DNA from: Arthrobacter sp. ISL-95
GTDB lineage: Bacteria; Actinomycetota; Actinomycetes; Actinomycetales; Micrococcaceae
Length of the DNA: 64,000 nucleotides
Assembly: GCF_018613695.1 (NCBI RefSeq)
Contig: NZ_JAGGPR010000003.1
Location: 582,372 to 646,371 of the forward strand
Reading direction: 5' to 3'
Below, in pieces: positions 1-64,000 of this stretch. A program made the position numbers and the translations under genes. The first letter of the stretch is position 1. Every line of letters starts with the position of its first letter. The notes under the pieces are model-generated. The model worked only from the letters and a program-made list of their open reading frames with translations. It was not told the origin of the DNA and did not search any database.

Positions 1-1221
1 GAGTCCGGCGGCCGTTGAGGTTTCCTCCAAAGGAACACCTTCCACGGACAGCGAACGAGTGCCCGCTTGGTACATTCCCAAGCTCAAATTGAACATAGCG
101 AAGCCGATGCAGTATCCGGCAAAGGATCCGTGCGCGAACATCATGACCAAGAACCCGCCTGCCAGCAGAACACCGGCAAAGACCAGCGTGGCCCGTTCAC
201 CGAACCGTCGCAGCGCGCGTGCTGTCAGCAGGGATGACACCAGGGAAAGTACGGATGCCAGGGCAAGGACAATCGCGATCATCAGCGGACTGAGGCCGAA
301 CCCATAACCCGTTTTGTCCGGGTTGGAGTGCAGGAAAATACCGTTGGTTCCGAAATAGCTGATGGAAGCAAAGCCGAAGAAGAACGTGGCCAGAGAGATA
401 GCGCGGATCCGGGGCGTAGCCAGCATGCGCAGGTCCATGAATCGCTGTCCGGCGGCACCGCTGTAGTCGCGCCTGGCCCAGAAGGCCAGCAGGGCGAGCC
501 CCAACAGGCCGACCGCGAGGGTGCGGGCATCCAGCCAACCCCATTCCGGTGCCATCGACAACGCCACAACAAAACCAATGAGACCCAGCGAGCATGCCAG
601 CAGGGGTGCCAGGGCGACGCCCTCACGGGTCGGGACCCCGGCGTCGGGCAGTAAGAAGGAGCAAACGAAAGCGACCACCGCGAACGGGACCGCCACCCAA
701 AATCCGAGCGTCGGGTCTGTGACGCCGACAATTCCGGCGAGCAAACCGCCGCCTCCCACCATGATCATTAGCATGCCGATCATGACGCTGACACCAGTGC
801 GCGTGTGTGCAGGGCTGGTGACTCGCAGGATTCCCATCATCAGCGGGATGAAACCCACCACGCACGTCAGCATGACGACGCCGAGCGTCACCGTCCACAA
901 CGACGGCCACAACGCCATCTGCAGCACACCGGCGGTCACAATTCCGGTGGACCAGCGCAACACCAGGCGGTATCCGTAGCTGTCGCCAAGCCTCGAAATG
1001 ATGGGGGTGAGAACGGCGAAACTGACGTTGGAGATGAGGAAAATGCCGTTGATGGTGGGGTCGTCAATCTCGAAGACGGGTCCCAGCGCGGGCAGGATGG
1101 GATTCAGGTACCCCTGGGTCACGCCGCTGAGTGATTCGATGAGGGCCATCGCCAGGATCATTCCTGCAATGCTCCTGCGGGTCATGGCTGACGTGGTTGG
1201 AGGGGCTATGTTGCTTGCCAT
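1..1221 (-). CDS. MFS transporter, 3' end cut off by window edge
   Basis: Reading the minus strand from an ATG at 1221 gives 407 codons with no stop before base 1, so the C-terminus lies outside the window. The product is highly hydrophobic with about ten visible membrane spans. It carries the major-facilitator loop between spans 2 and 3 (SRLGDSYGYRLVLRW, around residues 76-90) and a long central loop, so it is probably a 12-14 span drug/metabolite exporter or sugar transporter. An AAGGAAG ribosome site lies 5 bases before the ATG. It is divergent from the Lrp-type regulator at 1341 with a 119-bp shared upstream region, so that regulator may control it. The substrate cannot be told from sequence. 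Confidence 0.85.
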   Translation of the reverse strand, partial: MASNIAPPTTSAMTRRSIAGMILAMALIESLSGVTQGYLNPILPALGPVFEIDDPTINGIFLISNVSFAVLTPIISRLGDSYGYRLVLRWSTGIVTAGVLQMALWPSLWTVTLGVVMLTCVVGFIPLMMGILRVTSPAHTRTGVSVMIGMLMIMVGGGGLLAGIVGVTDPTLGFWVAVPFAVVAFVCSFLLPDAGVPTREGVALAPLLACSLGLIGFVVALSMAPEWGWLDARTLAVGLLGLALLAFWARRDYSGAAGQRFMDLRMLATPRIRAISLATFFFGFASISYFGTNGIFLHSNPDKTGYGFGLSPLMIAIVLALASVLSLVSSLLTARALRRFGERATLVFAGVLLAGGFLVMMFAHGSFAGYCIGFAMFNLSLGMYQAGTRSLSVEGVPLEETSTAAGL

Positions 1222-1340
1222 GTGCTTCCTTGGGGTCTTGAGCCTTGGTGGACGACTGGGCGGTGATGCGAGTCACAACGCTACGATCGTCGTCTACACT
1301 GGCCATGGAATTGTCTAAAACCTACTAAAAGCAGGAAATA

Positions 1341-2396
1341 TTGAACGAATCAGCCATAATCTCGGAGCTTGACCTTGAAATCGTTAACGCGCTCCAGATC
1401 AACCCGCGGGCGGAATGGAGTCGGGTTGCGGATGCTCTTGGACTCTCAGGACCCACTGTCGCGCGACGTTGGCAAAGTTTGGCCGAGGGCCGGCTGGCAT
1501 GGATCACGCCATCTCCCGGTCAGCGCTATCTCAGCGCGGGTTGGTCTGCCTTTATCCAACTCTCCTCACTGCCAGGCGAAAGTGAGGAACTCATTCGCCG
1601 GCTTTGTGCGGAGCCTGCATTTGGCACAGTGTCCATGGTCACCGGCTCGCACGACGTCTTTATGGATTGCTTTGCATCCAGCCATGAGGAACTCATGGAC
1701 ATCATCACTGGTTCTTTTCCCAAGCTTCCAGGTGTCACGCATCGCGAGGTGGTTTTCGTTACCAAGCTGTACCGCCAAGCCTCGGAATGGCGCAGCGGCA
1801 CGCTGGAACCCGGACGTGCGCGGCAGGTCTCAACGCAAACAAAGGAAGCCCCCGCCGGCTATTCCCCTGATCGATTGGATGCCACGCTGCTGGAAGAGCT
1901 CGCCAAAGATGGCCGGGCCAGTTGGGCGGAACTTGGCGCTGCCTGCAACGTCTCACCCCAGACTGCCCGACGGCGGGTGGAGCGTTTCCTCGCTTCCGGC
2001 TACATAACGCTGAGGTGCGACGCCTCCACTGCAGCAAACAGGGGCCTGCGGGAGGTCACCCTCATGCTCAACATCCCGGCGCAATACGTGGACGACGTAG
2101 GCCGCTACTTCGCTGCGCAATCCAACTGTCGCCTCAGCGCCCAAGTCCTGGGTACGCAGAACCTGGTGGTCACCTTGTGGGTGCGCGACTATTTGGAAGC
2201 GCAAGCGTTCGAGCGGGAGCTGGCTCAACGGGCACCGGGCAGTTCGGTGATTTCACGGCAGGCGGTGGTGAGGACATACAAGCGCCTGGGCCATCTTCTT
2301 GACGAGTCCGGACGCAGTTTGTCAGTGGTGCCCCTTCCGCTGTGGAGGGAAGGGTCTGGACGGGGCGTCGAAACACCGGCAGGATCAGGCGCATGA
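1341..2396 (+). CDS. Lrp/AsnC-family regulator with two tandem HTH-ligand modules
   Basis: At 351 residues it is about twice the length of a usual Lrp protein. The sequence repeats the Lrp plan: helix-turn-helix at about 11-48 (DALGLSGPTVARR) followed by an effector/oligomerisation half, then a second HTH at about 178-215 (AACNVSPQTARRR) with a second such half. The start is TTG at 1341, preceded by GCAGGAAA, and no better in-frame start exists upstream. It is divergent from the MFS gene and overlaps the next gene by ATGA, so it is translationally coupled to the VOC protein. By family analogy it senses a small metabolite and controls the neighbouring transporter. The ligand is unknown. Confidence 0.88.
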   Translation: MNESAIISELDLEIVNALQINPRAEWSRVADALGLSGPTVARRWQSLAEGRLAWITPSPGQRYLSAGWSAFIQLSSLPGESEELIRRLCAEPAFGTVSMVTGSHDVFMDCFASSHEELMDIITGSFPKLPGVTHREVVFVTKLYRQASEWRSGTLEPGRARQVSTQTKEAPAGYSPDRLDATLLEELAKDGRASWAELGAACNVSPQTARRRVERFLASGYITLRCDASTAANRGLREVTLMLNIPAQYVDDVGRYFAAQSNCRLSAQVLGTQNLVVTLWVRDYLEAQAFERELAQRAPGSSVISRQAVVRTYKRLGHLLDESGRSLSVVPLPLWREGSGRGVETPAGSGA

Positions 2397-2812
2397 CTAC
2401 GTCAATTTTCGTGAACCTGCCCGTCAGCGACCTCGAAGCATCCAAGGCCTTCTACACGGCCCTTGGCTACTCCATCAACCCGAACTTCACCGACGAGACC
2501 GCTGCCTGCGTGGTCATCAGCGACACCATCTATGCGATGCTCCTGACCCATGCAAAGTTCAGTGATTTCACCAAGCAGCCCATTGCGGACACACAAAACT
2601 CGACGGCGGCGATCGTCGCCATTTCAGCCGAGAGCCGTGAGGACGTGGATTCCCTGGCTGCGAAAGCACTCGAAGCCGGCGGTTCCGAAACCTACGACCC
2701 CATGGACATGGGATTCATGTACAGCCGCGCGTTCCGTGATCTGGACGGCCACCATTGGGAAGTCCTCTGGATGGACGACGCCGCAGCCCAGGCCGGTCCG
2801 CCGGAGCACTAG
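2393..2812 (+). CDS. VOC-fold (glyoxalase/bleomycin-resistance) protein
   Basis: A 139-residue single VOC domain: the N-terminal strand SIFVNLPVSDLEASKAFYTALGY and the C-terminal RDLDGHHWEVLWMD match the paired beta-alpha-beta-beta-beta motifs of the YaeR/PhnB-like group. The ATG at 2393 overlaps the stop of the Lrp gene by four bases, which decides the start over an in-frame ATG 51 bases earlier. These proteins bind a metal or small ligand and act as lyases, dioxygenases or drug binders. No substrate can be assigned. Coupling to the regulator suggests a role in the same response. Confidence 0.85.
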   Translation: MTTSIFVNLPVSDLEASKAFYTALGYSINPNFTDETAACVVISDTIYAMLLTHAKFSDFTKQPIADTQNSTAAIVAISAESREDVDSLAAKALEAGGSETYDPMDMGFMYSRAFRDLDGHHWEVLWMDDAAAQAGPPEH

Positions 2813-2827
2813 GAAAGTCCAGCGTTC

Positions 2828-3220
2828 CTAGCCCAGCGTTACTGCCAGCACACCAAGTACGACGGCGAGCAGCGGCGTGGTGCCTTGGAGAGTAGCTGCG
2901 CGGAGGTACTTTTTGCCGCTTGCTGCAAGCACAAGAGCGGCCAGGAGCATGGAGCCACAGCTGCTGAAGATGAGGGTCCAGCCCACTTGGGTTGCGCCCG
3001 TGGCTACCGCGATGATGCCGATTAAGGCGCCGATGGCGAGGAACAGGTTATAGAAGCCCTGGTTGTACGCGAGCGGCTTGGTAGTTTCCGCGTCGGCCTG
3101 GGAAGTGATGCTGAACGTTTTCCAAGTCTTAGGTTTGGTCCAGGTAATGGACTCCATGGTGAAGATGTAGACGTGGAGCAGGGCGGCAATCGTCGCAAAA
3201 ATCAGGGAGGCCAGGATCAT
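2828..3220 (-). CDS. DUF1304 small membrane protein
   Basis: 130 residues with four hydrophobic spans (about 3-21, 57-75, 79-100 and 108-130). It has the conserved pattern of DUF1304 proteins: HVYIFTMESITW near the N-terminus and NQGFYNLFLAIG in the second span. The family is uncharacterised and is usually called an integral membrane protein. It converges on the VOC gene, with only 15 bases between the two stops and no clear terminator. No function is assigned. Confidence 0.85.
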   Translation of the reverse strand: MILASLIFATIAALLHVYIFTMESITWTKPKTWKTFSITSQADAETTKPLAYNQGFYNLFLAIGALIGIIAVATGATQVGWTLIFSSCGSMLLAALVLAASGKKYLRAATLQGTTPLLAVVLGVLAVTLG

Positions 3221-3259
3221 GTTTTGATCCTAGCCTCCCGGTGTTCTTGAGTTCGGCTG

Positions 3260-4135
3260 TCAGGCGCTGAGCAACTCCAACGTGGCGCCGGCGAAGGTCG
3301 CAGCCGTGCCGTTCCATCGGGCCAGCAGACCTTGGAGATTCTCGCCATCGGCCCGGTGCGCTGCGGTTTCAGATTCCAGCGTGGCCAGGATGCCCGTCCG
3401 CAGTTCGGTGTTGAAGTTCACTTTGCCGACCCGCAGGGAGGGAGCCTTAGCGAGCTCGCCGGCGGGGATTCCGGACGCGCCATGCAGCACCAGCGGGACG
3501 TCGGTCATAGCTGCCACGTCCTGCAGCACGTCCCAACGGATGTTTGGCTCGCCCTTGTACTTTCCATGCACATTGCCCACGGCCACGGCCAGCAGTTGGG
3601 CACCTGTCCGCTCCACGAAGTCGGCCACCTGCACAGGGTTGGTGAGCCCGGCAACGGGAGCACCGGCGTCGTGCGTTGAAGCTTCAGAACCGAACGCCTT
3701 GTCCTCATCGCCTGCAAGGCCGCCAAGTTCTGCCTCAATCACGACGTCGGTTGCACCTTGCGCATTCAGCGCAGCACGGACCTTGCGGACCAAGGCGATG
3801 TTGTCCTCGTAGGGCAAGGACGAGCCATCGGCCAGGACGGCGTCCGCACCCGCGGCCACAGAGCGGAGGATGACGTGGAGGTCCGAGGCATGGTCCAGCT
3901 GGACAGAAACCGGCACCGCGGCGTCGTCGGCCAAACCACGCAGGGCCGCGATGAGGCGCAGGCCGTTGGGTGTGGACGCAGTTTTCGGAGCGACCAGCAG
4001 TATCACGCCGAGCCGGGCTTCCTCCGCCGCGCCAATAACAGCCAGGGCAGTGGTGAAGTCGTAGCAAGTGAAGGCCGGAACAGCGGAGCCGGATGCCAGC
4101 GCAGCGTTGACCAGGTGATCGAGTTTGGTGCGCAT
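3260..4135 (-). CDS. Class II (zinc) ketose-bisphosphate aldolase family, last gene of tetronate operon
   Basis: 291 residues of the FbaA/GatY/KbaY fold. The catalytic Asp and first zinc ligand are in QLDHA (D81, H82). Glu136 is in EAELGG, His190 in GNVHGKYKG, and His218 in LVLHGASGI, so the metal site is intact. The ATG at 4135 overlaps the permease stop by ATGA; an ATG 30 bases upstream lies inside the permease gene. The family cleaves phosphorylated ketoses to dihydroxyacetone phosphate plus an aldehyde. Next to a four-carbon sugar-acid kinase and dehydrogenase it probably cleaves a phosphorylated oxo-tetronate-like acid. The known tetronate pathways use the unrelated OtnC aldolase, so the exact reaction is open. 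Confidence 0.8.
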   Translation of the reverse strand: MRTKLDHLVNAALASGSAVPAFTCYDFTTALAVIGAAEEARLGVILLVAPKTASTPNGLRLIAALRGLADDAAVPVSVQLDHASDLHVILRSVAAGADAVLADGSSLPYEDNIALVRKVRAALNAQGATDVVIEAELGGLAGDEDKAFGSEASTHDAGAPVAGLTNPVQVADFVERTGAQLLAVAVGNVHGKYKGEPNIRWDVLQDVAAMTDVPLVLHGASGIPAGELAKAPSLRVGKVNFNTELRTGILATLESETAAHRADGENLQGLLARWNGTAATFAGATLELLSA

Positions 4136-5601
4136 CAGTGGGCCAGGCCTCCTACCAGGATCCAAGCGACGTACGTCAGCGCGAAGCCGGCCAAGCCCAG
4201 GATGGTGGTGAGGACGGTCCAGGTCTTGAGGCCATCGGACACGGTGAGGCCGTAGTAGCGGATCACAGTCCAGAAGCCGGCGTCCGTCACGTGGGACAGG
4301 CCCAGCGCACCGAAACCGATGGCGATCACGATCACGGCGATCTGGGCCGGGGTGTAACCGCCCTCCATCACCGCGGAAGTGAGCAGGCCGGTGGTGGTCA
4401 CGATAGCCACGGTGGCCGAACCCTGCGCGGCGCGCAGTGCCAGGGAGATGATGAATCCGAGGACAATCACCGGCAGGCCAAGGCTGTCCAGCGTGTGAGA
4501 CAACGCGGCGCCGATGCCTGAGGTGCGCAGGACTTCACCGAAGACGCCGCCTGCAGCAACCACCATGAGGATGGAGGCGATGGGAGGCAACGCACCTTCG
4601 AAGATTTCGCCGGTCTCCTTGAGCGACCAGTTACGGCGGACGGCCAGCAGGAAGAAGGAGAGGGCCACGGCAACGAGGAGCGCGAAGAAGGGATTGCCGA
4701 CGAACGCGGCCACGCCGTACCAGTAATTGTCCTTGGGAATGGTCAGCGTGCCGACGGTGCCGAGGAGGATCTGGGCGATGGGTGCGGCGATCAGGAACAT
4801 GATCAGTCCGGGACGCGGAGGGGCGATTGCGCGGGCGCCGGGACCGTCGTGGCCAACGTGGACCAGGGAGTCGGAGCCGAACTCCTCAACCTGCTGCTTG
4901 ACGCCGGGGAGAAGCTCGTAGTCCTTGCGGTTCATGATGCTGGCAACCCAGTAGGACAGGAATCCAAGGGGGATGCAGATGATGAGCGAGATCATGGTGA
5001 TGAGCCCGATGTCCGCACCAAATACGCCTGCACCAGCAACGATGCCCGGGTGCGGCGGAACAGCCACGTGGATGGAAAGCATGATGCCGGCCATGGGCAG
5101 GCCGAACTTGATGGGGTGAACGTTGGCGATCTTGGCGAAGGCGTAAACGATCGGAACGAGGACGATCACGCCCACTTCGAAGAACACGGGGATGGCTACG
5201 AGGAAGCCGACGGCGGTCAGCGCGACAGCGACGCGCTTGGCGCCGAGCTTCTCAGTGAAGTGGGTGGCCAGTGATTGCACCCCACCGGAAACCTCGATCA
5301 TGCGGCCGAGGATGGCGCCGAGGGCGATCAGCAAAGCGACCTTGCCCATGGTGCTTCCAACGCCGGTGGTCACCACGGTGAAGATGTCCTTGAGCGGAAT
5401 CTGCGCGGCAACACCCACCAGGATGCTAACGGCCAGCAGGGCCACGAAAGCCTGAATTTTGAAGCGGATAATCAGCACCAGCAGCAGGGCAATACCGGCT
5501 GCTGCGATGGTCAGCAGAAGCGGTGTTCCGAGCTCCACAGCGGGTTTGATCGGTGGCGCATCGGCCGCCTGGACCATCAAGGAGTTGACGAGGGGATTCA
5601 T
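4135..5601 (-). CDS. GntP-family gluconate/tetronate permease
   Basis: 488 residues with about 12-14 membrane spans of the GntP family (Pfam GntP), known for H+ symport of gluconate and related sugar acids. Typical segments are the glycine/valine-rich first span and PVFFEVGVIVLVPI near residue 150. The start at 5601 has an AAGGAG site eight bases upstream; an earlier in-frame ATG at 5622 has no such site. It lies 101 bases downstream of the dehydrogenase and overlaps the aldolase, so it belongs to the same minus-strand operon. It most likely imports the sugar acid degraded by the operon. Confidence 0.9.
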   Translation of the reverse strand: MNPLVNSLMVQAADAPPIKPAVELGTPLLLTIAAAGIALLLVLIIRFKIQAFVALLAVSILVGVAAQIPLKDIFTVVTTGVGSTMGKVALLIALGAILGRMIEVSGGVQSLATHFTEKLGAKRVAVALTAVGFLVAIPVFFEVGVIVLVPIVYAFAKIANVHPIKFGLPMAGIMLSIHVAVPPHPGIVAGAGVFGADIGLITMISLIICIPLGFLSYWVASIMNRKDYELLPGVKQQVEEFGSDSLVHVGHDGPGARAIAPPRPGLIMFLIAAPIAQILLGTVGTLTIPKDNYWYGVAAFVGNPFFALLVAVALSFFLLAVRRNWSLKETGEIFEGALPPIASILMVVAAGGVFGEVLRTSGIGAALSHTLDSLGLPVIVLGFIISLALRAAQGSATVAIVTTTGLLTSAVMEGGYTPAQIAVIVIAIGFGALGLSHVTDAGFWTVIRYYGLTVSDGLKTWTVLTTILGLAGFALTYVAWILVGGLAH

Positions 5602-5702
5602 TGGGGGTGTCTCCTTTGACATACCAGTCTAGAGAAGACCGGCGGGAGGTGGCGGCGACGGCGAAGGGGGGATCGCCGTCGTCGCGCGTTCTGGTGGGGT
5701 GC

Positions 5703-6605
5703 TTAGACGGTGCGCTTTGCGGGCGCAACAACCTTGATGACGGCAGAGTCGTCGGCGGCGGCAAGGCCTTGCGCCTGACCGAGAAGGTAGAGCTGTTCAG
5801 CAGCGGCGGCAACGGGTGCGGCGAGGCCTGCGGCCCGGGTTGCCTTACCCACGATGCCCATGTCCTTGACGAAAATATCGAGGCGGCTGAGGACCTCAGC
5901 GCCTTCTTCGGAGTAGGCCTCAAGGATGCGCGGGCCACGGTTGGAGAGCATGAACGAACCGGCGGCGCCTGCTTCCAGGGCGGCGAGGGTCTTGGCTTGG
6001 TCGAGGCCGAGAGCGTCGGCAAGGGCCATGGCTTCTGCAGCGGCGGCGATGTGGACGCCGCACAGGAGCTGGTTGACGGTCTTGAGCGCCTGCCCGTCGC
6101 CGGGCTTGTCGCCCACGATGCTCAGCGTGGAGGCCAGAAGTTCGAGTGCGGGGCGGGCCTTTTCGAGTGCCTCGGGCTCAGCGCCGACAACGATCAGCAG
6201 GTCACCTTCGCCGGCACGCTTGGGGCCGCCGGACAGCGGAGCGTCTACGAGGGCCACTCCGTATTCGGCCAGCTTGGCCACCGTGGCGGGGATGGCCTCG
6301 GTGCCCACGGTGCTGCCGAGGATCACTACAGCACCCGGCTTCAGAACCGATGCCACGCCGTTCTCGCCGAAGAGGACATCGTTGAGCTGCTCGCCGTTGC
6401 GGACGGCCAGGAGCAGCGCGTCGGCGTCCTGCGAAGCTTCACGGGCTGAGGCGAAGGTCTTGATGCCCGCCGCGGCGGCGAGTTCCAGGCGCGGTTCGGC
6501 GATGTCGAACCCGTGGACGGTGAGCTCGGATGCGAGGCGGGTTGCCATGGGCAGGCCCATGGCGCCGAGGCCCAGGACGGTGACGGTGTAGTTGCTGCTG
6601 GTCAT
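5703..6605 (-). CDS. ltnD: NAD-dependent beta-hydroxyacid dehydrogenase, L-threonate/tetronate dehydrogenase type
   Basis: 300 residues of the 3-hydroxyisobutyrate dehydrogenase superfamily. It has a Rossmann motif GLGAMG (12-17), the substrate loop DAPLSGG (121-127) and the catalytic Lys175 in LKTVNQ. It starts at the ATG with GGAG seven bases upstream; an ATG four codons earlier is less well placed. In the LtnD/OtnK pathway this enzyme oxidises L-threonate or D-erythronate to a 2-oxo-tetronate that the kinase phosphorylates. It lies 25 bases downstream of the kinase gene, so the two are co-transcribed. The symbol rests on context as much as on sequence, and related reductases act on glycerate or 2-keto-gluconate. 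Confidence 0.75.
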   Translation of the reverse strand: MTSSNYTVTVLGLGAMGLPMATRLASELTVHGFDIAEPRLELAAAAGIKTFASAREASQDADALLLAVRNGEQLNDVLFGENGVASVLKPGAVVILGSTVGTEAIPATVAKLAEYGVALVDAPLSGGPKRAGEGDLLIVVGAEPEALEKARPALELLASTLSIVGDKPGDGQALKTVNQLLCGVHIAAAAEAMALADALGLDQAKTLAALEAGAAGSFMLSNRGPRILEAYSEEGAEVLSRLDIFVKDMGIVGKATRAAGLAAPVAAAAEQLYLLGQAQGLAAADDSAVIKVVAPAKRTV

Positions 6606-6630
6606 GGTGTTCTCCATTGAATTATTGCTG

Positions 6631-8151
6631 TTAGAAAGTGGCGCTGAGCTTGCGGGTGACTTCGGTCAGTGATTGGTCGTCGCCCACGTTTCCGGCGAAC
6701 ACGATGTACGGGATGCCCTTGGCCGGGCCGTCCACCGGCTCCCACAGGGAGACGATGCCCGGCAGCATGGGGCCGCGGACAATCGCGTGGCGAATTTCCA
6801 GGCCGTGCGCTGCGACGTCCGAGGACGTGATGCCGCCCTTGGCGATCACGAACCGCGGCGGGAAGGTTTTCAGCGTCCGGTTCACCACTGCGACGACGGC
6901 GGCGGAAACGGTGCGGGCGATCTTCAGGCTCGCTGCGGCGTCGTCGGTTTTGATGAGCAGGCGGCTGGTGTGGACGATGACGTCGCCGTTGTGGAGGGCG
7001 TCGACGACGTCGGACACGACGGTTCCGATGTAGGCGTCAGCTTCCGCTTCACCCGCGGTTTCGGTACCGGCAATGAGCTTCTCGACGTCGACCTCGATGA
7101 TCCGCGCCGCCCTGTGTTCTGCCGTCAGGGCGTTGAGCTGGCGTGTGGTGACGCCGACGTGGGAGCCGACCACGATCAGGCCTCCCGCTGTGGAGGGAGT
7201 GTTGCCCGCGAAGGCCTCTGCGGAGGTCAGTGCGGTGCGGATTTCCTGGCCGATGCGGCCCCTGACGAAGGGCGGGCCTACGCGGTAGAGGAGCTTCTTG
7301 CCGCGGCGTTCTGCTTCTTCCAAGCCAAGGGCGAGGGCGCGGAAGTCATTCTCAGTAACGATGTCTGCCACGATCGGGGTGGAATTGGTGGCAGGCTCAA
7401 GGGCATCGGCGATCGCCTTGGCGGAGATGGTGGGGTCCTGCGCGGAGGCTCCGGCGCGGATGATGTTCAGGTCCAGGACGATGACGTCGCCGGCGGGGAA
7501 CCGGCCTAGCGACTTCTCCTCCACGTACTTGGCCATCTCGGAGTTCGCGAAGCCGAAGCTGGCATCCTTGGCGAATTCTGTTTCGGCTACCGGAGTGAGG
7601 GAGCCGGCGTTTTCTCCGGTGCCGCGCATGTAGTGGATGCCGCCGATGGTGACGCGGCCGGCGTCGGGGAAGGCCGGGACGATTACCACGCCGTCGGTGG
7701 CTTCACCGGTCTCGGCGGCTACGGTGGCGGCGATGACGTCCGGTTCCAGCGGGTAGTGGCCGCGGAGGGTGGAGTCGCTGCGGCTGACAAAACCGAGCCG
7801 GACATTGCCGGCAGCTGCGGCCAGAGCGTTGCGGACGATTTCCTCGTTACGCGCTGCGGCTTCGGCCGGGTCCAGGCTGCGGGTGTTGGTGAGCACGTAC
7901 ACGGCAGGCTTGGTCTGGTGCTCGCCGATGTGGGTGAAGGCCCACGTGAAGTCTGCAACCTCCCAGCGGGTGAGGACCGCGAGATCAGCCACGGATTGCG
8001 TTCCCGTGGGGTCGTCGTCGAGGACTACCAGGATCTTTGGTGCGGCCGCCGACGACGCCGTAACGGCGTCGGCAACCAACTGAGCGGGAATCTGGACTTC
8101 CGCCGGGAAAGCGGCCAAAGCGTCGGCTTCAAGGGTCACTGTGCACTCCAT
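6631..8151 (-). CDS. otnK: Four-carbon sugar-acid kinase (DUF1537, OtnK/DtnK-like), first gene of operon
   Basis: 506 residues with both DUF1537 domains. The N-terminal sugar-acid-binding domain opens with the hallmark DDDPTGTQ (45-52). The C-terminal nucleotide-binding domain has GGITSSD near residue 440 and a glycine-rich end. The family phosphorylates 3-oxo/2-oxo-tetronates at C4 during growth on erythronate or threonate. At 506 residues it is longer than the common 420-470, mainly through a roughly 35-residue N-terminal extension. It is the promoter-proximal gene of the minus-strand operon kinase-dehydrogenase-permease-aldolase. A 15-bp dyad 35 bases upstream of its start matches one before the GntR gene, so FadR-type repression is likely. 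Confidence 0.85.
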   Translation of the reverse strand: MECTVTLEADALAAFPAEVQIPAQLVADAVTASSAAAPKILVVLDDDPTGTQSVADLAVLTRWEVADFTWAFTHIGEHQTKPAVYVLTNTRSLDPAEAAARNEEIVRNALAAAAGNVRLGFVSRSDSTLRGHYPLEPDVIAATVAAETGEATDGVVIVPAFPDAGRVTIGGIHYMRGTGENAGSLTPVAETEFAKDASFGFANSEMAKYVEEKSLGRFPAGDVIVLDLNIIRAGASAQDPTISAKAIADALEPATNSTPIVADIVTENDFRALALGLEEAERRGKKLLYRVGPPFVRGRIGQEIRTALTSAEAFAGNTPSTAGGLIVVGSHVGVTTRQLNALTAEHRAARIIEVDVEKLIAGTETAGEAEADAYIGTVVSDVVDALHNGDVIVHTSRLLIKTDDAAASLKIARTVSAAVVAVVNRTLKTFPPRFVIAKGGITSSDVAAHGLEIRHAIVRGPMLPGIVSLWEPVDGPAKGIPYIVFAGNVGDDQSLTEVTRKLSATF

Positions 8152-8185
8152 CGTGGGAAATCTCTGTAGCGGTTTGGTGAATGTA

Positions 8186-8200
8186 AGATGTCAGACATCT
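8186..8200. promoter_or_regulatory. Candidate GntR/FadR operator upstream of tetronate operon
   Basis: Perfect dyad AGATGTC-A-GACATCT in the divergent promoter region between the kinase and the alpha/beta hydrolase. The TGTCNGACA core is typical of FadR-subfamily GntR operators. The same core recurs at 9078-9092 just before the GntR gene. Confidence 0.65.
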
Positions 8201-8268
8201 AACATTTGAATTAGTGTGACATAAGGCCCTTCACCACGCAAGGTGTGGCGCATCACTAAGCTGGATGG

Positions 8269-9078
8269 ATGGCTGACAGTGTTGTCCCGCTCCCGTTCGT
8301 GCATGTCCTCACGCCCGCCATTCCCGATGGTCAGCCTGTTCCCGCAGTGCTGATCCACGGATGGGCATCCGGTTCCGTGTACTGGGAACCCCTCGCCAGA
8401 AAACTGCTCGACGCCGGACGTGAAGTCTGGATTCTGGACCTCCCCGGCTACCACCCGGGCGAGGAATTGCCGCCGGACTTCGAGTGGACGCTGGACTCGG
8501 CAGCGGCTTCGGTGGCGGCAGCCCTTGATGCCCGTGGCGCTGACCAAGGTCCCGTGCACCTGGTGGGACATTCAATGGGTGGAAGTGTTTCACTGACCCT
8601 TGCGGCAGCCCGCCCCGACCTGGCGGCCTCGCTGACCTTGGTGGGCATGGCCCCGGTGCCGCAGAACCAGGGATTCAAAGAGGTGCTCAGGTCTCAGCTG
8701 GACCAAGGATTTTTTGACTCCGGAACCAAGGCCAAGCTCATGAACGCCTGGTACGGGGACTTGTCCGCGGCAGACGTGGAGCGGCTCAGCAAGGGGTTCG
8801 ATGTGCCCTTCCCTGTCCTGTCCGCCAGCGCGTTGGCGGCCATGACCGGCGTCGAACCCTCAGTGCCTGGGCGCGTCCACGCTCCATTGCTGGTGATCGC
8901 CGGTACCGACGATCGGGTGCGGCCCATGGAGCAAATGCGCGCGTTCGTGGCCGAAAGCCCGCATCGGCGGTTGACAGTCATCGTCGGCGCCGGCCACAAC
9001 GTCCACTGGGAGCAGCCCGAAGAATGCGCAGCGGCACTCACCGGGTTGTGGGAAACAAGCTGGCCACACCCAGCGTAA
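8269..9078 (+). CDS. Alpha/beta-hydrolase
   Basis: 269 residues with a complete alpha/beta-hydrolase core: oxyanion region HGWASGS (30-36), nucleophile elbow GHSMGG with Ser102, acidic residue in GTDD (D214/D215) and His243 in GAGHNVHW. No signal peptide, so cytoplasmic. It is divergent from the tetronate operon, and its stop codon overlaps the second GntR dyad, which places it within the same regulatory unit. It may hydrolyse a lactone or ester precursor of the sugar acid, but that is inference. The family also contains epoxide hydrolases, proline iminopeptidases and C-C hydrolases. Confidence 0.85.
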   Translation: MADSVVPLPFVHVLTPAIPDGQPVPAVLIHGWASGSVYWEPLARKLLDAGREVWILDLPGYHPGEELPPDFEWTLDSAAASVAAALDARGADQGPVHLVGHSMGGSVSLTLAAARPDLAASLTLVGMAPVPQNQGFKEVLRSQLDQGFFDSGTKAKLMNAWYGDLSAADVERLSKGFDVPFPVLSASALAAMTGVEPSVPGRVHAPLLVIAGTDDRVRPMEQMRAFVAESPHRRLTVIVGAGHNVHWEQPEECAAALTGLWETSWPHPA

Positions 9079-9092
9079 GATGTCTGACAACC
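9078..9092. promoter_or_regulatory. Candidate autoregulatory GntR operator
   Basis: AGATGTCTGACAACC shares the left arm and the TGTCTGACA core with the perfect dyad at 8186-8200. It lies about 60 bases upstream of the GntR gene and overlaps the end of the hydrolase gene, as expected for autoregulation. Confidence 0.55.
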
Positions 9093-9098
9093 ACCCGT

Positions 9099-9117
9099 CC
9101 CGCGGGAAATCCGCGGG
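9099..9117. terminator. Short GC hairpin between hydrolase and GntR gene
   Basis: CCCGCGG / CCGCGGG, a 7-bp stem with a 5-base loop and no following T-run. It could be a weak terminator for the hydrolase or a leader structure for the regulator. Confidence 0.35.
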
Positions 9118-9153
9118 GGGCCGGGCGGTCTGAAGTACAGGAAATGGGGATAC

Positions 9154-9855
9154 ATGGCACGCAAGTCGCTGGTGGGCGTCGTGGCCGATGAACTGCTGGA
9201 CCGGATCATCGCGGGCGAGTTTCCGCCCGGCACAGTGGTACCCGGCGAGCTGGAGCTCAGCGCCAAGCACGAGGTCAGCCGCATGACAGTGCGCGAGGCC
9301 ATGAAAACCCTTGAGGCGCAGCGAATCCTGAGCGTCGAACGCGGACGCGGAACCTTCGTCAATCCCCTCAATCGGTGGGCGTCGCTGGAAGCCGTATTGC
9401 GCGCGGCCTCAGAGGGAACCAAGGACGCAGCTGCCGCGATCCAGTTGATCGAACTCCGCCGCATGCTTGAAACCGGGGCATGTGAACTGGCTGCCGAGCG
9501 CATCTCGGATGATGAGCTCGCGACGCTCAAAGAGCACGTCGAGAAGATGCAGGCCGCCCACGAAGTCAACGATCTCGCTGCCTTCGTGGAAGCGGACCTC
9601 GGCTTCCACGATGTGATTCTCCACGCCTCCGGCAACGTGTTCGTCGCAGTGCTTTTCGAACCGCTTCACCGGGTCCTGGAGGCCCGACGCACCGAGACTT
9701 CGGCTTTCCCTGAGATCCAGGAACACGCGATCGGCCATCACCGGAAGATCGCGGCCGCTTTGGAATCGCGCAATCCCAACGAATCACGCCTCGCCATGGA
9801 TGCTCACATGCAGCAGACGCTGGACGACCTGAAGACGTACGTGCTGGAGGCCTAG
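9154..9855 (+). CDS. GntR-family regulator, FadR subfamily (FCD domain)
   Basis: 233 residues: an N-terminal winged helix (about 5-75, with VSRMTVREAMKTLE as recognition helix and ERGRGTF as wing) followed by an all-helical FCD effector domain. The FCD Asp and His metal/ligand residues are visible in LGFHDVILHASGN and EHAIGHHRKI. The ribosome site AGGAAATGGGG lies just upstream. FCD regulators bind organic acids and repress catabolic operons. The matching dyads at 8186 and 9078 make this the likely repressor of the tetronate operon, the hydrolase and itself. The ligand is probably the imported sugar acid or a pathway intermediate. Confidence 0.9.
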   Translation: MARKSLVGVVADELLDRIIAGEFPPGTVVPGELELSAKHEVSRMTVREAMKTLEAQRILSVERGRGTFVNPLNRWASLEAVLRAASEGTKDAAAAIQLIELRRMLETGACELAAERISDDELATLKEHVEKMQAAHEVNDLAAFVEADLGFHDVILHASGNVFVAVLFEPLHRVLEARRTETSAFPEIQEHAIGHHRKIAAALESRNPNESRLAMDAHMQQTLDDLKTYVLEA

Positions 9856-9871
9856 TTAGCGGCGCAGGCGC

Positions 9872-9971
9872 CTTAATTGTTGGACCCGGATAATTTAAAT
9901 CCTGCACGGGCCGGATCTAGCAAAATCATTGATTTCTAGGGGATAATCGGACCATGCTCTTAATTGTTGGA
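9872..9971. repeat. Two 13-bp direct repeats upstream of the Fic gene
   Basis: CTTAATTGTTGGA occurs at 9872-9884 and again at 9959-9971, 87 bases apart, in the AT-rich gap between the GntR and Fic genes. The second copy ends 23 bases before the GTG start. Exact repetition in an otherwise high-GC region suggests regulator-binding sites or a short duplication. Confidence 0.6.
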
Positions 9972-9994
9972 AACCTCTCTAGAAAATTCTCCCC

Positions 9995-11143
9995 GTGAAC
10001 CCACTCGATTTTCCCGAGTTCCCCTTTAGCTCTCCACTGGCGAAAGCCATCATCGACCTTGAACGGGTTCGCGCAGATTTAGGTGAAGGAACCACCGCTC
10101 CCGAGGTCTTCACGCAGTTGCGAACACTCTTTCAACTGCTGTCGAGCATCATGAGCGCACGCATCGAAGGCAATCGCACGTCAATTGTGGATGCTGTTGC
10201 AGGCGTTCAGCTCGCGGACCGAGCCGACATCAAGCGGGACGACGGTGTTCAAGAGATCGTCCAGCTCCAAGAAGCAACGGCTTTCGTCGACTCCGCCGTC
10301 GGCCGGGGGACGATACTGACGCACGGGTTTGTCCGGGAGCTGCACCGCATCTCCGTGGCCGGTTTGGAACGCGAAGGGGACCGCACACCTGGCGCCTACA
10401 GGCTCGCCGATGTCACCATCAGCGGCTCATCGCACCGGCCACCCTCGCCAGGGAGCGTGCACGGAGACATGACGGCACTCCTCGACTTCATCAATGCGGA
10501 CGTAGATCAAAACTACGAGCTCCTCAAGATTGCGCTCGCCCACCATCGGTTCGTCTGGATTCATCCTTTCGGCAATGGCAACGGTCGCGTCGGGAGACTC
10601 ATGACTTACGCCGCCATGCGGCGGCAAGGGTTCTCCGACACCGCCGGATACCGGGCGCTGAACCCAACGGCCGTATTTGGGGAGAACCGCGCCCTCTATT
10701 ACGAACGACTCGAAGACGCCGACTCCCTCGAACCCGAGTCCCTGATTCGCTGGTCGACGTATGTCCTCGAAGGACTACTGACAGACCTCAGAAGGTTGGC
10801 GAAACTCGGTGACAAGGACTTCGTTACGGAAGGTCTGTTGGTTCCCGCAATCGCAAGAGGCCTCGCCTCGTCGCGCTTCACGGCGGACGAAGCCCTGGCC
10901 TTGACCATCATCGCGCGCAAAGTTGATGTGAAGGCCGCAGACCTTAGTTCAGCATTCGCAGGTTCAGCTGCGACACGAAGCCAAGACATTCGAAAGCTCC
11001 TGGACCGCGGCGTCATTGAACCGATCGCCAAGGGGAAGAGATCCTACCGGCTTCGGCTGGCCCCGAGTGAACTAACGCCACTTCTGGTTCGGGAATTGGA
11101 TCAATTGGGATTCCTGCCCCGCATTCTGCGCGATTCAGAATAG
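9995..11143 (+). CDS. Fic-domain protein with N-terminal inhibitory helix (class II)
   Basis: 382 residues. The Fic catalytic motif HPFGNGNGRVGR is complete at 190-201. The self-inhibitory motif S/T-x3-E-G is present as SARIEG (54-59), which marks a class II enzyme whose Glu58 blocks the ATP site. The C-terminal 90 residues read as a winged-helix domain (LSSAFAGSAATRSQDIRKLLDRGVI). Active Fic proteins AMPylate (or de-AMPylate) protein targets. No separate antitoxin gene lies next to it, consistent with built-in inhibition. The start is GTG at 9995; no strong Shine-Dalgarno is seen. Local base composition upstream is AT-richer than the neighbours, a possible sign of transfer. Confidence 0.9.
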   Translation: MNPLDFPEFPFSSPLAKAIIDLERVRADLGEGTTAPEVFTQLRTLFQLLSSIMSARIEGNRTSIVDAVAGVQLADRADIKRDDGVQEIVQLQEATAFVDSAVGRGTILTHGFVRELHRISVAGLEREGDRTPGAYRLADVTISGSSHRPPSPGSVHGDMTALLDFINADVDQNYELLKIALAHHRFVWIHPFGNGNGRVGRLMTYAAMRRQGFSDTAGYRALNPTAVFGENRALYYERLEDADSLEPESLIRWSTYVLEGLLTDLRRLAKLGDKDFVTEGLLVPAIARGLASSRFTADEALALTIIARKVDVKAADLSSAFAGSAATRSQDIRKLLDRGVIEPIAKGKRSYRLRLAPSELTPLLVRELDQLGFLPRILRDSE

Positions 11144-11157
11144 TCTCCGCCCCCTAC

Positions 11158-12126
11158 CTAGCGGCGCAGGCTCTCGCTGGGCAGCTCCCCGAAAGCCTTC
11201 ACATAGAGCGCAGAGAAGCGCCCTTGGTGCGTGAAGCCGCATAGCTCAGCCACCGCCGTGGCGCTCTGCTCGCGGGGGCTCGCTTCGAGAAGCATTTCCC
11301 GGGCACGGTCCAGCCGGATACTGCGTAATAACTCCGACGGCGTCGCTCCGGTTTCCGCCCGAAGGGCCGTTTGCAGTGTTCGGACCGAGACACCCAAACA
11401 CTCGGCGATGTCCGGCACGGTGAGCTCTTCAAAAGCATGCCGTTCCAACAGCTCCCTGCATTCGCGGACCAAGCGGCTTTCGGATTCCATATCCCGGGTC
11501 TCATCGCCGGGCAACTCCATAGCCATCAGCAAGCGTGACACCATGCCATCCGCCAGCAAGCCCTGAACGAACACGGGAGCAGTGGAAAGCGGTTGGCTGA
11601 TCATGTCGTCATGAAGCTCGACGACGGACCTCAAGAACGCGCGGCCGGCGGCACCTGAAAGGTCCATACCGTAGCCCAAGTCCACAGCGTTGCTGCCGTA
11701 CAACTGCCCGGCTACCCTCTCCAGCGCAGAGCGCCTTACGTAGACAATCAGATGCGGGCTACCGCTGTCCCAGCTCATGGAAAATGGACGGTCGATGGGC
11801 GGAACAGTAGCCATGCGGGGACTGGATTCCACGGTGCGGGCGCCCACCTGCATGGAAGCGTGCCCGGCCAGCGGGATCTGCACAAGGTGGAAGTCCTGCA
11901 GGCCTTCGGGTTCGATCCGAACGTCAGCCCCGTAGTCCAGGAACTCGATTCCAACATCGCCGCGGTGGAGTGAACGTAGCTTCATGTCCATCAAGGATGC
12001 ACGCGTCCGCGGGGCGAGCTCATGGCTGCAGAACAATTCCGCGATCTTGGCATGTGCCTCGTCCACATCCGTTGTGGCCATTGTTGGCTGCCCCCGCAAA
12101 ACATCACGGGCAAGAATTCTGACCAT
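11158..12126 (-). CDS. AraC-family regulator of the divergent indole-type cluster
   Basis: 322 residues: an N-terminal AraC-binding-like cupin domain (about 20-200) and a C-terminal double HTH (about 215-320) with SVRTLQTALRAETGATPSELLRS and the second helix pair ending FGELPSESLRR. An ATG at 12126 with AGGTGG just upstream is used; a second in-frame ATG at residue 16 is possible. It is transcribed away from the oxygenase cluster across a 460-bp region that carries two copies of a 95-bp promoter block. AraC regulators of this architecture (for example IifR in Acinetobacter) activate indole or aromatic oxidation genes, so it is the probable activator here. Confidence 0.87.
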   Translation of the reverse strand: MVRILARDVLRGQPTMATTDVDEAHAKIAELFCSHELAPRTRASLMDMKLRSLHRGDVGIEFLDYGADVRIEPEGLQDFHLVQIPLAGHASMQVGARTVESSPRMATVPPIDRPFSMSWDSGSPHLIVYVRRSALERVAGQLYGSNAVDLGYGMDLSGAAGRAFLRSVVELHDDMISQPLSTAPVFVQGLLADGMVSRLLMAMELPGDETRDMESESRLVRECRELLERHAFEELTVPDIAECLGVSVRTLQTALRAETGATPSELLRSIRLDRAREMLLEASPREQSATAVAELCGFTHQGRFSALYVKAFGELPSESLRR

Positions 12127-12193
12127 CCGCCACCTACTTCACGGGTATTTGCAGTCCACATAACAAACGGTATTTTGCAGCTTTTCGCCTTTC

Positions 12194-12288
12194 GGATGAT
12201 CCCCGCGCCAAGTGGATATTCCGGAGTGCAGCGGCTCTCTAGAGTCGCTTTTAAGACAAGTATGACGCAGCTCACAGAACCATAACAG
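12194..12288 (+). repeat. Promoter block, copy 1 (drives 49-codon ORF)
   Basis: This 95-bp segment aligns without gaps to 12465-12559, by my count 73 of 95 identical. The best-kept parts are the 28-base left end containing CCAAGTGGATATTCC (12208-12222), the CTAGAGTCGCTT block (12239-12250), and GACAA-TATGACGCA (12255-12269) where TATGAC is a plausible -10. The left end sits where an AraC-type activator would bind. The block ends about 25 bases upstream of a GTG start with a good ribosome site. Confidence 0.75.
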
Positions 12289-12311
12289 TCGTGGAAGCGA
12301 GGTGAGGACAA

Positions 12312-12461
12312 GTGAAGAACATCAAGGTTGTACACGACCGCCGGGACGAATGGGACCGGAGTCACTTCGAACTCTGGGCGGCGGAGCTGCAGGCCAGGGA
12401 AACCCGACTCACTTCCGCGGCTTGGGTTGGTTGGCATGAAGAAGAGGAAGACCCTGCGTAA
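12312..12461 (+). CDS. 49-residue small protein, unknown
   Basis: GTG start with GGTGAGGA four bases upstream, 49 codons, then TAA. The product begins MKNIKVVHDRRDEWDRSHFE, is charged throughout, has five tryptophans and ends in an acidic EEEEDPA tail. There is no signal peptide or membrane span. Its frame lies exactly between two copies of the same promoter block, so it appears to be a real gene co-regulated with the oxygenase operon downstream. I do not recognise a family. It could be a small accessory or ligand-binding protein, or a leader peptide. It is short enough to be missed by routine gene calling. Confidence 0.55.
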   Translation: MKNIKVVHDRRDEWDRSHFELWAAELQARETRLTSAAWVGWHEEEEDPA

Positions 12462-12464
12462 TTT

Positions 12465-12559
12465 GGATGATCCTCGCGCCAAGTGGATATTCCCACCGGC
12501 AGCCCCTGCCTAGAGTCGCTTACAGGACAAATATGACGCACGTCATATCTTCGTAACAG
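12465..12559 (+). repeat. Promoter block, copy 2 (drives SDR-led operon)
   Basis: Second copy of the block at 12194-12288. CCAAGTGGATATTCC is at 12479-12493 and the candidate -10 TATGAC at 12532-12537. This copy additionally forms a dyad ATATGACG-CA-CGTCATAT (12531-12548) not kept in copy 1. It ends 29 bases before the SDR start. Confidence 0.75.
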
Positions 12560-12588
12560 CATCATCTCCACGCGAAAGGGTTCGGCAC

Positions 12589-13377
12589 ATGTCAGCACTC
12601 AAGGGCAGGACAGCAATTGTTACCGGTGGAGCCACCAAGGTGGGGCAAGGCGTGGTCACCGCCTTGCGGGACGCCGGGGCCACGGTGGTGGTTGCTGATA
12701 TAGACCCCAACGGCGCCTCACTCACCGCCGGGCTGGGCGAAGGGATCACCTACTCCCACGCTGACATCACTGACGATGCTGCCGTGAACCAACTGGTCAG
12801 CGAGACCGCAGCCCGGTACGGCAGCCTGGACATCCTGGTTAACCTCGCATGCACCTACAAGGATGACGGCGCGGCCTCCGGACGCGCCGACTGGCTCGAC
12901 GCACTCAACGTCAACCTCGTCAGCGCCGTGGTGGCAAGCAACGCGGCCCGCCCCTACCTCAAGGTTTCGGGGCACGGAGCCATCATCAACTTCACCTCCA
13001 TTTCCAGCTCGGTGGCACAAACCGGACGATGGCTTTACCCCGCCAGCAAAGCAGCTCTGGTCCAGGTCACCCGCAGCATGGCCGTGGACTTCGCACCGGA
13101 CGGCATCCGGGTTAACTCGGTCAGCCCGGGCTGGGTGTGGAGCAACATCATGGACTCCCTCAGCAACGGGAACCTTGAGAAGACAGATTCCGTGGCTGCA
13201 CCGTTCCACGCACTCAAGCGCGTCGGCCGCCCTCACGAGGTGGGTGACGTCGTCGCGTTCCTCGCCGGCGATCAGGCAAGTTTCGTGACCGGCGCTGATT
13301 GGGCCGTCGACGGCGGTTACTCCGCCTTGGGGCCGGAACGCGCCGAAGAAACCATCCCCCTCCTCGCCGCCAACTGA
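12589..13377 (+). CDS. Short-chain dehydrogenase/reductase, first enzyme of putative indole operon
   Basis: 262 residues, classical SDR: the nucleotide motif TGGATKVGQG (12-21), catalytic Ser at about 138-140, and Tyr150/Lys154 in YPASK. The usual NNAG is replaced by NLAC (85-88), a variant that may reflect an unusual substrate. The GAAAGGG ribosome site lies before the ATG. In the characterised iif indole cluster an SDR (IifB) oxidises indole dihydrodiol to 3-hydroxyindolin-2-one. The position here between an AraC gene and StyA-type oxygenases suggests the same kind of step. The substrate is not shown by sequence alone. Confidence 0.85.
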   Translation: MSALKGRTAIVTGGATKVGQGVVTALRDAGATVVVADIDPNGASLTAGLGEGITYSHADITDDAAVNQLVSETAARYGSLDILVNLACTYKDDGAASGRADWLDALNVNLVSAVVASNAARPYLKVSGHGAIINFTSISSSVAQTGRWLYPASKAALVQVTRSMAVDFAPDGIRVNSVSPGWVWSNIMDSLSNGNLEKTDSVAAPFHALKRVGRPHEVGDVVAFLAGDQASFVTGADWAVDGGYSALGPERAEETIPLLAAN

Positions 13378-13429
13378 CAAGCGCAACCAGACCCAGACTG
13401 CAAACAGACCAAGAGAAAAGGGCAACACC

Positions 13430-14671
13430 ATGACGCAACGCCACATCACCATCGTCGGCGCCGGCCAGTCCGGACTGCAACTCGGCATCGGCCTGCTCGA
13501 CGCCGGCTACCAGGTCACCACCATCTCCAATCGCACACCGCAGGAAATCCAGGAAGGCAAAGTAGCCTCCAGCCAGTGCATCTTCCATAACGCGCTGGAG
13601 CACGAGCGCGCCCTCGGGCTGAATTTCTGGCCGGACGCGCCCACCGTGGACGGTATTTCCTTCACCATCCCCCACCCCGAGCTGCCGGGCGAGAAGGCCA
13701 TCAGCTGGGCTTCCCGCCTGGACAACCACGCCAAGTCCATCGATCAGCGGGTGAAGTTCCCCAAGTTCATGGAGGAGTTCACCGCGCGGGGCGGCGAGCT
13801 GGTGTTCGAAGATGCCAGCGTAGCTGAGCTGGAGAAATACACGCAGAACTCGGATCTGGTGATTGTGGCGGCCGGCAAGGGTGAGATCGCCCAACTGTTC
13901 ACCCGCGACGCCGACCGCAGCACCTACGATGCACCGCAGCGCGCACTGGCCCTGACCTATGTGAAGGGCCTGAGGCCGCGTGAAGAGTACTCCGCGGTCT
14001 CGTTCAATCTCATCCCCGGTGTTGGCGAATACTTCGTCTTCCCGGCACTGACTACGTCCGGCCCTTGCGAAATCATGGTCTTCGAAGGAGTTCCGGGTGG
14101 CCCCATGGACACGTGGAAGGGCCTGTCCCCCGAGGAACACCTGGAGAACTCCAAAAACATCCTCAGTATGTTCCTGCCGTGGGAAGCCGAGCGTGCCACG
14201 GATGTGGAACTGACCGATCCCAACGGCGTGCTTCAGGGTCGCTTCGCTCCTACCGTCCGCCACCCGATCGCTACGCTGCCCAGCGGCAGGCAAGTACTGG
14301 GCCTGGCCGACGTCGTGGTGTTGAACGATCCCATCACCGGGCAGGGTTCAAACAACGCCAGCAAGTGCGCGGCGTCGTATCTGGCCAGCATCATCCAGCA
14401 CGGATCCGGCGTCTTCGATGCAGGCTTCATGCAGGCTACGTTTGAGCGCTATTGGGATTATGCGCAGCACGTTGCACACTGGACAAATGCCCTCTTGGCT
14501 CCGCCTCCGCCCCACGTCCTGGAGCTCCTGGGCGCTGCGAACAACGAGCCGGACATCGCGCACCGATTCGCCAATGGTTTCAACCACCCGCCGGAATTCC
14601 AGAACTGGTTCATGTACCCGGACAAAGCTGCTGACTACTTGGCCGGCCTCTCCGCCGCCAAGGTTTCTTAG
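13430..14671 (+). CDS. styA1: StyA-type FAD-dependent monooxygenase (styrene/indole monooxygenase family)
   Basis: 413 residues, group E flavoprotein monooxygenase. N-terminal FAD motif GAGQSGLQLG (about 9-18), internal DLVIVAAGKGEIAQLF, and the C-terminal family signature LNDPITGQGSNNASK. There is no reductase domain, so it uses reduced FAD supplied by a partner. These enzymes epoxidise styrene or the 2,3-bond of indole. It lies 52 bases after the SDR and 27 bases before a StyA2B fusion, the pairing known from Rhodococcus and other actinobacteria, where the fusion mainly supplies reduced FAD to StyA1. No styrene-oxide isomerase or phenylacetaldehyde dehydrogenase is nearby, which favours indole as substrate. 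Confidence 0.85.
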   Translation: MTQRHITIVGAGQSGLQLGIGLLDAGYQVTTISNRTPQEIQEGKVASSQCIFHNALEHERALGLNFWPDAPTVDGISFTIPHPELPGEKAISWASRLDNHAKSIDQRVKFPKFMEEFTARGGELVFEDASVAELEKYTQNSDLVIVAAGKGEIAQLFTRDADRSTYDAPQRALALTYVKGLRPREEYSAVSFNLIPGVGEYFVFPALTTSGPCEIMVFEGVPGGPMDTWKGLSPEEHLENSKNILSMFLPWEAERATDVELTDPNGVLQGRFAPTVRHPIATLPSGRQVLGLADVVVLNDPITGQGSNNASKCAASYLASIIQHGSGVFDAGFMQATFERYWDYAQHVAHWTNALLAPPPPHVLELLGAANNEPDIAHRFANGFNHPPEFQNWFMYPDKAADYLAGLSAAKVS

Positions 14672-14698
14672 CACAGCCCTGCTAATAAGGAATCCTTT

Positions 14699-16438
14699 AT
14701 GCGCAAGATAGCAATTATTGGTGCCGGCGAATCCGGCGCCCAACTGGCCCTTGGCCTCCAACGGGACGGCTTCGCTGTGACGCTCCTGTCCGACCGCTCC
14801 GCAGCCCAGATCCGCACCGGCAAGGTCATGTCCAGCCAGTGCATGTTCTCCACTGCCCTGGACGCTGAAGCCCAGATGGGGACGGCCCTCACCGGGTTCT
14901 ACGAGTCGGGTTCCGTCCCGGGCATCACTTCAATCCGGCTGCGCGTGGATGCTGAAAACCCCATCGAGTGGGAAGCCCCCTTGGATGGCCCCGCCCACTC
15001 CATCGATCAGCGCATCAAGAGCGCCCTGTGGATCGAGACGTTCGTGGCCGCCGGGGGTGACTTCCGCATTGAGAAGGTCACCCCGAGGATGCTCGAAGAA
15101 CTCGCCCATGATTACGAGCTGGTTATTGTCAGCACCGGCAAGGGAGAGATCGGCCGGATCTTTCCCCGCGACAAGACGAAGTCGCCCTTCGACCGTCCGC
15201 AGCGGGTGCTGGCCCTGAACTACGTCAAGCACGACGGCGGCGCTTCCGCCAGTACCTCCACCAGCGGCGACGCCATCCGCATGTCCATGGTCCCCGGCGT
15301 CGGGGAGTTCTTTACCTTCCCCGGCCTAACCGTCTCCGGGCCCTGCCGCATGATGGTGTTCGAAGGCGTGGTGGGCGGCCCCATGGACCGCTGGACCGAC
15401 GTCGGGACCCCGCAAGAGCAGCTCGAACGTTCGTTGGAGATCCTTCGCGAGCATTTTCCGCACGAGGCTGAGAACTTCGCCGGGGCGGAACTGACGGACG
15501 ACGGCGCCACGCTCCTGGGGCGCATCACTCCAACGGTGAGGTCCGCCGTCGGGGAGCTCGGCAACGGGAAGCTGGTGTTCGGACTCGGGGACGCAGTGGT
15601 CCTCAACGATCCCCTCACCGGGCAGGGGTCCAACAACGCGACACTGGCCGCCAAATACTACCTTGACGCGATCGTTCGCCGCGGCCAGCAACCATTTGAC
15701 CGCACATGGATGGAGCGGACATTCGATGAGTTCTGGCGCGGCTGGGGGCAATGGGCAGTGGAGTGGACCAACGATCTCCTGAAGCCGCGCAGGGATCACC
15801 AAAAGACGCTGCTGAGCGAGGCCGCGGACCATCCGGCACTGGCGGCAAGCATTGTGAGCGGTTTTGATGATCCGCGGACGTCGTACCCATGGTGGTTTGA
15901 CTCCGCTGCTGCCGCCGACTTCATGCAGGCCAGGAAAGAAGAGGACACGTCGGTTTTCGATGTCCGTGATTTCCGGAGCGCCTTGGGGCAATTCGCCACC
16001 GGCGTCACCGTGGTGACCACCGTCGCGGCGGACGGCCGCAAGGTGGGTATGACCGCCAATTCGTTCACCTCGGTTTCCATGGAGCCGCCGCTGGTGCTCT
16101 GGTGTCCCAGCAAACGGGCGCCCAGCCTGGGCGATTTCGAGGACGCAACGCACTTTGCCATCAACATCCTTGCCAGCGACCAGCACGTCCTGTCCCGCCA
16201 ATTCGCAACACCTGCAACGGACAAGTTTGTGGGCGCGGACACCACCGAGGGCATCGCCGGTGTTCCACTGCTGAACGGCGCCGTGGCAACCTTCCAGTGC
16301 CGCACCGTTTCGCGACATGACGCCGGGGACCACGTCATTTACGTGGGTGAGGTGGAAAGCTACAAGCACGACGGCGGCGCTCCCCTGGTGTTCCACGGCG
16401 GCAAGTACCACGCCACCGCCAGCCATCCGGATTTCTAA
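14699..16438 (+). CDS. styA2B: StyA2B fusion: StyA-type monooxygenase joined to StyB-type flavin reductase
   Basis: 579 residues. Residues 1 to about 415 are a complete StyA-like monooxygenase (GAGESGAQLA at the start and LNDPLTGQGSNNATL). From about residue 419 (VFDVRDFRSALGQF) to the end is a roughly 160-residue flavin reductase of the StyB/HpaC type with GVTVVTTVAADG and MTANSFTSVSMEPP. The fusion uses NADH to reduce FAD for itself and, by analogy to StyA1/StyA2B pairs, for the upstream monooxygenase. It lies 27 bases after styA1 and 43 bases before the next gene. The two StyA domains are clear paralogues, presumably from tandem duplication followed by fusion. Confidence 0.9.
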   Translation: MRKIAIIGAGESGAQLALGLQRDGFAVTLLSDRSAAQIRTGKVMSSQCMFSTALDAEAQMGTALTGFYESGSVPGITSIRLRVDAENPIEWEAPLDGPAHSIDQRIKSALWIETFVAAGGDFRIEKVTPRMLEELAHDYELVIVSTGKGEIGRIFPRDKTKSPFDRPQRVLALNYVKHDGGASASTSTSGDAIRMSMVPGVGEFFTFPGLTVSGPCRMMVFEGVVGGPMDRWTDVGTPQEQLERSLEILREHFPHEAENFAGAELTDDGATLLGRITPTVRSAVGELGNGKLVFGLGDAVVLNDPLTGQGSNNATLAAKYYLDAIVRRGQQPFDRTWMERTFDEFWRGWGQWAVEWTNDLLKPRRDHQKTLLSEAADHPALAASIVSGFDDPRTSYPWWFDSAAAADFMQARKEEDTSVFDVRDFRSALGQFATGVTVVTTVAADGRKVGMTANSFTSVSMEPPLVLWCPSKRAPSLGDFEDATHFAINILASDQHVLSRQFATPATDKFVGADTTEGIAGVPLLNGAVATFQCRTVSRHDAGDHVIYVGEVESYKHDGGAPLVFHGGKYHATASHPDF

Positions 16439-16481
16439 GCACACCCTCGTGACCAGGCACACCCTACTGAAAGGTGCGGAT

Positions 16482-18137
16482 ATGGACGATTCAGTTGACG
16501 TCGCCATCATCGGTTCAGGCATCAATTCCTTAGTGGCGGCGGCCGAGTTGGCTTTGGCCGGGAAGCGGGTGTGCATCATCGAGCGCTCGGACCGGCTGGG
16601 AGGTTTTGTCCATTCCGCCGAGCGGACTCTTCCGGGCTTCATCCACGACTCCTTCTCCTCCTGGCACCCGTTGTTCGTGTCCGGCGCCGCCTACGGGGCG
16701 CTGGGCAAGGAGTTGCATGCCAGGGGCCTGGAGTACGCCAACACCTCCGGCCCGGTGACAGCGAGCGTTGCCGCGGATCCCACCACCGGAGCCCACCGTG
16801 TGGTCATCGCAGAGCGAGATCCGGGGCCAACTGCTGCTGCGTTCAAGTCCGCTGGTGACCAAGCTGCGTACCTGGCCATGCTCGACGACCTGGGCCGCAA
16901 TGCAGGAACTGTGTTCGGCGCTTTCGGAGCAGAGCTTCGGTCCTTTGGGGAGGTGACCAAGATTGCGTTTGGCGCTGTTCGTCGCGGGCGCTTCACGGGG
17001 ACGGAAGCCTTCGTCCGGGATTCGGTGATGAGCGGCCGCAACTACGTCCGCAGCCGCTTTGACGGGTGGGAAGCGGACCAGCTGTGGTCGCCGTGGCTCC
17101 TGCACGCAGGACTCGGCCCGGACCAAGCCACCGGCGGGGTCATGCTCCCGGTCATGGCCATGAGCATGCACAGCTTCGGACTCCCGATTGTGAAAGGCGG
17201 GGCATCGAGGTTCGTGGAGGCATTTGACTCCTTGCTGCGCGACAATGGGGTCCGGATCATGCTGGGCGTGGACGCGGAAGAAATCCTGGTTGGCTCCGAC
17301 GGCGGCGGCTCCGGGAAGGGCGGTTCCGTCACCGGCGTCCGCACGTCACAAGGCGTGGTTTCCGCCGGGACAGTGCTCGCAAACGTTTCGCCCCAGGCCC
17401 TTTACACCCGGCTTCTTCGCCATCCACCGGCCGGTACTGCCGATGCCGCTGAACGCTACCAGAACGGCCGCGGAGCCATGCAGATTCACCTCGCGCTGGA
17501 CAAACCTGTGGAATGGCTTGATCCCAGGCTCAACGCCGTCCCGCTGGTTCACATCAGCAACGGCTCAGACAGCACCGGGATCGCCTGCGCCCAGGCCGAA
17601 GCCGGACTGTTGCCCAACGAACCCACCGTGGTGGTGGGTCAACAGTGCGTGCTGGATCCGTCGCGGGCTCCGGAGGGTAAGGCCACGTTATGGCTGCAGC
17701 TCCAAGAAGTCCCGTTCTCGCCCGTAGGTGATGCAGCGGGCCACCTGAACGTTGCCGCCGGCTGGACCGATGAGCTGAAACAGGGCTACCTTGAACGGGT
17801 CCTCGCGCGGTTGGAGCAGTTCGCGCCAGGAACCCGGGCTACGGTTCTTGCTTCAGACATCCTCGCCCCCACAGACCTGGCGGCAGCCAACCCCAACGCC
17901 GTCAATGGCGACCCCTATGGCGGCTCAGCCGAGCTCTTCCAAAACCTGCTGTGGCGGCCTTTCCCGGCAGCGGCAGGACACCAAACCGCCGTCGAAGGTC
18001 TCTGGCACATCGGCGCATCAACCCATCCGGGCCCAGGACTTTCCGGCGGTTCCGGACACTTGGTGGCCCAAAAACTGACCGCACCACCCTCACGACTTTC
18101 CCGCCTTCAATCAGCACTTAAACCAAGCAAGCGATAG
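16482..18137 (+). CDS. FAD-dependent oxidoreductase, phytoene-desaturase/amine-oxidase-like
   Basis: 551 residues with an N-terminal dinucleotide motif IIGSGINSLVAAAELALAG followed by ERSDRLGG, and the C-terminal FAD signature HIGASTHPGPGLSGGSGHLV of the CrtI-like group. The frame is open further upstream, but ATG 16482 with AAAGG nearby fits the family N-terminus. It is co-directional and closely spaced with StyA2B and the cyclase, with no carotenoid genes around, so a pigment role is unlikely. Inference: it could oxidise a dihydroxy- or hydroxy-indoline intermediate to isatin or a related dione, the step not covered by the other enzymes. Confidence 0.8.
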   Translation: MDDSVDVAIIGSGINSLVAAAELALAGKRVCIIERSDRLGGFVHSAERTLPGFIHDSFSSWHPLFVSGAAYGALGKELHARGLEYANTSGPVTASVAADPTTGAHRVVIAERDPGPTAAAFKSAGDQAAYLAMLDDLGRNAGTVFGAFGAELRSFGEVTKIAFGAVRRGRFTGTEAFVRDSVMSGRNYVRSRFDGWEADQLWSPWLLHAGLGPDQATGGVMLPVMAMSMHSFGLPIVKGGASRFVEAFDSLLRDNGVRIMLGVDAEEILVGSDGGGSGKGGSVTGVRTSQGVVSAGTVLANVSPQALYTRLLRHPPAGTADAAERYQNGRGAMQIHLALDKPVEWLDPRLNAVPLVHISNGSDSTGIACAQAEAGLLPNEPTVVVGQQCVLDPSRAPEGKATLWLQLQEVPFSPVGDAAGHLNVAAGWTDELKQGYLERVLARLEQFAPGTRATVLASDILAPTDLAAANPNAVNGDPYGGSAELFQNLLWRPFPAAAGHQTAVEGLWHIGASTHPGPGLSGGSGHLVAQKLTAPPSRLSRLQSALKPSKR

Positions 18138-18144
18138 GAGAACA

Positions 18145-18936
18145 ATGTCTGTTCTGGCCGGGCTCACTGCAGCCCTCTCGAGTGGTTCGGTGGAAATCAT
18201 CGATCTCACCACGCCCCTCAGCTCCGAGACCCCCATTCTGAACCTGCCGCAGCCGTTCGCGAACACGGTGGGCTTGTCCGTCTCGCCGGTGAGCAATTTC
18301 GACGACGCCGGACCGGCCTGGGCGTGGAACGACGTCACGGTGGGCGAACACGCCGGAACGCACCTGGATGCTCCGATCCACTGGATCACGGGCAAGGACG
18401 GCAAGTCCGTGGACCAGATCGAGCCGCGCCGCCTGGTGGGTCCTATTGCCGTGATCGACAAGACCTCCGAGGTTACCGGGAACCCCGATTTTTTGCTGGA
18501 ACCCGAACACTTTGAGCAGTGGCAGGAAGAGCACGGCGCTTTCCCGGAGAATTGCTGGCTTATCTTCCGGACCGGGTGGGCGGCGCGCGGCACGGACGCG
18601 GCGGCTTTCGTCAACGCGGACGACGCCGGACCCCACACTCCCGGGGTCTCTGCCGCAGGCGCAAAATGGCTTGCCGGAAACGCCTCGATCAGCGGTTTCG
18701 GTGTTGAGACCGTGGGTATCGACGCCGGTCAGGCCGGTGCTTTGGATCCAATGTTTCCCGTGCACTCGTTCCTCCTGGGCGCGGACAAGTATGGCGTGAC
18801 CTCACTGCGGAATGTGGACCGGCTCCCCGTCACGGGTGCCACGTTGGTAGTAGCACCGCTGCCGATCGTGGGCGGAACCGGCAGCCCCAGCCGCGTGTAC
18901 GCACTGGTGGAAAAGGGCGCGGTGGAGAAGGCATGA
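18145..18936 (+). CDS. Cyclase-family metal amidohydrolase, candidate isatin hydrolase
   Basis: 263 residues of the kynurenine-formamidase/cyclase fold (Pfam Cyclase). The metal motif HxGTHxDxPxH is complete as HAGTHLDAPIH (69-79), with ligands H69, H73 and D75. Isatin hydrolases belong to this family and open the lactam ring of isatin to isatinate with Mn2+. The next gene encodes a ThDP decarboxylase-like enzyme that would complete isatinate to anthranilate. The stop overlaps that gene by ATGA, so their products are probably made in step. Alternatives are kynurenine formamidase or another arylformamidase; the oxygenase neighbours favour isatin. Confidence 0.8.
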   Translation: MSVLAGLTAALSSGSVEIIDLTTPLSSETPILNLPQPFANTVGLSVSPVSNFDDAGPAWAWNDVTVGEHAGTHLDAPIHWITGKDGKSVDQIEPRRLVGPIAVIDKTSEVTGNPDFLLEPEHFEQWQEEHGAFPENCWLIFRTGWAARGTDAAAFVNADDAGPHTPGVSAAGAKWLAGNASISGFGVETVGIDAGQAGALDPMFPVHSFLLGADKYGVTSLRNVDRLPVTGATLVVAPLPIVGGTGSPSRVYALVEKGAVEKA

Positions 18937-20609
18937 GCGAGCAAGTACGGGTTTCAACGCTGGTGGGCAGGACGTTGGCGAAGCTCGGCGTCGGGCATGT
19001 TTTCGGGGTGGTGGGCAGCGGCAACTTCGATGTCACCGGCACCCTCATGGCCGAAGGCATTCCCTTCACGGCCACCCGGCATGAGGGCGGTGCTGCCACC
19101 ATGGCTGATGCGTACTCGCGGATGTCCGGCAAGGTAGGTGTGGTCACCACACATCAGGGGTGCGGGCTGAGCAATGCCATCACCGGGATTGGCGAGGCGG
19201 CGAAGAGCCGCACCCCCATGATTGTGCTCACCGCCGACACGCAGGCCGCAGCCATCAGGTCCAACTTCAAAATAGACCAAGACGGGCTGGCCAGAAGCGT
19301 CGGAGCAGTGGCGGAACGCATCCACTCGCCCGCAACAGCTGTGGCAGACACTGTGAGGGCTTTCCGGACGGCGGTGAACGAGCGCCGCACGGTGGTCCTG
19401 AGCTTGCCGCTGGATGTCCAAAGCGGCACCGCCTCAGATGAGGTGAGTGCCGTCGTCGTGCCTGAGCCGTTGAAGGTCCGCCCGGACGCCGCCGCCGTTG
19501 AGCAGTTGGTGGCACTGATTTCCGCCGCGGAACGGCCCGTGTTCGTCGCCGGACGCGGAGGACGGGGTGCCCGGGACGAGATCCTGGAGCTGGCACGGCA
19601 TGCCGGTGCGCTGGTGGCGACGTCGGCAGTGGCGAGCGGGCTGTTCAACGGCGACTCCCACAACCTGGGAATTTCCGGCGGTTTCTCATCGCCCACCACC
19701 GCCGAGCTCATCAGCGGCGCGGACCTGATAGTGGGGTGGGGCTGCGCGCTGAACATGTGGACCATGCGGCACGGGCGGCTGATCTCGGCCGGTACCAACG
19801 TGGTGCAGATCGACGTCGAAGATTCCGCGCTTGGTGCCAACCGGCCCATCACTCTTGGCCTGCTGGGCGATTCTGCGCTAACGGCTGCGGATGCCCTGAC
19901 GGCGCTGCGGTCCGTGCAGTCCGAACCGGCAGAGAAGTACCGCACCGAAGCCAACGCCCTGGCCATCAAGCAGGGATCGCGGTGGCGGGACGTCGACACC
20001 GAAGACCTGTCCACGGCAACATCAATTGACCCCCGGATACTCACCCGCGAGCTCGATACCCTGCTGCCTGCCGAGAGGATCGTGGCCGTGGATTCGGGGA
20101 ACTTCATGGGCTATCCAAGCCAGTACCTTGCCGTGCCGGACGAGTTCGGTTTCTGCTTCACCCAGGCGTTCCAAGCAATCGGGCTCGGGCTCTATACGGC
20201 GATCGGCGCCGCTCTTGCCCAGCCTCACCGGCTGCCGGTGCTGGGTGCCGGAGACGGCGGGTTCCTGATGGGCATCAGCGAACTGGAAACCGCTGCACGG
20301 CTCAAACTGCCTTTGGTGTGCATCGTCTACAACGACGCAGCCTACGGGGCAGAGGTGTACCACTTCGCGTCGGAACACAACGAAGCCGAGCTCTCCAGCG
20401 TCGTGTTCCCCGAGACGGACATCGCTGCGATCGCCCGCGGCTTCGGCGCCGAGGGCGTGACAGTGCGGACCCTGGCGGATCTGGACGCTGTGCGCCCGTG
20501 GATCGCAGCCTACCAAGCCGGGACACAGGACCGTCCCTTGGTGATCGACGCCAAGATCGCATCCGATGGCGGCTCGTGGTGGCTGGCCGAAGCGTTCCAG
20601 GGCCACTGA
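18933..20609 (+). CDS. ThDP-dependent enzyme, candidate isatinate decarboxylase
   Basis: 558 residues with the three-domain plan of acetolactate synthase/benzoylformate decarboxylase: PYR domain with catalytic Glu51 (RHEGGAATMADAY), a central domain, and a PP domain with the ThDP/Mg motif GDGG (440-443) to ND (467-468). It is not next to an ilvN-like small subunit, so it is not a biosynthetic acetolactate synthase. Coupled by ATGA to the cyclase-family gene, it most plausibly decarboxylates isatinate (a 2-aminobenzoylformate) to a product released as anthranilate or its aldehyde. Isatinate decarboxylases in bacterial indole-acetate pathways are of this class. The substrate remains inference. 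Confidence 0.8.
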   Translation: MSEQVRVSTLVGRTLAKLGVGHVFGVVGSGNFDVTGTLMAEGIPFTATRHEGGAATMADAYSRMSGKVGVVTTHQGCGLSNAITGIGEAAKSRTPMIVLTADTQAAAIRSNFKIDQDGLARSVGAVAERIHSPATAVADTVRAFRTAVNERRTVVLSLPLDVQSGTASDEVSAVVVPEPLKVRPDAAAVEQLVALISAAERPVFVAGRGGRGARDEILELARHAGALVATSAVASGLFNGDSHNLGISGGFSSPTTAELISGADLIVGWGCALNMWTMRHGRLISAGTNVVQIDVEDSALGANRPITLGLLGDSALTAADALTALRSVQSEPAEKYRTEANALAIKQGSRWRDVDTEDLSTATSIDPRILTRELDTLLPAERIVAVDSGNFMGYPSQYLAVPDEFGFCFTQAFQAIGLGLYTAIGAALAQPHRLPVLGAGDGGFLMGISELETAARLKLPLVCIVYNDAAYGAEVYHFASEHNEAELSSVVFPETDIAAIARGFGAEGVTVRTLADLDAVRPWIAAYQAGTQDRPLVIDAKIASDGGSWWLAEAFQGH

Positions 20610-20618
20610 GTGCCGGGC

Positions 20619-20692
20619 CCACCCCGGTAGCTCGCAGCAAAGCGCGTTCTGAGCTCTGAGAACGCGCGCGCTGCTGCTACTTACCGGGGTGG
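20619..20692. terminator. Bidirectional hairpin, dispersed family 1 (member A)
   Basis: Outer arms CCACCCCGGTA (20619-20629) and TACCGGGGTGG (20682-20692), middle arms GCAGCA/TGCTGC, and inner arms GCGCGTTCT/AGAACGCGC around a short loop. It lies between convergent ThDP and LacI genes, and its right arm includes the last codons of the LacI gene. It shares the GCAGC...GCTGCTAC plan with hairpins at 33.06, 41.41 and 44.16 kb. Confidence 0.75.
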
Positions 20693-21709
20693 GGCGGTGC
20701 TTCCACGGACAACCAGCTCCGTGGCGACTTCGAGGGCAGCCGTGGAACCCTTGCCCTGTTCGATCTGCTCCGTGAGCATTCCCACGGCCATGGACGCCAA
20801 CTGCGCCAGCGGCTGCCGAACCGTGGTGAGCGGCGGTGATGTGAGGGCTGCCTGAGCGATGTCGTCGAACCCCACAACGCTGAGGTCGCCAGGAATTTTC
20901 AGGGACCGCTGCGCCGCAGCGTTCATGACGCCCAGGGCTTGCAGGTCGCTTCCCGTGAAGATTGCTGTGGGTCGCTCCGGCAAGTCCAGAAGCTCCCCAC
21001 CCAGGCGAGACCCGGATTCGATACTGAAATCGCCATCGCGCACGAACTCGGGAAGTACTGGCAGCCCGGCTTCGTGAAGGGCGGCCGCGTACGCAGCGTA
21101 ACGGGCACGTCCGTGACCCGGACTGTGGACGCGGCCCGTAATGATGCCTATGCGCTCATGCCCCAGTTCCAGGAGATGGGACACCGCCCGCAATGCTCCG
21201 GAGAACGACGCCGGGCTAACGCTGGGTATTTGCAAGCCTTGGGAGCCTTCGGGGTCGATAGCAACCGCCGGGATGTTCAGCGTCCGCGCCAGCTCTACCA
21301 AGGGTGATCCCTGCCGCGGAGCCAACAGCATCACGCCGTCCAGGCGGTTGCTGGAGGGCTCACGCAGCTTCTGCCAGTTCTCCGCAGTGGCATTCACGGC
21401 TCGCGTGTAGGCCACGGTGTGACCAAGGCGGGCGGCAGCAGCTTCAACGCCTTCCATGGTTTCCAGGACCCACGGAGAATCAAAGTTGTTCACTACCAAC
21501 TGCAGCAGGCCGGGTTCGCTGGGCGAGTTCCGCTTGGTGTAGTCGAGCTCCTCCAAGGCCTGCTGGACCCGGGCACGCGTTGCCTCGGAAACATGCGAGC
21601 GCCCGTTCAGCACCTTGGAAACTGTGGGCACGGAAACGCCCGCAGCCGCGGCCACATCTGCGATCTTGGGGCGCGGAGTGGCGGTCAACGGGGCGGTCCT
21701 TGAACTCAT
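20681..21709 (-). CDS. LacI-family regulator of the polysaccharide locus
   Basis: 342 residues: N-terminal LacI HTH at about 15-40 (IADVAAAAGVSVPTVSKVLNG) with hinge helix, then a periplasmic-binding-protein-like sugar domain ending in the LAQLASMAVGML dimer region. It is the last gene of the minus-strand chain PmoA - GH43 - LacI, overlapping the GH43 stop by ATGA. Related regulators repress xylan, arabinan or pectin genes until an oligosaccharide binds. GAAAGTTTC motifs in the divergent promoter region at 24.2-24.4 kb are candidate operators. Confidence 0.9.
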   Translation of the reverse strand: MSSRTAPLTATPRPKIADVAAAAGVSVPTVSKVLNGRSHVSEATRARVQQALEELDYTKRNSPSEPGLLQLVVNNFDSPWVLETMEGVEAAAARLGHTVAYTRAVNATAENWQKLREPSSNRLDGVMLLAPRQGSPLVELARTLNIPAVAIDPEGSQGLQIPSVSPASFSGALRAVSHLLELGHERIGIITGRVHSPGHGRARYAAYAAALHEAGLPVLPEFVRDGDFSIESGSRLGGELLDLPERPTAIFTGSDLQALGVMNAAAQRSLKIPGDLSVVGFDDIAQAALTSPPLTTVRQPLAQLASMAVGMLTEQIEQGKGSTAALEVATELVVRGSTAPPR

Positions 21710-23295
21710 GGGGATACGGGAGCGGCAATGCGCTGGGTGGTTGCCCGGCGGACCGGCGCAGTGTCCACACGCACGGGTCCAACCCTAACACTGCCGTGTT
21801 CACGCGAGCCCAGGGGTGCTGTAGCGAAAATCCCCAGTTCAGCGCCGATCCACCGGCCCTCCACGACGTCGAAATCCCAGATGGGAATCTGCCACGGATC
21901 CGTTGGGCCAACACGCCAGGCAAACGTGGCCTGAGGGGTCTCATCCGTTCGGACCTGAAGCTCAATGCGCGGGCCTGGAAGTGCCACTGCCCGCCCGATC
22001 GGTTGCTCGTGGGGGCCTTCGCTCCCGGCGCCACTACCCAGGACGTAGCCGTTTTCGGTGCGTACCATTCCCAGCCAGGCGTATCGCTGACCCAAAACCA
22101 CGACGCCGGCCCGGGTGCCTAGGGGCACGTCGTCCAGTTCCAGTGTGGTGGTGAAGGTGGACGGTTCGCCGGGGAGAATCTGGGCAAGGATGTTGGGGAG
22201 TTCACGGAGGTTGATGGGGTCATTGGCTTGCGGGCGGAGTACCAAATGCCCTCCTCCACAGGTGGAAAGCCATTCGTCCCGGGGGTTGGCCTGCCAGTGC
22301 CACTGCGGGCCCAGGCCTGGGGACGTGAAGTTGTCGCTGGATGGAGGGGCGATGTCTTCGGGCGAGGTGCCCAACGGGTAGGGGTGGCTCACAACCGGGG
22401 TTCCCGGTCCGCCGTCGTCCGCTGTTTTGCCCATCCATGGCCAGCCGTCCGCGCCCCACCCCATGGGCTGGAGGTGGACCACCCGGCCGTACGCCCCCCG
22501 GTCCTGGAAATGCAGGAACCAGTCTTCGCCCTGGGGAGTAGTGACCCACGCACCTTGATGCGGGCCGTTCACCGGCGAATCGCCTTGCTCCAAAACCCGC
22601 CGTTCCTCGTAGGGTCCAAAAGGCGAACGCGAGCGGAAGACCGACTGCCACCCGGTGGCGACGCCGCCGGCCGGGGCGAAGATCCAGTACCAGCCATCGC
22701 GTTTGTAGAACTTGGGTCCCTCCAGGGTTGTGAAACCCGGAAGGTCCTCGCCGTTGATGACGTGGGTTCCATGATCCAGAAGCTCCGAGGCATCCGGGCT
22801 CATCCGATGCACGGTGAGCCGGTTCTTGACTCCGATCCGGCTCTTGGCCCAGCCGTGGACCAGATACGCCGTGCCGTCTTCATCCCACAGGGGGCAGGGG
22901 TCAATGAGTCCGCGGCCGGCGTAGAGAAGATGAGGTGCGCTCCACGGTCCTTCGGCTTTGTCCGCACTGAGCACAAAGATCCCGTGATCCGGATCGGGGT
23001 AGAAGATCCAGAATTTACCGTTGTGGTGACGCAGCGCGGGAGCCCAAACGCCACTACCGTGCCGCACCAGCGAATAGTGCCCCAGCTGCGGGAGTTCAGG
23101 CAGTGCATGCCCGGCATGTTCCCAATCCACAAGGTTCCATGACCGCAAAACCGGGAGGCCGGGAACCCTGTTGAAGCTGGAGGCAATGAGGTAGTAAGTG
23201 CCATCAACCTGGATTGCGTCCGGATCCGGCCAGTCGCCGTTGAGTATGGGGTTGTTGTAGACGGGGATGCGGTGGCGATTTCCCATGGTTGTCAT
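21706..23295 (-). CDS. Glycoside hydrolase family 43 (beta-xylosidase/arabinofuranosidase type)
   Basis: 529 residues: a five-bladed GH43 catalytic domain (about 10-310) followed by a roughly 200-residue beta-sandwich like the GH43 xylosidase C-terminal domain. The catalytic base lies in NGDWPDPD (D24) and the general acid in TTLEGPKFYK (EGP). No signal peptide, so it acts inside the cell on imported oligosaccharides. It starts at ATG 23295 with AGGAC just upstream and overlaps the PmoA stop by ATGA. GH43 enzymes release xylose or arabinose from xylan, arabinan or pectin side chains; which of these cannot be decided. Confidence 0.88.
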   Translation of the reverse strand: MTTMGNRHRIPVYNNPILNGDWPDPDAIQVDGTYYLIASSFNRVPGLPVLRSWNLVDWEHAGHALPELPQLGHYSLVRHGSGVWAPALRHHNGKFWIFYPDPDHGIFVLSADKAEGPWSAPHLLYAGRGLIDPCPLWDEDGTAYLVHGWAKSRIGVKNRLTVHRMSPDASELLDHGTHVINGEDLPGFTTLEGPKFYKRDGWYWIFAPAGGVATGWQSVFRSRSPFGPYEERRVLEQGDSPVNGPHQGAWVTTPQGEDWFLHFQDRGAYGRVVHLQPMGWGADGWPWMGKTADDGGPGTPVVSHPYPLGTSPEDIAPPSSDNFTSPGLGPQWHWQANPRDEWLSTCGGGHLVLRPQANDPINLRELPNILAQILPGEPSTFTTTLELDDVPLGTRAGVVVLGQRYAWLGMVRTENGYVLGSGAGSEGPHEQPIGRAVALPGPRIELQVRTDETPQATFAWRVGPTDPWQIPIWDFDVVEGRWIGAELGIFATAPLGSREHGSVRVGPVRVDTAPVRRATTQRIAAPVSP

Positions 23296-24152
23296 GATGT
23301 CCTGTCCGGAGTGCTGCTGAAGTGGTGGAGAAGAAGTTCGTCAACGTGATGGCTGCTGGTGATGTGGCCGTCGTGGATTACGGCGTGGAGGCTGAGCTGG
23401 AGCGGGTTGGCCCGGTCCACCGTGACCGGCTTGTCCCAGGCGACGGCGGGACCGGCCCCCACGTAGCCTTCCGTCCGGACAAACCAGGGATGCAGCTCCG
23501 CGAGGTTTTGGGCGAGGACGACGCTAACGTCCTTTCCCCCTTGCCGGATGCCCACCACGAGCCAGGGAGAAAGGGATCCATGGGCGGCCTCAGTACCAGC
23601 GCCTTCGGAACACAGGACCTTCGCCGGCGCGTCACCTGGCGGTAAGCGCCAGAAGATTCCGCCGTAGCCGGCGCCAACGCGCCCTTTAACGGCCGACGAC
23701 GACACGGTCAGCCGTTCCAGCTCACCGGCTGGCCGGAGTACTGAGTCGAAGGAAAGGCTCCAAGTATCCGCGTGGGGGTGTGTTCGGCACCGGTAGCTCC
23801 GTTGCTCCAGAGCCAGCTCACGCCCGTTCCTGTCGAGCCAGGTGACCGCCCCCTCGCCCAGGCCGTCCTTATACAGCCAGCCCGACGGCACCTGTCGGCC
23901 GTGATTGGGAAGGACCTCCGGACCGCGACGGGTAAAAGTGGATCCGCCCCAGAAGTTGCTGCCGTTCACGTCCGAGAAGGCGAGCGAGAGGCCCACATGG
24001 TGCGGGTGGTCGGCAGGGCCGGCTTCCGTGAGGGGCACACCGGCCAAGGTCCGGAGGGGGTGAAGGTACGGCCGGGGAGACAGCATCGCTGCCAGGTCAA
24101 CGCCATCGTTCACCTGCGCCACGGTTGCGCCGTGGATTTTGAAGCTTCCCAT
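23292..24152 (-). CDS. PmoA-family protein (DUF6807)
   Basis: 286 residues matching the PmoA-like family often found beside sugar-catabolic genes: GPADHPHHVGLSLAFSDVNGSNFWGG near residues 65-90 with conserved HPHH, and a C-terminal HAVIHDGHITSSHHVDELL. The ATG at 24152 has AAGGACG upstream; the frame extends 23 codons further without a ribosome site. It is first in the operon with GH43 and LacI. The biochemical role of the family is unknown; the paired histidines suggest metal binding. Confidence 0.8.
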   Translation of the reverse strand: MGSFKIHGATVAQVNDGVDLAAMLSPRPYLHPLRTLAGVPLTEAGPADHPHHVGLSLAFSDVNGSNFWGGSTFTRRGPEVLPNHGRQVPSGWLYKDGLGEGAVTWLDRNGRELALEQRSYRCRTHPHADTWSLSFDSVLRPAGELERLTVSSSAVKGRVGAGYGGIFWRLPPGDAPAKVLCSEGAGTEAAHGSLSPWLVVGIRQGGKDVSVVLAQNLAELHPWFVRTEGYVGAGPAVAWDKPVTVDRANPLQLSLHAVIHDGHITSSHHVDELLLHHFSSTPDRTS

Positions 24153-24454
24153 GAGACGTCCTTGTGATGGGTTGGCGGGTGTGTGGAGTTCAGCATAATC
24201 AAAACGGAAATAGTTCGGCAACTGTACGGGAAAGTTTCTTTAAAGATTTTTCCGCTTGAGCCTACTGATGTGTTGACAGTCACAAGCAATTGTTGCTAGA
24301 AATCGTTTACTCAGTTATTTTTCCCTTGATTTTGGTCTCCATGGGGCTTCGCACCTCGCCTCTCAGTCCACATCGTGCAGAAAGTTTCTGCAACGGATGC
24401 TCAAAATTCCTTGTACCTACGTCCCTGAGTGGGGCATCAGAAAGGCGTCATTCA
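24153..24454. promoter_or_regulatory. Divergent promoter region of the polysaccharide locus
   Basis: 302 bases between the PmoA operon (left) and the sugar importer (right). A perfect dyad GCAGAAA-G-TTTCTGC lies at 24377-24391, and a related GAAAGTTTCTT at 24230-24240. TTGACA at 24273-24278 followed after 17 bases by CTAGAA is a candidate promoter for the importer. The repeated GAAAGTTTC core looks like a LacI-family operator, close to GAAAN-TTTC sites of actinobacterial xylan regulators. Confidence 0.55.
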
Positions 24455-25771
24455 ATGAAGAAGACAGCAAGCACTCCTATACCGCGCAGGCTGGTCTTAG
24501 GAGGGGCAGCGGTGGCGGCAGGGCTGCTCCTCAGCGCCTGTGGAGGAGGCGCCAGCTCCTCCGGCAACAGCGGCAGCGGCAGCAACGTAGAACTGAACTT
24601 CGTCTTCTGGGGTGATGCCAACCGGGCCAAGATGACCGAAGCTGCCCTGCGGATCTTTGAGAAAAAGAACCCTGGCATCACAGTGAAAACTGAATACCAG
24701 GACAGCGCACCCTATGCGGACAAACTCGCTACCCGGTTTGCCGGCGGCAACCCGCCGGACGTTCTGGCCATGGCCAACCGTAGTCTCCTGGAGTACGCCC
24801 AGCGCGGCACCCTCGCCGACCTCAAATCATTCCCGGAGCTGAACTTGGACAAAGTTCCGGAAACCACGCTGAGCCGAGGCGAGGTTGACGGGAAGCTCTA
24901 CGGCCTCGCCACAGGTGTAACAACCATCGGCGTTGTGATCAACAAGACCATCACGGACCAGGCCGGCGTCACCATCCCGGACGACAAAACGTGGAGCTGG
25001 GAGGATTATGCCAAGTTCGCCACGGAGGTTACCCAAAAGACCGGCGGGAAGGTCTACGGGGCGGGCTACGACGTCGCGACGGAAACCGGCCCTATCATTC
25101 TCGCCCGCCAACGAGGCGAGGATTTCTATACCAAGGACAACAAGCTCGGCGTCAGCGAAAAGACCATAGAGGACTGGTTCCAGTACAGCGTGGACCTCCG
25201 GAAGGCAGGCGGTTACCCGCCAGCGGGCTTCTTCGAGCAGATCGGAGGCTCCCCCGCACAGTCATACCTGGCGAAGGGCACCGTGGCTTCCCAAATCATC
25301 CCGATCAACAATTTCCGGGGCTACAACGAGGCCGTGGAGGGTGAAGTGGTCCTTCTGCGCGTGCCCGGAGAAACCACCGGCGAGCGCCGTGGCTACTCCG
25401 CGGATCCCACCATGCTGTGGTCAATCGCTGCCAAGTCCAAGCATCCCAAGGAAGCCGCAAAGCTGGTGGACTTCCTGACGAACGACGCCGAAGGTGCCGC
25501 CGAAGTCCTCACCCAGCGCGGTGTCCCCATCAACCCGGAGGTGGCGGATGCCATCACGCCCAAGCTGAACGCGGACGACAAGACGTTTGTGGACCTGATG
25601 GCAGCCATCCAGGAAGACGATCTGCCGCCCGCTTACGTGTATCCGAAAGGTGCCAGCGTTGTAGCCGACACCCTCAAGCAGCTCACCACTGAAGTGGAGT
25701 TCGGACGGGTCAGCCCCGCGGATGCTGCGAAGACCTTCATGGAGAAGAGCAATGCAGCAATCAATAAGTAG
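24455..25771 (+). CDS. Sugar ABC transporter substrate-binding lipoprotein (CUT1)
   Basis: 438 residues with a lipoprotein signal: basic N-terminus with RR at 11-12, hydrophobic stretch, lipobox LSAC with Cys29, then a Gly/Ser-rich linker. The rest is a type I extracellular binding protein (SBP_bac_1) with LNFVFWGDANRAKMTEAAL and FEKKNPGITVKTEY. AGAAAGG precedes ATG 24455; an in-frame ATG 55 codons earlier is rejected since it would bury the signal. It delivers oligosaccharides, probably from pectin or hemicellulose, to the two permeases downstream. No ATPase gene is in the cluster, so a shared MsiK-type ATPase is expected. Confidence 0.92.
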   Translation: MKKTASTPIPRRLVLGGAAVAAGLLLSACGGGASSSGNSGSGSNVELNFVFWGDANRAKMTEAALRIFEKKNPGITVKTEYQDSAPYADKLATRFAGGNPPDVLAMANRSLLEYAQRGTLADLKSFPELNLDKVPETTLSRGEVDGKLYGLATGVTTIGVVINKTITDQAGVTIPDDKTWSWEDYAKFATEVTQKTGGKVYGAGYDVATETGPIILARQRGEDFYTKDNKLGVSEKTIEDWFQYSVDLRKAGGYPPAGFFEQIGGSPAQSYLAKGTVASQIIPINNFRGYNEAVEGEVVLLRVPGETTGERRGYSADPTMLWSIAAKSKHPKEAAKLVDFLTNDAEGAAEVLTQRGVPINPEVADAITPKLNADDKTFVDLMAAIQEDDLPPAYVYPKGASVVADTLKQLTTEVEFGRVSPADAAKTFMEKSNAAINK

Positions 25772-25804
25772 GCCCGCAGCTACTTCCGAGGGGGCGGTGG
25801 CGTT

Positions 25805-26752
25805 ATGACAGTTCTGACCAAGCAGCCACCCGGAGCTCCGGCGCCAGCTGCGGCAGGCGGCAAACCGCGCATACGCCCGTCCCGGCGCAGGAAGCAGCGC
25901 TCTGGATATCTTTTCCTTCTCCCGTGGTTTCTGGGGATGTTGTTTACCGTCATTCCGTTCTTTGCCTCGCTGTACTTGGCCTTCACGGACTACAACCTCT
26001 TCACTGAGCCCAACTTTGTGGGACTGGCCAACTTCCAGGCCATGTTCGAGGACCCCCGGCTTATTCAGTCTCTGAAGGTCACTTTCATTTACACCTTCGT
26101 CTCGGTGCCTATCTCCCTGGCTGTTGCGCTGCTGGTCGCACTGGTGCTGAACCGGGGACTTCAGGGCTTGTCGATCTACCGTTCCGTCTACTACTTGCCT
26201 TCCCTGCTGGGTGGGAGCGTGGCAATCGTGATGCTGTGGCGTTACATCTTCGGCAACGACGGAATCGTCAACGGGTTCCTGGGCATGTTCGGGATCCAAG
26301 GGCCCGCCTGGGTCACTGATCCCCAGTTCTCCCTCAGCACCCTCATTGTGTTGAACGTTTGGACGTTCGGCTCCCCCATGGTGATCTTCCTTGCCGGCCT
26401 CCGGCAGGTCCCGGGGATGTATTACGAGGCTGCCTCGATTGATGGCGCATCCAAGTGGCGGCAGTTCCGCAGCATCACCCTGCCCCTGATCAGTCCCATC
26501 ATCTTCTTCAACCTCATCATGCAGCTCATCGGTTCGTTCCAGACGTTCACGCAGGGTTATGTGATGAGTGGAGGTACAGGCGGCCCGGCGGATTCCACAC
26601 TGTTCTACAACCTGTACCTGTACCAGAAGGGCTTCACCGAGTTCGAGATGGGGTATGCCTCGGCCATGGCCTGGCTGCTGTTGATGATCATCGCGATTTT
26701 CACGGCCATCAATTTCATCGCATCCAAGTTCTGGGTCTTCTACGACAATTAA
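25805..26752 (+). CDS. Sugar ABC transporter permease (MalF/UgpA type)
   Basis: 315 residues with six membrane spans after a Pro/Ala-rich, basic cytoplasmic N-terminus. The EAA loop that docks the ATPase is YEAASIDGASKWRQFRSITLP near residue 206. It lies 33 bases after the binding-protein gene and 9 bases before the second permease. It is the first half of the CUT1 import channel. Confidence 0.92.
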   Translation: MTVLTKQPPGAPAPAAAGGKPRIRPSRRRKQRSGYLFLLPWFLGMLFTVIPFFASLYLAFTDYNLFTEPNFVGLANFQAMFEDPRLIQSLKVTFIYTFVSVPISLAVALLVALVLNRGLQGLSIYRSVYYLPSLLGGSVAIVMLWRYIFGNDGIVNGFLGMFGIQGPAWVTDPQFSLSTLIVLNVWTFGSPMVIFLAGLRQVPGMYYEAASIDGASKWRQFRSITLPLISPIIFFNLIMQLIGSFQTFTQGYVMSGGTGGPADSTLFYNLYLYQKGFTEFEMGYASAMAWLLLMIIAIFTAINFIASKFWVFYDN

Positions 26753-26761
26753 GGCAACCCC

Positions 26762-27658
26762 ATGGCACTCCTTGATTTACCTCTTAAGCGCAAGCTGGCC
26801 AAGCAGGATCAACCCGAAGACGCCCTGACGGGAACCCCGGTTTCCCGCTTTTCACGGCATCTGATCCTTTGCCTGGTGGGGCTGGTGATGCTCTACCCGC
26901 TAATGTGGCTGATCTCCAGTTCGATGAAGCCCAGCAACGATATTTTCCGGCAGCTGGGCCTATGGCCGAAAAACTGGGACTTTTCCAACTATGCCCAAGG
27001 CTGGACAGCATTGGACCAGCCGTTCCACGTGTATCTCATCAACTCCATGGTGGTGGTGATCTTCTCCATCATCGGCAACATCTTCTCCTGCGCGTTGGCT
27101 GCGTACGCCTTTGCCCGGATGGAGTTCACCGGCCGGAAACTGTTCTTTGCCCTCATGCTGGGAACGCTGATGCTGCCGGGCCACGTACTCCTGGTTCCGC
27201 AGTACATCATTTTCTCCCAGCTCGGCTGGCTGGACACCTACCTGCCGCTGATCGTCCCCAACTTCATGGCCACCAACGCCTTCTTCATCTTCCTCATGGT
27301 GCAATTCATGAAGTCACTGCCCAAGGAACTGGACGACGCCGCCCAGATTGACGGGTGCGGGCCGTTCCGTACGTTCATCCGCGTTATCTTGCCCCTCTGC
27401 GTTCCGGCCATGGCTACCACTGCTATCTTCACGTTCATTTCCACGTGGAACGAGTTCTTTGGTCCGCTGCTCTACATCCAGAACCAGGACCTCTACACCG
27501 TTCCCTTGGCTCTTCGCGCCTTCATGGACTCGGAGGGGCAAAGCATGTGGGGTCCAATGTTCGCCATGTCAGTGGTGTCCATTGCCCCCATCATCGGCTT
27601 CTTCATTGCAGGGCAGAAATACCTGATCAACGGCATTGCAACCACCGGTCTCAAGTAG
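26762..27658 (+). CDS. Sugar ABC transporter permease (MalG/UgpE type)
   Basis: 298 residues, six spans, and an EAA loop ELDDAAQIDGCGPFRTFIRV near residue 185. The typical C-terminal span ends FFIAGQKYLINGIATTGLK. It is the partner of the upstream permease. It is followed after 78 bases by a pectate lyase gene in the same direction, so import and depolymerisation are probably expressed together. Confidence 0.92.
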   Translation: MALLDLPLKRKLAKQDQPEDALTGTPVSRFSRHLILCLVGLVMLYPLMWLISSSMKPSNDIFRQLGLWPKNWDFSNYAQGWTALDQPFHVYLINSMVVVIFSIIGNIFSCALAAYAFARMEFTGRKLFFALMLGTLMLPGHVLLVPQYIIFSQLGWLDTYLPLIVPNFMATNAFFIFLMVQFMKSLPKELDDAAQIDGCGPFRTFIRVILPLCVPAMATTAIFTFISTWNEFFGPLLYIQNQDLYTVPLALRAFMDSEGQSMWGPMFAMSVVSIAPIIGFFIAGQKYLINGIATTGLK

Positions 27659-27736
27659 CCACTGCCCAAGCAACACCGGCCTCAAGACAGACCACGCCCC
27701 GAACAAGATCATTCAGTCAAGACAAAGGAGTTTTGC

Positions 27737-29725
27737 ATGCGCCTGCGACACTTACTCGGCGCGGCCACCGCCGTCGTCATTCTTGGAAGCCTTACCGCTG
27801 TGCCGGCAAGGGCAGAGCCAATCCACACCGACACAGGGTGGTCCGCACCGGCCGCCCTGTGGAAGCAGGGGCCCGATGGGTTCGCATCCCTGCCAGGCAA
27901 CGGGCTGGAAGGGACCACGGGCGGCCAGGCGGGTCGGCATGTCAGTGCCTCGTCACTGGAGGACCTCAAAGCCTATGCCGCGGCCGAGGAGCCGCTGGTC
28001 ATCTTCCTCAAAGGCACCATCACCGCCCAGGATTACGTCAAGATCCCCGTGACCTCGAACAAGAGTTTCATCGGTACCGGAGCCGGGGTGGAACTGGTCA
28101 ATGCCGGCTTCAAACTCATCAACGTTTCCAACGTGATCTTCAGGAACTTCACTGTGCGCGATTCCTATATTCCGGGCGACTGGGACGGGAAGCGCCCGGA
28201 CAACGACCGCGACGGCATCCAGCTTGATACCTCGCACCACGTCTGGGTGGACCACATGAAGTTTGAGCGCATGGGCGACGGCATGATCGATACCCGCAAG
28301 GACTCGGACTACTTGACGTACTCATGGAACGTCTTCGCGGACAACAACAAAGCACTGGGCGTCGGCTGGACCGCTAACGCCATAACCCGTATGACCATTC
28401 ACCACAACTGGATCAGGAACACTACCCAGCGGAACTTCAGCCTGGACAACACCGCCGCCGCGCACGTTTACAACAACTACCTGCAGGACATCGGCCAGTA
28501 CGGCATGATGGGCCGTAACGCAGCCAAGGTGGTTCTGGAGGATAACTACTTCACCGCTGTTGCCGATCCTGTGGTGGCCAAGGACCCCGCTACTGAAATC
28601 GTCAACCGTGGCAACATCTTCGATTCCACCCGTGGACGCAAGGATAACGTGGGCAGCGCCTTCGACCCCACGCAGTTCTACGCCTACTCCAAGGACAACG
28701 CCGCCACCGTGCCCGGCTTGGTCTCTTCCAGCGCCGGGCCGCGTGGCAGCCATGGAAACACAGCACCGAACACGACGGCGGAGGTCACGGTCGCGCTGGA
28801 CGGCACCGGCGACTTCGCCAGCGTGCAGGCCGCCCTCGGCTCGATTCCGGTGGGCAACACCAAGCCCCGAACCATCACCATCAAACCCGGCTTCTACAGG
28901 GAAGCGGTGAACATCTGGGCTGATCGGCCCAACGTGACGCTGCGGGGAGCGACAGGTAACCCGGCCGACGTCGTGATTTCCTATGACACCCCGGCAAATG
29001 GCGCCAAATTTTTTGGCGGCACATGGGGCGCAGCCGGCAGTGCCACGCTCAACGTCCTGGCCGAACAAACCACCATCCGTAACCTCACAGTGGAGAATGC
29101 CTACGACGAAGCTGCGAATGGCGGGAGCCAGGCCCTCGCAGTACGCACCGTGGCGGACAAGGTACTTTTCGAGAACACCAGATTCCTGGGAAACCAGGAC
29201 ACCTACCTCGCAGACACCACGGGCCGCGACGCGACTGCCCGCACCTTTCTGAAGAACTGCTACATCGAGGGTGACGTGGACTTCCTCTACGGCCGTGGCA
29301 CCGCGGTTTTTGACGGCTGCACCATCCACTCCCTGGACCGCGGCAGCGATACCAACAACGGTTACATCGTGGCGCCCAGCACCAAAAACTCCAACCCGTA
29401 CGGCTTGCTGATCGTGAACAGCAACCTCACCTCCGACGCCGCCCCCGGAACGGTCAGCTTGGGACGCCCTTGGTTTGCCAGCAGCGACCCTGACGCTCAC
29501 CCCATGGCTGTCATCCGCGATTCGAACCTGGGCAGTCACATCGCCGTGCAGGGCTGGTCGGACATGAGCGGACATGCGTGGACTGAAGGACGCTTCGCTG
29601 AGTACAACAACACTGGGCCCGGCGCGCACATCAACGAGTTCCACCCACAGCTCACTCCCCAGGAGGCCCCGAAGTTCACCAAGGAGACCTTCCTCGGTGA
29701 CTGGACTCCGGCGGCGGGTGCTTGA
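27737..29725 (+). CDS. Secreted two-domain pectinase: PL1 pectate lyase fused to CE8 pectinesterase
   Basis: 662 residues with a Sec signal peptide (about 1-27, cut after ARA). Residues 40 to about 335 are a PL1 beta-helix with DNDRDGIQLDTSHHVWVDH (Ca2+/active region) and HHNWIRN...R. From about 349 (VTVALDGTGDFASVQAAL) to the end is a complete CE8 pectin methylesterase with GNQDTYL near 484, DVDFLYG near 512 and LGRPW near 574, so the two Asp, Gln and Arg residues are present. One protein would de-esterify pectin and then cleave it. It precedes a paralogue whose CE8 part is truncated. The short linker between domains is rich in Gly/Ser/Thr/Asn. Confidence 0.9.
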   Translation: MRLRHLLGAATAVVILGSLTAVPARAEPIHTDTGWSAPAALWKQGPDGFASLPGNGLEGTTGGQAGRHVSASSLEDLKAYAAAEEPLVIFLKGTITAQDYVKIPVTSNKSFIGTGAGVELVNAGFKLINVSNVIFRNFTVRDSYIPGDWDGKRPDNDRDGIQLDTSHHVWVDHMKFERMGDGMIDTRKDSDYLTYSWNVFADNNKALGVGWTANAITRMTIHHNWIRNTTQRNFSLDNTAAAHVYNNYLQDIGQYGMMGRNAAKVVLEDNYFTAVADPVVAKDPATEIVNRGNIFDSTRGRKDNVGSAFDPTQFYAYSKDNAATVPGLVSSSAGPRGSHGNTAPNTTAEVTVALDGTGDFASVQAALGSIPVGNTKPRTITIKPGFYREAVNIWADRPNVTLRGATGNPADVVISYDTPANGAKFFGGTWGAAGSATLNVLAEQTTIRNLTVENAYDEAANGGSQALAVRTVADKVLFENTRFLGNQDTYLADTTGRDATARTFLKNCYIEGDVDFLYGRGTAVFDGCTIHSLDRGSDTNNGYIVAPSTKNSNPYGLLIVNSNLTSDAAPGTVSLGRPWFASSDPDAHPMAVIRDSNLGSHIAVQGWSDMSGHAWTEGRFAEYNNTGPGAHINEFHPQLTPQEAPKFTKETFLGDWTPAAGA

Positions 29726-29726
29726 G

Positions 29727-31190
29727 ATGGCGGACGCACAAGAAATGAACATTCGACGCCGGACCCTCCTTTCCGCTGGACTCGCTGCCGGAACCTTGGC
29801 CTCCGCCGTCCTGCTCGGCCCTGCAAACCCAGCGGTTGCAGCAAAAGGTGCGCCATCCGGCGTCGACTCCAACGGATTCAGGGAAGCCGGGCTGCCAATT
29901 AGCCGCGGGCGCGCCGGCGCCTGGACGGAGACACCGGTGGGATTCGCCGGCGTCGCATCCCAGGGTCGCGCCGGCACCACAGGTGGGACCGGGGGCAGGC
30001 TGGTCCATGCCAGCACACCGGAGGAGCTCCGTGTGTTCGCGAAGAGCCCCGAACCGCTGGTAGTGATCCTGCACGGCGAGTTGGTGTTCGCGGAGTACGA
30101 GAAATTGACTGTGACCTCCAACAAGTCCTTACTCGGCGCAGGCGAAGGGGCCGCAGTAGTCAATGCGGGATTCAAACTGGTCAATGTCGCCAACGTCGTG
30201 TTCCGAAACTTCACGGTCCGGGACTCCTACATCCCCGGGGACTTCGTGGGGAAACGCCCTGACAATGACAGGGACGGAATCCAGATGGACACCAGCACTC
30301 ACGTCTGGGTGGACCATTTGCACTTCACCCGGTTGGGCGACGGCCTGGTGGATATCCGGAAAGACTGCGACAACGTCACGCTGTCCTGGAACGTCTTTTC
30401 AGACCACAACAAGGCCCTCGGAGAGGGCTGGACCCAGAACGTAGTCACCCGGCTGACACTGCACCACAACTGGATCCGGAACACGCACCAGCGCAACGCC
30501 AGCCTGGACAACACGGCGGCATCGCATGTCTACAACAACTACCTGGAGAACATCTCCAGCTACGGCATGCTCGGGCGGAACGCTGCCCTGCTGCTGGTGG
30601 AAGGAAACTACTTCCGGGACGTTCGGAACCCGCTTCATCATCAAGGGCCCGGCGGTGCGCTGGTGGCCCGAAATAATTTATTCGAGAAGTGCACCGGGAA
30701 CACCGGCCAGGAACGGGGCATAGCGTTCGACGTCCCCTACTCCTATGACCTGACGCCCACCAAGGCAGTTCCGGCGCTGGTGCGTGCTTTCGGTGGACCT
30801 TTGGGCGGGACGGAACCCGCGCTCCGGGAGGTCATCACCGTGGCACTCGACGGAACCGGTGATTTCGCCAGGAACCGCGCCGCCGTCGGTGCAATCCCTA
30901 CGAATAATCCAACGGCTGTCACCGTGCTGCTGCAACCCGGCGTCTATCACGAGCCATCGGTCATTTGGGGTGACCGCCGGAACATCACCCTGGCCGGGGC
31001 AACGGGAAATGCAGGGGACGTGGTTCTGTCCAACAGCGAAGGTGTCACGCTTCTGGTGGCGGCGGACGGCTCGGTGCTGAGGGATCTCACCGTCACATCC
31101 GATGTCCCGCAGTCCGGCCATGTCCTCCTCATCACCGGAAGGGGCGTGACGCGCTCCAACGTAACAGTGCTCAACGGCACGGCAGGGTAA
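29727..31190 (+). CDS. Secreted PL1 pectate lyase with truncated CE8-like C-terminus
   Basis: 487 residues. The N-terminus carries a twin-arginine type signal (NIRRRTLLSAG, then a hydrophobic stretch ending PAVAA). The PL1 domain is close to that of the upstream gene (DNDRDGIQMDTSTHVWVDH near residue 178; HHNWIRNTHQRNASLDNTAASH). From about residue 367 (VITVALDGTGDFARNRAAV) it repeats the first roughly 120 residues of CE8 and then stops, so the Gln, Asp and Arg catalytic residues of pectinesterase are missing. The tail is likely structural or a relic. ATG 29727 follows the preceding stop by one base, and an ATG five codons on is an alternative start. Tandem duplication of the upstream gene is the simplest origin. 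Confidence 0.88.
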   Translation: MADAQEMNIRRRTLLSAGLAAGTLASAVLLGPANPAVAAKGAPSGVDSNGFREAGLPISRGRAGAWTETPVGFAGVASQGRAGTTGGTGGRLVHASTPEELRVFAKSPEPLVVILHGELVFAEYEKLTVTSNKSLLGAGEGAAVVNAGFKLVNVANVVFRNFTVRDSYIPGDFVGKRPDNDRDGIQMDTSTHVWVDHLHFTRLGDGLVDIRKDCDNVTLSWNVFSDHNKALGEGWTQNVVTRLTLHHNWIRNTHQRNASLDNTAASHVYNNYLENISSYGMLGRNAALLLVEGNYFRDVRNPLHHQGPGGALVARNNLFEKCTGNTGQERGIAFDVPYSYDLTPTKAVPALVRAFGGPLGGTEPALREVITVALDGTGDFARNRAAVGAIPTNNPTAVTVLLQPGVYHEPSVIWGDRRNITLAGATGNAGDVVLSNSEGVTLLVAADGSVLRDLTVTSDVPQSGHVLLITGRGVTRSNVTVLNGTAG

Positions 31191-31195
31191 GGAGG

Positions 31196-31224
31196 AAGTC
31201 CGGATAAAAGGGAAGTCTGGACTT
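31196..31224 (+). terminator. Possible terminator after the pectinase genes
   Basis: AAGTCCGGA / TCTGGACTT pair over nine positions (one G-T) around an 11-base loop, six bases after the stop of the second pectate lyase. Only a short T-run follows. Confidence 0.4.
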
Positions 31225-31288
31225 TAATACTAAGGAGACTTAGCATTTTTAGCGTGTAACGACAGCTAGCTGTTGGAGGCGGCGAGAA

Positions 31289-32434
31289 ATGCGAGCGATG
31301 GTGTACCGCGGCCCTTACAAAATCAGGGTCGAAGAGAAAGATATCCCCCCGATTGAGCATCCCAATGACGCGATTGTCCGGGTGACCAGCGCGGCCATCT
31401 GCGGCTCAGACCTTCACCTGTATCACGGCATGATGCCGGACACCCGGGTGGGGATGACCTTCGGGCATGAATTCGTGGGAGAGGTCCACGAGGTCGGCTC
31501 ATCGGTGGAAAACCTGAAAGTGGGCGACCGCGTCATGGTGCCCTTCAATATCTACTGCGGATCCTGCTACTTCTGCGCCCGCGGCCTGTATTCCAACTGC
31601 CACAACGTCAACCCGAACGCGACGGCGGTGGGCGGCATTTACGGTTACTCCCACACCGCCGGTGGTTACGACGGCGGCCAGGCGGAGTTTGTGCGCGTGC
31701 CGTTCGCCGACGTCGGACCCACCAAAATACCCGAGTGGATGGATCAGGAAGACGCGGTGATGCTCACCGATGCTCTCCCCACCGGCTACTTCGGGGCACA
31801 ACTGGGCGACATAGAGCAGGGTGACACTGTGGTGGTTTTCGGGGCCGGGCCTGTGGGTCTCTACGCAGCGAAGTCGTCATGGTTGATGGGCGCGGGACGC
31901 GTGATCGTGATCGACCATCTTGAGTATCGGCTGAAGAAGGCCCGGGAGTTTGCCCATGCGGAAACGTACAACTTCACTGAATACGACGACATTGTGGTGG
32001 AGATGAAGAAGGCCACGGACCACCTCGGCGCGGACGTGGTGATTGACGCCGTCGGAGCTGAAGCCGACGGCAACCTGACCCAACACATCACGTCCTCCAA
32101 GTTCAAACTGCAGGGCGGCTCTCCTGTTGCCTTGAACTGGGGCATCGATTCCGTGCGCAAAGGCGGGACTGTATCGGTGGTGGGCGCTTACGGTCCGATG
32201 TTCAGCGCCGTGAAATTTGGCGACGCCATGAACAAGGGGTTGACGCTGCGGATGAACCAGTGCCCTGTGAAGCGACAATGGCCCCGGCTCTTTGAACACG
32301 TCCGGAACGGCTATCTGAAGCCCAGCGACATCATCACCCACCGGATTCCGCTGGAACACATCGCCGAGGGGTATCACATCTTCTCGGCCAAGCTGGATGA
32401 CTGCATCAAGCCGATCGTGACCACCGCCGCCTAG
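31289..32434 (+). CDS. Zinc-dependent alcohol dehydrogenase, formaldehyde-dehydrogenase-like
   Basis: 381 residues of the medium-chain dehydrogenase family. Catalytic zinc ligands are Cys38 (ICGSD) and His60-Glu61 (GHEFVGEV). The structural zinc site is C90, C93, C96 and C104 (YCGSCYFC...NC). The Rossmann motif is VFGAGPVG near 188. The inserted segment VGGIYGYSHTAGGYDGGQAEFVRVPFADV is typical of the glutathione-independent formaldehyde dehydrogenase/threonine-dehydrogenase-like subgroup. ATG 31289 is preceded by GGAGGCGGCGAG. It is followed after 32 bases by a hypothetical gene in the same direction. The substrate is not determined. Confidence 0.88.
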   Translation: MRAMVYRGPYKIRVEEKDIPPIEHPNDAIVRVTSAAICGSDLHLYHGMMPDTRVGMTFGHEFVGEVHEVGSSVENLKVGDRVMVPFNIYCGSCYFCARGLYSNCHNVNPNATAVGGIYGYSHTAGGYDGGQAEFVRVPFADVGPTKIPEWMDQEDAVMLTDALPTGYFGAQLGDIEQGDTVVVFGAGPVGLYAAKSSWLMGAGRVIVIDHLEYRLKKAREFAHAETYNFTEYDDIVVEMKKATDHLGADVVIDAVGAEADGNLTQHITSSKFKLQGGSPVALNWGIDSVRKGGTVSVVGAYGPMFSAVKFGDAMNKGLTLRMNQCPVKRQWPRLFEHVRNGYLKPSDIITHRIPLEHIAEGYHIFSAKLDDCIKPIVTTAA

Positions 32435-32466
32435 ACGGCCGGACCGGGCTTAAAGGGAGAAATATC

Positions 32467-33048
32467 ATGCCGTACACAGCAGAAAGGCCGCAACCGCGGC
32501 CGACGCCCGAGGAGCTCCGGGCCAAGATCCCGGGCTGGGGCGTAGACCTGGACCCCAAGGACCGGCCGGCTTTCCCCCGCGAGCAGCGCGGAATTCCCAC
32601 CGGAGCGCATTGGGACTTTCCGGAGCGCCAGGAGGAAAAGTGGCCCCGGGAACGCTCCATTGAGCACAAGTTCCTGACACCTGTTTTTGGAACGTCCACC
32701 CCACCAAAGGGTGTCTCAGGCGCCATACGGAAGTACGCCTACAAGTACAGCGAAGGTCGGGCCGCGCACTGGCTGCTCCTGATCGGAGCGGACCGAGTGG
32801 ATGCGTGGGAGAACCACCTGCGATCGTTCGTCACGCTCCGCCCGGACAACCCGATCACCGAAAGCGGGGTGCTGAGTGAGTTCAAGAACCACGGCATGGC
32901 GTCGCGGTGGGGAAGGAAGCGGGCGGACACCAAGCACCAGTGGATGGACCCGATCATTGTTGCGGGTCCATGGCTCTTAACAGGTACCGGCGTGGTTCTG
33001 GCGCTCAAAGGCATCACCAAAGCAGTTCGAAAAGCCCGCCGCCGCTAA
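32467..33048 (+). CDS. Hypothetical protein, 193 residues
   Basis: Not recognised. It begins with a proline-rich charged stretch (about 1-60, with many PxP and ERQEEKWPRE). A central region (about 75-140) has YAYKYSEGRAAHWLLLIGADRVDAWENHL. The C-terminus has one likely membrane segment (IIVAGPWLLTGTGVVLAL, about 160-178) followed by a basic tail KAVRKARRR, consistent with a tail-anchored inner-membrane protein facing the cytoplasm. AAAGGGAGA precedes the ATG. It is probably co-transcribed with the zinc dehydrogenase. Confidence 0.75.
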   Translation: MPYTAERPQPRPTPEELRAKIPGWGVDLDPKDRPAFPREQRGIPTGAHWDFPERQEEKWPRERSIEHKFLTPVFGTSTPPKGVSGAIRKYAYKYSEGRAAHWLLLIGADRVDAWENHLRSFVTLRPDNPITESGVLSEFKNHGMASRWGRKRADTKHQWMDPIIVAGPWLLTGTGVVLALKGITKAVRKARRR

Positions 33049-33118
33049 CCCAACCAAGTAGCAGCAGAGGCCGGATTGAGCTTCCAACACGGCCTCTGCT
33101 GCTACCTAATGGTGGGTT
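33047..33118. terminator. Bidirectional hairpin, dispersed family 1 (member B)
   Basis: Sixteen perfectly paired bases, GTAGCAGCAGAGGCCG (33058-33073) with its complement at 33090-33105, around a 16-base loop. Outer arms AACCCAACC/GGTGGGTT add pairing. It sits between the convergent hypothetical and universal-stress genes and touches the latter's stop. Confidence 0.75.
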
Positions 33119-33548
33119 ACGCCTCGACGTCCGTGTTCACGATGTACACGTCGCAGGGAGCACCGTGCGCCACGCTGTTGGCGATGCTGCCCAGGACGCG
33201 GCCAAGGCCCTTCATGCGCTTGTTGCCTACAACGATCAGTGAGGCGCTGTTGGTCTCGGCGTAGTTGATGAGGGCGTTGGCCGGAGTTCCGCGGGCTGCG
33301 AAGTACTTGATGTTGCCGGCGGGGACGTCCAGCTCTTCGGAGACTTTGCGGGCCACGTATTCCGCGGAGTCGGCCGAGGAAACGGTGATGCGGTCGCTGC
33401 CGCTGCCGAATTCTTCGATGCGGTCATCGGAGAAGCCGCTGATCACGTGCAGTTCGGCGCCGAGTGCGGTGGCGAACTTCGCTGCTGCCACTGCTGCGCG
33501 TTTAGCCGTCTCGCTGCTGTCAACGCCGACCACAATAACTTCTGACAT
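33117..33548 (-). CDS. Universal stress protein (UspA family)
   Basis: 143 residues: VIVVGVDSSETAKRAAVAAA at the N-terminus and the ATP-binding motif G-2x-G-9x-G-S/T at VGNKRMKGLGRVLGSIANSV near residue 112. It is a soluble single-domain Usp of the ATP-binding type. AGGAG lies before ATG 33548; the frame is open 14 codons further without a ribosome site. It is divergent from an SDR gene. Such proteins accumulate on starvation or oxidative stress. Confidence 0.92.
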   Translation of the reverse strand: MSEVIVVGVDSSETAKRAAVAAAKFATALGAELHVISGFSDDRIEEFGSGSDRITVSSADSAEYVARKVSEELDVPAGNIKYFAARGTPANALINYAETNSASLIVVGNKRMKGLGRVLGSIANSVAHGAPCDVYIVNTDVEA

Positions 33549-33709
33549 GAGTACTCCTGGTTGGTGGGGATTCACTAGGTGCTGCTGCAAGAAATCTACA
33601 CTCGATCACCCTGCGCCGGGATGACCCTTTTGCACCGGGAGTGTTTACGTCCGGAATCGCTGGGTAGGGATAAATCATCGGAACGATTACCCGACCGAAA
33701 GGCAAGACC

Positions 33710-34516
33710 ATGAGCGACGACCCATTTTCCCCGCAGACCGCCATCGTCACAGGATCGGATTCCGGCATCGGAAAGGCCACTGCGGTGGCGTTGGCCAAAG
33801 CGGGCATGGACGTAGGAATCACCTGGCACTCGGACCAGCAGGGCGCTGAGGAAACCGCGGAGGAAGTCCGCGGCCTGGGACGGAGAGCAGTGGTCCATCA
33901 ACTGGACACTACGGATGTCCGGGGAACGGCTGCGGCCATCGACCAACTGGCTGAGGAACTTGGCGGTGTGGACGTCTTCGTCAATAACTCCGGAACCGGC
34001 GACGGCACCAAGTTCCTGGAGCTGGACTACGACACGTGGATGTCCACCTTGGATACCAACCTCAACGGCGCGTTTGTGGCAATGCAGACGGCGGCCAAGC
34101 GCATGGTCAAAGCCGGCCGCGGCGGGCGCATCATCGCGGTCACCAGCGTCCACGAGTTCCAGCCAAGGGTTGGGGCCTCCGCTTATGACGCGTCCAAGCA
34201 TGGCCTGGGTGGCCTCATCAAAACCATGGCCCTGGAACTCGCTGAACACGGCATCACTGCCAACAACGTGGCGCCGGGTGAGATCGCCACCCCCATGACG
34301 GGCCAGGAAGACGAGGATCCCACGCAGAAGGAACGGCCGGGAGTTCCGCTGGGCCGACCCGGCGATGCCCGGGAAATCGCCGCCGTCATCGCTTTCCTGG
34401 CCTCCCCGGCTTCCAGCTATGTCAACGGCGCTTCGTGGCCGGTGGATGGCGGAATGCTGCAGATGGGACCGCAGGCAGGCTCGCACATTACCAGCAACGA
34501 CTGGCGTGAAAGCTGA
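33710..34516 (+). CDS. SDR-family oxidoreductase
   Basis: 268 residues: nucleotide motif TGSDSGIGKA (about 14-23), NNSG near 97, catalytic Tyr and Lys in YDASK near 162, and the C-terminal YVNGASWPVDGGMLQMGPQ. It resembles YgfF/glucose-dehydrogenase-like SDRs. GAAAGG precedes the ATG. It is a monocistronic-looking gene divergent from the universal stress protein. The substrate is unknown. Confidence 0.88.
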   Translation: MSDDPFSPQTAIVTGSDSGIGKATAVALAKAGMDVGITWHSDQQGAEETAEEVRGLGRRAVVHQLDTTDVRGTAAAIDQLAEELGGVDVFVNNSGTGDGTKFLELDYDTWMSTLDTNLNGAFVAMQTAAKRMVKAGRGGRIIAVTSVHEFQPRVGASAYDASKHGLGGLIKTMALELAEHGITANNVAPGEIATPMTGQEDEDPTQKERPGVPLGRPGDAREIAAVIAFLASPASSYVNGASWPVDGGMLQMGPQAGSHITSNDWRES

Positions 34517-34628
34517 GCCACTGCAGCTCTGGCCGCACGGTGATCCGTGGGCTAGTCTGCATGGACGGCCTGCCTGACGGGCCTGATTTTCTTTTCCAGA
34601 GATTCGTAAGACGTTGATGAGGAGCACC

Positions 34629-34838
34629 ATGTCTGGCCACACATATAGCGTTTCCGAAATTGTAGGAACTTCCACCGAAGGCGTTGACGACGCGATCAAG
34701 AACGGCATCGCAACGGCCTCCGAAACCCTGCGGAACCTGGACTGGTTTGAGGTCAAGGAAATCCGCGGCCACCTCGAGGACGGCGCAATTGCCGACTGGC
34801 AGGTCACCATCAAGCTCGGTTTCCGACTGGAGCGCTGA
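34629..34838 (+). CDS. Dodecin-family flavin-binding protein
   Basis: 69 residues, the normal length of dodecin: YSVSEIVGTSTEGVDDAIKNGI, then NLDWFEVKEIRG with the flavin-stacking Trp39, and ADWQVTIKLGF with Gln58. Dodecins form hollow dodecamers that store riboflavin, FMN or coenzyme A. GAGGAG lies five bases before ATG 34629, so the in-frame ATGs just upstream are not used. It stands alone between the SDR gene and a convergent regulator. Confidence 0.92.
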   Translation: MSGHTYSVSEIVGTSTEGVDDAIKNGIATASETLRNLDWFEVKEIRGHLEDGAIADWQVTIKLGFRLER

Positions 34839-34877
34839 GATCACCCCAGTGCGCTGATCACCCCTTTGCCCACCCCG

Positions 34878-34935
34878 CGAGATGGCAGTTGATGACAGTT
34901 TCCGGAGCTTCGGATTGTCATTAAGTGCCATCTCG
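34878..34935. terminator. Long hairpin, dispersed family 2 (member 1)
   Basis: CGAGATGGCA (34878-34887) pairs with TGCCATCTCG (34926-34935), and inner arms TGATGACA / TGTCATTA extend it. It lies between the convergent dodecin and XRE genes, and the right arm is inside the last codons of the XRE gene. Its plan and size match the hairpin at 40751-40813. Confidence 0.7.
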
Positions 34936-35802
34936 CCGGGCGGGTTCGGGTGCGTTGACGGGCTTGGCGCCCACGTCGCCAAAGTTCAGCAATGTCAAAG
35001 CGTCCGACGACGGCGAGCCGGCCTTCGCGGAATAGATCCGCAGCATCTGGTCGGGGTCGTCCGGGAGACTTAGAGTTTCAAAGTTCAGTTCCAGGTCGCC
35101 CACAATCGGGTGGTGCAGCCGGACCGTGCCCGCAGATCTGGACGCCACCCTATGGCCCGCCCACCACTGCCGGAAATGCTCGCTATGCACGGCGAGCTCT
35201 CCCACCAGTTGATTGGTTTGGGGATCATTGGGGTGCCGGCCCACGTCCATGCGCAGGGCACCCACAGCTTCAGCGGCCACGGTCTTCCAGTCCCTGAACA
35301 GCGCACCGGCCAAGGGGTCCAGGATGATCCAGCGTGTCAGGTTCCGCTCCGGGGCGGAAAGCGATGAGAAGTCGGTGAACAGTAAGTGGGCCATCCGGTT
35401 TCCGGCCAGCACGTCCGCACGCCGCCCCAACACCATGGCCGGAACATCACCTACGGCGTCCAGCAACTGCCGGAGTGCGGGCCTTACTTTTTGAACCGGG
35501 CCGGGGTTGCCGGCGGAACTTGCGCAGTGCTCCAACAGGTCCATCATGTGTGCCTGCTCCCCCGCGTCCAGGCGCAGCGCGCGGGCCACGGAGTCCAGGA
35601 CCGCCTTGGACGGGTGGATGTTGCGGCCTTGCTCCAGGCGCGTGTAGTAGTCGGTGCTGACTCCGGAAAGCCGGGCAACCTCTTCGCGGCGGAGTCCGGG
35701 CACCCTGCGGGCACTGCTGGACTCTTGTGCTCCGGCGTCCTCGGGTGAGAGGCGGGCACGCATGACTTTGAGGAATTTACCGAACTCGGCGCTTTGACCC
35801 AT
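34921..35802 (-). CDS. XRE-family regulator with MmyB-like ligand domain
   Basis: 293 residues: an N-terminal HTH (about 33-75, VPGLRREEVARLSGVSTDYYTRLEQGR) and a C-terminal MmyB-like domain that in relatives binds a fatty acid or other hydrophobic ligand (VLGRRADVLAGNRMAHLLFTDFSSL). This layout is common in actinobacterial regulators that sit beside and repress oxidoreductase genes. It is divergent from the aldo/keto reductase operon starting at 35989, so that operon is the likely target. Confidence 0.9.
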   Translation of the reverse strand: MGQSAEFGKFLKVMRARLSPEDAGAQESSSARRVPGLRREEVARLSGVSTDYYTRLEQGRNIHPSKAVLDSVARALRLDAGEQAHMMDLLEHCASSAGNPGPVQKVRPALRQLLDAVGDVPAMVLGRRADVLAGNRMAHLLFTDFSSLSAPERNLTRWIILDPLAGALFRDWKTVAAEAVGALRMDVGRHPNDPQTNQLVGELAVHSEHFRQWWAGHRVASRSAGTVRLHHPIVGDLELNFETLSLPDDPDQMLRIYSAKAGSPSSDALTLLNFGDVGAKPVNAPEPARRDGT

Positions 35803-35988
35803 TGGTCCATTCTGCCGTTCGCAGCGTGTGAAAGGCCACCATTGTGGGTAGGACTACCAGACCTAGGAAAAACAGGATCAGGTTGGATTGCTGACTCTGA
35901 CGCCAAAAGTGAATAGGCTCGGTACAGAGCCTCCGAAAACGCTTTCTGGAGTGTCACCGCCATAACCACCCCGTCGAAGGAGACCGTC

Positions 35989-36810
35989 ATGCCAGAGCTG
36001 ACATTGAACAACGGCGTCACCATTCCCCAGCTTGGATTCGGTGTTTTCCAAGTACCTGCCGAGGAAACGCAGAAGGTAGTGGAAGACGCTTTGGAAGCCG
36101 GCTACCGCCACATCGACACCGCGGCTGCCTACCGTAACGAGGCTGGCGTCGGCGCAGCTGTGGCCGCCTCCGGTATTCCCCGGGAGGAACTTTTCATCAC
36201 CACCAAGCTCCGCAACGGCGAGCAGGGCGAGGCTTACGACGCCTTCCAACGCAGCCGCGATGCCTTGGGCCTTGAGGTCATTGACCTGTACCTGATCCAC
36301 TGGCCCGTCCCCTCACAGGGTCTCTACACGCAGGCATGGAAGGAGATGGAGAAGCTGTACCAGGACAAGCAGATACGGGCCATCGGCATTTCCAACTTCC
36401 TCTCCGAGCACGTGGACACACTACTCAAAGAGGCCGAGGTGGTTCCGGCCGTCAACCAGATCGAAGTCCACCCCACATACCAGCAGGGCGAGCTGGCCAA
36501 CAAGTGCCGGGACCTCAGCATCGCCGTGGAGGCATACAGCCCGCTGGGCCAGGGCAAGGACCTGAACGCCGAGCAGGTGGCCCTGGTGGCCGCTGCCCAC
36601 GGAACTTCTCCTGCACAGGTGATCCTGGCTTGGCACCTCGCCCAGGGGACCATCGTGATCCCCAAGTCCGCGGACTCCAAGAGGATGCGCGAGAACTTCG
36701 GCGCAGCGGACCTGACTCTCACCGAATCAGAGCTGGCAGCCATTACGGCACTGGAGGCGGGCGCCCGCATCGGCTCCGATCCCGCCGTCGCGGCTTTCAC
36801 CCAGCTGTAG
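35989..36810 (+). CDS. Aldo/keto reductase (2,5-diketo-gluconate reductase type), operon gene 1
   Basis: 273 residues, AKR5-like. The tetrad is D43, Y48 (DTAAAYRNE), K73 (FITTKLRN) and H104 (YLIHWPVP), and the cofactor-binding C-terminal stretch is IVIPKSADSKRMRENFG. GAAGGAG lies ahead of the ATG. Note YRNE in place of the usual YGNE after the catalytic Tyr. It uses NADPH to reduce aldehydes or keto-sugars. First of five co-directional genes with further reductases, an epimerase and a lactonase. Confidence 0.9.
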   Translation: MPELTLNNGVTIPQLGFGVFQVPAEETQKVVEDALEAGYRHIDTAAAYRNEAGVGAAVAASGIPREELFITTKLRNGEQGEAYDAFQRSRDALGLEVIDLYLIHWPVPSQGLYTQAWKEMEKLYQDKQIRAIGISNFLSEHVDTLLKEAEVVPAVNQIEVHPTYQQGELANKCRDLSIAVEAYSPLGQGKDLNAEQVALVAAAHGTSPAQVILAWHLAQGTIVIPKSADSKRMRENFGAADLTLTESELAAITALEAGARIGSDPAVAAFTQL

Positions 36811-36846
36811 ACCCCCGCGAACAAGACAAATAAAGGACCCAACACC

Positions 36847-37818
36847 ATGCAGTACACCCATCTGGGCCGTTCCGGCCTGAAAGTTTCACGTCTCTGCCTG
36901 GGCACCATGAACTTCGGTCCGCAGACGGACGAAGCAACAGCCCACTCGATCATGGACTCAGCACTGGATTCGGGCATCAACTTCTTCGACACCGCCAATG
37001 TATACGGCGGTGTGGAACACCGCGGCTGGACGGAGGAAATCATCGGCCGCTGGTTCGCGAAGGGCGGCGAGCGCCGCGAACGCACTGTTCTTGCCACCAA
37101 GTTGTACGGCACCATGACGGACCGTCCCAACGAGTCCAAGTTATCGGCACTCAATATCCGCCGGGCACTGGATGCGAGCCTGAAGCGGCTGCAGACGGAC
37201 TACATTGACATCTACCAGTTCCACCACATCGATCGGGATACGCCGTGGGATGAGATTTGGCAGGCAGTCGAGGTTGGCGTCCAGCAGGGGAAGATCCTCT
37301 ACTCCGGCAGCAGCAACTTTGCCGGTTGGCACATTGCGCAAGCGCAGGAAGCCGCCCGGAGGCGGAACTACACGGGCCTTGTGAGCGAGCAGTCCATCTA
37401 CAACCTGTTCCGGCGTGAAGTTGAGCTTGAAGTCATTCCGGCCGCGCAGAACTATGGCTTGGGCTTGATCCCTTGGTCTCCGCTTCAGGGTGGGTTGCTT
37501 GGCGGGGTGCTGAAGAAGGAAGAGCAGGGCGTTCGCCGCACTGAGGGCAGGGCGCTGGAGACCCTCAAAAAGCATGAGGAGCAGATCCGCCGGTACGAGG
37601 ATTTTGCGGACGAACTGGGTCATGCACCGGGAGATGTAGCGCTGGCTTGGTTGCTTCATCAGCCGGCCGTGACGGCTCCGATCGTTGGTCCCCGAACCCA
37701 GGACCAGCTTGATGCGGCGATCCGCGCCCTGGACGTCGCGTTGGACGAGGACGCCCTCAAGCGGCTGGATGACATCTTCCCGGGCCACCGCACCGCGCCC
37801 GAGGATTACGCCTGGTGA
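36847..37818 (+). CDS. Aldo/keto reductase (Kv-beta/YghZ-like), operon gene 2
   Basis: 323 residues of a different AKR branch from its neighbours: MQYTHLGRSGLKVSRLCLGTMNFG at the N-terminus, Asp/Tyr in FFDTANVYGG, Lys in VLATKLYG and His in YQFHHIDRDTP. The C-terminus has PIVGPRTQDQLDAAIRALDV. It lies 36 bases downstream of the first reductase, and its stop overlaps the GTG start of the epimerase. Probably an NADPH-dependent reductase or sugar oxidoreductase; substrate unknown. Confidence 0.9.
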   Translation: MQYTHLGRSGLKVSRLCLGTMNFGPQTDEATAHSIMDSALDSGINFFDTANVYGGVEHRGWTEEIIGRWFAKGGERRERTVLATKLYGTMTDRPNESKLSALNIRRALDASLKRLQTDYIDIYQFHHIDRDTPWDEIWQAVEVGVQQGKILYSGSSNFAGWHIAQAQEAARRRNYTGLVSEQSIYNLFRREVELEVIPAAQNYGLGLIPWSPLQGGLLGGVLKKEEQGVRRTEGRALETLKKHEEQIRRYEDFADELGHAPGDVALAWLLHQPAVTAPIVGPRTQDQLDAAIRALDVALDEDALKRLDDIFPGHRTAPEDYAW

Positions 37819-38867
37819 GCACCCTCCCCCACAGCGTTCTCCCTGACCCCCTCGGGTTGGCGGCGGACACGGTCGCACCGCGAAACATCCTGTTCATCGG
37901 CGGGACGGGAGTCATCAGTTCGGCTGCGGCAGAACGCGCCGTCGCACTGGGCCACCGGCTGACCATTCTCAACAGGGGACGGTCAGCCGGCAGGCCGGTT
38001 CCCGCGGGTGCGGAGGTCCTCCACGCGGACGTCCGGGACGCTGCCGCCGTGCGTGAGGTACTTCAAGGAAGAGAGTTCGACGCCGTTGCGGACTTTATCT
38101 CTTACACCCCGGATCAGGCGCGGGCCGGCTTGGAATTGTTCCGCGGGCGGACGGGTCAGTACGTCTTCATCAGTTCAGCGTCGGCGTACCAGAAGCCGCC
38201 CACAACACTCCCTATCCGGGAATCGACACCGCTGAAGAACCCGTTCTGGCAGTACTCGCGGGACAAGATTGCCTGCGAGGAGTTGTTGTTCGAGGCTTAC
38301 CGTGAGTTGGACTTCCCGTTGACCGTGATACGGCCTTCCCATACCTACGATCGGACCAAGATCGCGATGGTGGGCGGGTGGACGGACATTCACCGGATGC
38401 GGGCAGGAATGCCCATCATGGTGCATGGTGACGGGACCTCGTTGTGGACGCTGACTCACAGCCGGGACTTTGCCAAGGCCTTTGTCGCTCTTCTGGGCAG
38501 GCCTCAGGCTGTTGGTGAGAGCTACACCATCACCTCGGACGAGTTCCTGCCTTGGAACCAGATCTACCGGCTGTTCGCGCGGGCGGCCGGAGTGGACGAG
38601 CCGGAACTGTTCCACGTTTCTTCGAAGACCATCGCAGCCCACAGCCCTGAGCTCGGCCCCAACCTGCTGGGCGACCGCTCGCATTCCGTGGTGTTCGATA
38701 ACTCCAAAATCAAGGCGCTCGTCCCTGATTACAGGGCCACGATTCCGTTCGCGGACGGTGCGCGGGAGATCGTGGCATGGCATGATCAGCATCCTGAGCT
38801 CCAGGTGGTTCACGAGGACTATATGGAGCTATGCGATCGGCTTTACGAAAGGAATGTGCGCGCATGA
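37815..38867 (+). CDS. NAD-dependent epimerase/dehydratase, operon gene 3
   Basis: 350 residues, extended SDR: ILFIGGTGVISSAAAERAVALGH (GGTGxxS, the variant seen in CSP41/isoflavone-reductase-like proteins) near residue 25, followed by ADVRDAAAVREVLQGREFDAV. The expected YxxxK is represented by YSRDK near 145. GTG start overlapping the preceding TGA (GTGA). The first 23 residues (STLPHSVLPDPLGLAADTV) are an unusual extension before the Rossmann strand. Substrate likely a sugar or sugar nucleotide. Confidence 0.85.
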   Translation: MSTLPHSVLPDPLGLAADTVAPRNILFIGGTGVISSAAAERAVALGHRLTILNRGRSAGRPVPAGAEVLHADVRDAAAVREVLQGREFDAVADFISYTPDQARAGLELFRGRTGQYVFISSASAYQKPPTTLPIRESTPLKNPFWQYSRDKIACEELLFEAYRELDFPLTVIRPSHTYDRTKIAMVGGWTDIHRMRAGMPIMVHGDGTSLWTLTHSRDFAKAFVALLGRPQAVGESYTITSDEFLPWNQIYRLFARAAGVDEPELFHVSSKTIAAHSPELGPNLLGDRSHSVVFDNSKIKALVPDYRATIPFADGAREIVAWHDQHPELQVVHEDYMELCDRLYERNVRA

Positions 38868-39694
38868 CATTTGCCCCGCTCATTGAACTCAACGATGGCA
38901 ACAAGATCCCACAACTGGGACTTGGTACCTGGCCGTTGAATGATGCCCAGGTTGCCGATGCCGTGGTGGAGGCGGTGTCGCATGGTTACCGGCACGTGGA
39001 CACTGCAAAGAAGTACGGCAATGAGAAGGGCGTGGGCAACGGCATCCGTTCTTGCGGGGTGAATCGCGAGGAGCTCTTCATCACCACCAAACTGGACGGT
39101 GAATTCCAAGGCTCAGATAAGGCCGTTGCCGGACTGGAGGGCTGTTTGGAACGTTTGGGGCTGGAATACATTGACCTGCTGCTGATCCACTGGCCGCTCC
39201 CCCGCCGCGGTGAGTTTGTGTCCACGTGGAAGACCTTTGAGGAACTGCAGGCCTCGGGCAAGGCGCGCTCAATCGGGGTCTCCAATTTCAAACCTGCCCA
39301 CCTGGACAAACTTTTCCGCGAAACGGACGTGGTGCCCGCGGTCAATCAGATCCAGGTCAGCCCGTCCATCCCGCGGCCTGCTGCCCGGGCTTTCAACGAG
39401 TCGCACGGCATCATCACTGAGTCCTACAGTCCGTTGGGTGCCAGCAGCGACCTCTTGAATGCTCCTGTACTGGAAGCTGTTGGCGGGAAGTACGGGAAAA
39501 CGCCGGGGCAGATCGTGCTGCGTTGGCACGTTCAGCAGGGCTTGGTGGCCATACCCAAAACCGCGAATCCGCAACGCATGAAGGAGAATCTGGATATTTT
39601 CGATTTCGAACTGGACCACGACGACCTCACCAGACTGCAAACGCTCGACGCCGGTCCGGACGCCGGTGTGGACTCGGACGTACAGGGGCACTGA
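38864..39694 (+). CDS. Aldo/keto reductase, operon gene 4
   Basis: 276 residues, AKR5-like paralogue of operon gene 1. The tetrad is D46, Y51 (DTAKKYGNE), K76 (FITTKLDG) and H109 (LLIHWPLP); the C-terminus has VAIPKTANPQRMKENLDIF. The ATG at 38864 overlaps the epimerase stop (ATGA), so an upstream in-frame ATG inside that gene is not used. The tight packing makes it part of the same transcript. Confidence 0.9.
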   Translation: MTFAPLIELNDGNKIPQLGLGTWPLNDAQVADAVVEAVSHGYRHVDTAKKYGNEKGVGNGIRSCGVNREELFITTKLDGEFQGSDKAVAGLEGCLERLGLEYIDLLLIHWPLPRRGEFVSTWKTFEELQASGKARSIGVSNFKPAHLDKLFRETDVVPAVNQIQVSPSIPRPAARAFNESHGIITESYSPLGASSDLLNAPVLEAVGGKYGKTPGQIVLRWHVQQGLVAIPKTANPQRMKENLDIFDFELDHDDLTRLQTLDAGPDAGVDSDVQGH

Positions 39695-39696
39695 CC

Positions 39697-40746
39697 ATGG
39701 GAACACAGGAAACGGCAACACTGATGTGGGTTGGTTCTTACACGGCAGACAGGAACGGGAAGGGCGAGGGCATCGCGGCCCTCTCAGCCGGCGACGACGG
39801 CCAGCTGGCGTCCCGCGGCTTGGCGATCACCGCCAACTCACCGTCGTTCCTTGCACTGCACCCGACGCTCCCGGTGGTCTACGCCGTCGCCGAGGAAGGC
39901 AAAACCGTGCGGGCGTATCGCCGGACGGGCGACGCTGAGTTGGAGACCTTCGGTGATCCCTGGCCGGCCGGCGAAGCGACTTGCCACGTGGCGGCCGATC
40001 CTCAGGGACTCTTCATAGTGGCCACTTGTTGGGGCGACGGTCAGGTCATCCTTTACGAACTGGACGACGACGGCGCCATCACCTCGCGCACCAGTGCGGC
40101 AGCCGCCGTCGACCCCCACACTGCAACGTCCACGGACGAGCAGCGGCCCAGCCGCGCGCACTCCAGCCTCCTGCTGCCGGACGGCCGCGTCATGACCACG
40201 GACCTGGGGCACGACCTGGTGCGGGTGTGGCAGTACACGCCGGGTGAAGGCCTGCAGCCCGCTCATCAGGTGATCCTGCCGAAGGGTTCCGGGCCGCGGC
40301 ACATGGCCCGCCATCACAGCGGAACTGTCTTTGTAGACACCGAATACTCGGTGGAAGTAGCAGCGGTTCGGATGGAACCGGACGGCACCTATGAGCTGGC
40401 AACCGTGGTTCCGGCGAGTGCCACCGGCGCTAACGACGGCGACGCCGGAGCGGAAATTGCGTTGTCGCCGGACGGCCGTTTCGCGTATGTGGGCGTACGC
40501 GGTTCCAACCGCATTTGTGTGCTGAAGGTGACCAACGGCGGGGCTGGGCTGGAGCCCGTGGCCGAGGTGCCGTGCGGCGGCGAGTGGCCGCGCCATCACC
40601 TGGTCCGCGAAGGCTGGCTGTACGTCGCCAACGAAGGCTCGGACGACGTCGTGAGCTTCAAACTGGACCCGGCAACCGGGCTTCCGGACGGTCCTGTGAG
40701 CCGGGTGGAGACAGGCTCACCCAGCATGCTGGTTTCCGCCGTCTAA
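39697..40746 (+). CDS. Lactonase-family beta-propeller (6-phosphogluconolactonase-like), operon gene 5
   Basis: 349 residues of the seven-bladed Lactonase family (Pfam PF10282, YbhE/Pgl-like): MWVGSYTADRNGKGEG at the start, repeated FLALHPTLPVVYAV / VAADPQGLFIVA / SPDGRFAYVGVRG blades and GEWPRHHLVREGWLYVANEGSDDV near the end. The start is two bases after the preceding stop. It hydrolyses a sugar lactone to the acid. Together with the reductases and epimerase it suggests oxidation of a free sugar through its lactone. A strong terminator follows. Confidence 0.87.
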   Translation: MGTQETATLMWVGSYTADRNGKGEGIAALSAGDDGQLASRGLAITANSPSFLALHPTLPVVYAVAEEGKTVRAYRRTGDAELETFGDPWPAGEATCHVAADPQGLFIVATCWGDGQVILYELDDDGAITSRTSAAAAVDPHTATSTDEQRPSRAHSSLLLPDGRVMTTDLGHDLVRVWQYTPGEGLQPAHQVILPKGSGPRHMARHHSGTVFVDTEYSVEVAAVRMEPDGTYELATVVPASATGANDGDAGAEIALSPDGRFAYVGVRGSNRICVLKVTNGGAGLEPVAEVPCGGEWPRHHLVREGWLYVANEGSDDVVSFKLDPATGLPDGPVSRVETGSPSMLVSAV

Positions 40747-40750
40747 CTAC

Positions 40751-40822
40751 CGCCGAGGTGGCATTTAATACGTATGATCCGCTCAGACATTGGTATCAGA
40801 TGCCACCTCGGCGAGTCTTTTT
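40751..40822 (+). terminator. Terminator after the reductase/lactonase operon; dispersed family 2 (member 2)
   Basis: CGCCGAGGTGGCA (40751-40763) pairs perfectly with TGCCACCTCGGCG (40801-40813), followed by AGTCTTTTT. Same overall plan and arm motif (GAG-TGGCA) as the hairpin at 34878-34935. Confidence 0.8.
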
Positions 40823-41051
40823 AGGCGGTCCAGACCTCGACGTCGTCCGTTCCGCAGATCAGTCGGCGGCCCGTAGGTTCCAGGATTACCCAGAGCAGTT
40901 CCTGGTGCTTGGAAACGTCATCAACGCGGCCAGTGCCAGCGCCCCATGCGACGTCGTAGATCCACACCGGATCTCCTGCGCTCAGTTCGGTCCACTCCGC
41001 GGCCGGTACATGGCGGTAGTCGGCGGGCCGGTTCAGGATGGTGCTGGTCAT
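40821..41051 (-). CDS. Small hypothetical protein, 76 residues
   Basis: Not recognised. It reads MTSTILNRPADYRHVPAAEW and continues with beta-rich sequence (DPVWIYDVAWGAGTGRV, LLWVILEPTGRRLICGTDD), suggesting a small soluble beta barrel. The start overlaps the stop of the upstream 65-residue gene by ATGA, which supports both as a real two-gene unit. Its stop lies at the end of the operon terminator on the other strand. Confidence 0.6.
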   Translation of the reverse strand: MTSTILNRPADYRHVPAAEWTELSAGDPVWIYDVAWGAGTGRVDDVSKHQELLWVILEPTGRRLICGTDDVEVWTA

Positions 41052-41245
41052 GCCGACACTTCAGCGGCAGTGCGGCGCCGCCAGACGGTGGGCACACCCT
41101 CGTGGGCCGGCAGGACATGGCCTTCGGCGAAAACCTGGACGGCATCAGGATCGGTGTCCGGGCTCCACAGGCCCGACGCCGGGCAGTGGGAACCCGTAGG
41201 CATGACGCGGGTGGCTCGTTCGCGCAGGAGGGCGATGCTCTTCAT
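41048..41245 (-). CDS. Small hypothetical protein, 65 residues
   Basis: Not recognised. It starts MKSIALLRERATRVMPTGSH and contains a CPASGLW motif near residue 22 and a proline/glutamate-rich middle (FAEGHVLPAHEGVPTVWRRR). No membrane span. The ATGA overlap with the following 76-residue gene argues for translation. A 9-bp perfect inverted repeat lies about 105 bases upstream (41350-41380) and may control the pair. Confidence 0.55.
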   Translation of the reverse strand: MKSIALLRERATRVMPTGSHCPASGLWSPDTDPDAVQVFAEGHVLPAHEGVPTVWRRRTAAEVSA

Positions 41246-41349
41246 CGTTGAAACTCATCCTTGGGTAGATCGGACTTGATGGATCAGGGCGCTGTGTGAA
41301 GCAGATCTCTTCAACCCTATTCAAGTCCTACCCGATTGGTTATGGACAG

Positions 41350-41380
41350 TTGCATAGCGTTCAACGATGTGGCTATGCAA
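41350..41380. promoter_or_regulatory. Inverted repeat, candidate operator for the small gene pair
   Basis: TTGCATAGC (41350-41358) and GCTATGCAA (41372-41380) form perfect 9-bp arms with a 13-base spacer in the 218-bp gap upstream of the two small minus-strand genes. Arm spacing fits a dimeric regulator. No matching copy was noticed elsewhere in the window. Confidence 0.45.
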
Positions 41381-41405
41381 GACAACAGTGGGCAAACCCA
41401 GGTAG

Positions 41406-41453
41406 GTAACAGCAAACGTCGTTCTGAAGTGTCAGAGCGACGTTTGCTGTTAC
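41406..41453. terminator. Hairpin, dispersed family 1 (member C)
   Basis: GTAACAGCAAACGTCG (41406-41421) pairs perfectly over 16 bases with 41438-41453 around a 16-base loop, the same stem and loop length as member B. It lies just downstream of the membrane partner of the ECF sigma factor. Confidence 0.75.
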
Positions 41454-41463
41454 TCAGAGGGGA

Positions 41464-42510
41464 CTACTTGTAGCTCAGGCTCAGGAGCATGGACTTCAGC
41501 TGGGCGTACTGCGTGCTGCCCATCCAGGCCTTGGCTGCTTCCGGGGTAGCAAATGCAGGGTTTTTGTTGATATCAAACATCACGTAGGCGCTCATGATTC
41601 CGTTGGGAACGCGGACCTGGTTGGTCCCGGAGGAGCTGACTCCCGCCTGGAGCTGCGAGGTGGTTCGCACATCCATGATGTACGTCGGAGGACCTTCGAC
41701 AGGTCCCGATCGGGGTGAGGGCATTCCCTCATAGGGGGGCCCGTCGTAGGGAATGTACTGCGCCTGGTCGGAAGAGAAACCGAATTCCACCAACTCACCC
41801 GAATTATCCCGAACACCGGGAACCACAGCCCTGTCGAGGATGGTTCGGTCTACAGTACCTGCCGTACCATCCGCGTAGTATCCATTGAACACGCGGGCTA
41901 CCTCTGCCCCAGTCGCGTCGAAGACAGTCACAATGCGCGAGGCTTCTGCAGTCCCGGGCGGATCGAATGGCCCTTGTTCCGCCCGGATACTCCAGCCCAC
42001 CGGATAGGTGAAGGACAAATGCCCGTCCGGGAAGGTGAACGTCTGTGACGTCGCCACCGGAACCGGCGGCTGCGTTGGAGCAAGTGTTGGCGCCACCGCC
42101 GGCACTGTAGGAACCACGGGCGGGGTGGTAACCGGTGCGGCCACTGTGGGCGTTGCCGTCGGGGTGACCGACGGCGTCGGAGTGGGCGTTGGAGTGACAG
42201 AAACGGTTGGCGTGGGAGTGGAGGTTGGGATTGTCACCGCGGGCATTGGATTGGAGCTGATCGTCTCGAAGCTCGAGGCAACGAGGATGCCTGCCGTGAC
42301 AGCCGCAGCTCCCAACAACAATCCTCCGGCGACTTGTGCTTTGCGGCGCCTCCGCTGTTCCAGGGACGTCACTGCCGCGAGCGGGCGACTGTCGCTGAAC
42401 ACCGTGGTGCCGGACAGGATTTTGTGGAGCGCTTCTTCGCCGTTGGGTTCCGCCACTGGATCGATAGTGAGCGGGTCAATCGCTGATATCTGGTTCTTGA
42501 TCGGATCCAT
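41464..42510 (-). CDS. Membrane-anchored protein partner of ECF sigma factor (possible anti-sigma/sensor)
   Basis: 348 residues. A cytoplasmic N-terminus of about 60 residues (MDPIKNQISAIDPLTIDPVA) is followed by a basic RRRRK stop-transfer region, one membrane span (about 60-80, VAGGLLLGAAAVTAGILVASS), then a long Thr/Pro linker built of TPT and PTP repeats. The outer domain holds TFTFPDGHLSFTYPVGWSIRAEQ. It begins four bases after the sigma factor stop. The layout (short inner part, one span, outer sensor) is that of an anti-sigma factor, but I see no clear ZAS zinc motif, so the role is inferred from position. Confidence 0.65.
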   Translation of the reverse strand: MDPIKNQISAIDPLTIDPVAEPNGEEALHKILSGTTVFSDSRPLAAVTSLEQRRRRKAQVAGGLLLGAAAVTAGILVASSFETISSNPMPAVTIPTSTPTPTVSVTPTPTPTPSVTPTATPTVAAPVTTPPVVPTVPAVAPTLAPTQPPVPVATSQTFTFPDGHLSFTYPVGWSIRAEQGPFDPPGTAEASRIVTVFDATGAEVARVFNGYYADGTAGTVDRTILDRAVVPGVRDNSGELVEFGFSSDQAQYIPYDGPPYEGMPSPRSGPVEGPPTYIMDVRTTSQLQAGVSSSGTNQVRVPNGIMSAYVMFDINKNPAFATPEAAKAWMGSTQYAQLKSMLLSLSYK

Positions 42511-42514
42511 GTCT

Positions 42515-43024
42515 TCAGACCCCCATCTTGTGTGTAGTCGATTCGGCCCCTGAAGGCAGATGTTTCCGGAATGCCGCACGGGCCCGGTGAAGGCGGACTT
42601 TGGCCGCCGATTCGCTGCATTGCAGCACCTTGGCAATATCAGCGGTCCCTAAACCGTCCCAGTACGCCATTTGAAGGATGTCGCGGTCCTTCTCCCGCAG
42701 ACGTTCCATCGCATCCTGTACCGCCACGTTCTCGGAGTCGTCACCAAACCGCTGGACCGCCGTCGTCCGCAGCTTTTCCTGCAGCGCCAGGCGCCTGTCG
42801 CGGCTTCGGTACGCATTTCCCACCAGATTCCTTGCAACCGTCAGGAGGTACGGAAGGTCCGGGCGGGAATCGTCGGTCCATTTTTGCCAGACGATGCGGT
42901 AGACGTCGGCCGCGATCTCCTCAGCTACGTCCGCTGATTCAACACGTCTGCAGACGAACTTGAAAACGGATGGGTAGCTGTCTTTGTGAATGGCGATGAA
43001 CGCCAATTCGCGCTCTGAAAGCAC
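42515..43024 (-). CDS. ECF-family RNA polymerase sigma factor
   Basis: 169 residues with sigma-2 (about 12-75, FKFVCRRVESADVAEEIAADVYRIVWQKW) and sigma-4 (about 105-155, LREKDRDILQMAYWDGLGTADIAKVLQCSESAAKVRLHRAR) and no regions 1 or 3. It sits four bases upstream of a membrane protein gene. A recognisable autoregulatory promoter was not identified in the 150 bases upstream. Confidence 0.92.
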   Translation of the reverse strand: MLSERELAFIAIHKDSYPSVFKFVCRRVESADVAEEIAADVYRIVWQKWTDDSRPDLPYLLTVARNLVGNAYRSRDRRLALQEKLRTTAVQRFGDDSENVAVQDAMERLREKDRDILQMAYWDGLGTADIAKVLQCSESAAKVRLHRARAAFRKHLPSGAESTTHKMGV

Positions 43025-43173
43025 GATTGTTCCCCCTGATAATTAGAGCCCTGAACTGCAGGATACTTGTATAGTTTCCGGCCGGGCGGCCAGGGTTACA
43101 CAGGGTGGGGAAGTTTCTTTACGGCACGCGATAGATTCGACGTAAAGACCCCGAGCGAAGGCGTGAAACAAAC

Positions 43174-44151
43174 ATGGTGGAAACAGGACCCGCTGCAGAC
43201 TGGGCCCGCAAGCAGGTAGAGCTCAACCGGGTGCCGGTTGCGGTGCTGGGCATCGCGACGAGCCACGGCATTGAGGACATTGTGGCGTTCGGGTCCGACG
43301 CCGGCAGGCAGGCAGCCACGGATGACCACTTTGCGCTGTTCTCAGTTACCAAACCGATCAGCGCCCTCACGGTGATGCGGCAGGTTGAACGGGGGAAACT
43401 CTCCTTGGGAGCCTCGCTCGCTGACGCACTCCCGGGCTTTGGTGCCGGCCGCACAGACACCGTGACCCTTGAGCAGCTGCTCAGCCACCGCTCAGGGATC
43501 GCCGATCCAGCGCTCGACGACGGCACTCCCCTCCGTGAGGCCCTGACCTCGGCGGGGCAAGCCTTCTACGCCGGCTCCCTGGTCCAGTACTGCAACATTG
43601 CTTTTGAAGGTGCGGCGGCAATGGCCGAGTGGTCCGGCGGGGCTCCCTTCGAAGACCAGCTACTTGCCCTGGCAGCCGACACCGGGGCTCACGGCCTCAC
43701 GTTCAACACGGAGTCCAACCCGCACACCGTCCACGGCACCGACGTCGCAGGCCTTGATGTCCAAGCCATGTATAAGAACAGGCACCCGGGTGCGGGGCTG
43801 TTCGGCACGGCCACGGACCTCCTCAACCTGGGTTCCGAGCTCCTGCGGAATTCCGGAAAAGCCGTCCGGCCCGCGACGCTTGCCGCCATGCGCCGCCCCC
43901 GGACCAACGGAGTTTCGCACATCACTACCCGACCCGAGCCGATCCGCCACACCGGGCTGGGATTCCAGATGCCGGCCAACGAGTCAGAGCTGTTCGCGCA
44001 GGGTATCTACGGGCACCCGGGCTGGTCCGGAACGGAGTGGTGGATGCTCCCGGAGCAGGACCGCTGCGTCGTGTTCCTCACCAACGTGCTGGATGCCCCG
44101 GAGTATGGCGTGGACACGAACCAACTCTTCAACGCAGTGGCGGTTTCCTAA
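43174..44151 (+). CDS. Serine hydrolase of the beta-lactamase/DD-peptidase class C fold
   Basis: 325 residues. SxxK is SVTK (Ser57, Lys60), the YxN motif is YCN near residue 139, and the third motif is HPG in GHPGWSG near 288 in place of KTG. No signal peptide is seen, so it is likely cytoplasmic, like many esterase-type members. It is divergent from the sigma factor gene and converges on the nickel permease. Probable esterase or amidase; no evidence of a true beta-lactamase. Confidence 0.85.
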   Translation: MVETGPAADWARKQVELNRVPVAVLGIATSHGIEDIVAFGSDAGRQAATDDHFALFSVTKPISALTVMRQVERGKLSLGASLADALPGFGAGRTDTVTLEQLLSHRSGIADPALDDGTPLREALTSAGQAFYAGSLVQYCNIAFEGAAAMAEWSGGAPFEDQLLALAADTGAHGLTFNTESNPHTVHGTDVAGLDVQAMYKNRHPGAGLFGTATDLLNLGSELLRNSGKAVRPATLAAMRRPRTNGVSHITTRPEPIRHTGLGFQMPANESELFAQGIYGHPGWSGTEWWMLPEQDRCVVFLTNVLDAPEYGVDTNQLFNAVAVS

Positions 44152-44160
44152 CCCAAGTAG

Positions 44161-44208
44161 GTAGCAGTTGAGCGCGTTTTGAGGCTTCTAAACGCGCTCA
44201 ACTGCGAC
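44161..44208. terminator. Hairpin, dispersed family 1 (member D)
   Basis: GCAGTTGAGCGCGTTT (44164-44179) pairs over 16 bases with 44190-44205 around a 10-base loop, with GT/AC flanks continuing after one mismatch. It lies between convergent serine hydrolase and nickel permease genes, and the right arm enters the end of the permease gene. Confidence 0.75.
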
Positions 44209-45247
44209 TCAGATGGGCTGAGCGGCCACGCCACGCTGATACGGCCCAGACGATCACGAACAGAGCCACCAGGATCAGGCCGGCGTCGCCGAGGTCGATG
44301 CTGCCCAGCCACAGGGTCAGTGGGTCCTCGAGTTCAAATGCGGAATTCACGAAGCTCCCCAGCGTGATCACGGCGATGAACAACGCCGAGACCGCCGAGA
44401 TTCCGGTGATGACGGCGTTGAAGCCGAGTTTGCGCTTGGGGTTTTGGATGGCCGATCTGTACATCTTCATCATGGCCACGCCATTAACGGAATCGCACAG
44501 GGTCATGGCGGCGGTGAACGCAAGTGGCAACGCCATTAAGGCGAGCGGGGAAACACCGGCGAGTGACGCCGTCGTGGTGATGACCAGCAGCCCAATGGTG
44601 GTGGCGGTATCGAATCCAAGCCCGAACAGGAAACCGATCACGTAGATGTTCCGCGGCCGGTCCACCTTCCTTAGCGGTTTGGCGAGCAGCCGGGCAACAA
44701 AGCCTTTCGCTTCAAGGTCTTCCGGACGCACTTCCCCGCCGGCCCGCACGTTCCGGTAGGCGTGTGTGGCACGAACGAACGCCGAGCCGTTGAACAAGCC
44801 CATGGCCAGCAGGAACAGCCCGGACACTCCGCTGCCGATCAGGCCCAGGACCTTGTTGCCGGTGGTCCCATCCTCCATGAACTGCCCAATCAGCGTGGCA
44901 CCCGCCACCACCAGCAGCCCGGCCAGAATCACCACGGAGCTGTGGCCCAAACTGAAGGCAAAGCCGACGCTCACAGGATCCTTGTGCTGTGCCACGAATT
45001 TGCGGGTGGAGTTATCGATCGCGGCGATGTGATCCCAGTCGTAACTGTGCTTAATTCCGGCCATGTAGGCGGTGATCACCAGCCCCAAGGCCAGCGGCTG
45101 CGCCCCACCGCTTGTCCCAACAAGCAACAGTACGACGGCGGCAAGGTGCAAAGCGGTCACGGCACCGAACGTGAACAGCAGCCGGGTCCGCAGGGACAAC
45201 GATTCCCGGTCCCGGTACATGGTGGCGAACTCGGTCAGCGCAGTCAT
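44198..45247 (-). CDS. nixA: High-affinity nickel permease, NiCoT family
   Basis: 349 residues with about eight spans. The NiCoT signature HX4DH is present as HSYDWDH (IKHSYDWDHIAAIDNS, near 65-80), with GFLFGLGFDTATTIGLL and LALMALPLAFTAAMTLCDS further on. The start overlaps the ureD stop (TGATG), so it is the last gene of the urease operon. It imports Ni2+ for the urease active site. The symbol is by family; hoxN/nicT would do equally well. Confidence 0.9.
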   Translation of the reverse strand: MTALTEFATMYRDRESLSLRTRLLFTFGAVTALHLAAVVLLLVGTSGGAQPLALGLVITAYMAGIKHSYDWDHIAAIDNSTRKFVAQHKDPVSVGFAFSLGHSSVVILAGLLVVAGATLIGQFMEDGTTGNKVLGLIGSGVSGLFLLAMGLFNGSAFVRATHAYRNVRAGGEVRPEDLEAKGFVARLLAKPLRKVDRPRNIYVIGFLFGLGFDTATTIGLLVITTTASLAGVSPLALMALPLAFTAAMTLCDSVNGVAMMKMYRSAIQNPKRKLGFNAVITGISAVSALFIAVITLGSFVNSAFELEDPLTLWLGSIDLGDAGLILVALFVIVWAVSAWRGRSAHLSRS

Positions 45248-46170
45248 CAGTACTTCCTCAGGTTCAAGGGCGCCTGCCCATACCAACGTTCCCGCAGGAC
45301 GCCGGTGCAGGCACCCAGCAAATTGTTGAGCTCCTCAGTGCTGTTGGACAACGATCGCAGCACAAGCCCCGGGCTCCCGGCAAGAGTCCCCGTTAAAGAC
45401 ACTCCGGTATAGGCGTTAAAGTCCTTGGCTATCTGGTCCAGCTCGTCAGCAAGACTCTGATCCACTCGCGGGTCCACCACCACCACCGATCCCAGGTGAC
45501 TGAAGCCCTCCATGAACCCCATCCCGGTCACGTTGTTGGCAGGCGGTCGGATCAGAAGGTTGTCCAGCGCCAACAGTTTTGCGCCGTTGGTACCCTCTAT
45601 CCAGATCTCGTTCCGCAGCCGCACCTCTAGGTACTTGAACACCGCGCCGTCCGGGGACCACCCCGGTGTGATCACCTCAGCCATGACGAGGCTCGACGTC
45701 GGGTGGAGCCTTATTCGGGAATTCTGCTGGTAGCTCGCCTCGCGGTACGCAATCAATTGGTCGGGCATCAGCTCCAACCGCGAGCCCTCCCCCAGTTTGA
45801 TGGTCATCCGCTGCTCAGCAAACGACCCCGGAGTCCGATACACCTTGGTGGCCGACTGCGTGGTCAACAACAGATCCGCCCCCGCCTCAACCTCAACGTC
45901 TATAACAAACAGGTCAGCCCCGAGATACGCCCCGCCCGGATTTACCATGACATAACAAACCTGCCCGCTCGCATCCAAGTAGTGCGGCCTGAGCACCCTC
46001 AACGCGCCCTCGTGAAACTGCCGCGAACCAACAGACCGCCCCCCGCGCACACTAATGCCCAGCTCAAGCCGCCCCCGCACCTCCCCTTCCGAGGAAGCCA
46101 ACGTGGAGTTGGGCATTGGCCCCGCTCCAGGGCCCCTTATCCCCGTCGAAGCGGTGACGGCCGTCCTCAT
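45247..46170 (-). CDS. ureD: Urease accessory protein UreD
   Basis: 307 residues, all-beta UreD/Ure[25 protein letters not shown] (about 64-88), [18 protein letters not shown] and [24 protein letters not shown]. It forms the scaffold with UreF and UreG that carries nickel to apo-urease. The start overlaps the ureG stop by ATGA. The extra 25 N-terminal residues before the conserved part may be dispensable. Confidence 0.92.
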
Positions 46171-46784
46171 TGCGCCAAGTCGAGCATTAGGACGTCGCGC
46201 CGGATCCAGTTGAGGACGGCATCCAAACCTTCGTCGGTTTTGAGGTTCGTGAAGCAGAACGGTTTGTTGCCGCGGAACTCCCTGGAATCCCTCTCCATGA
46301 TGGCGAGGTCCGCTCCGACGTGAGGTGCGAGGTCGGTTTTGTTGATGATGAAGAGGTCGGATTTGATCATGCCTTGGCCGGCTTTGCGGGGGATTTTTTC
46401 GCCTTGGGCGACATCGATGATGTAGATGGAGAAGTCGACGAGTTCGGGGCTGAAGGTGGCAGAGAGGTTGTCTCCTCCGGATTCGACAAAGATGACTTGG
46501 AGGTCGGGGTGCCTGGTTTTGAGTTCTTCAATGGCCGCGGTGTTCATGGAGGTGTCTTCGCGGATGGCGGTGTGGGGGCAGCCGCCGGTTTCGACGCCGA
46601 TGATGCGGTTTTCGGGGAGGATGCCGTTGGCGGCGAGGATTTTTGCGTCTTCGATCGTGTAGATGTCGTTGGTGATGGCGGCCATGGAGATGCTTCCGCT
46701 CATGTGCCGGGTGATGCGTTCCACGAGTTGGGTTTTGCCTGCTCCGACGGGTCCGCCGATGCCGATTTTGATGGGTTCTGTCAT
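46167..46784 (-). CDS. ureG: Urease accessory GTPase UreG
   Basis: 205 residues. P-loop GPVGAGKT (11-18), the Ni/Zn-binding motif CPH in [11 protein letters not shown], and [16 protein letters not shown] and [14 protein letters not shown] (NKxD). It is a SIMIBI GTPase that supplies nickel to urease. AAAGGA lies eight bases before ATG 46784; an ATG six codons earlier is not used. Confidence 0.95.
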
Positions 46785-46805
46785 GTTTTCTGTCCTTTGC
46801 ACTAG

Positions 46806-47477
46806 CTAGCTCATGAACATGCGGGCGCGTTGCCGTTCGTGCCGCATTTGTGAAATCTCGAGGCCTGGGCTGACGGCCCCGAAGTCGTCCCAGCACAGCT
46901 GTGCTACATCGTCGACGGCGGCAGCAACGGCGTCGTGTGCTTGCCGAAGTACCCGCTGCCCGGCATTCTGCCCGAGCGGAATGGCCCGCACGGCGTTCTG
47001 GGTCAGCGAAGTCAGGGTGGCGAATAGATACGCAGAGAGCGCCGCCTCAAAAGGAACGCCTAATGACCGCGCGATCACCCCAAAAGCCAAAGGCTGATGC
47101 CCCCCAGCCAACCCCGCACGAACAAGCCCCCGATAGGCCTCCAACTCCGCCGACGGAAACACTTCCCCGCCGATCTCCAACAACCGCCCACCCATTTTGA
47201 GTGAAGCCTCCCGAACCTCCCGAGCCAACAACTGCGCAGAAAGAACAGAGTCCAAAAACCCCAATTCCACCCCCTCGTAAAGAAAGCGAACGGCCAACCC
47301 ATCCGAATAGGTCAGTTGCTGGGCAATGAAGGCATGAAGCCAACTGCCGAAAGACCCCTCATCACCCACAAGCTCACGCTCGATGTAGCTCTCAAACCCC
47401 AAAGAATGAGCAAACGCCCCCGTAGGCAACGCAGAGTCGGTCAACTGTTGAAGAGCAAGCTGATATTCGGCGCTCAA
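46806..47477 (-). CDS. ureF: Urease accessory protein UreF
   Basis: 223 residues from TTG 47477: SAEYQLALQQLTDSALPTGAFAHSLGFESYI is the UreF N-terminus and SLTQNAVRAIPLGQNAGQRVL the C-terminal signature. The usual length is near 225. The frame stays open to a GTG at 47561, but that codon lies inside a 16-bp hairpin stem and would add a low-complexity Pro/Arg stretch unlike any UreF. No strong ribosome site is visible, so the start is set by homology only. Confidence 0.85.
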   Translation of the reverse strand: MSAEYQLALQQLTDSALPTGAFAHSLGFESYIERELVGDEGSFGSWLHAFIAQQLTYSDGLAVRFLYEGVELGFLDSVLSAQLLAREVREASLKMGGRLLEIGGEVFPSAELEAYRGLVRAGLAGGHQPLAFGVIARSLGVPFEAALSAYLFATLTSLTQNAVRAIPLGQNAGQRVLRQAHDAVAAAVDDVAQLCWDDFGAVSPGLEISQMRHERQRARMFMS

Positions 47478-47516
47478 AGCGCACTGCCGGAGGTGAGGAC
47501 TGCGCGTTGGTGCGGA

Positions 47517-47576
47517 GCTGGGAAGGGGGCCGCGGCGTGGCGGGCATCGCGGAGCGGGCACGGCCCCCTTCCCAGC
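47517..47576. repeat. 16-bp perfect inverted repeat between ureE and ureF
   Basis: GCTGGGAAGGGGGCCG (47517-47532) and its exact complement at 47561-47576 flank a 28-base GC-rich loop. It sits inside the urease operon without a T-run. Likely an mRNA stability or attenuation element that lowers expression of ureFGD relative to ureABCE. Confidence 0.65.
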
Positions 47577-47618
47577 GGAGCGCGAGCGCGCGCACCCAAC
47601 CTGACGCGCAGCACAGCT

Positions 47619-48092
47619 TCAGTGCGAATGCCCGGCATGGCGGAATGGCACCGGCATGACCCGCTCTTGCCTGTCGTAGGGGACGCCGACGCTCTTCAGA
47701 TAATCTTCGACCGTGTGGTCATACTGACAAACCATGACGTCGGCCCCGTATTCAGATGATGCGTCAAAGAATTGTGCCTGCAAATGCCGGTTGCCGAGCG
47801 AATGTGCCACGACCCCCATTTCGTGGATGGTTCGCGGCCCTATCACCAGGACGTCGGTGGGGAGCACGGAGATGATGATGACGTTGTGGTCGTCAACGGC
47901 CAGGATGTCGCCGTCGCGGAGGTCGCCGGTTCCGGTGGGGAGGCGGATGCCGAGTTCTTTGCCGTGGTCGGTGGTGACGCGTTGGATGCGTTTGACGAGC
48001 ATTGCGCTGGGCAGGACTACTTTTTCCTTGTGGCGGCCGGCATAGTCGTTGGGTTGTTCGTGGAGGTTGCCCAGGATTTTTTCGATGATCAC
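47619..48092 (-). CDS. ureE: Urease accessory metallochaperone UreE
   Basis: 157 residues: the N-terminal peptide-binding domain (MIIEKILGNLHEQ to about 75) and C-terminal metal domain with LGNRHLQAQFFDASSEYGADVMVCQYDHTVEDYLKSVG. The C-terminus HAGHSH is a short His tail for nickel. It is placed eight bases after ureC. Confidence 0.93.
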   Translation of the reverse strand: MIIEKILGNLHEQPNDYAGRHKEKVVLPSAMLVKRIQRVTTDHGKELGIRLPTGTGDLRDGDILAVDDHNVIIISVLPTDVLVIGPRTIHEMGVVAHSLGNRHLQAQFFDASSEYGADVMVCQYDHTVEDYLKSVGVPYDRQERVMPVPFRHAGHSH

Positions 48093-48100
48093 AGTGGCTC

Positions 48101-49831
48101 CTAGAAGAGGAAGTAGCGCTGGGCCATGGGCAGCACGTCGGAGGGCTGGGAGGTGACTTCAACGCCGTCGACCGTAACCTTGTAGCTTTCGGGGTCGACG
48201 GCGATGTCCGGGGTTTCGCCGTTGTATTTGAGGTCCGCTTTGGTGAGGTTGCGGATGCCGCTGACGGGTTTGATGATGCGTTCGAGGCCGAGTTCGGCGG
48301 GCACTCCGGCGTCGATGGCTGCTTTGGACAGGAACGTGATGGACGTTTGCTGCAGTGCTTTGCCGTACGTGGCGAACATGGGCCGCATGGTGCGTGGTTG
48401 CGGTGTGGGGATGGAAGCGTTGGCGTCTCCCATGAGGGCGTAGGCGATCTGGCCGCCTTTGATGACGAGCTCGGGTTTTACGCCGAAGAACGCGGGGTCC
48501 CAGAGCACGAGGTCCGCGAATTTGCCTTCCTCCACGGAGCCGATGACGTTGGCCATGCCTTGGGCTATGGCGGCGTTGATGGTGTATTTGGCGACGTAGC
48601 GTTTGAGCCGGAAATTGTCGGATTCTGCGGATCCGTGCGTGGCGCCGGAGGGATCGTGGAGGACACCGCGTTGCCGTTTCATGGCGTCGGCAACCTGCCA
48701 GGTGCGGGTGACTACTTCGCCCACGCGGCCCATGGCTTGGGAGTCGGAGGAGGTGATGGCGAAGATGCCGAGGTCGTGCAGGACGTCTTCGGCTGCGATG
48801 GTTTCGGCACGGATGCGCGAGTCTGCGAAGGCCACGTCTTCCGGGATGTCCGGGTTGAGATGGTGGCAGACCATGAGCATGTCCAGGTGCTCTTCGATGG
48901 TGTTCTTGGTGTAGGGCAGCGTGGGGTTGGTGGAGGCCGGAAGCACGTTGGGCAGCCCCGCGATCTTGATGATGTCCGGGGCGTGGCCACCGCCTGCGCC
49001 TTCGGTGTGGAAGGTGTGAATCACGCGCCCGTCGATCGCCCGAATGGTGTCTTCAACAAAGCCGCACTCGTTGAGGGTGTCGGTGTGAATGGCCACTTGG
49101 ACGTCGTATTCGTCGGCAACCCGCAGGGACATGTCGATGGACGAGGTTGTGGAGCCCCAGTCCTCATGGACTTTGAGTCCGACGGCACCGGCGCGGATCT
49201 GCTCGGCGAGGGGCTCGACGGCGGATGCGTGGCCTTTCCCGAACAGGCCGATGTTAACGGGGAGCCCTTCGGCAGCCTGCAGCATCCGGGAGATGTGCCA
49301 GGCGCCGGGTGTGACGGTGGTGGCTTTGGTTCCTTCGGCCGGGCCCGTGCCGCCGCCCACCATGGTGGTGATGCCGTTGCACAGGGCCGCGGGGACCTGT
49401 TCCGGGGAGATGAAGTGGATGTGGGTATCGACGCCACCGGCGGTGAGAATTTTGCGTTCACCGGCAATGATTTCCGTGCTGGCGCCGATCACGATGTCCA
49501 CGCCGTCGGTGATCTGCGGGTTGCCTGCCCTGCCGATCTTGAAGATGTGGCCATCCTTTAAGGCAATGTCAGCCTTGTAGATGCCACTGTAGTCGAGCAC
49601 AATCGCGTTGGTGATCACGGTGTCCGGGATGTCTTCCGAACGAGTAAGTTGGCCGTTCTGGCCCATGCCGTCGCGGATCACTTTGCCGCCGCCGAACACC
49701 ACTTCTTCGCCGTAGACCGTGTAGTCCTTCTCGATTTCGAGGAACAGCTCGGTGTCTGCCAGGCGGATGGCGTCACCGGTGGTGGGGCCGTACAGTTCGG
49801 AGTACTGCTTGCGGGGAATTTCGAAGCTCAC
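48101..49831 (-). CDS. ureC: Urease alpha subunit UreC
   Basis: 576 residues, full length. Nickel ligands are His137 and His139 (DTHIHF), carbamylated Lys220 (GLKVHEDWG), His249, His275 and Asp363. The mobile flap is MVCHHLNPD with Cys322 and His323. It hydrolyses urea to ammonia and carbamate. The start overlaps the ureB stop by ATGA. All active-site residues are intact, so the enzyme should be functional. Confidence 0.97.
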
Positions 49832-50181
49832 TTGACGTCTCCTTCCGAAGCAGACCCGCTGAGGTGAGTGCCGCCGTCGAGCGTTCCATTGACAGCGTTA
49901 CTGAGCCCGAAAACTTCACGCGCGCCGGCAATTTCGATCAACTGGACGGTTCTCCGGTCGCCTGGCTCGAAGCGCGCGGCCGTGCCGGCGGGGATGTCCA
50001 GGCGTCGGCCGTAGGCGGCTTCCCGGTCGAATTCCAAGGCACTGTTGGCCTCGGCAAAATGATAGTGCGAACCGATCTGCACGGGCCGGTCGCCGCGGTT
50101 CACCACCTCGACGGCGGTTGCCTCACGGCCGCTGTTGCACGCGATGGATCCGGGCTGGAGCCTGTATTCACCGGGGATCAT
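49828..50181 (-). CDS. ureB: Urease beta subunit UreB
   Basis: 117 residues: [20 protein letters not shown] and [25 protein letters not shown] are the family core. It is a separate gene, as in most bacteria outside Helicobacter. It lies eight bases after ureA and overlaps ureC. Confidence 0.96.
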
Positions 50182-50189
50182 GGGAGCTC

Positions 50190-50492
50190 CTAGCGGATGG
50201 GGTTGTGGACGGTGACGAGCTTGGTGCCGTCAGGGAAAGTGGCTTCGATCTGGACGTCGTGGATCATCTCCGGCACGCCTTCCATCACGTCTTCGCGGCG
50301 GAGCAGGGTGGTTCCGTAGCTCATGAGTTGGGCCACTGTCCTACCGTCGCGGGCACCTTCAATGAGCTCGTAACTGATGATCGCCACGGCTTCGGGGTAG
50401 TTCAGTTTGAGCCCCCGCCCTTGACGGCGCCGTGCGAGGTCGGCGGCCACCACGATCATGAGTTTCTCCTGCTCACGGGGCAAAAGATGCAT
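50190..50492 (-). CDS. ureA: Urease gamma subunit UreA
   Basis: 100 residues, normal length: [22 protein letters not shown] at the start and LVTVHNPIR at the end. AAGGAG lies five bases before ATG 50492; an ATG eight codons earlier lacks one. First gene of the operon ureABCEFGD-nixA. The 100 bases upstream contain its promoter, but I could not pick a confident -35/-10. Confidence 0.96.
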
Positions 50493-50600
50493 GGTTACTC
50501 CTTGGACGCCGTGCACTTGGATAGATTGTGTTCAGCGTAAGGAGCGGAAGTTTCGGCTACGTTTCCAAATCGTCTCAGTCGGGGGTCGGTTTCTCAGGAA

Positions 50601-50631
50601 TTGACCTCAACCATTGTTGAGGTTCTAGCAT
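50601..50631 (+). promoter_or_regulatory. SoxR/MerR-type promoter with 19-bp spacer
   Basis: TTGACC (50601-50606) and TAGCAT (50626-50631) are separated by 19 bases, and the spacer carries the dyad ACCTCAAC-CATT-GTTGAGGT (50604-50623). Over-long spacers with a central dyad are the hallmark of MerR-family activation, and the arms match the CCTCAA...TTGAGG of SoxR boxes. The transcript should begin near 50638. Confidence 0.7.
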
Positions 50632-50689
50632 CAGTGAGGTGTGCGCCCGCAAAGCCGCCGTCCCTGACCAGCCCCATGAAAGTGCATTA

Positions 50690-51217
50690 ATGACCCACCC
50701 CAAGCCCGTGCCATCCGAACCAGTCGGTGAACTTTTCAGGGCCGCATTTCGCGCTCATCCGGCAGGAGTCTCGATTATCACCGCAGTGGGGCCGGACGGA
50801 GCAGTAGGACTGACGGCGTCCTCGGTGGCATCGGTGGCAGTGGATCCACCCACGCTCGCGTTTTCTGTCACCAGCGGCCGCTCGGCTTCACACATCGCTG
50901 CCGCGCAAACAATCGTGGTCCACCTGGTCGGCGCTGACCAGCTGGATCTTGCGCGGACCTTCGCGGACCCATCAGCCCCGCGCTTCACGGACTCCATGGA
51001 GTGGGAGGTACTGCCCACGGGAGAGCCCCTGCTCAGGGATGCCGTCTGGGCGTTGCGGTGCGAAGTCGTCCACCGGGCACCGCTGGGCGGCTCTGTGTTG
51101 CTGGCAGCAAGGGTTCTGGAGGTCAGGTCTAATCCGGCCGGTTCGGCTCCGCTGGTCTACCACGATCGGGAGTTCCACACGCTGCTTGAAGGCGTGCCGG
51201 CGCTGAGCGGCCGGTAG
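50690..51217 (+). CDS. Flavin reductase-like (FMN-binding split barrel) protein
   Basis: 175 residues from ATG 50690: FRAAFRAHPAGVSIITAVGPDGAVGLTASSVASVAVDPPTLAFSV is the family core, with a C-terminal LVYHDREFHTL. It reduces or binds FMN/FAD with NAD(P)H. The start is uncertain: a GTG at 50639 in the same frame would add 17 residues and lies at the predicted transcription start of a SoxR-type promoter, so a leaderless message is possible. That promoter suggests induction by redox-cycling compounds. Confidence 0.85.
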   Translation: MTHPKPVPSEPVGELFRAAFRAHPAGVSIITAVGPDGAVGLTASSVASVAVDPPTLAFSVTSGRSASHIAAAQTIVVHLVGADQLDLARTFADPSAPRFTDSMEWEVLPTGEPLLRDAVWALRCEVVHRAPLGGSVLLAARVLEVRSNPAGSAPLVYHDREFHTLLEGVPALSGR

Positions 51218-51269
51218 AAGACTGCCGCTGCATGACCGCGGGCCTGTGTGCAGACGTCCCGCGCCTGTA

Positions 51270-51854
51270 CTAGCTCGTTTGGGCCCGGACTGTCGATCGG
51301 GCCACTTCCCGGCCGAGGGGTATGGGATCCACGGGGCTGCCACGTAACAGGCTGGCAAGGGTTCCGTTGTAGATGAGCAAAATCGCAGCAGCCAGTTTGC
51401 CCGCTCCCGCGCCGACTATCTGACCGGAGAGGTGCAGGAGCCGATCGTTGAGCAGGGCAGTGTCTGCCTTGATGAGGTCGGCCGCGGAGTGACTTGGACT
51501 GTTGATTTCGACGGCGGCGGACAGGAAAGCACACCAACGGGCACTGTGCTGATTGTCGCGGTAGAGCGTCAGCGCGTCAAAAAGCGCCAACAACCGGTCC
51601 TCATCCGATTCCGCGGCGGCAATCGCCGCATCCCAATACACCTGCCATGTCTCCAGACGTCGTTCAAGACTTGCCCGAAGCAGCCCATCCTTGCTTCCAA
51701 ACTTGGCGTAGAGGGTAGCAACGGAGACTTCGGCTCGGACCAGGACGTCATCAACCCCGGTATGAGTAATGCCGTTCAGGGAGAAAAGCTCGTCCGCTGC
51801 GTCCAGGAGCCGATCCCTTGCCGATCGTTTTCCGGATTGCGTTTCCATAGCCAC
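51270..51854 (-). CDS. TetR-family repressor
   Basis: 194 residues: an N-terminal HTH (about 10-55, RDRLLDAADELFSLNGITHTGVDDVLVRAEVSVATLYAKFGSKDGLL) and a variable helical ligand domain. It is divergent from an MFS exporter, with a TetR-like dyad between them (51861-51887), so it most likely represses that gene and itself until a toxic ligand binds. Confidence 0.9.
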   Translation of the reverse strand: MAMETQSGKRSARDRLLDAADELFSLNGITHTGVDDVLVRAEVSVATLYAKFGSKDGLLRASLERRLETWQVYWDAAIAAAESDEDRLLALFDALTLYRDNQHSARWCAFLSAAVEINSPSHSAADLIKADTALLNDRLLHLSGQIVGAGAGKLAAAILLIYNGTLASLLRGSPVDPIPLGREVARSTVRAQTS

Positions 51855-51860
51855 AACTAT

Positions 51861-51887
51861 AACGTCTGTTCTACTATAACAGTCGTT
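51861..51887. promoter_or_regulatory. TetR operator candidate
   Basis: AACGTCTGTT (51861-51870) and AACAGTCGTT (51878-51887) pair at nine of ten positions with a 7-base spacer, in the 49-bp gap between the divergent tetR and MFS genes. The element covers both start regions. Confidence 0.7.
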
Positions 51888-51903
51888 CTACATTGGAGGA
51901 GAG

Positions 51904-53082
51904 ATGCGCCCTCACGTTGGATTCGTTGTGGCAGCCACAGCTCTTATTGCAGCCACCTATGGCCTCAGCCGTTTTGGTTTTGGTCTATTCGTGCCCGCGA
52001 TAGAGCGTTCAATCAGTCTGGGTCCCGCAATGACTGGTGCCATCTCCAGCGCAAGCTTCTTCTCATACTGCATCGCCGCGGCATGTGCGTACCGTTTGGC
52101 CAGGGCGCCACGCGTAACCGTCCTGCTCGCCGGAGTGCTGGCAACTCTCGGTAGTATCGGCGTGGCCTTATCGGGTTCCGCACTGGTTCTTGCCGTATGC
52201 ATTCTTGTCGCAGGTGCAGGCGCGGGATTTGCTTCGCCCGGTTTGGTCGCCTTGATCCAACGGAATCTAGACCCTGCAGCCGAGTCTCGGGCGCAGGCAG
52301 TAGTTAACTCAGGGACCGGGTTTGGGGTTATATGTGCCGGCCCCCTAGCGCTGGTCCTCGCCGACCAGTGGCGCGTCGCATGGTGGATTATTGCTGGCCT
52401 CAACGCGGCGGCAACCATTGCGGTACTCGGCAAAAGCAAACGAAGCCAACCAGAGTCGGCCTCAATAGAGCCAGGCACATTTCGTTTGAGTAACCTGTTG
52501 CCGCTGCGTTGGGCTGCTGCCGCTGCCCTGCTCGCCGGCGTGGCCAGCGCAGCGGTGTGGACCTTCAGTAAATCGATCGTCACCGCCGAAGGCCGGATTA
52601 GCGATGCCGAAGCGACCATTTTCTGGGTCTGCCTTGGTTCGGCCGGGATAGCAGGAGCATTCTCGGGCGACTTGGTCACGAGGCTCGGGTTGCGGACCAG
52701 CGGGACTACCACCGCAGCACTCATGGGGCTTTCCACGCTGCTTGTAGGGCTATGGCCTTCCAGCCTTGTTGCCGTCTATGCCGGCGGCGCCCTGTTCGGT
52801 GCCAGCTACGTTGCCTTCAGCGGTATCCTCATCGCCTGGGTCATTTCCGTGCTCCCCGAACATGCCGCAGCCGGTACCGCCGCCCTTTTCATCACCCTGG
52901 CCCTTGGACAAGCCACCGGATCACTGCTCATGGGTGTTCTCTTGGGGGCTACAAGTCCGGCGGCTGCGTTCGCCATAGCCGCTGGCATTGCTTTCTCCAG
53001 TTTCATCCCGCTGGCTAGTTGTTCCGGCCCCGGGCCGCAACGGTCCACTGCTCCACCACTTTCCCGGCACGAACAACGGTGA
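51904..53082 (+). CDS. MFS transporter (YbfB/CynX-like exporter)
   Basis: 392 residues, 12 predicted spans: ATALIAATYGLSRFGFGLFVPAIE at the start and GASYVAFSGILIAWVISVLPEHAAAGTAALF near 300, resembling YbfB-type permeases. GGAGGAGAG lies before the ATG. It is paired with the divergent TetR gene. Its last 68 bases overlap the 3' end of the convergent PLP-enzyme gene on the other strand. Probably drug or metabolite efflux. Confidence 0.88.
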   Translation: MRPHVGFVVAATALIAATYGLSRFGFGLFVPAIERSISLGPAMTGAISSASFFSYCIAAACAYRLARAPRVTVLLAGVLATLGSIGVALSGSALVLAVCILVAGAGAGFASPGLVALIQRNLDPAAESRAQAVVNSGTGFGVICAGPLALVLADQWRVAWWIIAGLNAAATIAVLGKSKRSQPESASIEPGTFRLSNLLPLRWAAAAALLAGVASAAVWTFSKSIVTAEGRISDAEATIFWVCLGSAGIAGAFSGDLVTRLGLRTSGTTTAALMGLSTLLVGLWPSSLVAVYAGGALFGASYVAFSGILIAWVISVLPEHAAAGTAALFITLALGQATGSLLMGVLLGATSPAAAFAIAAGIAFSSFIPLASCSGPGPQRSTAPPLSRHEQR

Positions 53083-54115
53083 CCTCATCCACCAGGTTCA
53101 TCGTCAGGCATACATGGTTGGGGATGACTCGGAGCCGCGTACCCAAGGGCGGCAGTTCCGAGGATTCCGGCCACACAACAGTGGCGTGGTGCTCGGACAG
53201 CGCAGTCACCTTGGCTTCGGGGTACTCAGGAAGCCGTCCGTATCCGGTGGCCCAGTCCGGGCGGTCGCTGCCCAGGATCTTGCTGCCGGCGTCCACCACA
53301 ACCCGGCGCACGTTCCCGCCGCGGGATTCGTGCCTGCTGACCACGGTGGCCGCGACCGTCAGCGCGATGTCATCCCACGTGCACCGCTCGAGTTCCAGTT
53401 GCTGGGCATCACCGAACACGTATACGCCGGGGCGCAGTTCGGTTGCCAAAGACTTACCGGAGAGCAGGGCCGTGGGCGTTGATCCCCCGCTGATGGTCTT
53501 CACGTCAAAACCCGCCTCGGTCAGCGCTGTCGCGGCCAGTCCCAGTGCCTCGTTCTCGTTGCTCGCTGCTCCAGTGGGCATTCCGGGCCTGTAGCTGTGC
53601 CCCGGGAACGTAAAGACTCCCGCCACCGTCAACCCGGCAGAGGCGGCAGCTCGCGCAACCTTCACCACCTCGTCCGGGAGAACGCCGCTGCGGTGATGGC
53701 CGCTGTCCACTTCAATCAGTACCTCAACGCTTCCGGCATCCGCGCCGAGTTGGCCGCCCATCGCCGTCGCACTTTCCACCGAATCCACACCGACGGCAAG
53801 GCGACACTGTGCTGCCAAGGCGCGAAGCCGTTCCGCGTGCGGCGCTTCAACCCAGAGCGGGTAGGCGATGAAGATGTCCCTCACGCCGTCCGCCGCGAAA
53901 ACCTCGGCCTCGCCGATCGTAGCCACAGTGATGCCAACGGCTCCCGCGGCGAGTTGCTTGCGGGCAATTTCCAGCGTCTTGTGCGTCTTCACGTGCGGAC
54001 GGAGCCCCAGCCCACGCCCGCGCATGCTCGCCGCCATCCGTCCGACGTTCCGGTCCAGGACATCGACGTCGATCATGACGGCAGGTGTGATAACTGCAGA
54101 TGGGATCACGTTCAT
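53015..54115 (-). CDS. D-threonine aldolase/D-serine dehydratase-like PLP enzyme
   Basis: 366 residues, fold-type III (alanine-racemase N-terminal barrel plus D-serine-dehydratase-like C-terminus). The PLP lysine is in RPHVKTHK (39-46). The C-terminal metal site His and Cys are in PNHVCLTMNL. It acts on D-3-hydroxy-amino acids (D-threonine, D-serine or similar) with a divalent metal. It lies 33 bases downstream of a LacI-family gene in the same direction, with a RidA-like remnant farther upstream. The exact substrate is undetermined. Confidence 0.87.
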   Translation of the reverse strand: MNVIPSAVITPAVMIDVDVLDRNVGRMAASMRGRGLGLRPHVKTHKTLEIARKQLAAGAVGITVATIGEAEVFAADGVRDIFIAYPLWVEAPHAERLRALAAQCRLAVGVDSVESATAMGGQLGADAGSVEVLIEVDSGHHRSGVLPDEVVKVARAAASAGLTVAGVFTFPGHSYRPGMPTGAASNENEALGLAATALTEAGFDVKTISGGSTPTALLSGKSLATELRPGVYVFGDAQQLELERCTWDDIALTVAATVVSRHESRGGNVRRVVVDAGSKILGSDRPDWATGYGRLPEYPEAKVTALSEHHATVVWPESSELPPLGTRLRVIPNHVCLTMNLVDEVTVVRAGKVVEQWTVAARGRNN

Positions 54116-54148
54116 TCCTCAAATCCTATCGGCCGGGGCACTGACGCC

Positions 54149-55153
54149 CTACGGAGCTGACTGCCGGACTTTCATTGCGAACGCCGCCTTGGGTTGCTGG
54201 ACCGAATGCACGGCATCTTTGCTTTCAATCCTCTCGATCAGGAGTTCGACAGCACGCTCCGCAATTTCCGCCCGCCCGGGCGCCACGGTAGTCAACGACG
54301 GCGACGCGAACCGCGACTCGTCAAGGTCATCGAACCCAGCCACCGCTATCTCTTCCGGCACCTTCCGGCCGCGGAGCAGGAGCTCGTGCAGCGCCCCCAA
54401 CGCCAGGGCATCGTTGAGCCCAAAAACAGCGTCGAATTCCACGCCGCTGTCCAGCAACCTCGCGGTGGCGTCAGCACCGCCGTCGCGCCTCCAGCCGCAC
54501 GGGACCACCAGCTCCGGGTCATGCTCCACACCAGCGGCAGCGAGCGCAGCCCGGTATCCGCGGAGACGGAGGCCGTTGCTGCCGGCTTCGTCGCCGTCGT
54601 GCGCGCCCAAAACGGCTATACGACGGCGGCCACCGGCCAGCAGGTGAGCGGTAACGGCCGCGGCAGCCTCCTGGTTTTGGATCAGGACCATGTCCAGGCG
54701 GGGGTCCTGCACGAATTCCCCCAAGAGGACCAGCGGTTTCTTGCCGGCAGCAGTGATGATCTGTTCGGCGTCCAGTGCCAGCGGGATGAAGAGGAGACCG
54801 TCGGTCAGGCTCCGGAACTGGCCCTGGAGCGCAGCTTTTTCATGCTCTGCCTCGTTGCCGGACTGTTCCACCAAAACACGGTAACCGCGAGCCCATGCGG
54901 CCTTCATAATGTCCGAGGCCAACTCGGCGTAGTACGGGATGGAGAGATCCGCCAGGACCAACCCGAGCATGCTGGTCTTCCCGGACCGGAGGCTGCGGGC
55001 CGTCAGGTTGGTTTCGTAGCCGAGCTCACTGATCGCGTCAAGGACGCGCTGCTTGGTGGCCGGCCGGATGAACTCGTAATCGTTGATGACGTTGGAGACC
55101 GTCTTCAAGGACACTCCCGCGGCGCGTGCGACATCGTTCATGGTGACCCCCAT
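54149..55153 (-). CDS. LacI-family regulator
   Basis: 334 residues. HTH at 1-27 (TMNDVARAAGVSLKTVSNVIND) with hinge, then a periplasmic-binding-type effector domain with LGLVLADLSIPYYAELASDIMKAA near 65. GAAGGAG lies before the ATG. It is co-directional with the D-amino-acid PLP enzyme and probably regulates it together with the lost RidA-type gene. Confidence 0.9.
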   Translation of the reverse strand: MGVTMNDVARAAGVSLKTVSNVINDYEFIRPATKQRVLDAISELGYETNLTARSLRSGKTSMLGLVLADLSIPYYAELASDIMKAAWARGYRVLVEQSGNEAEHEKAALQGQFRSLTDGLLFIPLALDAEQIITAAGKKPLVLLGEFVQDPRLDMVLIQNQEAAAAVTAHLLAGGRRRIAVLGAHDGDEAGSNGLRLRGYRAALAAAGVEHDPELVVPCGWRRDGGADATARLLDSGVEFDAVFGLNDALALGALHELLLRGRKVPEEIAVAGFDDLDESRFASPSLTTVAPGRAEIAERAVELLIERIESKDAVHSVQQPKAAFAMKVRQSAP

Positions 55154-55213
55154 GCGGCGGCTCCTTCTTTTGGTTCACTTCGGCTCGGTATACATCGTTG
55201 CAGATGTGCCGGC

Positions 55214-55320
55214 TTAGGCAGGGTCCATCACGGCGGCGACAGCCTCGATTTCCACCAGCTGATGGTCGTATCCGAGGACTGTGACGCCCATGAGGGTGCT
55301 GGGTACATCGTGATCGCCAA
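55214..55320 (-). pseudogene. C-terminal remnant of a RidA/YjgF-family gene
   Basis: The minus-strand frame ending at TAA 55214 reads GDHDVPSTLMGVTVLGYDHQ followed by LVEIEAVAAV, which matches the last third of RidA (enamine/imine deaminase) proteins. Upstream the frame loses similarity and has no family N-terminus, so only about 35 residues remain. RidA genes commonly accompany D-amino-acid PLP enzymes, which release enamines. The 381-bp gap (55154-55534) otherwise holds only the LacI gene promoter and the start region of the GAF-ANTAR gene. Confidence 0.6.
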
Positions 55321-55534
55321 AGGCCCCGCGTTTGGAAACTGGACTGTGTTGTCCACATTCCATCACGTCTGGCGGCTGGCCCTGTCTTGTTGATTGGCAA
55401 CGGGGTAGTGTCAGACGTAGGAGATTTCGGGTGCTGACGGGACCGGGGTTGACATTCGGGTTTTGCGCGAATACGAGCGCACTGCCGCCCAGCCGGAGAT
55501 GCGTGGACTCCGGCATTGCTGGAATTGAGGCCGC

Positions 55535-56305
55535 ATGGCCCAGCACAACCAAGCTCCGACAGCTCCAGAACAATCCGAAGTGGACCTGACAGACTTCCTG
55601 CTGCGACTTCAGGATCTTTTGGTGGACAACGCGGATATTCGCGCGTTTCTTGAAGACTTCGCTTGCATGACCGCAACCAAGCTGACCAAGACCGGAAATA
55701 CCATCGCGTGCGGCGTGACGGTCATCCGGCAGAAGAAACCGGTGGCCGTGGCGGAAAGCGATACCCTCGCCCGGAGGCTCGACGGAATTCAGAACAGTTT
55801 CGGCGATGGACCGTGCCTCGCGACCCTCCGGACCCGAAGCATCTCCCACGTGCCTGACGTTCAGACGGAACAACGCTGGCCGGAGTACATGAAAGCCGCC
55901 GCTGCAACCAATGTCGGCTCAATTTTGGCCCTCCCAATGGAACTGAACAGCACCGCTGAGGCCGTGGTGAACCTCTACTCCACGCGCCCGCACGGCTTCT
56001 CGCAAGACGACATCATGGCAGCGAAGCGGCTTACAGCCACGGGAGCCAAGGCGCTTCACCTCGCCGTGAAGATGGCGCAACTGCGGGACACCCGGGATAA
56101 TCTCACGGCAGCGTTGGAGTCCCGCGCGACGATCGATACCGCCGTCGGTATCATCATGGCTCAGAACAGGTGCTGCCGTGACGAGGCCTTCCAAATCCTC
56201 GCCAGGGCATCGAGCCACCGGAACATCAAGCTCAGGACCGTGGCGGCGGGCATAATTGCGAAAGTGGCGGGGGACCAAAGGATCTCAGCGAACTTCGAGG
56301 AATGA
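55535..56305 (+). CDS. GAF-ANTAR domain RNA-binding antitermination regulator
   Basis: 256 residues: an N-terminal GAF-like sensor (about 20-165, with VDNADIRAFLEDFACMTATKLTK and DGPCLATLRTRSI) and a C-terminal ANTAR domain (about 185-245, LESRATIDTAVGIIMAQNRCCRDEAFQILARASSHRNIKLRTVAAGII). ANTAR proteins bind paired hexaloop hairpins in mRNA leaders and prevent termination. It is a common actinobacterial two-domain form. It is monocistronic or co-transcribed with the hypothetical gene 115 bases downstream. Targets not identified in this window. Confidence 0.88.
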   Translation: MAQHNQAPTAPEQSEVDLTDFLLRLQDLLVDNADIRAFLEDFACMTATKLTKTGNTIACGVTVIRQKKPVAVAESDTLARRLDGIQNSFGDGPCLATLRTRSISHVPDVQTEQRWPEYMKAAAATNVGSILALPMELNSTAEAVVNLYSTRPHGFSQDDIMAAKRLTATGAKALHLAVKMAQLRDTRDNLTAALESRATIDTAVGIIMAQNRCCRDEAFQILARASSHRNIKLRTVAAGIIAKVAGDQRISANFEE

Positions 56306-56420
56306 CTTTTTAGCTTCTTTCGCGCCCGACACACACCGCTCATTTTCCTGCAACGCGCCCGCAACATACATGCGGAAAGCTGGGTCTCATGGATGACGCA
56401 TCCAGCGGAGGGGAGCAGAA

Positions 56421-56795
56421 ATGAGCATTGCTAACAGGGATCTTTTCCAGGCGCTGAAGACCCAGGCCAGCTTGGCGCAGGCGTTCGGCACTCTGCCGGG
56501 CAGCCAGGAAGAGCCACACGCACTGAAGCCAGGCGAGTCCATCGAGGCATGGCACAACGGCCGCCTCTACCACCGGGGCACCGTAGTCAAAACAGTGGCG
56601 GGGACAGACCTCTTCTGGCTTCAGGACGAAACCGGCAGCCGACGTCTACTGGACATGGACTCCATGGAAATCGTTACCAGCGACGAGCCGGCTCCGGCAC
56701 CCGCAACGCAGGCACCGGAGCCCACCCGGACAGCAACGGTCACACCAATCTCAGCGTATCCGCTCTTCACTGACGGCTCACAGGCGATCGCCTAG
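56421..56795 (+). CDS. Hypothetical protein, 124 residues
   Basis: Not recognised. The N-terminal half (AWHNGRLYHRGTVVKTVAGTDLFWLQDETGSRRLLDMDSMEIV, about 42-85) looks like a small SH3-like beta barrel (agenet/KOW type pattern G-x-V). The C-terminal 40 residues are Pro/Ala/Thr-rich and disordered. GAGGGGAG precedes the ATG. Its end overlaps the convergent GH51 gene by four bases. Confidence 0.7.
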   Translation: MSIANRDLFQALKTQASLAQAFGTLPGSQEEPHALKPGESIEAWHNGRLYHRGTVVKTVAGTDLFWLQDETGSRRLLDMDSMEIVTSDEPAPAPATQAPEPTRTATVTPISAYPLFTDGSQAIA

Positions 56796-58318
56796 GAGTT
56801 CAGTTCCAGGCGGATCATGCTCCAGCTCACGGCCGGAAGTTCGGCGGTGAGGCGGCCGCCGTCGAGCTTCACGCTGACATTTTCGGACGGCAGGACCGAC
56901 GTCGAATCGTCAGCCGTTGCCTGCCAGTACGGGTCTTTGTTCGTGTAGGTAACAGCTTCAATGACTTTGCTTGCGTTGAGGCTTCCGACGGCGGCATCCA
57001 GCGTCAGCGCGTCCGTCGCCGAGCGGTTCACGGCAAAGACCACGGCCTGGTTTGCTTCGGCGTCGAACGTTGCCACCGTTGAGAGCGAGGTGAAGCCCGA
57101 CGTCGTCTTGGTCTCCAGCAGCGGGGACTCGACGGCGAGATTCAGCACGGTGCCTGAGGCGTGCTGTGAGGTGAGCGCGAAGGGGTGGAAAGTAGTCTGC
57201 TTCCAAGCCCGGCCGCCCGGTTCCGTCATGATCGGCGCAATGACGTTGACCAGCTGCGCGAGGCTCGCGGAGTGGACGCGGTCCGTGTTCCGCAGCAGCG
57301 TGATGAGGAGATCGCCCACCACCACGGCGTCCGCAACCGTGTAGCGGTCCTCAAGCAGCACGGGGGCCACGGGCCAATCGTCGCCGGTTGGTGCCTTGGA
57401 TTCGTCGCGGGACATGTGCCACACGTTCCACTCGTCGAACGAGATATTGACCTGTTTTTCGGACTTATTGGCTGACTTCACGTGATCGATGTGTGACACC
57501 AGGTCCTTGATGAACGCTTCCATGCGGTGCCCCGCGGACAGGTGCTCCTGCAAGTCCCCGAAGTCCTCAAAGTACTGGTGCGCAGAAATCAGATCCACCA
57601 GCTCGTACGTCTCGTTGAGGACCACGCGCTCCCATTCGCCGAACGTGGGCATGGTAGGTCCGGAACTTCCACAAGCCACCAGTTCCAGGTCCGGATTGAC
57701 CATGCGCATTGCCCGCGCGGTTTCGGCAGCGACCCGCGCGTACTCGTCGGCCTTCTTGTGGCCGATCTGCCAGAAGCCGTCCATCTCGTTCCCGAGGCAC
57801 CACATCTTGATGTTATGAGGCTTGACGGCGCCATTCGCCTTGCGCTGTTCGGACAGAGCCGTTCCACCCTTGATGTTGGAGTACTCCAGCAGATCCAGAG
57901 CTTCCTGCGTGCCCCTGGTGCCCAGATTCACGGCCATCATTGGTTCAACACCGGCTTTCTCCGACCATTTGGCGAACTCGTCCACACCCACCAGGTTGGG
58001 ATCGCTGGAGTGCCATGCGAGGTCGAGGCGGGTGGGGCGGCCTTCCTTTGGCCCGACTCCGTCTTCCCAGCGGTAGCCCGAAACGAAGTTGCCGCCCGGA
58101 TACCGGACCGTGGAGACGCCCAATTCCTTGGTGAGTTCCAGGACGTCGGTGCGGAATCCGTCCTCATCGGCTTTGGGGTGCTCAGGCTCGAAGATGCCCG
58201 TGTACACACACCGGCCCAAGTGCTCAACGAACGCGCCGAAGGTCTTCCTCCGGACAGGGCCGATCACAAATGCGGGGTCAACGGTGATTTTGGCAGTGCG
58301 GTTCTCTGGGTTTCCCAA
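56792..58318 (-). CDS. abfA: Alpha-L-arabinofuranosidase, GH51
   Basis: 508 residues, TIM barrel plus C-terminal beta domain. Acid/base Glu178 is in CLGNEMDGFW and nucleophile Glu296 in FDEWNVWH. YPGGNFVSGYRWEDGVGP (73-90) is typical of GH51. TTG 58318 is chosen: AAAAGGA lies eight bases upstream and the family N-terminus (ITVDPAFVIGPV) follows, while the frame stays open 67 codons further without homology. No signal peptide, so it removes arabinose from imported arabino-oligosaccharides. A near-perfect 24-bp dyad lies 36 bases upstream of the start. Confidence 0.9.
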   Translation of the reverse strand: MGNPENRTAKITVDPAFVIGPVRRKTFGAFVEHLGRCVYTGIFEPEHPKADEDGFRTDVLELTKELGVSTVRYPGGNFVSGYRWEDGVGPKEGRPTRLDLAWHSSDPNLVGVDEFAKWSEKAGVEPMMAVNLGTRGTQEALDLLEYSNIKGGTALSEQRKANGAVKPHNIKMWCLGNEMDGFWQIGHKKADEYARVAAETARAMRMVNPDLELVACGSSGPTMPTFGEWERVVLNETYELVDLISAHQYFEDFGDLQEHLSAGHRMEAFIKDLVSHIDHVKSANKSEKQVNISFDEWNVWHMSRDESKAPTGDDWPVAPVLLEDRYTVADAVVVGDLLITLLRNTDRVHSASLAQLVNVIAPIMTEPGGRAWKQTTFHPFALTSQHASGTVLNLAVESPLLETKTTSGFTSLSTVATFDAEANQAVVFAVNRSATDALTLDAAVGSLNASKVIEAVTYTNKDPYWQATADDSTSVLPSENVSVKLDGGRLTAELPAVSWSMIRLELNS

Positions 58319-58354
58319 GGGGTGGGTCCTTTTCTGGTTTGCTTGGCTTTTGCG

Positions 58355-58378
58355 GGTTTCTACAACGTTATAGAAACC
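58355..58378. promoter_or_regulatory. 24-bp dyad, candidate LacI-type operator of the arabinofuranosidase gene
   Basis: GGTTTCTA (58355-58362) and TAGAAACC (58371-58378) are exact complements, and the AACGTT core between them is itself a palindrome, leaving only one mismatched pair in 24 bases. Position just upstream of the TTG start suits repression. The matching regulator is not adjacent. Confidence 0.65.
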
Positions 58379-58517
58379 ATGCTGACGGCGCTGAGGGGTG
58401 TGAGTCAAGAGATTTCTTGCGGTAGCCGGCAAGTCCCGCACGTGTTCGCTGGCCACGCCGTTGTGCGGCGGGAGATTCGAACGAGTGCAAGTTTCGGCGC
58501 CACGTAGGCTGAGTCCC

Positions 58518-59123
58518 ATGTCATTGGGAGTTGTGAGAGCGGCCTACTCTGCACGTGCCGAGGAATACACCGCGCTCTTCGGGACCATCAGCAGCACCCA
58601 CCCCGCCGACCAGCGGCTCGTTCTGTCATGGGCCCAGGGGCTGTCAGGGAAAGTCATCGACGCCGGCTGCGGACCCGGGCAGTGGACTGAGTTCCTGTGC
58701 TCCGCCGGGGTGGACGTCCAAGGCGTGGATCTGGTGCCGGAGTTCATTGAAACGGCAAGGCAGAACTACCCGGACATTGACTTCGCCGTCGGATCGCTTG
58801 GACGGTTGCCTACGCCGGATCAATCCCTGGCGGGGATCCTCGCCTGGTACTCACTGATTCATACTCCCCCGGCTGGGATCAGCCGGGTTTTGGGCGAGTT
58901 TGCGCGGTGCCTCCCACCCGGCGGCGGGCTCCTGCTCGGTTTCTTCGAAGGTCCCATCCTGGAAGCTTTCCCCCACGCAGTGACTCCCGCCTACTTCTGG
59001 CCTGTGGAGGAAATGTCGGCCCGGCTTCTGAAGGCAGGCTTCACGGTGGTAGGCACGTACGCTCGGGTCGACCCCGGAGCCCGCCCTCACGCAGCAATCG
59101 TTGCCCGCCGGGCGCAACTCTGA
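58518..59123 (+). CDS. SAM-dependent methyltransferase (class I, UbiE/type-11 like)
   Basis: 201 residues: SAM motif I VIDAGCGPGQW (about 47-57), acidic residue of motif II in VDLVPEFIETARQNYP, then motif III GGGLLLGFFEG. The ATG at 58518 is the best start, although the frame continues 19 codons upstream. It is divergent from the GH51 gene. The substrate is unknown. Confidence 0.85.
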   Translation: MSLGVVRAAYSARAEEYTALFGTISSTHPADQRLVLSWAQGLSGKVIDAGCGPGQWTEFLCSAGVDVQGVDLVPEFIETARQNYPDIDFAVGSLGRLPTPDQSLAGILAWYSLIHTPPAGISRVLGEFARCLPPGGGLLLGFFEGPILEAFPHAVTPAYFWPVEEMSARLLKAGFTVVGTYARVDPGARPHAAIVARRAQL

Positions 59124-59206
59124 CGCTCATACCCGCCCTTGTTCCTTGCCCTCAACGTAGTGCGGCGGGGGACGCGGATATGCCCGGGATCCAAGCGCGC
59201 AGGAAC

Positions 59207-59243
59207 AAAAAAACAGGCCGGAGACGCAATGTCTCCGGCCTGT
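59207..59243 (-). terminator. Intrinsic terminator of the tRNA-Lys gene
   Basis: On the minus strand ACAGGCCGGAGAC pairs with GTCTCCGGCCTGT around a 5-base loop and runs into TTTTTTT, directly downstream of the tRNA. Textbook Rho-independent structure. Confidence 0.88.
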
Positions 59244-59252
59244 CTTGGAGGG

Positions 59253-59325
59253 TGGGCCCTGTGGGGATCGAACCCACGACCCACGGATTAAAAGTCCGAT
59301 GCTCTACCAACTGAGCTAAAGGCCC
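59253..59325 (-). tRNA. tRNA-Lys (anticodon TTT)
   Basis: 73 bases on the minus strand, beginning GGGCCTTTAGCTCAGTTGG, with anticodon loop CTTTTAA (TTT), T-arm GTGGGTTCGATCCCCAC and acceptor 3' strand AGGGCCC plus A. The acceptor stem pairs over seven positions with one G-T. The 3' CCA is not encoded. The 443-bp gap around it (59124-59566) otherwise contains only its terminator and the upstream region of the next gene. Confidence 0.95.
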
Positions 59326-59566
59326 CTCCAGCTGTTGAAACAGCCATGAATACTGTACCCCAAGGTCAAGGCCACTGTAGAACTCAAGGTGACGTGCGCC
59401 GTCGTCACCTTCTTTGGAAGAAAGTTCGACGGCGACGCGCGGCCGGCAGCGGCGTGTCGCGGCGAGTGCGGCGGCAAAGTGGGTGGTGGCCGTACGCCCC
59501 CAACAACGCCACCAGCCCGGGCAACCGTTACTCGACCCCACCAGAGCACAGGAGTACGGTGAACTC

Positions 59567-60226
59567 ATGAGCGAACAGCCAGGATCACGTGCGTACGGCG
59601 GAGCAAACAGGCACCACAAGCCCAAGCCCTTCGCGCCCATCGATTTCGAACCGTTCGCAGGTGGCGCCGACCCCGCGCGGGTCTCGGAGGCAGCCCACCT
59701 CGCGGCCCAGGCGCTGGTAAGACGCGGCCGCGACAGCGATGACCCCACGGTCACCAGCCGCCTGGTGAAGCTGGCTGATGAACAGGGCCTCGAAGCCATC
59801 GCGGAGATGTGGGCAGAAAGTCCTGCACGTTCCCTGCCCGGCGCCCTCTGGAGGCTCTACGCACTCCGCGCCGCCACCATCCAGAATCCCGAACGGATCT
59901 CCGTCTACTTCAGGGCCGGTCGCGATACCGCGCAGGTTTCCAATGTGGTGGCAGGTGCAGCTGAGCCGCCGGGAGCCGACGAAATGAAGACCATGGCTGA
60001 TGCCATCTTGTCCGGCGCTTTCGACGGCGAGTTCGACGTCGCGCTGGAACGTTCCGCCGCTTTCTGCCGCGTGGTGGCGCTCGGCCAGGTGACCCTTGCG
60101 GACGGCGCAGAGCACAGCAATGAAGGCCATGCCAGCAAGCTCACGCGCAATTCGCACCAGCTGGTTAAGACCGCGGAAGACCTTGAGCACGCAGCCAACG
60201 CGTGGCGCCTGGGAGAGCTCGACTAG
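59567..60226 (+). CDS. Hypothetical protein, 219 residues
   Basis: Family not recognised. It starts SEQPGSRAYGGANRHHKPKP (basic, flexible) and continues as an all-helical domain with ARVSEAAHLAAQALVRRGRDSDD, EQGLEAIAEMWAESPARSLPGALWRLYALRAATI and DVALERSAAFCRVVALGQ. No membrane span or signal. The ATG at 59567 has AGGAG about 13 bases upstream and a GGTGA nearer. The reading frame has normal codon bias, so it is a genuine gene. The helical repeat-like region suggests a protein-binding or nucleic-acid-associated role, which is speculation. Confidence 0.75.
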   Translation: MSEQPGSRAYGGANRHHKPKPFAPIDFEPFAGGADPARVSEAAHLAAQALVRRGRDSDDPTVTSRLVKLADEQGLEAIAEMWAESPARSLPGALWRLYALRAATIQNPERISVYFRAGRDTAQVSNVVAGAAEPPGADEMKTMADAILSGAFDGEFDVALERSAAFCRVVALGQVTLADGAEHSNEGHASKLTRNSHQLVKTAEDLEHAANAWRLGELD

Positions 60227-60308
60227 CGGGCAAAAGGGCGAAACGTACCCACGTCGGGTCCGGCCTGTCAATGTTGACTTAGCCCGCCTGACGGTGAAAA
60301 CTAAAACT

Positions 60309-60397
60309 GGTGTCGAACCGCGAAACCCCCGGGCTTCAACATATAGCCGCTTCGAGCGGCCTACCGCCGAGAGGCGTATCCGGTTCGGCACCATTTT
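60309..60397 (+). ncRNA. Candidate structured small RNA
   Basis: The segment is closed by a 12-bp helix: GGTGTCGAACCG (60309-60320) with CGGTTCGGCACC (60381-60392), one G-T pair, followed by ATTTTTAT. Inside are hairpins GCCGCT/AGCGGC (60346-60360) and CGCC-GAGA-GGCG (60365-60376), the latter with a GNRA tetraloop. TTGACT (60274-60279) and AAAACT (60297-60302) with 17-base spacing place a transcription start at about 60309, exactly the first base of the helix. It lies between convergent protein genes and resembles no RNA family known to me. Confidence 0.45.
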
Positions 60398-60411
60398 TAT
60401 GCCCAAACGCA

Positions 60412-60449
60412 GTTTGCCCGGGCCCGCACTGAAGCGGACCCGGGCAAAC
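60412..60449 (-). terminator. Hairpin downstream of the lipoprotein gene
   Basis: GTTTGCCCGGG (60412-60422) and CCCGGGCAAAC (60439-60449) pair perfectly, with inner CCGC/GCGG, 10 bases after the lipoprotein stop. The T-run is weak. Confidence 0.6.
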
Positions 60450-60459
60450 ACGCTCACCA

Positions 60460-61197
60460 CTACTTCAATGTGACCGTGGTGTCAGCTGTTTCCTTCTTGT
60501 CGTGATCGAGGTCGCCGTTGGCACCCTGAGGCGTCATGGTCACCTTGATTTCGGTTTCCTTCCCGGCGGTGTAGGCGAAGTTCTCCGCGATGTTGAAGGA
60601 CTCACCGGGCTTCAGCACGAACGGGTCCTTCTCCTTCAGCTTGACGCCTGAGCTGGAAAGGCCGTGCTTCTTGTAGCCGTCGCTGCTGGAGTCCGACGGC
60701 ATCCCGCCGAGGTACTTCCAGTCCGGGTACTTTGCGTTGGGAGTGATCAGCGAGTGGCTCAGGGGGATCTCGGCTGATGAGGTGTTGGTGACCACGTAGT
60801 TCAGGTACACCACGGGGTCACCCTTCTTGAGCAGGTTTTCCTTGGTCTCCTTGTCCACGAACATGCTGTCCTTGGACGCAACATCGGTTGCCACTTGGTA
60901 GATGTCCACGCTGAAGCTGTCGCCCATGATGGTGCCCAGCTTGTCCCCGGCCTCGGAGATCGGCAGAGCCCAGGCAGCGGCCTTGTACGAGCCGGACGAA
61001 GTGCCGGCGCCCTCTGACGAGGTGGTGGCCAAGGCGGACGCCGAGGCTGACGGTGAAGCGGGCGCTGACGCCGAGGAGGACGACGACGGCTCGGAACCAC
61101 CCGGCGTCGGGCCCGCCGTTGCTCCGCCACAGGCGGTTAGGGCCAGCAGGCCGGCAGCGGCGATGCCGGAAATTTTCATGACATGGTTGAGTCGCAT
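60460..61197 (-). CDS. Secreted lipoprotein with DUF4352-like ligand/immunoglobulin-type domain
   Basis: 245 residues: a lipoprotein signal with lipobox LTAC (Cys23), a roughly 45-residue Ser/Ala/Pro-rich linker, then a beta-rich domain (YLNYVVTNTSSAEIPLSHSLITP, FVLKPGESFNIAENFAYTAGKETEIKVTM). This is the pattern of actinobacterial DUF4352-type surface lipoproteins. No enzyme motif. It is divergent from the PhoU-like/PiT genes, so a link to phosphate stress is possible but unproven. Confidence 0.8.
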   Translation of the reverse strand: MRLNHVMKISGIAAAGLLALTACGGATAGPTPGGSEPSSSSSASAPASPSASASALATTSSEGAGTSSGSYKAAAWALPISEAGDKLGTIMGDSFSVDIYQVATDVASKDSMFVDKETKENLLKKGDPVVYLNYVVTNTSSAEIPLSHSLITPNAKYPDWKYLGGMPSDSSSDGYKKHGLSSSGVKLKEKDPFVLKPGESFNIAENFAYTAGKETEIKVTMTPQGANGDLDHDKKETADTTVTLK

Positions 61198-61390
61198 GGT
61201 TCCCCCATTGAGTGGATTTATTCGGTGCTTCTACAGTGTCGCACGGTTGCTGAGGCGCAGCGATGGGGAGAAGTGCCCGCCACACTCCCGGGCTTCGCGA
61301 CCGCCACCACTGGACCGGTAAAGTTGGGACCGAAACGGGCTGCGTCAAGTCAAACTGCCCGTGCCCATCCGTCCCCGGCCCGGAAGCGAA

Positions 61391-62008
61391 ATGAAGCTGC
61401 GCCTTTTTCCCCAGGAACCTGCCGGGCTCGTGCTGCTCGCGCAGATGGCCGGCGTCATTGTAGCCGCGACTGGAACGCTCTCCGAGATACTCGGAGCTCC
61501 GGCCAGTGAACACCAGCGCCTCGCTGAAGAGCTGCACGAGCACGAATCCAAATCCTTGGACCTGCATTTCGCGCTGCTGACGCATATGCGGACCAGCTTT
61601 GTGAACCCGCTCCCCCGCGAGGACATGTACACGCTTTCCCGCCACCTTAATGAGGCCATGGAGAAGCTCGACGCCGCCGGAGACCTCGTGGCGCTCTACA
61701 AACTGGATCGCCTCCCCAAACGCGCTGCAGACCAGTTGGAGATCATCAGCAGGCAGGCCGAGCTCACCGTGGACGCGATGCGGAAGCTCGAGGACCTGGA
61801 CGAGCTCGAGGACTACTGGATCGAAATCCTTCGGCTGGCCAAGCGTGCAGAACGCTCACACCGGATTTGGGTTGCCGAGATGCTCAAGGACATGAAGTCC
61901 ACGCAGTACGCAAGGCACCGGGACATCGCCAACCAGCTGGTTGAAGTTACCAAGGACATGCGGAAGGTCGCCACCCAGGTAGGCAGCATCATCGTCAAGG
62001 AATCATGA
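61391..62008 (+). CDS. PhoU-like DUF47 phosphate-transport regulator
   Basis: 205 residues, all alpha-helical DUF47 (PhoU_div): FALLTHMRTSFVNPLPREDMYTLSRHLNEAMEKLDAAGDLVALYKL with the conserved PxxRxD-like metal motif, and RLAKRAERSHRIWVAEML. GGAAGCGAA precedes ATG 61391. Such genes sit upstream of PiT transporters and control or assist them, as here with a one-base gap to the next start. Confidence 0.9.
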   Translation: MKLRLFPQEPAGLVLLAQMAGVIVAATGTLSEILGAPASEHQRLAEELHEHESKSLDLHFALLTHMRTSFVNPLPREDMYTLSRHLNEAMEKLDAAGDLVALYKLDRLPKRAADQLEIISRQAELTVDAMRKLEDLDELEDYWIEILRLAKRAERSHRIWVAEMLKDMKSTQYARHRDIANQLVEVTKDMRKVATQVGSIIVKES

Positions 62009-62009
62009 C

Positions 62010-63026
62010 GTGACCATCGCCTTCCTGGTCCTCGTAGTTGCTTTGGCCTCCGGGTTCGCGTTCCTCAACGGTTTCCGCGATGTCTCCAACGCCGTCGCAC
62101 TCTCAACGCGGACCCGCGCCCTCACGCCGTCCATTGCAGTGCTGCTCGCGGCCGTCTTCAACTTTGTCGGTGCCATGCTCAGTGGCACCTTCATCCTCGC
62201 CTTCACGCAGTCCTGGATCACCCTGCCCAGCGGGACCGGCGGCCTCACCATGCTGGCCTCCGCGCTCACCGCAGCCATCCTGTGGGGCATCTACGCGTGG
62301 TGGCGCGGCATCCCCTTGTCCTCCACAAACTCGCTGGTTGGCGGCCTGATCGGGGCCGGCACCGCGAGCGTCCTTGTGGGCGGAAATGCAGTGGACGGCA
62401 TAGACAACGTCTTGCTCACCCAGGTGGCACTGCCGTTGGTGCTGTCCCCCGTGATCGCGTTAGTGGCTGCGTACCTGCTGGTGTGGCCGGTGACGTGGGC
62501 AGCGCGATACTCGCAACCCAATGTGGTGAACCGCCGGTTCCGCCGGGCACAGGCCGTCTCCGCTGCCGCGGTGGCGTTCGGTCACGGGCTCCAGGATGGT
62601 CAGCGCACTGCCGCCGTGATGGTGTTGGCCATGGTTGCTGCCGGGTTATCCGGCGGCAGCGACGTGCCGCTCTGGATCCTGCTGCTCACTGCCATCATGC
62701 TCACTGCCGGCACCATGTTCGGCGGCTGGCGGATCTCCCACACCCTTGGTTACAAACTCATTCGGGTGGATCCGCTGCGCGGTTTCGTGGCGCAAACCTT
62801 GACGTCCGTGATGTTGTTCATCGGCGCAATCGGTTTTCACCTGCCGCTCTCAACCACCCATACGCTGACAGCGTCGGTGCTGGGTGCGGGCGTGAACCAG
62901 CGGTTCCACACTGTTAACAGGCGCCTGGTCCGGAGAATTCTGTTGTTCTGGGTGGCCACTCCGCTGATCACGGCCGCGGTGGCGTTCGTTCTGGAGCTGG
63001 CGTTCTCGCCGCTCGCGGATTTGTAG
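62010..63026 (+). CDS. pit: Low-affinity inorganic phosphate transporter, PiT family
   Basis: 338 residues, about ten spans. It has both PiT signatures: ASGFAFLNGFRDVSNAVALSTRTRALTP near the N-terminus (NGxxDxxN variant) and AVAFGHGLQDGQRTAAVM in the middle (GxxDxQ variant). GTG start one base after the DUF47 stop. It is a cation- or proton-coupled phosphate importer, working alongside the high-affinity Pst system encoded next. Confidence 0.92.
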   Translation: MTIAFLVLVVALASGFAFLNGFRDVSNAVALSTRTRALTPSIAVLLAAVFNFVGAMLSGTFILAFTQSWITLPSGTGGLTMLASALTAAILWGIYAWWRGIPLSSTNSLVGGLIGAGTASVLVGGNAVDGIDNVLLTQVALPLVLSPVIALVAAYLLVWPVTWAARYSQPNVVNRRFRRAQAVSAAAVAFGHGLQDGQRTAAVMVLAMVAAGLSGGSDVPLWILLLTAIMLTAGTMFGGWRISHTLGYKLIRVDPLRGFVAQTLTSVMLFIGAIGFHLPLSTTHTLTASVLGAGVNQRFHTVNRRLVRRILLFWVATPLITAAVAFVLELAFSPLADL

Positions 63027-63036
63027 ACCCAAGTAT

Positions 63037-63083
63037 GAAAAAACGACGGCGGCCGTACCCCCAAGGCGACGGCCGCCGTCGTT
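63037..63083 (-). terminator. Terminator between PiT and pstB genes
   Basis: AACGACGGCGGCCGT (63042-63056) pairs perfectly with 63069-63083. Read on the minus strand it ends in TTTTTT, so it terminates the pst operon; it may also stop the PiT transcript. Confidence 0.85.
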
Positions 63084-63123
63084 CTGTGCCGACTCCCCCT
63101 AGAAGCCGGAACCTGCAGAACCC

Positions 63124-63903
63124 TTATCCGAAGCGGCCGGAGACGTAGTCTTCCGTTGCCTTCTGGCCGGGGTTGTTGAAGATGCTGGTGGTGTCGGCGA
63201 ACTCAATCAGCTTGCCGGGCTTGCCGGTGCCGGCGATGTTGAAGAACGCGGTCTTGTCGGACACACGCGCGGCCTGCTGCATGTTGTGGGTCACGATCAC
63301 CACGGTGTACTGGTCCTTGAGCTCGTTGATGAGGTCCTCAACGGCCAGCGTGGAGATGGGGTCCAGGGCGGAGCAAGGCTCGTCCATGAGGATCACCTGG
63401 GGCTCCACGGCGATGGCGCGGGCGATGCAGAGGCGTTGCTGCTGGCCACCGGAAAGGCCGGAGCCGGGCTTGTCCAGGCGGTCCTTGACCTCGTTCCAGA
63501 GGTTTGCGCCCACCAGGGATTTCTCCACAAGAGCATCGGCTGCGCCCTTGGAGATCTTCTTGTTGTTCAGCTTCACGCCGGCCAGCACGTTGTCGCGGAT
63601 GGACATGGTGGGGAACGGGTTGGGCCGCTGGAAGACCATGCCCACCTGGGTGCGGACGGTTACGGGGTCCACGCCGGGGCCGTACAAGTTGTCGCCGTCC
63701 AGGAGGACCTCGCCTTCAACGCGGGCGCCGGGAAGGACCTCGTGCATCCTGTTCAGTGTGCGCAGGAAGGTGGACTTGCCGCAGCCGGACGGGCCGATGA
63801 AGGCCGTGACGGACTTGGCCTGGATGTTGATGTTGACGTCCTCGACGGCCAGGAAGTTGCCGTAGTAGACATTCAGGTCTTTGACGTCGATGCGCTTGGA
63901 CAT
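63124..63903 (-). CDS. pstB: Phosphate ABC transporter ATP-binding protein PstB
   Basis: 259 residues, standard length. Walker [10 protein letters not shown] (37-45), Q-loop in VFQRPNPFP, signature LSGGQQQR (150-157) and Walker [12 protein letters not shown] (171-181), with the PstB-specific [16 protein letters not shown] start. AAAGGA lies six bases before the ATG. Last gene of the pst operon, closed by the terminator at 63037-63083. Confidence 0.97.
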
Positions 63904-63952
63904 GGTGTTCCTTTGTTCCTTGGGGTGTGGAAGTTTGAAGGTGTCGCCGCAA

Positions 63953-64000
63953 TTAACCGGCGGCCGGCCCGGCTAGCGTCCCGTTTTGGGTGCGAACAGC
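63953..64000 (-). CDS. pstA: C-terminal end of the upstream pst gene, probably PstA
   Basis: The last 15 codons plus TAA of a minus-strand gene entering from the window edge ([15 protein letters not shown]). It is 49 bases upstream of pstB in the same direction. Assignment to the permease PstA rests only on the conserved pstSCAB order. Confidence 0.5.

Follow-up and report, generated by a model that had tools for sequence, protein, structure and literature searches.

A conserved seven-gene locus predicted to convert indole to anthranilate via isatin in Arthrobacter sp. ISL-95

A stretch of 64,000 nucleotides from Arthrobacter sp. ISL-95 (the window) contains seven genes at positions 11158-20609 that form a conserved locus and that probably serve to turn indole into anthranilate via isatin and isatinate (estimated probability about 0.62). 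The original prediction proposed the sequence indole, isatin, isatinate and anthranilate; homology and gene context give good support to a predicted route through isatin, but the last step has to be revised, as plain decarboxylation of isatinate yields 2-aminobenzaldehyde instead of anthranilate and an extra oxidation is required. The part played by isatin in indole degradation is listed as open in a 2018 review, because the known iif cluster, as described there, has no gene for making or using it (PMC6221969). Here, an isatin-hydrolase-type gene and its conserved partner lie inside an indole-monooxygenase-type operon, and the question therefore becomes testable. The features of the locus are as follows:

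11158..12126, minus strand: AraC-family regulator (Pfam AraC_binding_2, HTH_18), divergent from the operon
12191..12288, plus strand: first predicted promoter/operator, the leading unit of a 98-bp direct repeat (copy 1), with a twin half-site GGAT-N16-GGATA at 12194-12218
12312..12461, plus strand: unannotated 49-aa ORF with a GTG start, between both repeat copies
12462..12559, plus strand: second predicted promoter/operator (copy 2), which shares 77% identity with the first, with the twin half-site at 12465-12489, immediately 5' of the SDR gene
12589..13377, plus strand: IifB-type SDR (adh_short_C2; NCBIfam PRK08265, 391 bits, above the cut-off of 294), predicted product 3-hydroxyindolin-2-one (dioxindole)
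13430..14671, plus strand: StyA1 (IndA1), group E flavin monooxygenase (Smoa_sbd), predicted indole epoxidase
14699..16438, plus strand: StyA2B (IndA2B), Smoa_sbd and Flavin_Reduct fusion, predicted FADH2 supplier, 53% identical to Variovorax StyA2B
16482..18137, plus strand: CrtI/CrtO-type FAD oxidoreductase (FADox; NAD_binding_8/Amino_oxidase), candidate dioxindole dehydrogenase
18145..18936, plus strand: cyclase-family protein (PF04199) with the motif HAGTHLDAPIH, predicted Mn-dependent isatin hydrolase
18933..20609, plus strand: ThDP-dependent enzyme (TPP_enzyme N, M and C domains), overlapping the cyclase gene by ATGA, predicted isatinate decarboxylase

Layout, conservation and regulation

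The seven open reading frames (ORFs) of this Paenarthrobacter-type soil bacterium have the place, order and strand originally described, with an AraC gene divergent from the other six, and their positions and Pfam domains agree with that description. The co-directional genes from SDR to ThDP enzyme are separated by 52, 27, 43, 7, and -4 bases, the last value being the ATGA coupling. Gene order is the same in 13 of 14 near relatives, and the contig of the 14th starts inside StyA2B and carries the remaining genes. Full-length StyA2B was found in seven of 120 sampled genomes of the family, all seven of which have the complete gene set in one place. The set also occurs in five genomes of four other genera, where the six enzymes are 54-73% and the AraC proteins 42-45% identical; in one of the five (G006), the AraC gene has the cyclase and ThDP genes on its other side, and in two others of the five (L050, L052) a flavin-reductase-like and a luciferase-like gene come between them. 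The co-occurrence of the seven genes is a conserved locus and exceeds chance.

The duplicated predicted promoter with its conserved twin half-site and the 49-aa ORF are new observations. The pattern GGA(T/C)-N16-GGATA occurs twice in all 15 Paenarthrobacter-type regions and once in each of five regions from the four other genera. The 49-aa ORF is intact in 12 of the 15 Paenarthrobacter-type regions (window counted) and is present in two of the 120 family genomes, both times at this locus. The AraC protein, whose nearest NCBIfam model is the anthranilate dioxygenase regulator AndR (133 bits, far under the cut-off of 350), may read the two GGAT-N16-GGATA operator copies and switch the operon on.

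Predicted enzymes from indole to anthranilate

The suggestion that the StyA-type enzyme acts on indole is supported by homology: StyA1 scores 597 bits against PDB entry 7z4x, which we take to be an indole monooxygenase, compared with 150 bits against the styrene monooxygenase 3ihm. Its score with the NCBIfam StyA model (239 bits) lies under the cut-off of 550, and it is 56% and 66% identical to StyA1 of the IifA-carrying Acinetobacter and Variovorax loci, respectively. The SDR shows 55% and 62% identity to its counterparts in the iif-type loci of these genera. As in group E IndA1/IndA2B pairs, Smoa_sbd is found in both oxygenases and a flavin reductase is fused to one of them. An indole-monooxygenase fingerprint has been defined as S46-Q48-M50-V/I73-I76-A96 (PMC13101512); by eye, the corresponding region reads S-S-Q-C-M in StyA2B and S-S-Q-C-I in StyA1, the later positions hinging on alignment gaps. 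The comparison with 7z4x and 3ihm supports an indole-type rather than a styrene-type StyA1. With FADH2 supplied by StyA2B, StyA1 would epoxidise indole at C2-C3, by analogy with characterised relatives; the epoxide would hydrate, and the IifB-type SDR would oxidise the diol to dioxindole.

At the step taken by IifA in iif clusters, position and chemistry point to FADox as a likely pathway enzyme and the obvious candidate for oxidising dioxindole to isatin. Its homologue is located directly beside the cyclase gene in several clusters; in the phylum sample, the two adjoin in three of 12 genomes (G000, G396, G336) and are 8 kb apart in G355, and in the other eight a strong cyclase match is absent within 10 kb. 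Close homologues on Brachybacterium and Dietzia plasmids are found near SMR transporters, without a cyclase gene. Although the mechanical ORF begins at 16317, alignments with relatives start at about 16482, where GAAAGG precedes an ATG. Several database records name such proteins “phytoene desaturase family,” a function not supported by the TIGR02734 crtI family model (85.6 bits, cut-off 238). In the structure model (pLDDT 85), the best PDB match is the carotenoid desaturase 4rep (TM 0.71/0.80). The original prediction left this oxidoreductase without a role.

The proposed isatin-hydrolase type of the cyclase is upheld by sequence. The protein carries the complete HAGTHLDAPIH motif and scores 261, 244, 240, and 238 bits against the isatin hydrolases 5nmp, 4j0n, 5nnb, and 5nna, compared with about 26 bits for kynurenine formamidases. 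Active-site residues were compared across 49 distinct homologues of at least 200 bits in the fetched loci, using the published numbering, residue roles and motif HxG[T/A]HxDxPxH (PMC6117287). H69, H73, D75, H79, W80, D193, and H207, which include the metal ligands and the Asp-His-His triad, are kept in all 49. Position 219 is Thr in 42 (among them the window's cyclase), Ala in four, Gln in two, and Glu, the residue of kynurenine formamidases, in one. The protein combines the motif, the Mn ligands and the triad of isatin hydrolases with a residue other than Glu at position 219. An assignment as arylformamidase was rejected (TIGR03035, 31.8 bits, cut-off 223). The evidence supports an enzyme of isatin-hydrolase type, which would hydrolyse isatin to isatinate, rather than a kynurenine formamidase. 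The window's cyclase has the metal motif, Mn ligands, triad, Trp59, and Trp61 in common with the Labrenzia aggregata and Ralstonia solanacearum isatin hydrolases (PMC6117287); it differs from them in carrying Thr in place of Gln219 and Phe in place of Tyr204 (LaIHA numbering) and in lying inside an indole-type operon.

In a sample of 346 genomes of the phylum, a ThDP homologue lies at most 140 bases from the cyclase gene for 20 of 25 matches, in 20 of 23 genomes. Among the Pfam, NCBIfam, and PDB matches listed for the ThDP enzyme there is no isatinate-decarboxylase model or chain, and the assignment comes from context; the fold (model pLDDT 87) gives no split between oxidative and non-oxidative enzymes. 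Most simply, the enzyme would decarboxylate isatinate to 2-aminobenzaldehyde, and a dehydrogenase encoded elsewhere would form anthranilate, an aldehyde dehydrogenase being absent from the seven-gene cluster. Alternatively, oxidative decarboxylation may convert isatinate straight to anthranilate. In stretches from Alloyangia and Tsukamurella that contain no ThDP homologue, an IorAB-type 2-oxoacid:ferredoxin oxidoreductase is encoded between or beside cyclase and FADox; this different enzyme class has a predicted reaction that fits and counts in favour of the isatin route.

Both predicted anthranilate-CoA-type genes are present at six of the 19 cyclase-ThDP loci outside the window's genome (a raw count); 13 lack the full pair. 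A gene run on a Deinococcus plasmid likewise combines both such genes with cyclase and ThDP genes. The comparison supports a conserved cyclase-ThDP gene pair that recurs in distant bacteria, in some genomes beside predicted anthranilate-CoA genes. On another contig of the window's own genome, one gene scores 1230 bits with model PRK08255 (cut-off 1078, exceeded by 0 of 14 controls); the 2-aminobenzoyl-CoA assignment rests on this model, which itself bears the name salicylyl-CoA 5-hydroxylase/oxidoreductase. The gene lies beside aromatic-acid-transporter-like and benzoate-CoA-ligase-like genes, the latter reaching 318 bits with TIGR02262 (cut-off 375) and sharing 53% identity with the ligase-like gene on the Deinococcus plasmid.

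Alternative readings of the locus

Weighing against the isatin route, Sadauskas et al., cited in PMC6221969, considered isatin in Acinetobacter to be either an artefact or a dead-end product. The same end product might be reached with isatin as no obligate intermediate if the cyclase first opened dioxindole to 2-aminomandelate, which FADox would then oxidise to isatinate. Gene adjacency does not reveal the order of the two steps, and in mandelate pathways an acid dehydrogenase likewise acts ahead of a ThDP decarboxylase; the lactam of dioxindole, however, lacks an activated 3-carbonyl. Variovorax cells that lack iadI, a gene of the iad pathway with the annotation kynurenine formamidase, accumulate C8H7NO2, the formula of dioxindole, with C8H7NO3 and C7H7NO placed downstream (PMC12633357). 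The characterised cyclase homologues 5nmp, 5nna/5nnb, and 4j0n nevertheless hydrolyse isatin (PMC6117287), and this order of steps is considered unlikely.

Somewhat less probable still is a different natural substrate, such as skatole, a halo-indole, an indole-acetate breakdown product, or another aromatic compound, or a role mainly in detoxification rather than in feeding catabolism. Group E enzymes also accept styrene and sulfides (PMC6017014), skatole monooxygenases belong to the same group (PMC13101512), and a cyclase-ThDP pair on a Rhodococcus erythropolis plasmid (L028) has surroundings resembling indole-acetate catabolism. The CoA ligase and thiolase of that cluster, however, have no close homologue in the locus among the near relatives compared, the SDR, StyA1, and AraC genes agree with indole-type clusters in order and family, and StyA1 shows the identities given above (56% and 66%) to its counterparts in loci that carry IifA. 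A role of the cyclase in hydrolysing or making N-formylanthranilate appears very improbable. Kynurenine formamidases do belong to PF04199, and the authors of the Providencia rettgeri study place the compound at the cyclase step and report it (PMC9871250). The low arylformamidase score, the 26.5 bits for solved kynurenine formamidases against 261 for isatin hydrolase, and the single Glu219 among 49 homologues speak against it, and it would leave the ThDP enzyme without a task.

Relation to known indole clusters

The iif and dho-ipo (WHOP) clusters of Acinetobacter, Burkholderia, and Pseudomonas share with the locus the AraC gene, the SDR (IifB/DhoB), the group E monooxygenase, and anthranilate as predicted end product (PMC12538310; loci L017, L023, L025). 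They differ in a separate flavin reductase and in IifA, a protein described as having two domains (PMC7225977) and belonging in Acinetobacter to the DLH family (PF01738); in the window, the reductase is fused and FADox, isatin hydrolase, and ThDP enzyme replace IifA. IifA is absent from the seven genes and from the near-relative loci, and the best match in the window's genome (49.8 bits, 29% identity over part of the length) is no orthologue. Because IifA belongs to a different family and has no orthologue here, the locus represents an alternative back end to iif; this half of the original proposal stands. FADox and cyclase were not found together with IifA at any of the loci listed.

The other half, which tied the isatin branch to StyA2B, does not. 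The co-occurrence search suggested with it gave seven of seven for StyA2B genomes of the family, but in Variovorax paradoxus strain 2u118 IifA directly follows StyA2B, and FADox and cyclase also occur with StyA/StyB (Azospirillum) and with an FMO replacing StyA (G396, Tsukamurella). Of 15 other StyA-type loci, eight have neither back end in the fetched stretch, including two with StyA2B-like fusions (L086, L087). The isatin branch has no specific tie to StyA2B. At about even odds, aerobic indole catabolism may be modular, an isatin back end separate from IifA being combined with interchangeable front ends (StyA1/StyA2B, StyA/StyB, or trimethylamine-monooxygenase-like FMO) and drained by anthranilate-CoA genes. 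Such a back end would consist of a dioxindole dehydrogenase (misnamed “phytoene desaturase”), an isatin hydrolase, and an enzyme for isatinate: usually a ThDP decarboxylase, but in Alloyangia and Tsukamurella an isatinate:ferredoxin oxidoreductase of IorAB type that would yield 2-aminobenzoyl-CoA directly.

An indole cluster with cyclase, oxidoreductase, StyA, SDR, and AraC genes has already been published: in Providencia rettgeri GS-2, cluster GS(A-R) shares the AraC, SDR, StyA-type oxygenase, and PF04199 cyclase and includes a 1613-bp oxidoreductase gene. It differs in a separate flavin reductase, a phenol-pathway porin-type gene, and a gene table that lists no ThDP gene; the paper's account gives the oxidoreductase no step (PMC9871250). 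The same oxygenase pair with one flavin-reductase fusion is known from Rhodococcus opacus 1CP and V. paradoxus EPS (PMC6017014; PMC6165268; PMC13101518). The iad/Bradyrhizobium indole-acetate pathway resembles the predicted route in its C8H7NO2, C8H7NO3, and C7H7NO intermediates, its “kynurenine formamidase” hydrolase, and its anthranilate end, and differs in that its substrate is indole-acetate, which is first attacked by a Rieske enzyme, and its side-chain removal depends on a CoA synthase and a thiolase (PMC12633357). The locus would also suggest functions for genes that are at present labelled “phytoene desaturase family,” “cyclase family,” or “acetolactate synthase-like,” all of them generic terms.

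The seven-gene locus and its conservation

Judged against the open-access papers searched, the cluster is a previously undescribed variation on the known clusters for indole catabolism, although it may have been described elsewhere. It lies in the region G000:C20:582372-646371 of a 4.73-Mb genome, and the seven-gene layout of the original prediction was borne out by the ORFs and Pfam domains of the window, with intergenic gaps of 52, 27, 43, 7, and -4 bases among the six co-directional genes. The start of the FAD gene is most likely at 16482.

Features of the window
9995-11143, Fic-type protein gene directly outside the cluster, with an HPFGNGNGR motif that we take to be Fic
11158-20609, AraC gene (-), divergent from the SDR, StyA1, StyA2B, FAD enzyme, cyclase, and ThDP enzyme genes (+)
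12191-12559, promoter/operator-like duplication
12312-12461, unannotated 49-aa ORF between the repeat copies
16482-18137 (+), CrtI-type FAD oxidoreductase (FAD enzyme)
18145-18936 (+), cyclase
18933-20609 (+), ThDP enzyme
20681-24221, LacI, GH43, and DUF6807 genes (Pfam) behind the cluster

ThDP proteins from Arthrobacter sp. YN and Paenarthrobacter strains share 96% identity with that of the window. A scan of genome contigs yielded 14 near-relative loci (StyA2B identity 90-96%), 13 of which carry the complete set in unchanged order, while the 14th lies on a contig that starts within StyA2B and retains the remaining genes. Full-length StyA2B was found in seven of the 120 family genomes sampled, in each case with all seven genes in a single locus; five of these genomes belong to four other genera, where identity is 54-73% in the six enzymes and 42-45% in AraC. 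Presence counts from the genome searches are lower bounds, as few candidates were scored per genome (four for the FAD and ThDP enzymes, five for StyA1, and seven for the cyclase). The layout varies: in genome G006 the cyclase and ThDP genes lie on the far side of AraC, in opposite orientation to the SDR-StyA-FAD enzyme genes, and in L050 and L052 a flavin-reductase-like and a luciferase-like gene separate the cyclase from the ThDP gene.

The Fic-type gene was matched in only 4/14 near-relative loci (L003, L006 in part, L009, and L016) and is therefore a variable neighbor. LacI and GH43 were matched in 4/14 near relatives (L003, L008, L011, and L013) and in L048, and were without a match in the remaining ones, of which the L006 and L014 stretches end before that point. 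Among the database proteins listed are strains with two different ThDP proteins on contigs of equal length (P0023/P0047, P0025/P0054, and P0053/P0084), 93-95% identical to that of the window; some strains may therefore carry two copies of the module.

Enzymes of the predicted isatin route

Judged from sequence, a route from indole via dioxindole, isatin, and isatinate to anthranilate is well supported as a prediction. StyA1 matched structure 7z4x with 597 bits, compared to 150 bits for styrene monooxygenase 3ihm; the 7z4x record names its molecule only as a flavoprotein oxygenase subunit, presumably the Acinetobacter indole monooxygenase. StyA2B unites oxygenase and reductase domains in one protein (Pfam), and the SDR shares 55% identity with its counterpart in the Acinetobacter iif-type locus and 62% with that of Variovorax. 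An orthologue of IifA, the DLH-type oxygenase of iif clusters, was not found in the window's own genome (best match 49.8 bits).

The FAD enzyme, a candidate dioxindole dehydrogenase, is a member of the CrtI/CrtO superfamily and is named phytoene desaturase family in several database records, yet it falls below the cut-off of all NCBIfam models among the best 25 of 30. The nearest fold to its structural model (pLDDT 85) is a carotenoid desaturase, followed by nicotine and amine oxidases. A carotenoid function was nevertheless set aside: the NCBIfam carotenoid models are missed by far and no further carotenoid-type gene is present among the seven.

The cyclase scored 238-261 bits against four isatin-hydrolase sequences and 26 bits against kynurenine formamidases, and identity as a kynurenine formamidase was rejected on model scores, PDB comparison, and active-site residues. 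Among 49 distinct homologues (at least 200 bits, from the fetched loci), H69, H73, D75, H79, W80, D193, and H207 are kept in all, W59 in 47, and W61 in 40, whereas position 219 varies (Thr 42, Ala 4, Gln 2, and Glu 1); residue roles follow PMC6117287. The idea that IifA itself is a PF04199 cyclase, suggested by a Providencia paper (PMC9871250), was discarded because a DLH protein is encoded at the IifA position in Acinetobacter and Burkholderia.

Going from isatinate (C8H7NO3) to anthranilate (C7H7NO2) requires decarboxylation together with an oxidation. A plain ThDP decarboxylase acting on isatinate yields 2-aminobenzaldehyde (C7H7NO). A fold comparison of the ThDP model (pLDDT 87) does not separate decarboxylase from oxidase, as its similarity to benzaldehyde lyases, acetolactate synthases, and pyruvate oxidase is about equal. 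The pathway section of the iad preprint places compounds C8H7NO3 and C7H7NO, given as formulae without names, before anthranilate (PMC12633357). As these formulae match exactly, 2-aminobenzaldehyde is the preferred candidate for the product, and a further dehydrogenase would then oxidize the aldehyde.

For the predicted drain of anthranilate as its CoA ester, contig C9 of the window's own genome encodes a PRK08255-type enzyme (1230 bits), above a cut-off of 1078 that was exceeded in 0/14 control genomes. A neighboring CoA-ligase-like gene scores 318 bits, below its cut-off of 375, and shares 53% identity with its Deinococcus counterpart. The contig also holds aromatic-acid-transporter-like and PaaX-like genes, both likewise below cut-off, and PcaR/PcaJ-type genes above theirs.

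Variation of parts among related loci

The original prediction had linked StyA2B with an isatin-hydrolase-type cyclase. This holds for 7/7 family genomes and does not extend to Variovorax L018, where StyA1/StyA2B is coupled to IifA, nor to two genomes, besides the window's own, that were found to carry StyA2B among 335 sampled from the class; their loci contain neither back end (IifA, or FAD enzyme plus cyclase) within the fetched stretch. IifA and FAD enzyme plus cyclase occur together in none of the compared loci. Among 15 StyA-type loci besides the seven-gene ones (G236 and two Alloyangia stretches of one plasmid each counted once; surroundings of 9/54 StyA1-matching plasmid records examined), IifA is present in four (L017, L018, L023, and L025) and FAD enzyme plus cyclase in two (L019/L034 and L022). 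Both of the latter genes are scattered across about 53 kb in G236, and in eight loci the fetched stretch shows no back end of either kind (L020, L021, L024, L054, L064, L065, L086, and L087); L054, from the window's own family, encodes a 50% identical StyA and a separate reductase.

Features of compared loci
L058 11720-13213 and L030 8430-10001, trimethylamine-monooxygenase-like FMO in place of StyA1/StyA2B
L034 11065-14770 (Alloyangia) and L030 11674-15503 (Tsukamurella), IorAB-type 2-oxoacid:ferredoxin oxidoreductase next to the cyclase and FAD enzyme genes
L032 8998-11880 and L033 7244-11660 (Brachybacterium and Dietzia plasmids), FAD-enzyme homologues next to TetR and paired SMR transporter genes
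L028 5315-15770 (Rhodococcus erythropolis plasmid pLRE138), LysR, cyclase, ThDP, ABC transporter, thiolase, CoA ligase, and aldehyde dehydrogenase

The loci of G396 (L058) and Tsukamurella (L030) combine SDR, FMO, FAD enzyme, and cyclase without StyA; their FMOs are 53% identical, with 79 bits in the trimethylamine-monooxygenase model, far below its cut-off. The IorAB-type enzyme is a candidate for converting isatinate to 2-aminobenzoyl-CoA in Alloyangia and Tsukamurella, whose stretches show no ThDP homologue. No cyclase match was found near the FAD-enzyme homologue in the L032 and L033 stretches, and on the Dietzia plasmid an IS481 element splits that homologue.

ThDP homologues (E <= 1e-100, at most four candidates scored per genome) were found in 23/346 phylum genomes with 25 matches, and in 20 of the 23 a cyclase homologue lies within 140 bases. 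The other five matches are second copies (G193 and G144), partial matches (G417 and G176), and G302, with its cyclase on a different contig. In the 19 pair loci outside the window's genome, all fetched and compared, 2-aminobenzoate-CoA-ligase-like and 2-aminobenzoyl-CoA-monooxygenase-like genes occur jointly in six (L058, L062, L069, L074, L075, and L080; a raw count), and L076 has the ligase-like gene without the monooxygenase-like one. The FAD enzyme was matched only in L058 and L062, and a close SDR match exists only in L058 (323 bits; others below 100). A Deinococcus psychrotolerans plasmid carries monooxygenase, SDR, MarR, enoyl-CoA hydratase, acyl-CoA dehydrogenase, CoA ligase, cyclase (63% identical to that of the window), ThDP (70%), and RidA genes in a single run, while another Deinococcus plasmid has the pair without the anthranilate-CoA-type gene run. 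From its gene content, the L028 cluster looks like an indole-acetate-type pathway.

Promoter repeat and a small ORF

Between the AraC and SDR genes, a 98-bp sequence at 12191 recurs at 12462 as a direct repeat (77% identical), each copy with GGAT-N16-GGATA 67 bases ahead of TATGAC. The motif GGA(T/C)-N16-GGATA occurs exactly twice in 15/15 Paenarthrobacter-type regions, at an expectation of 0.0023 per region from mononucleotide shuffles, and once in 5/5 regions of four other genera. TATG(A/G)C comes after every first copy, 13/15 second copies (not L007 and L011), and all five single copies.

The 49-aa ORF is present in 13 of the 15 Paenarthrobacter-type regions, intact in 12 (49-52 codons) and disrupted in L013; it is absent from L015 and L016, where the spacer is shorter. 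Pairwise differences among 11 regions amount to 281/232/806 for the three codon positions, which is the pattern expected of a coding gene. Among the 120 family genomes, the ORF was found in two, at the seven-gene locus.
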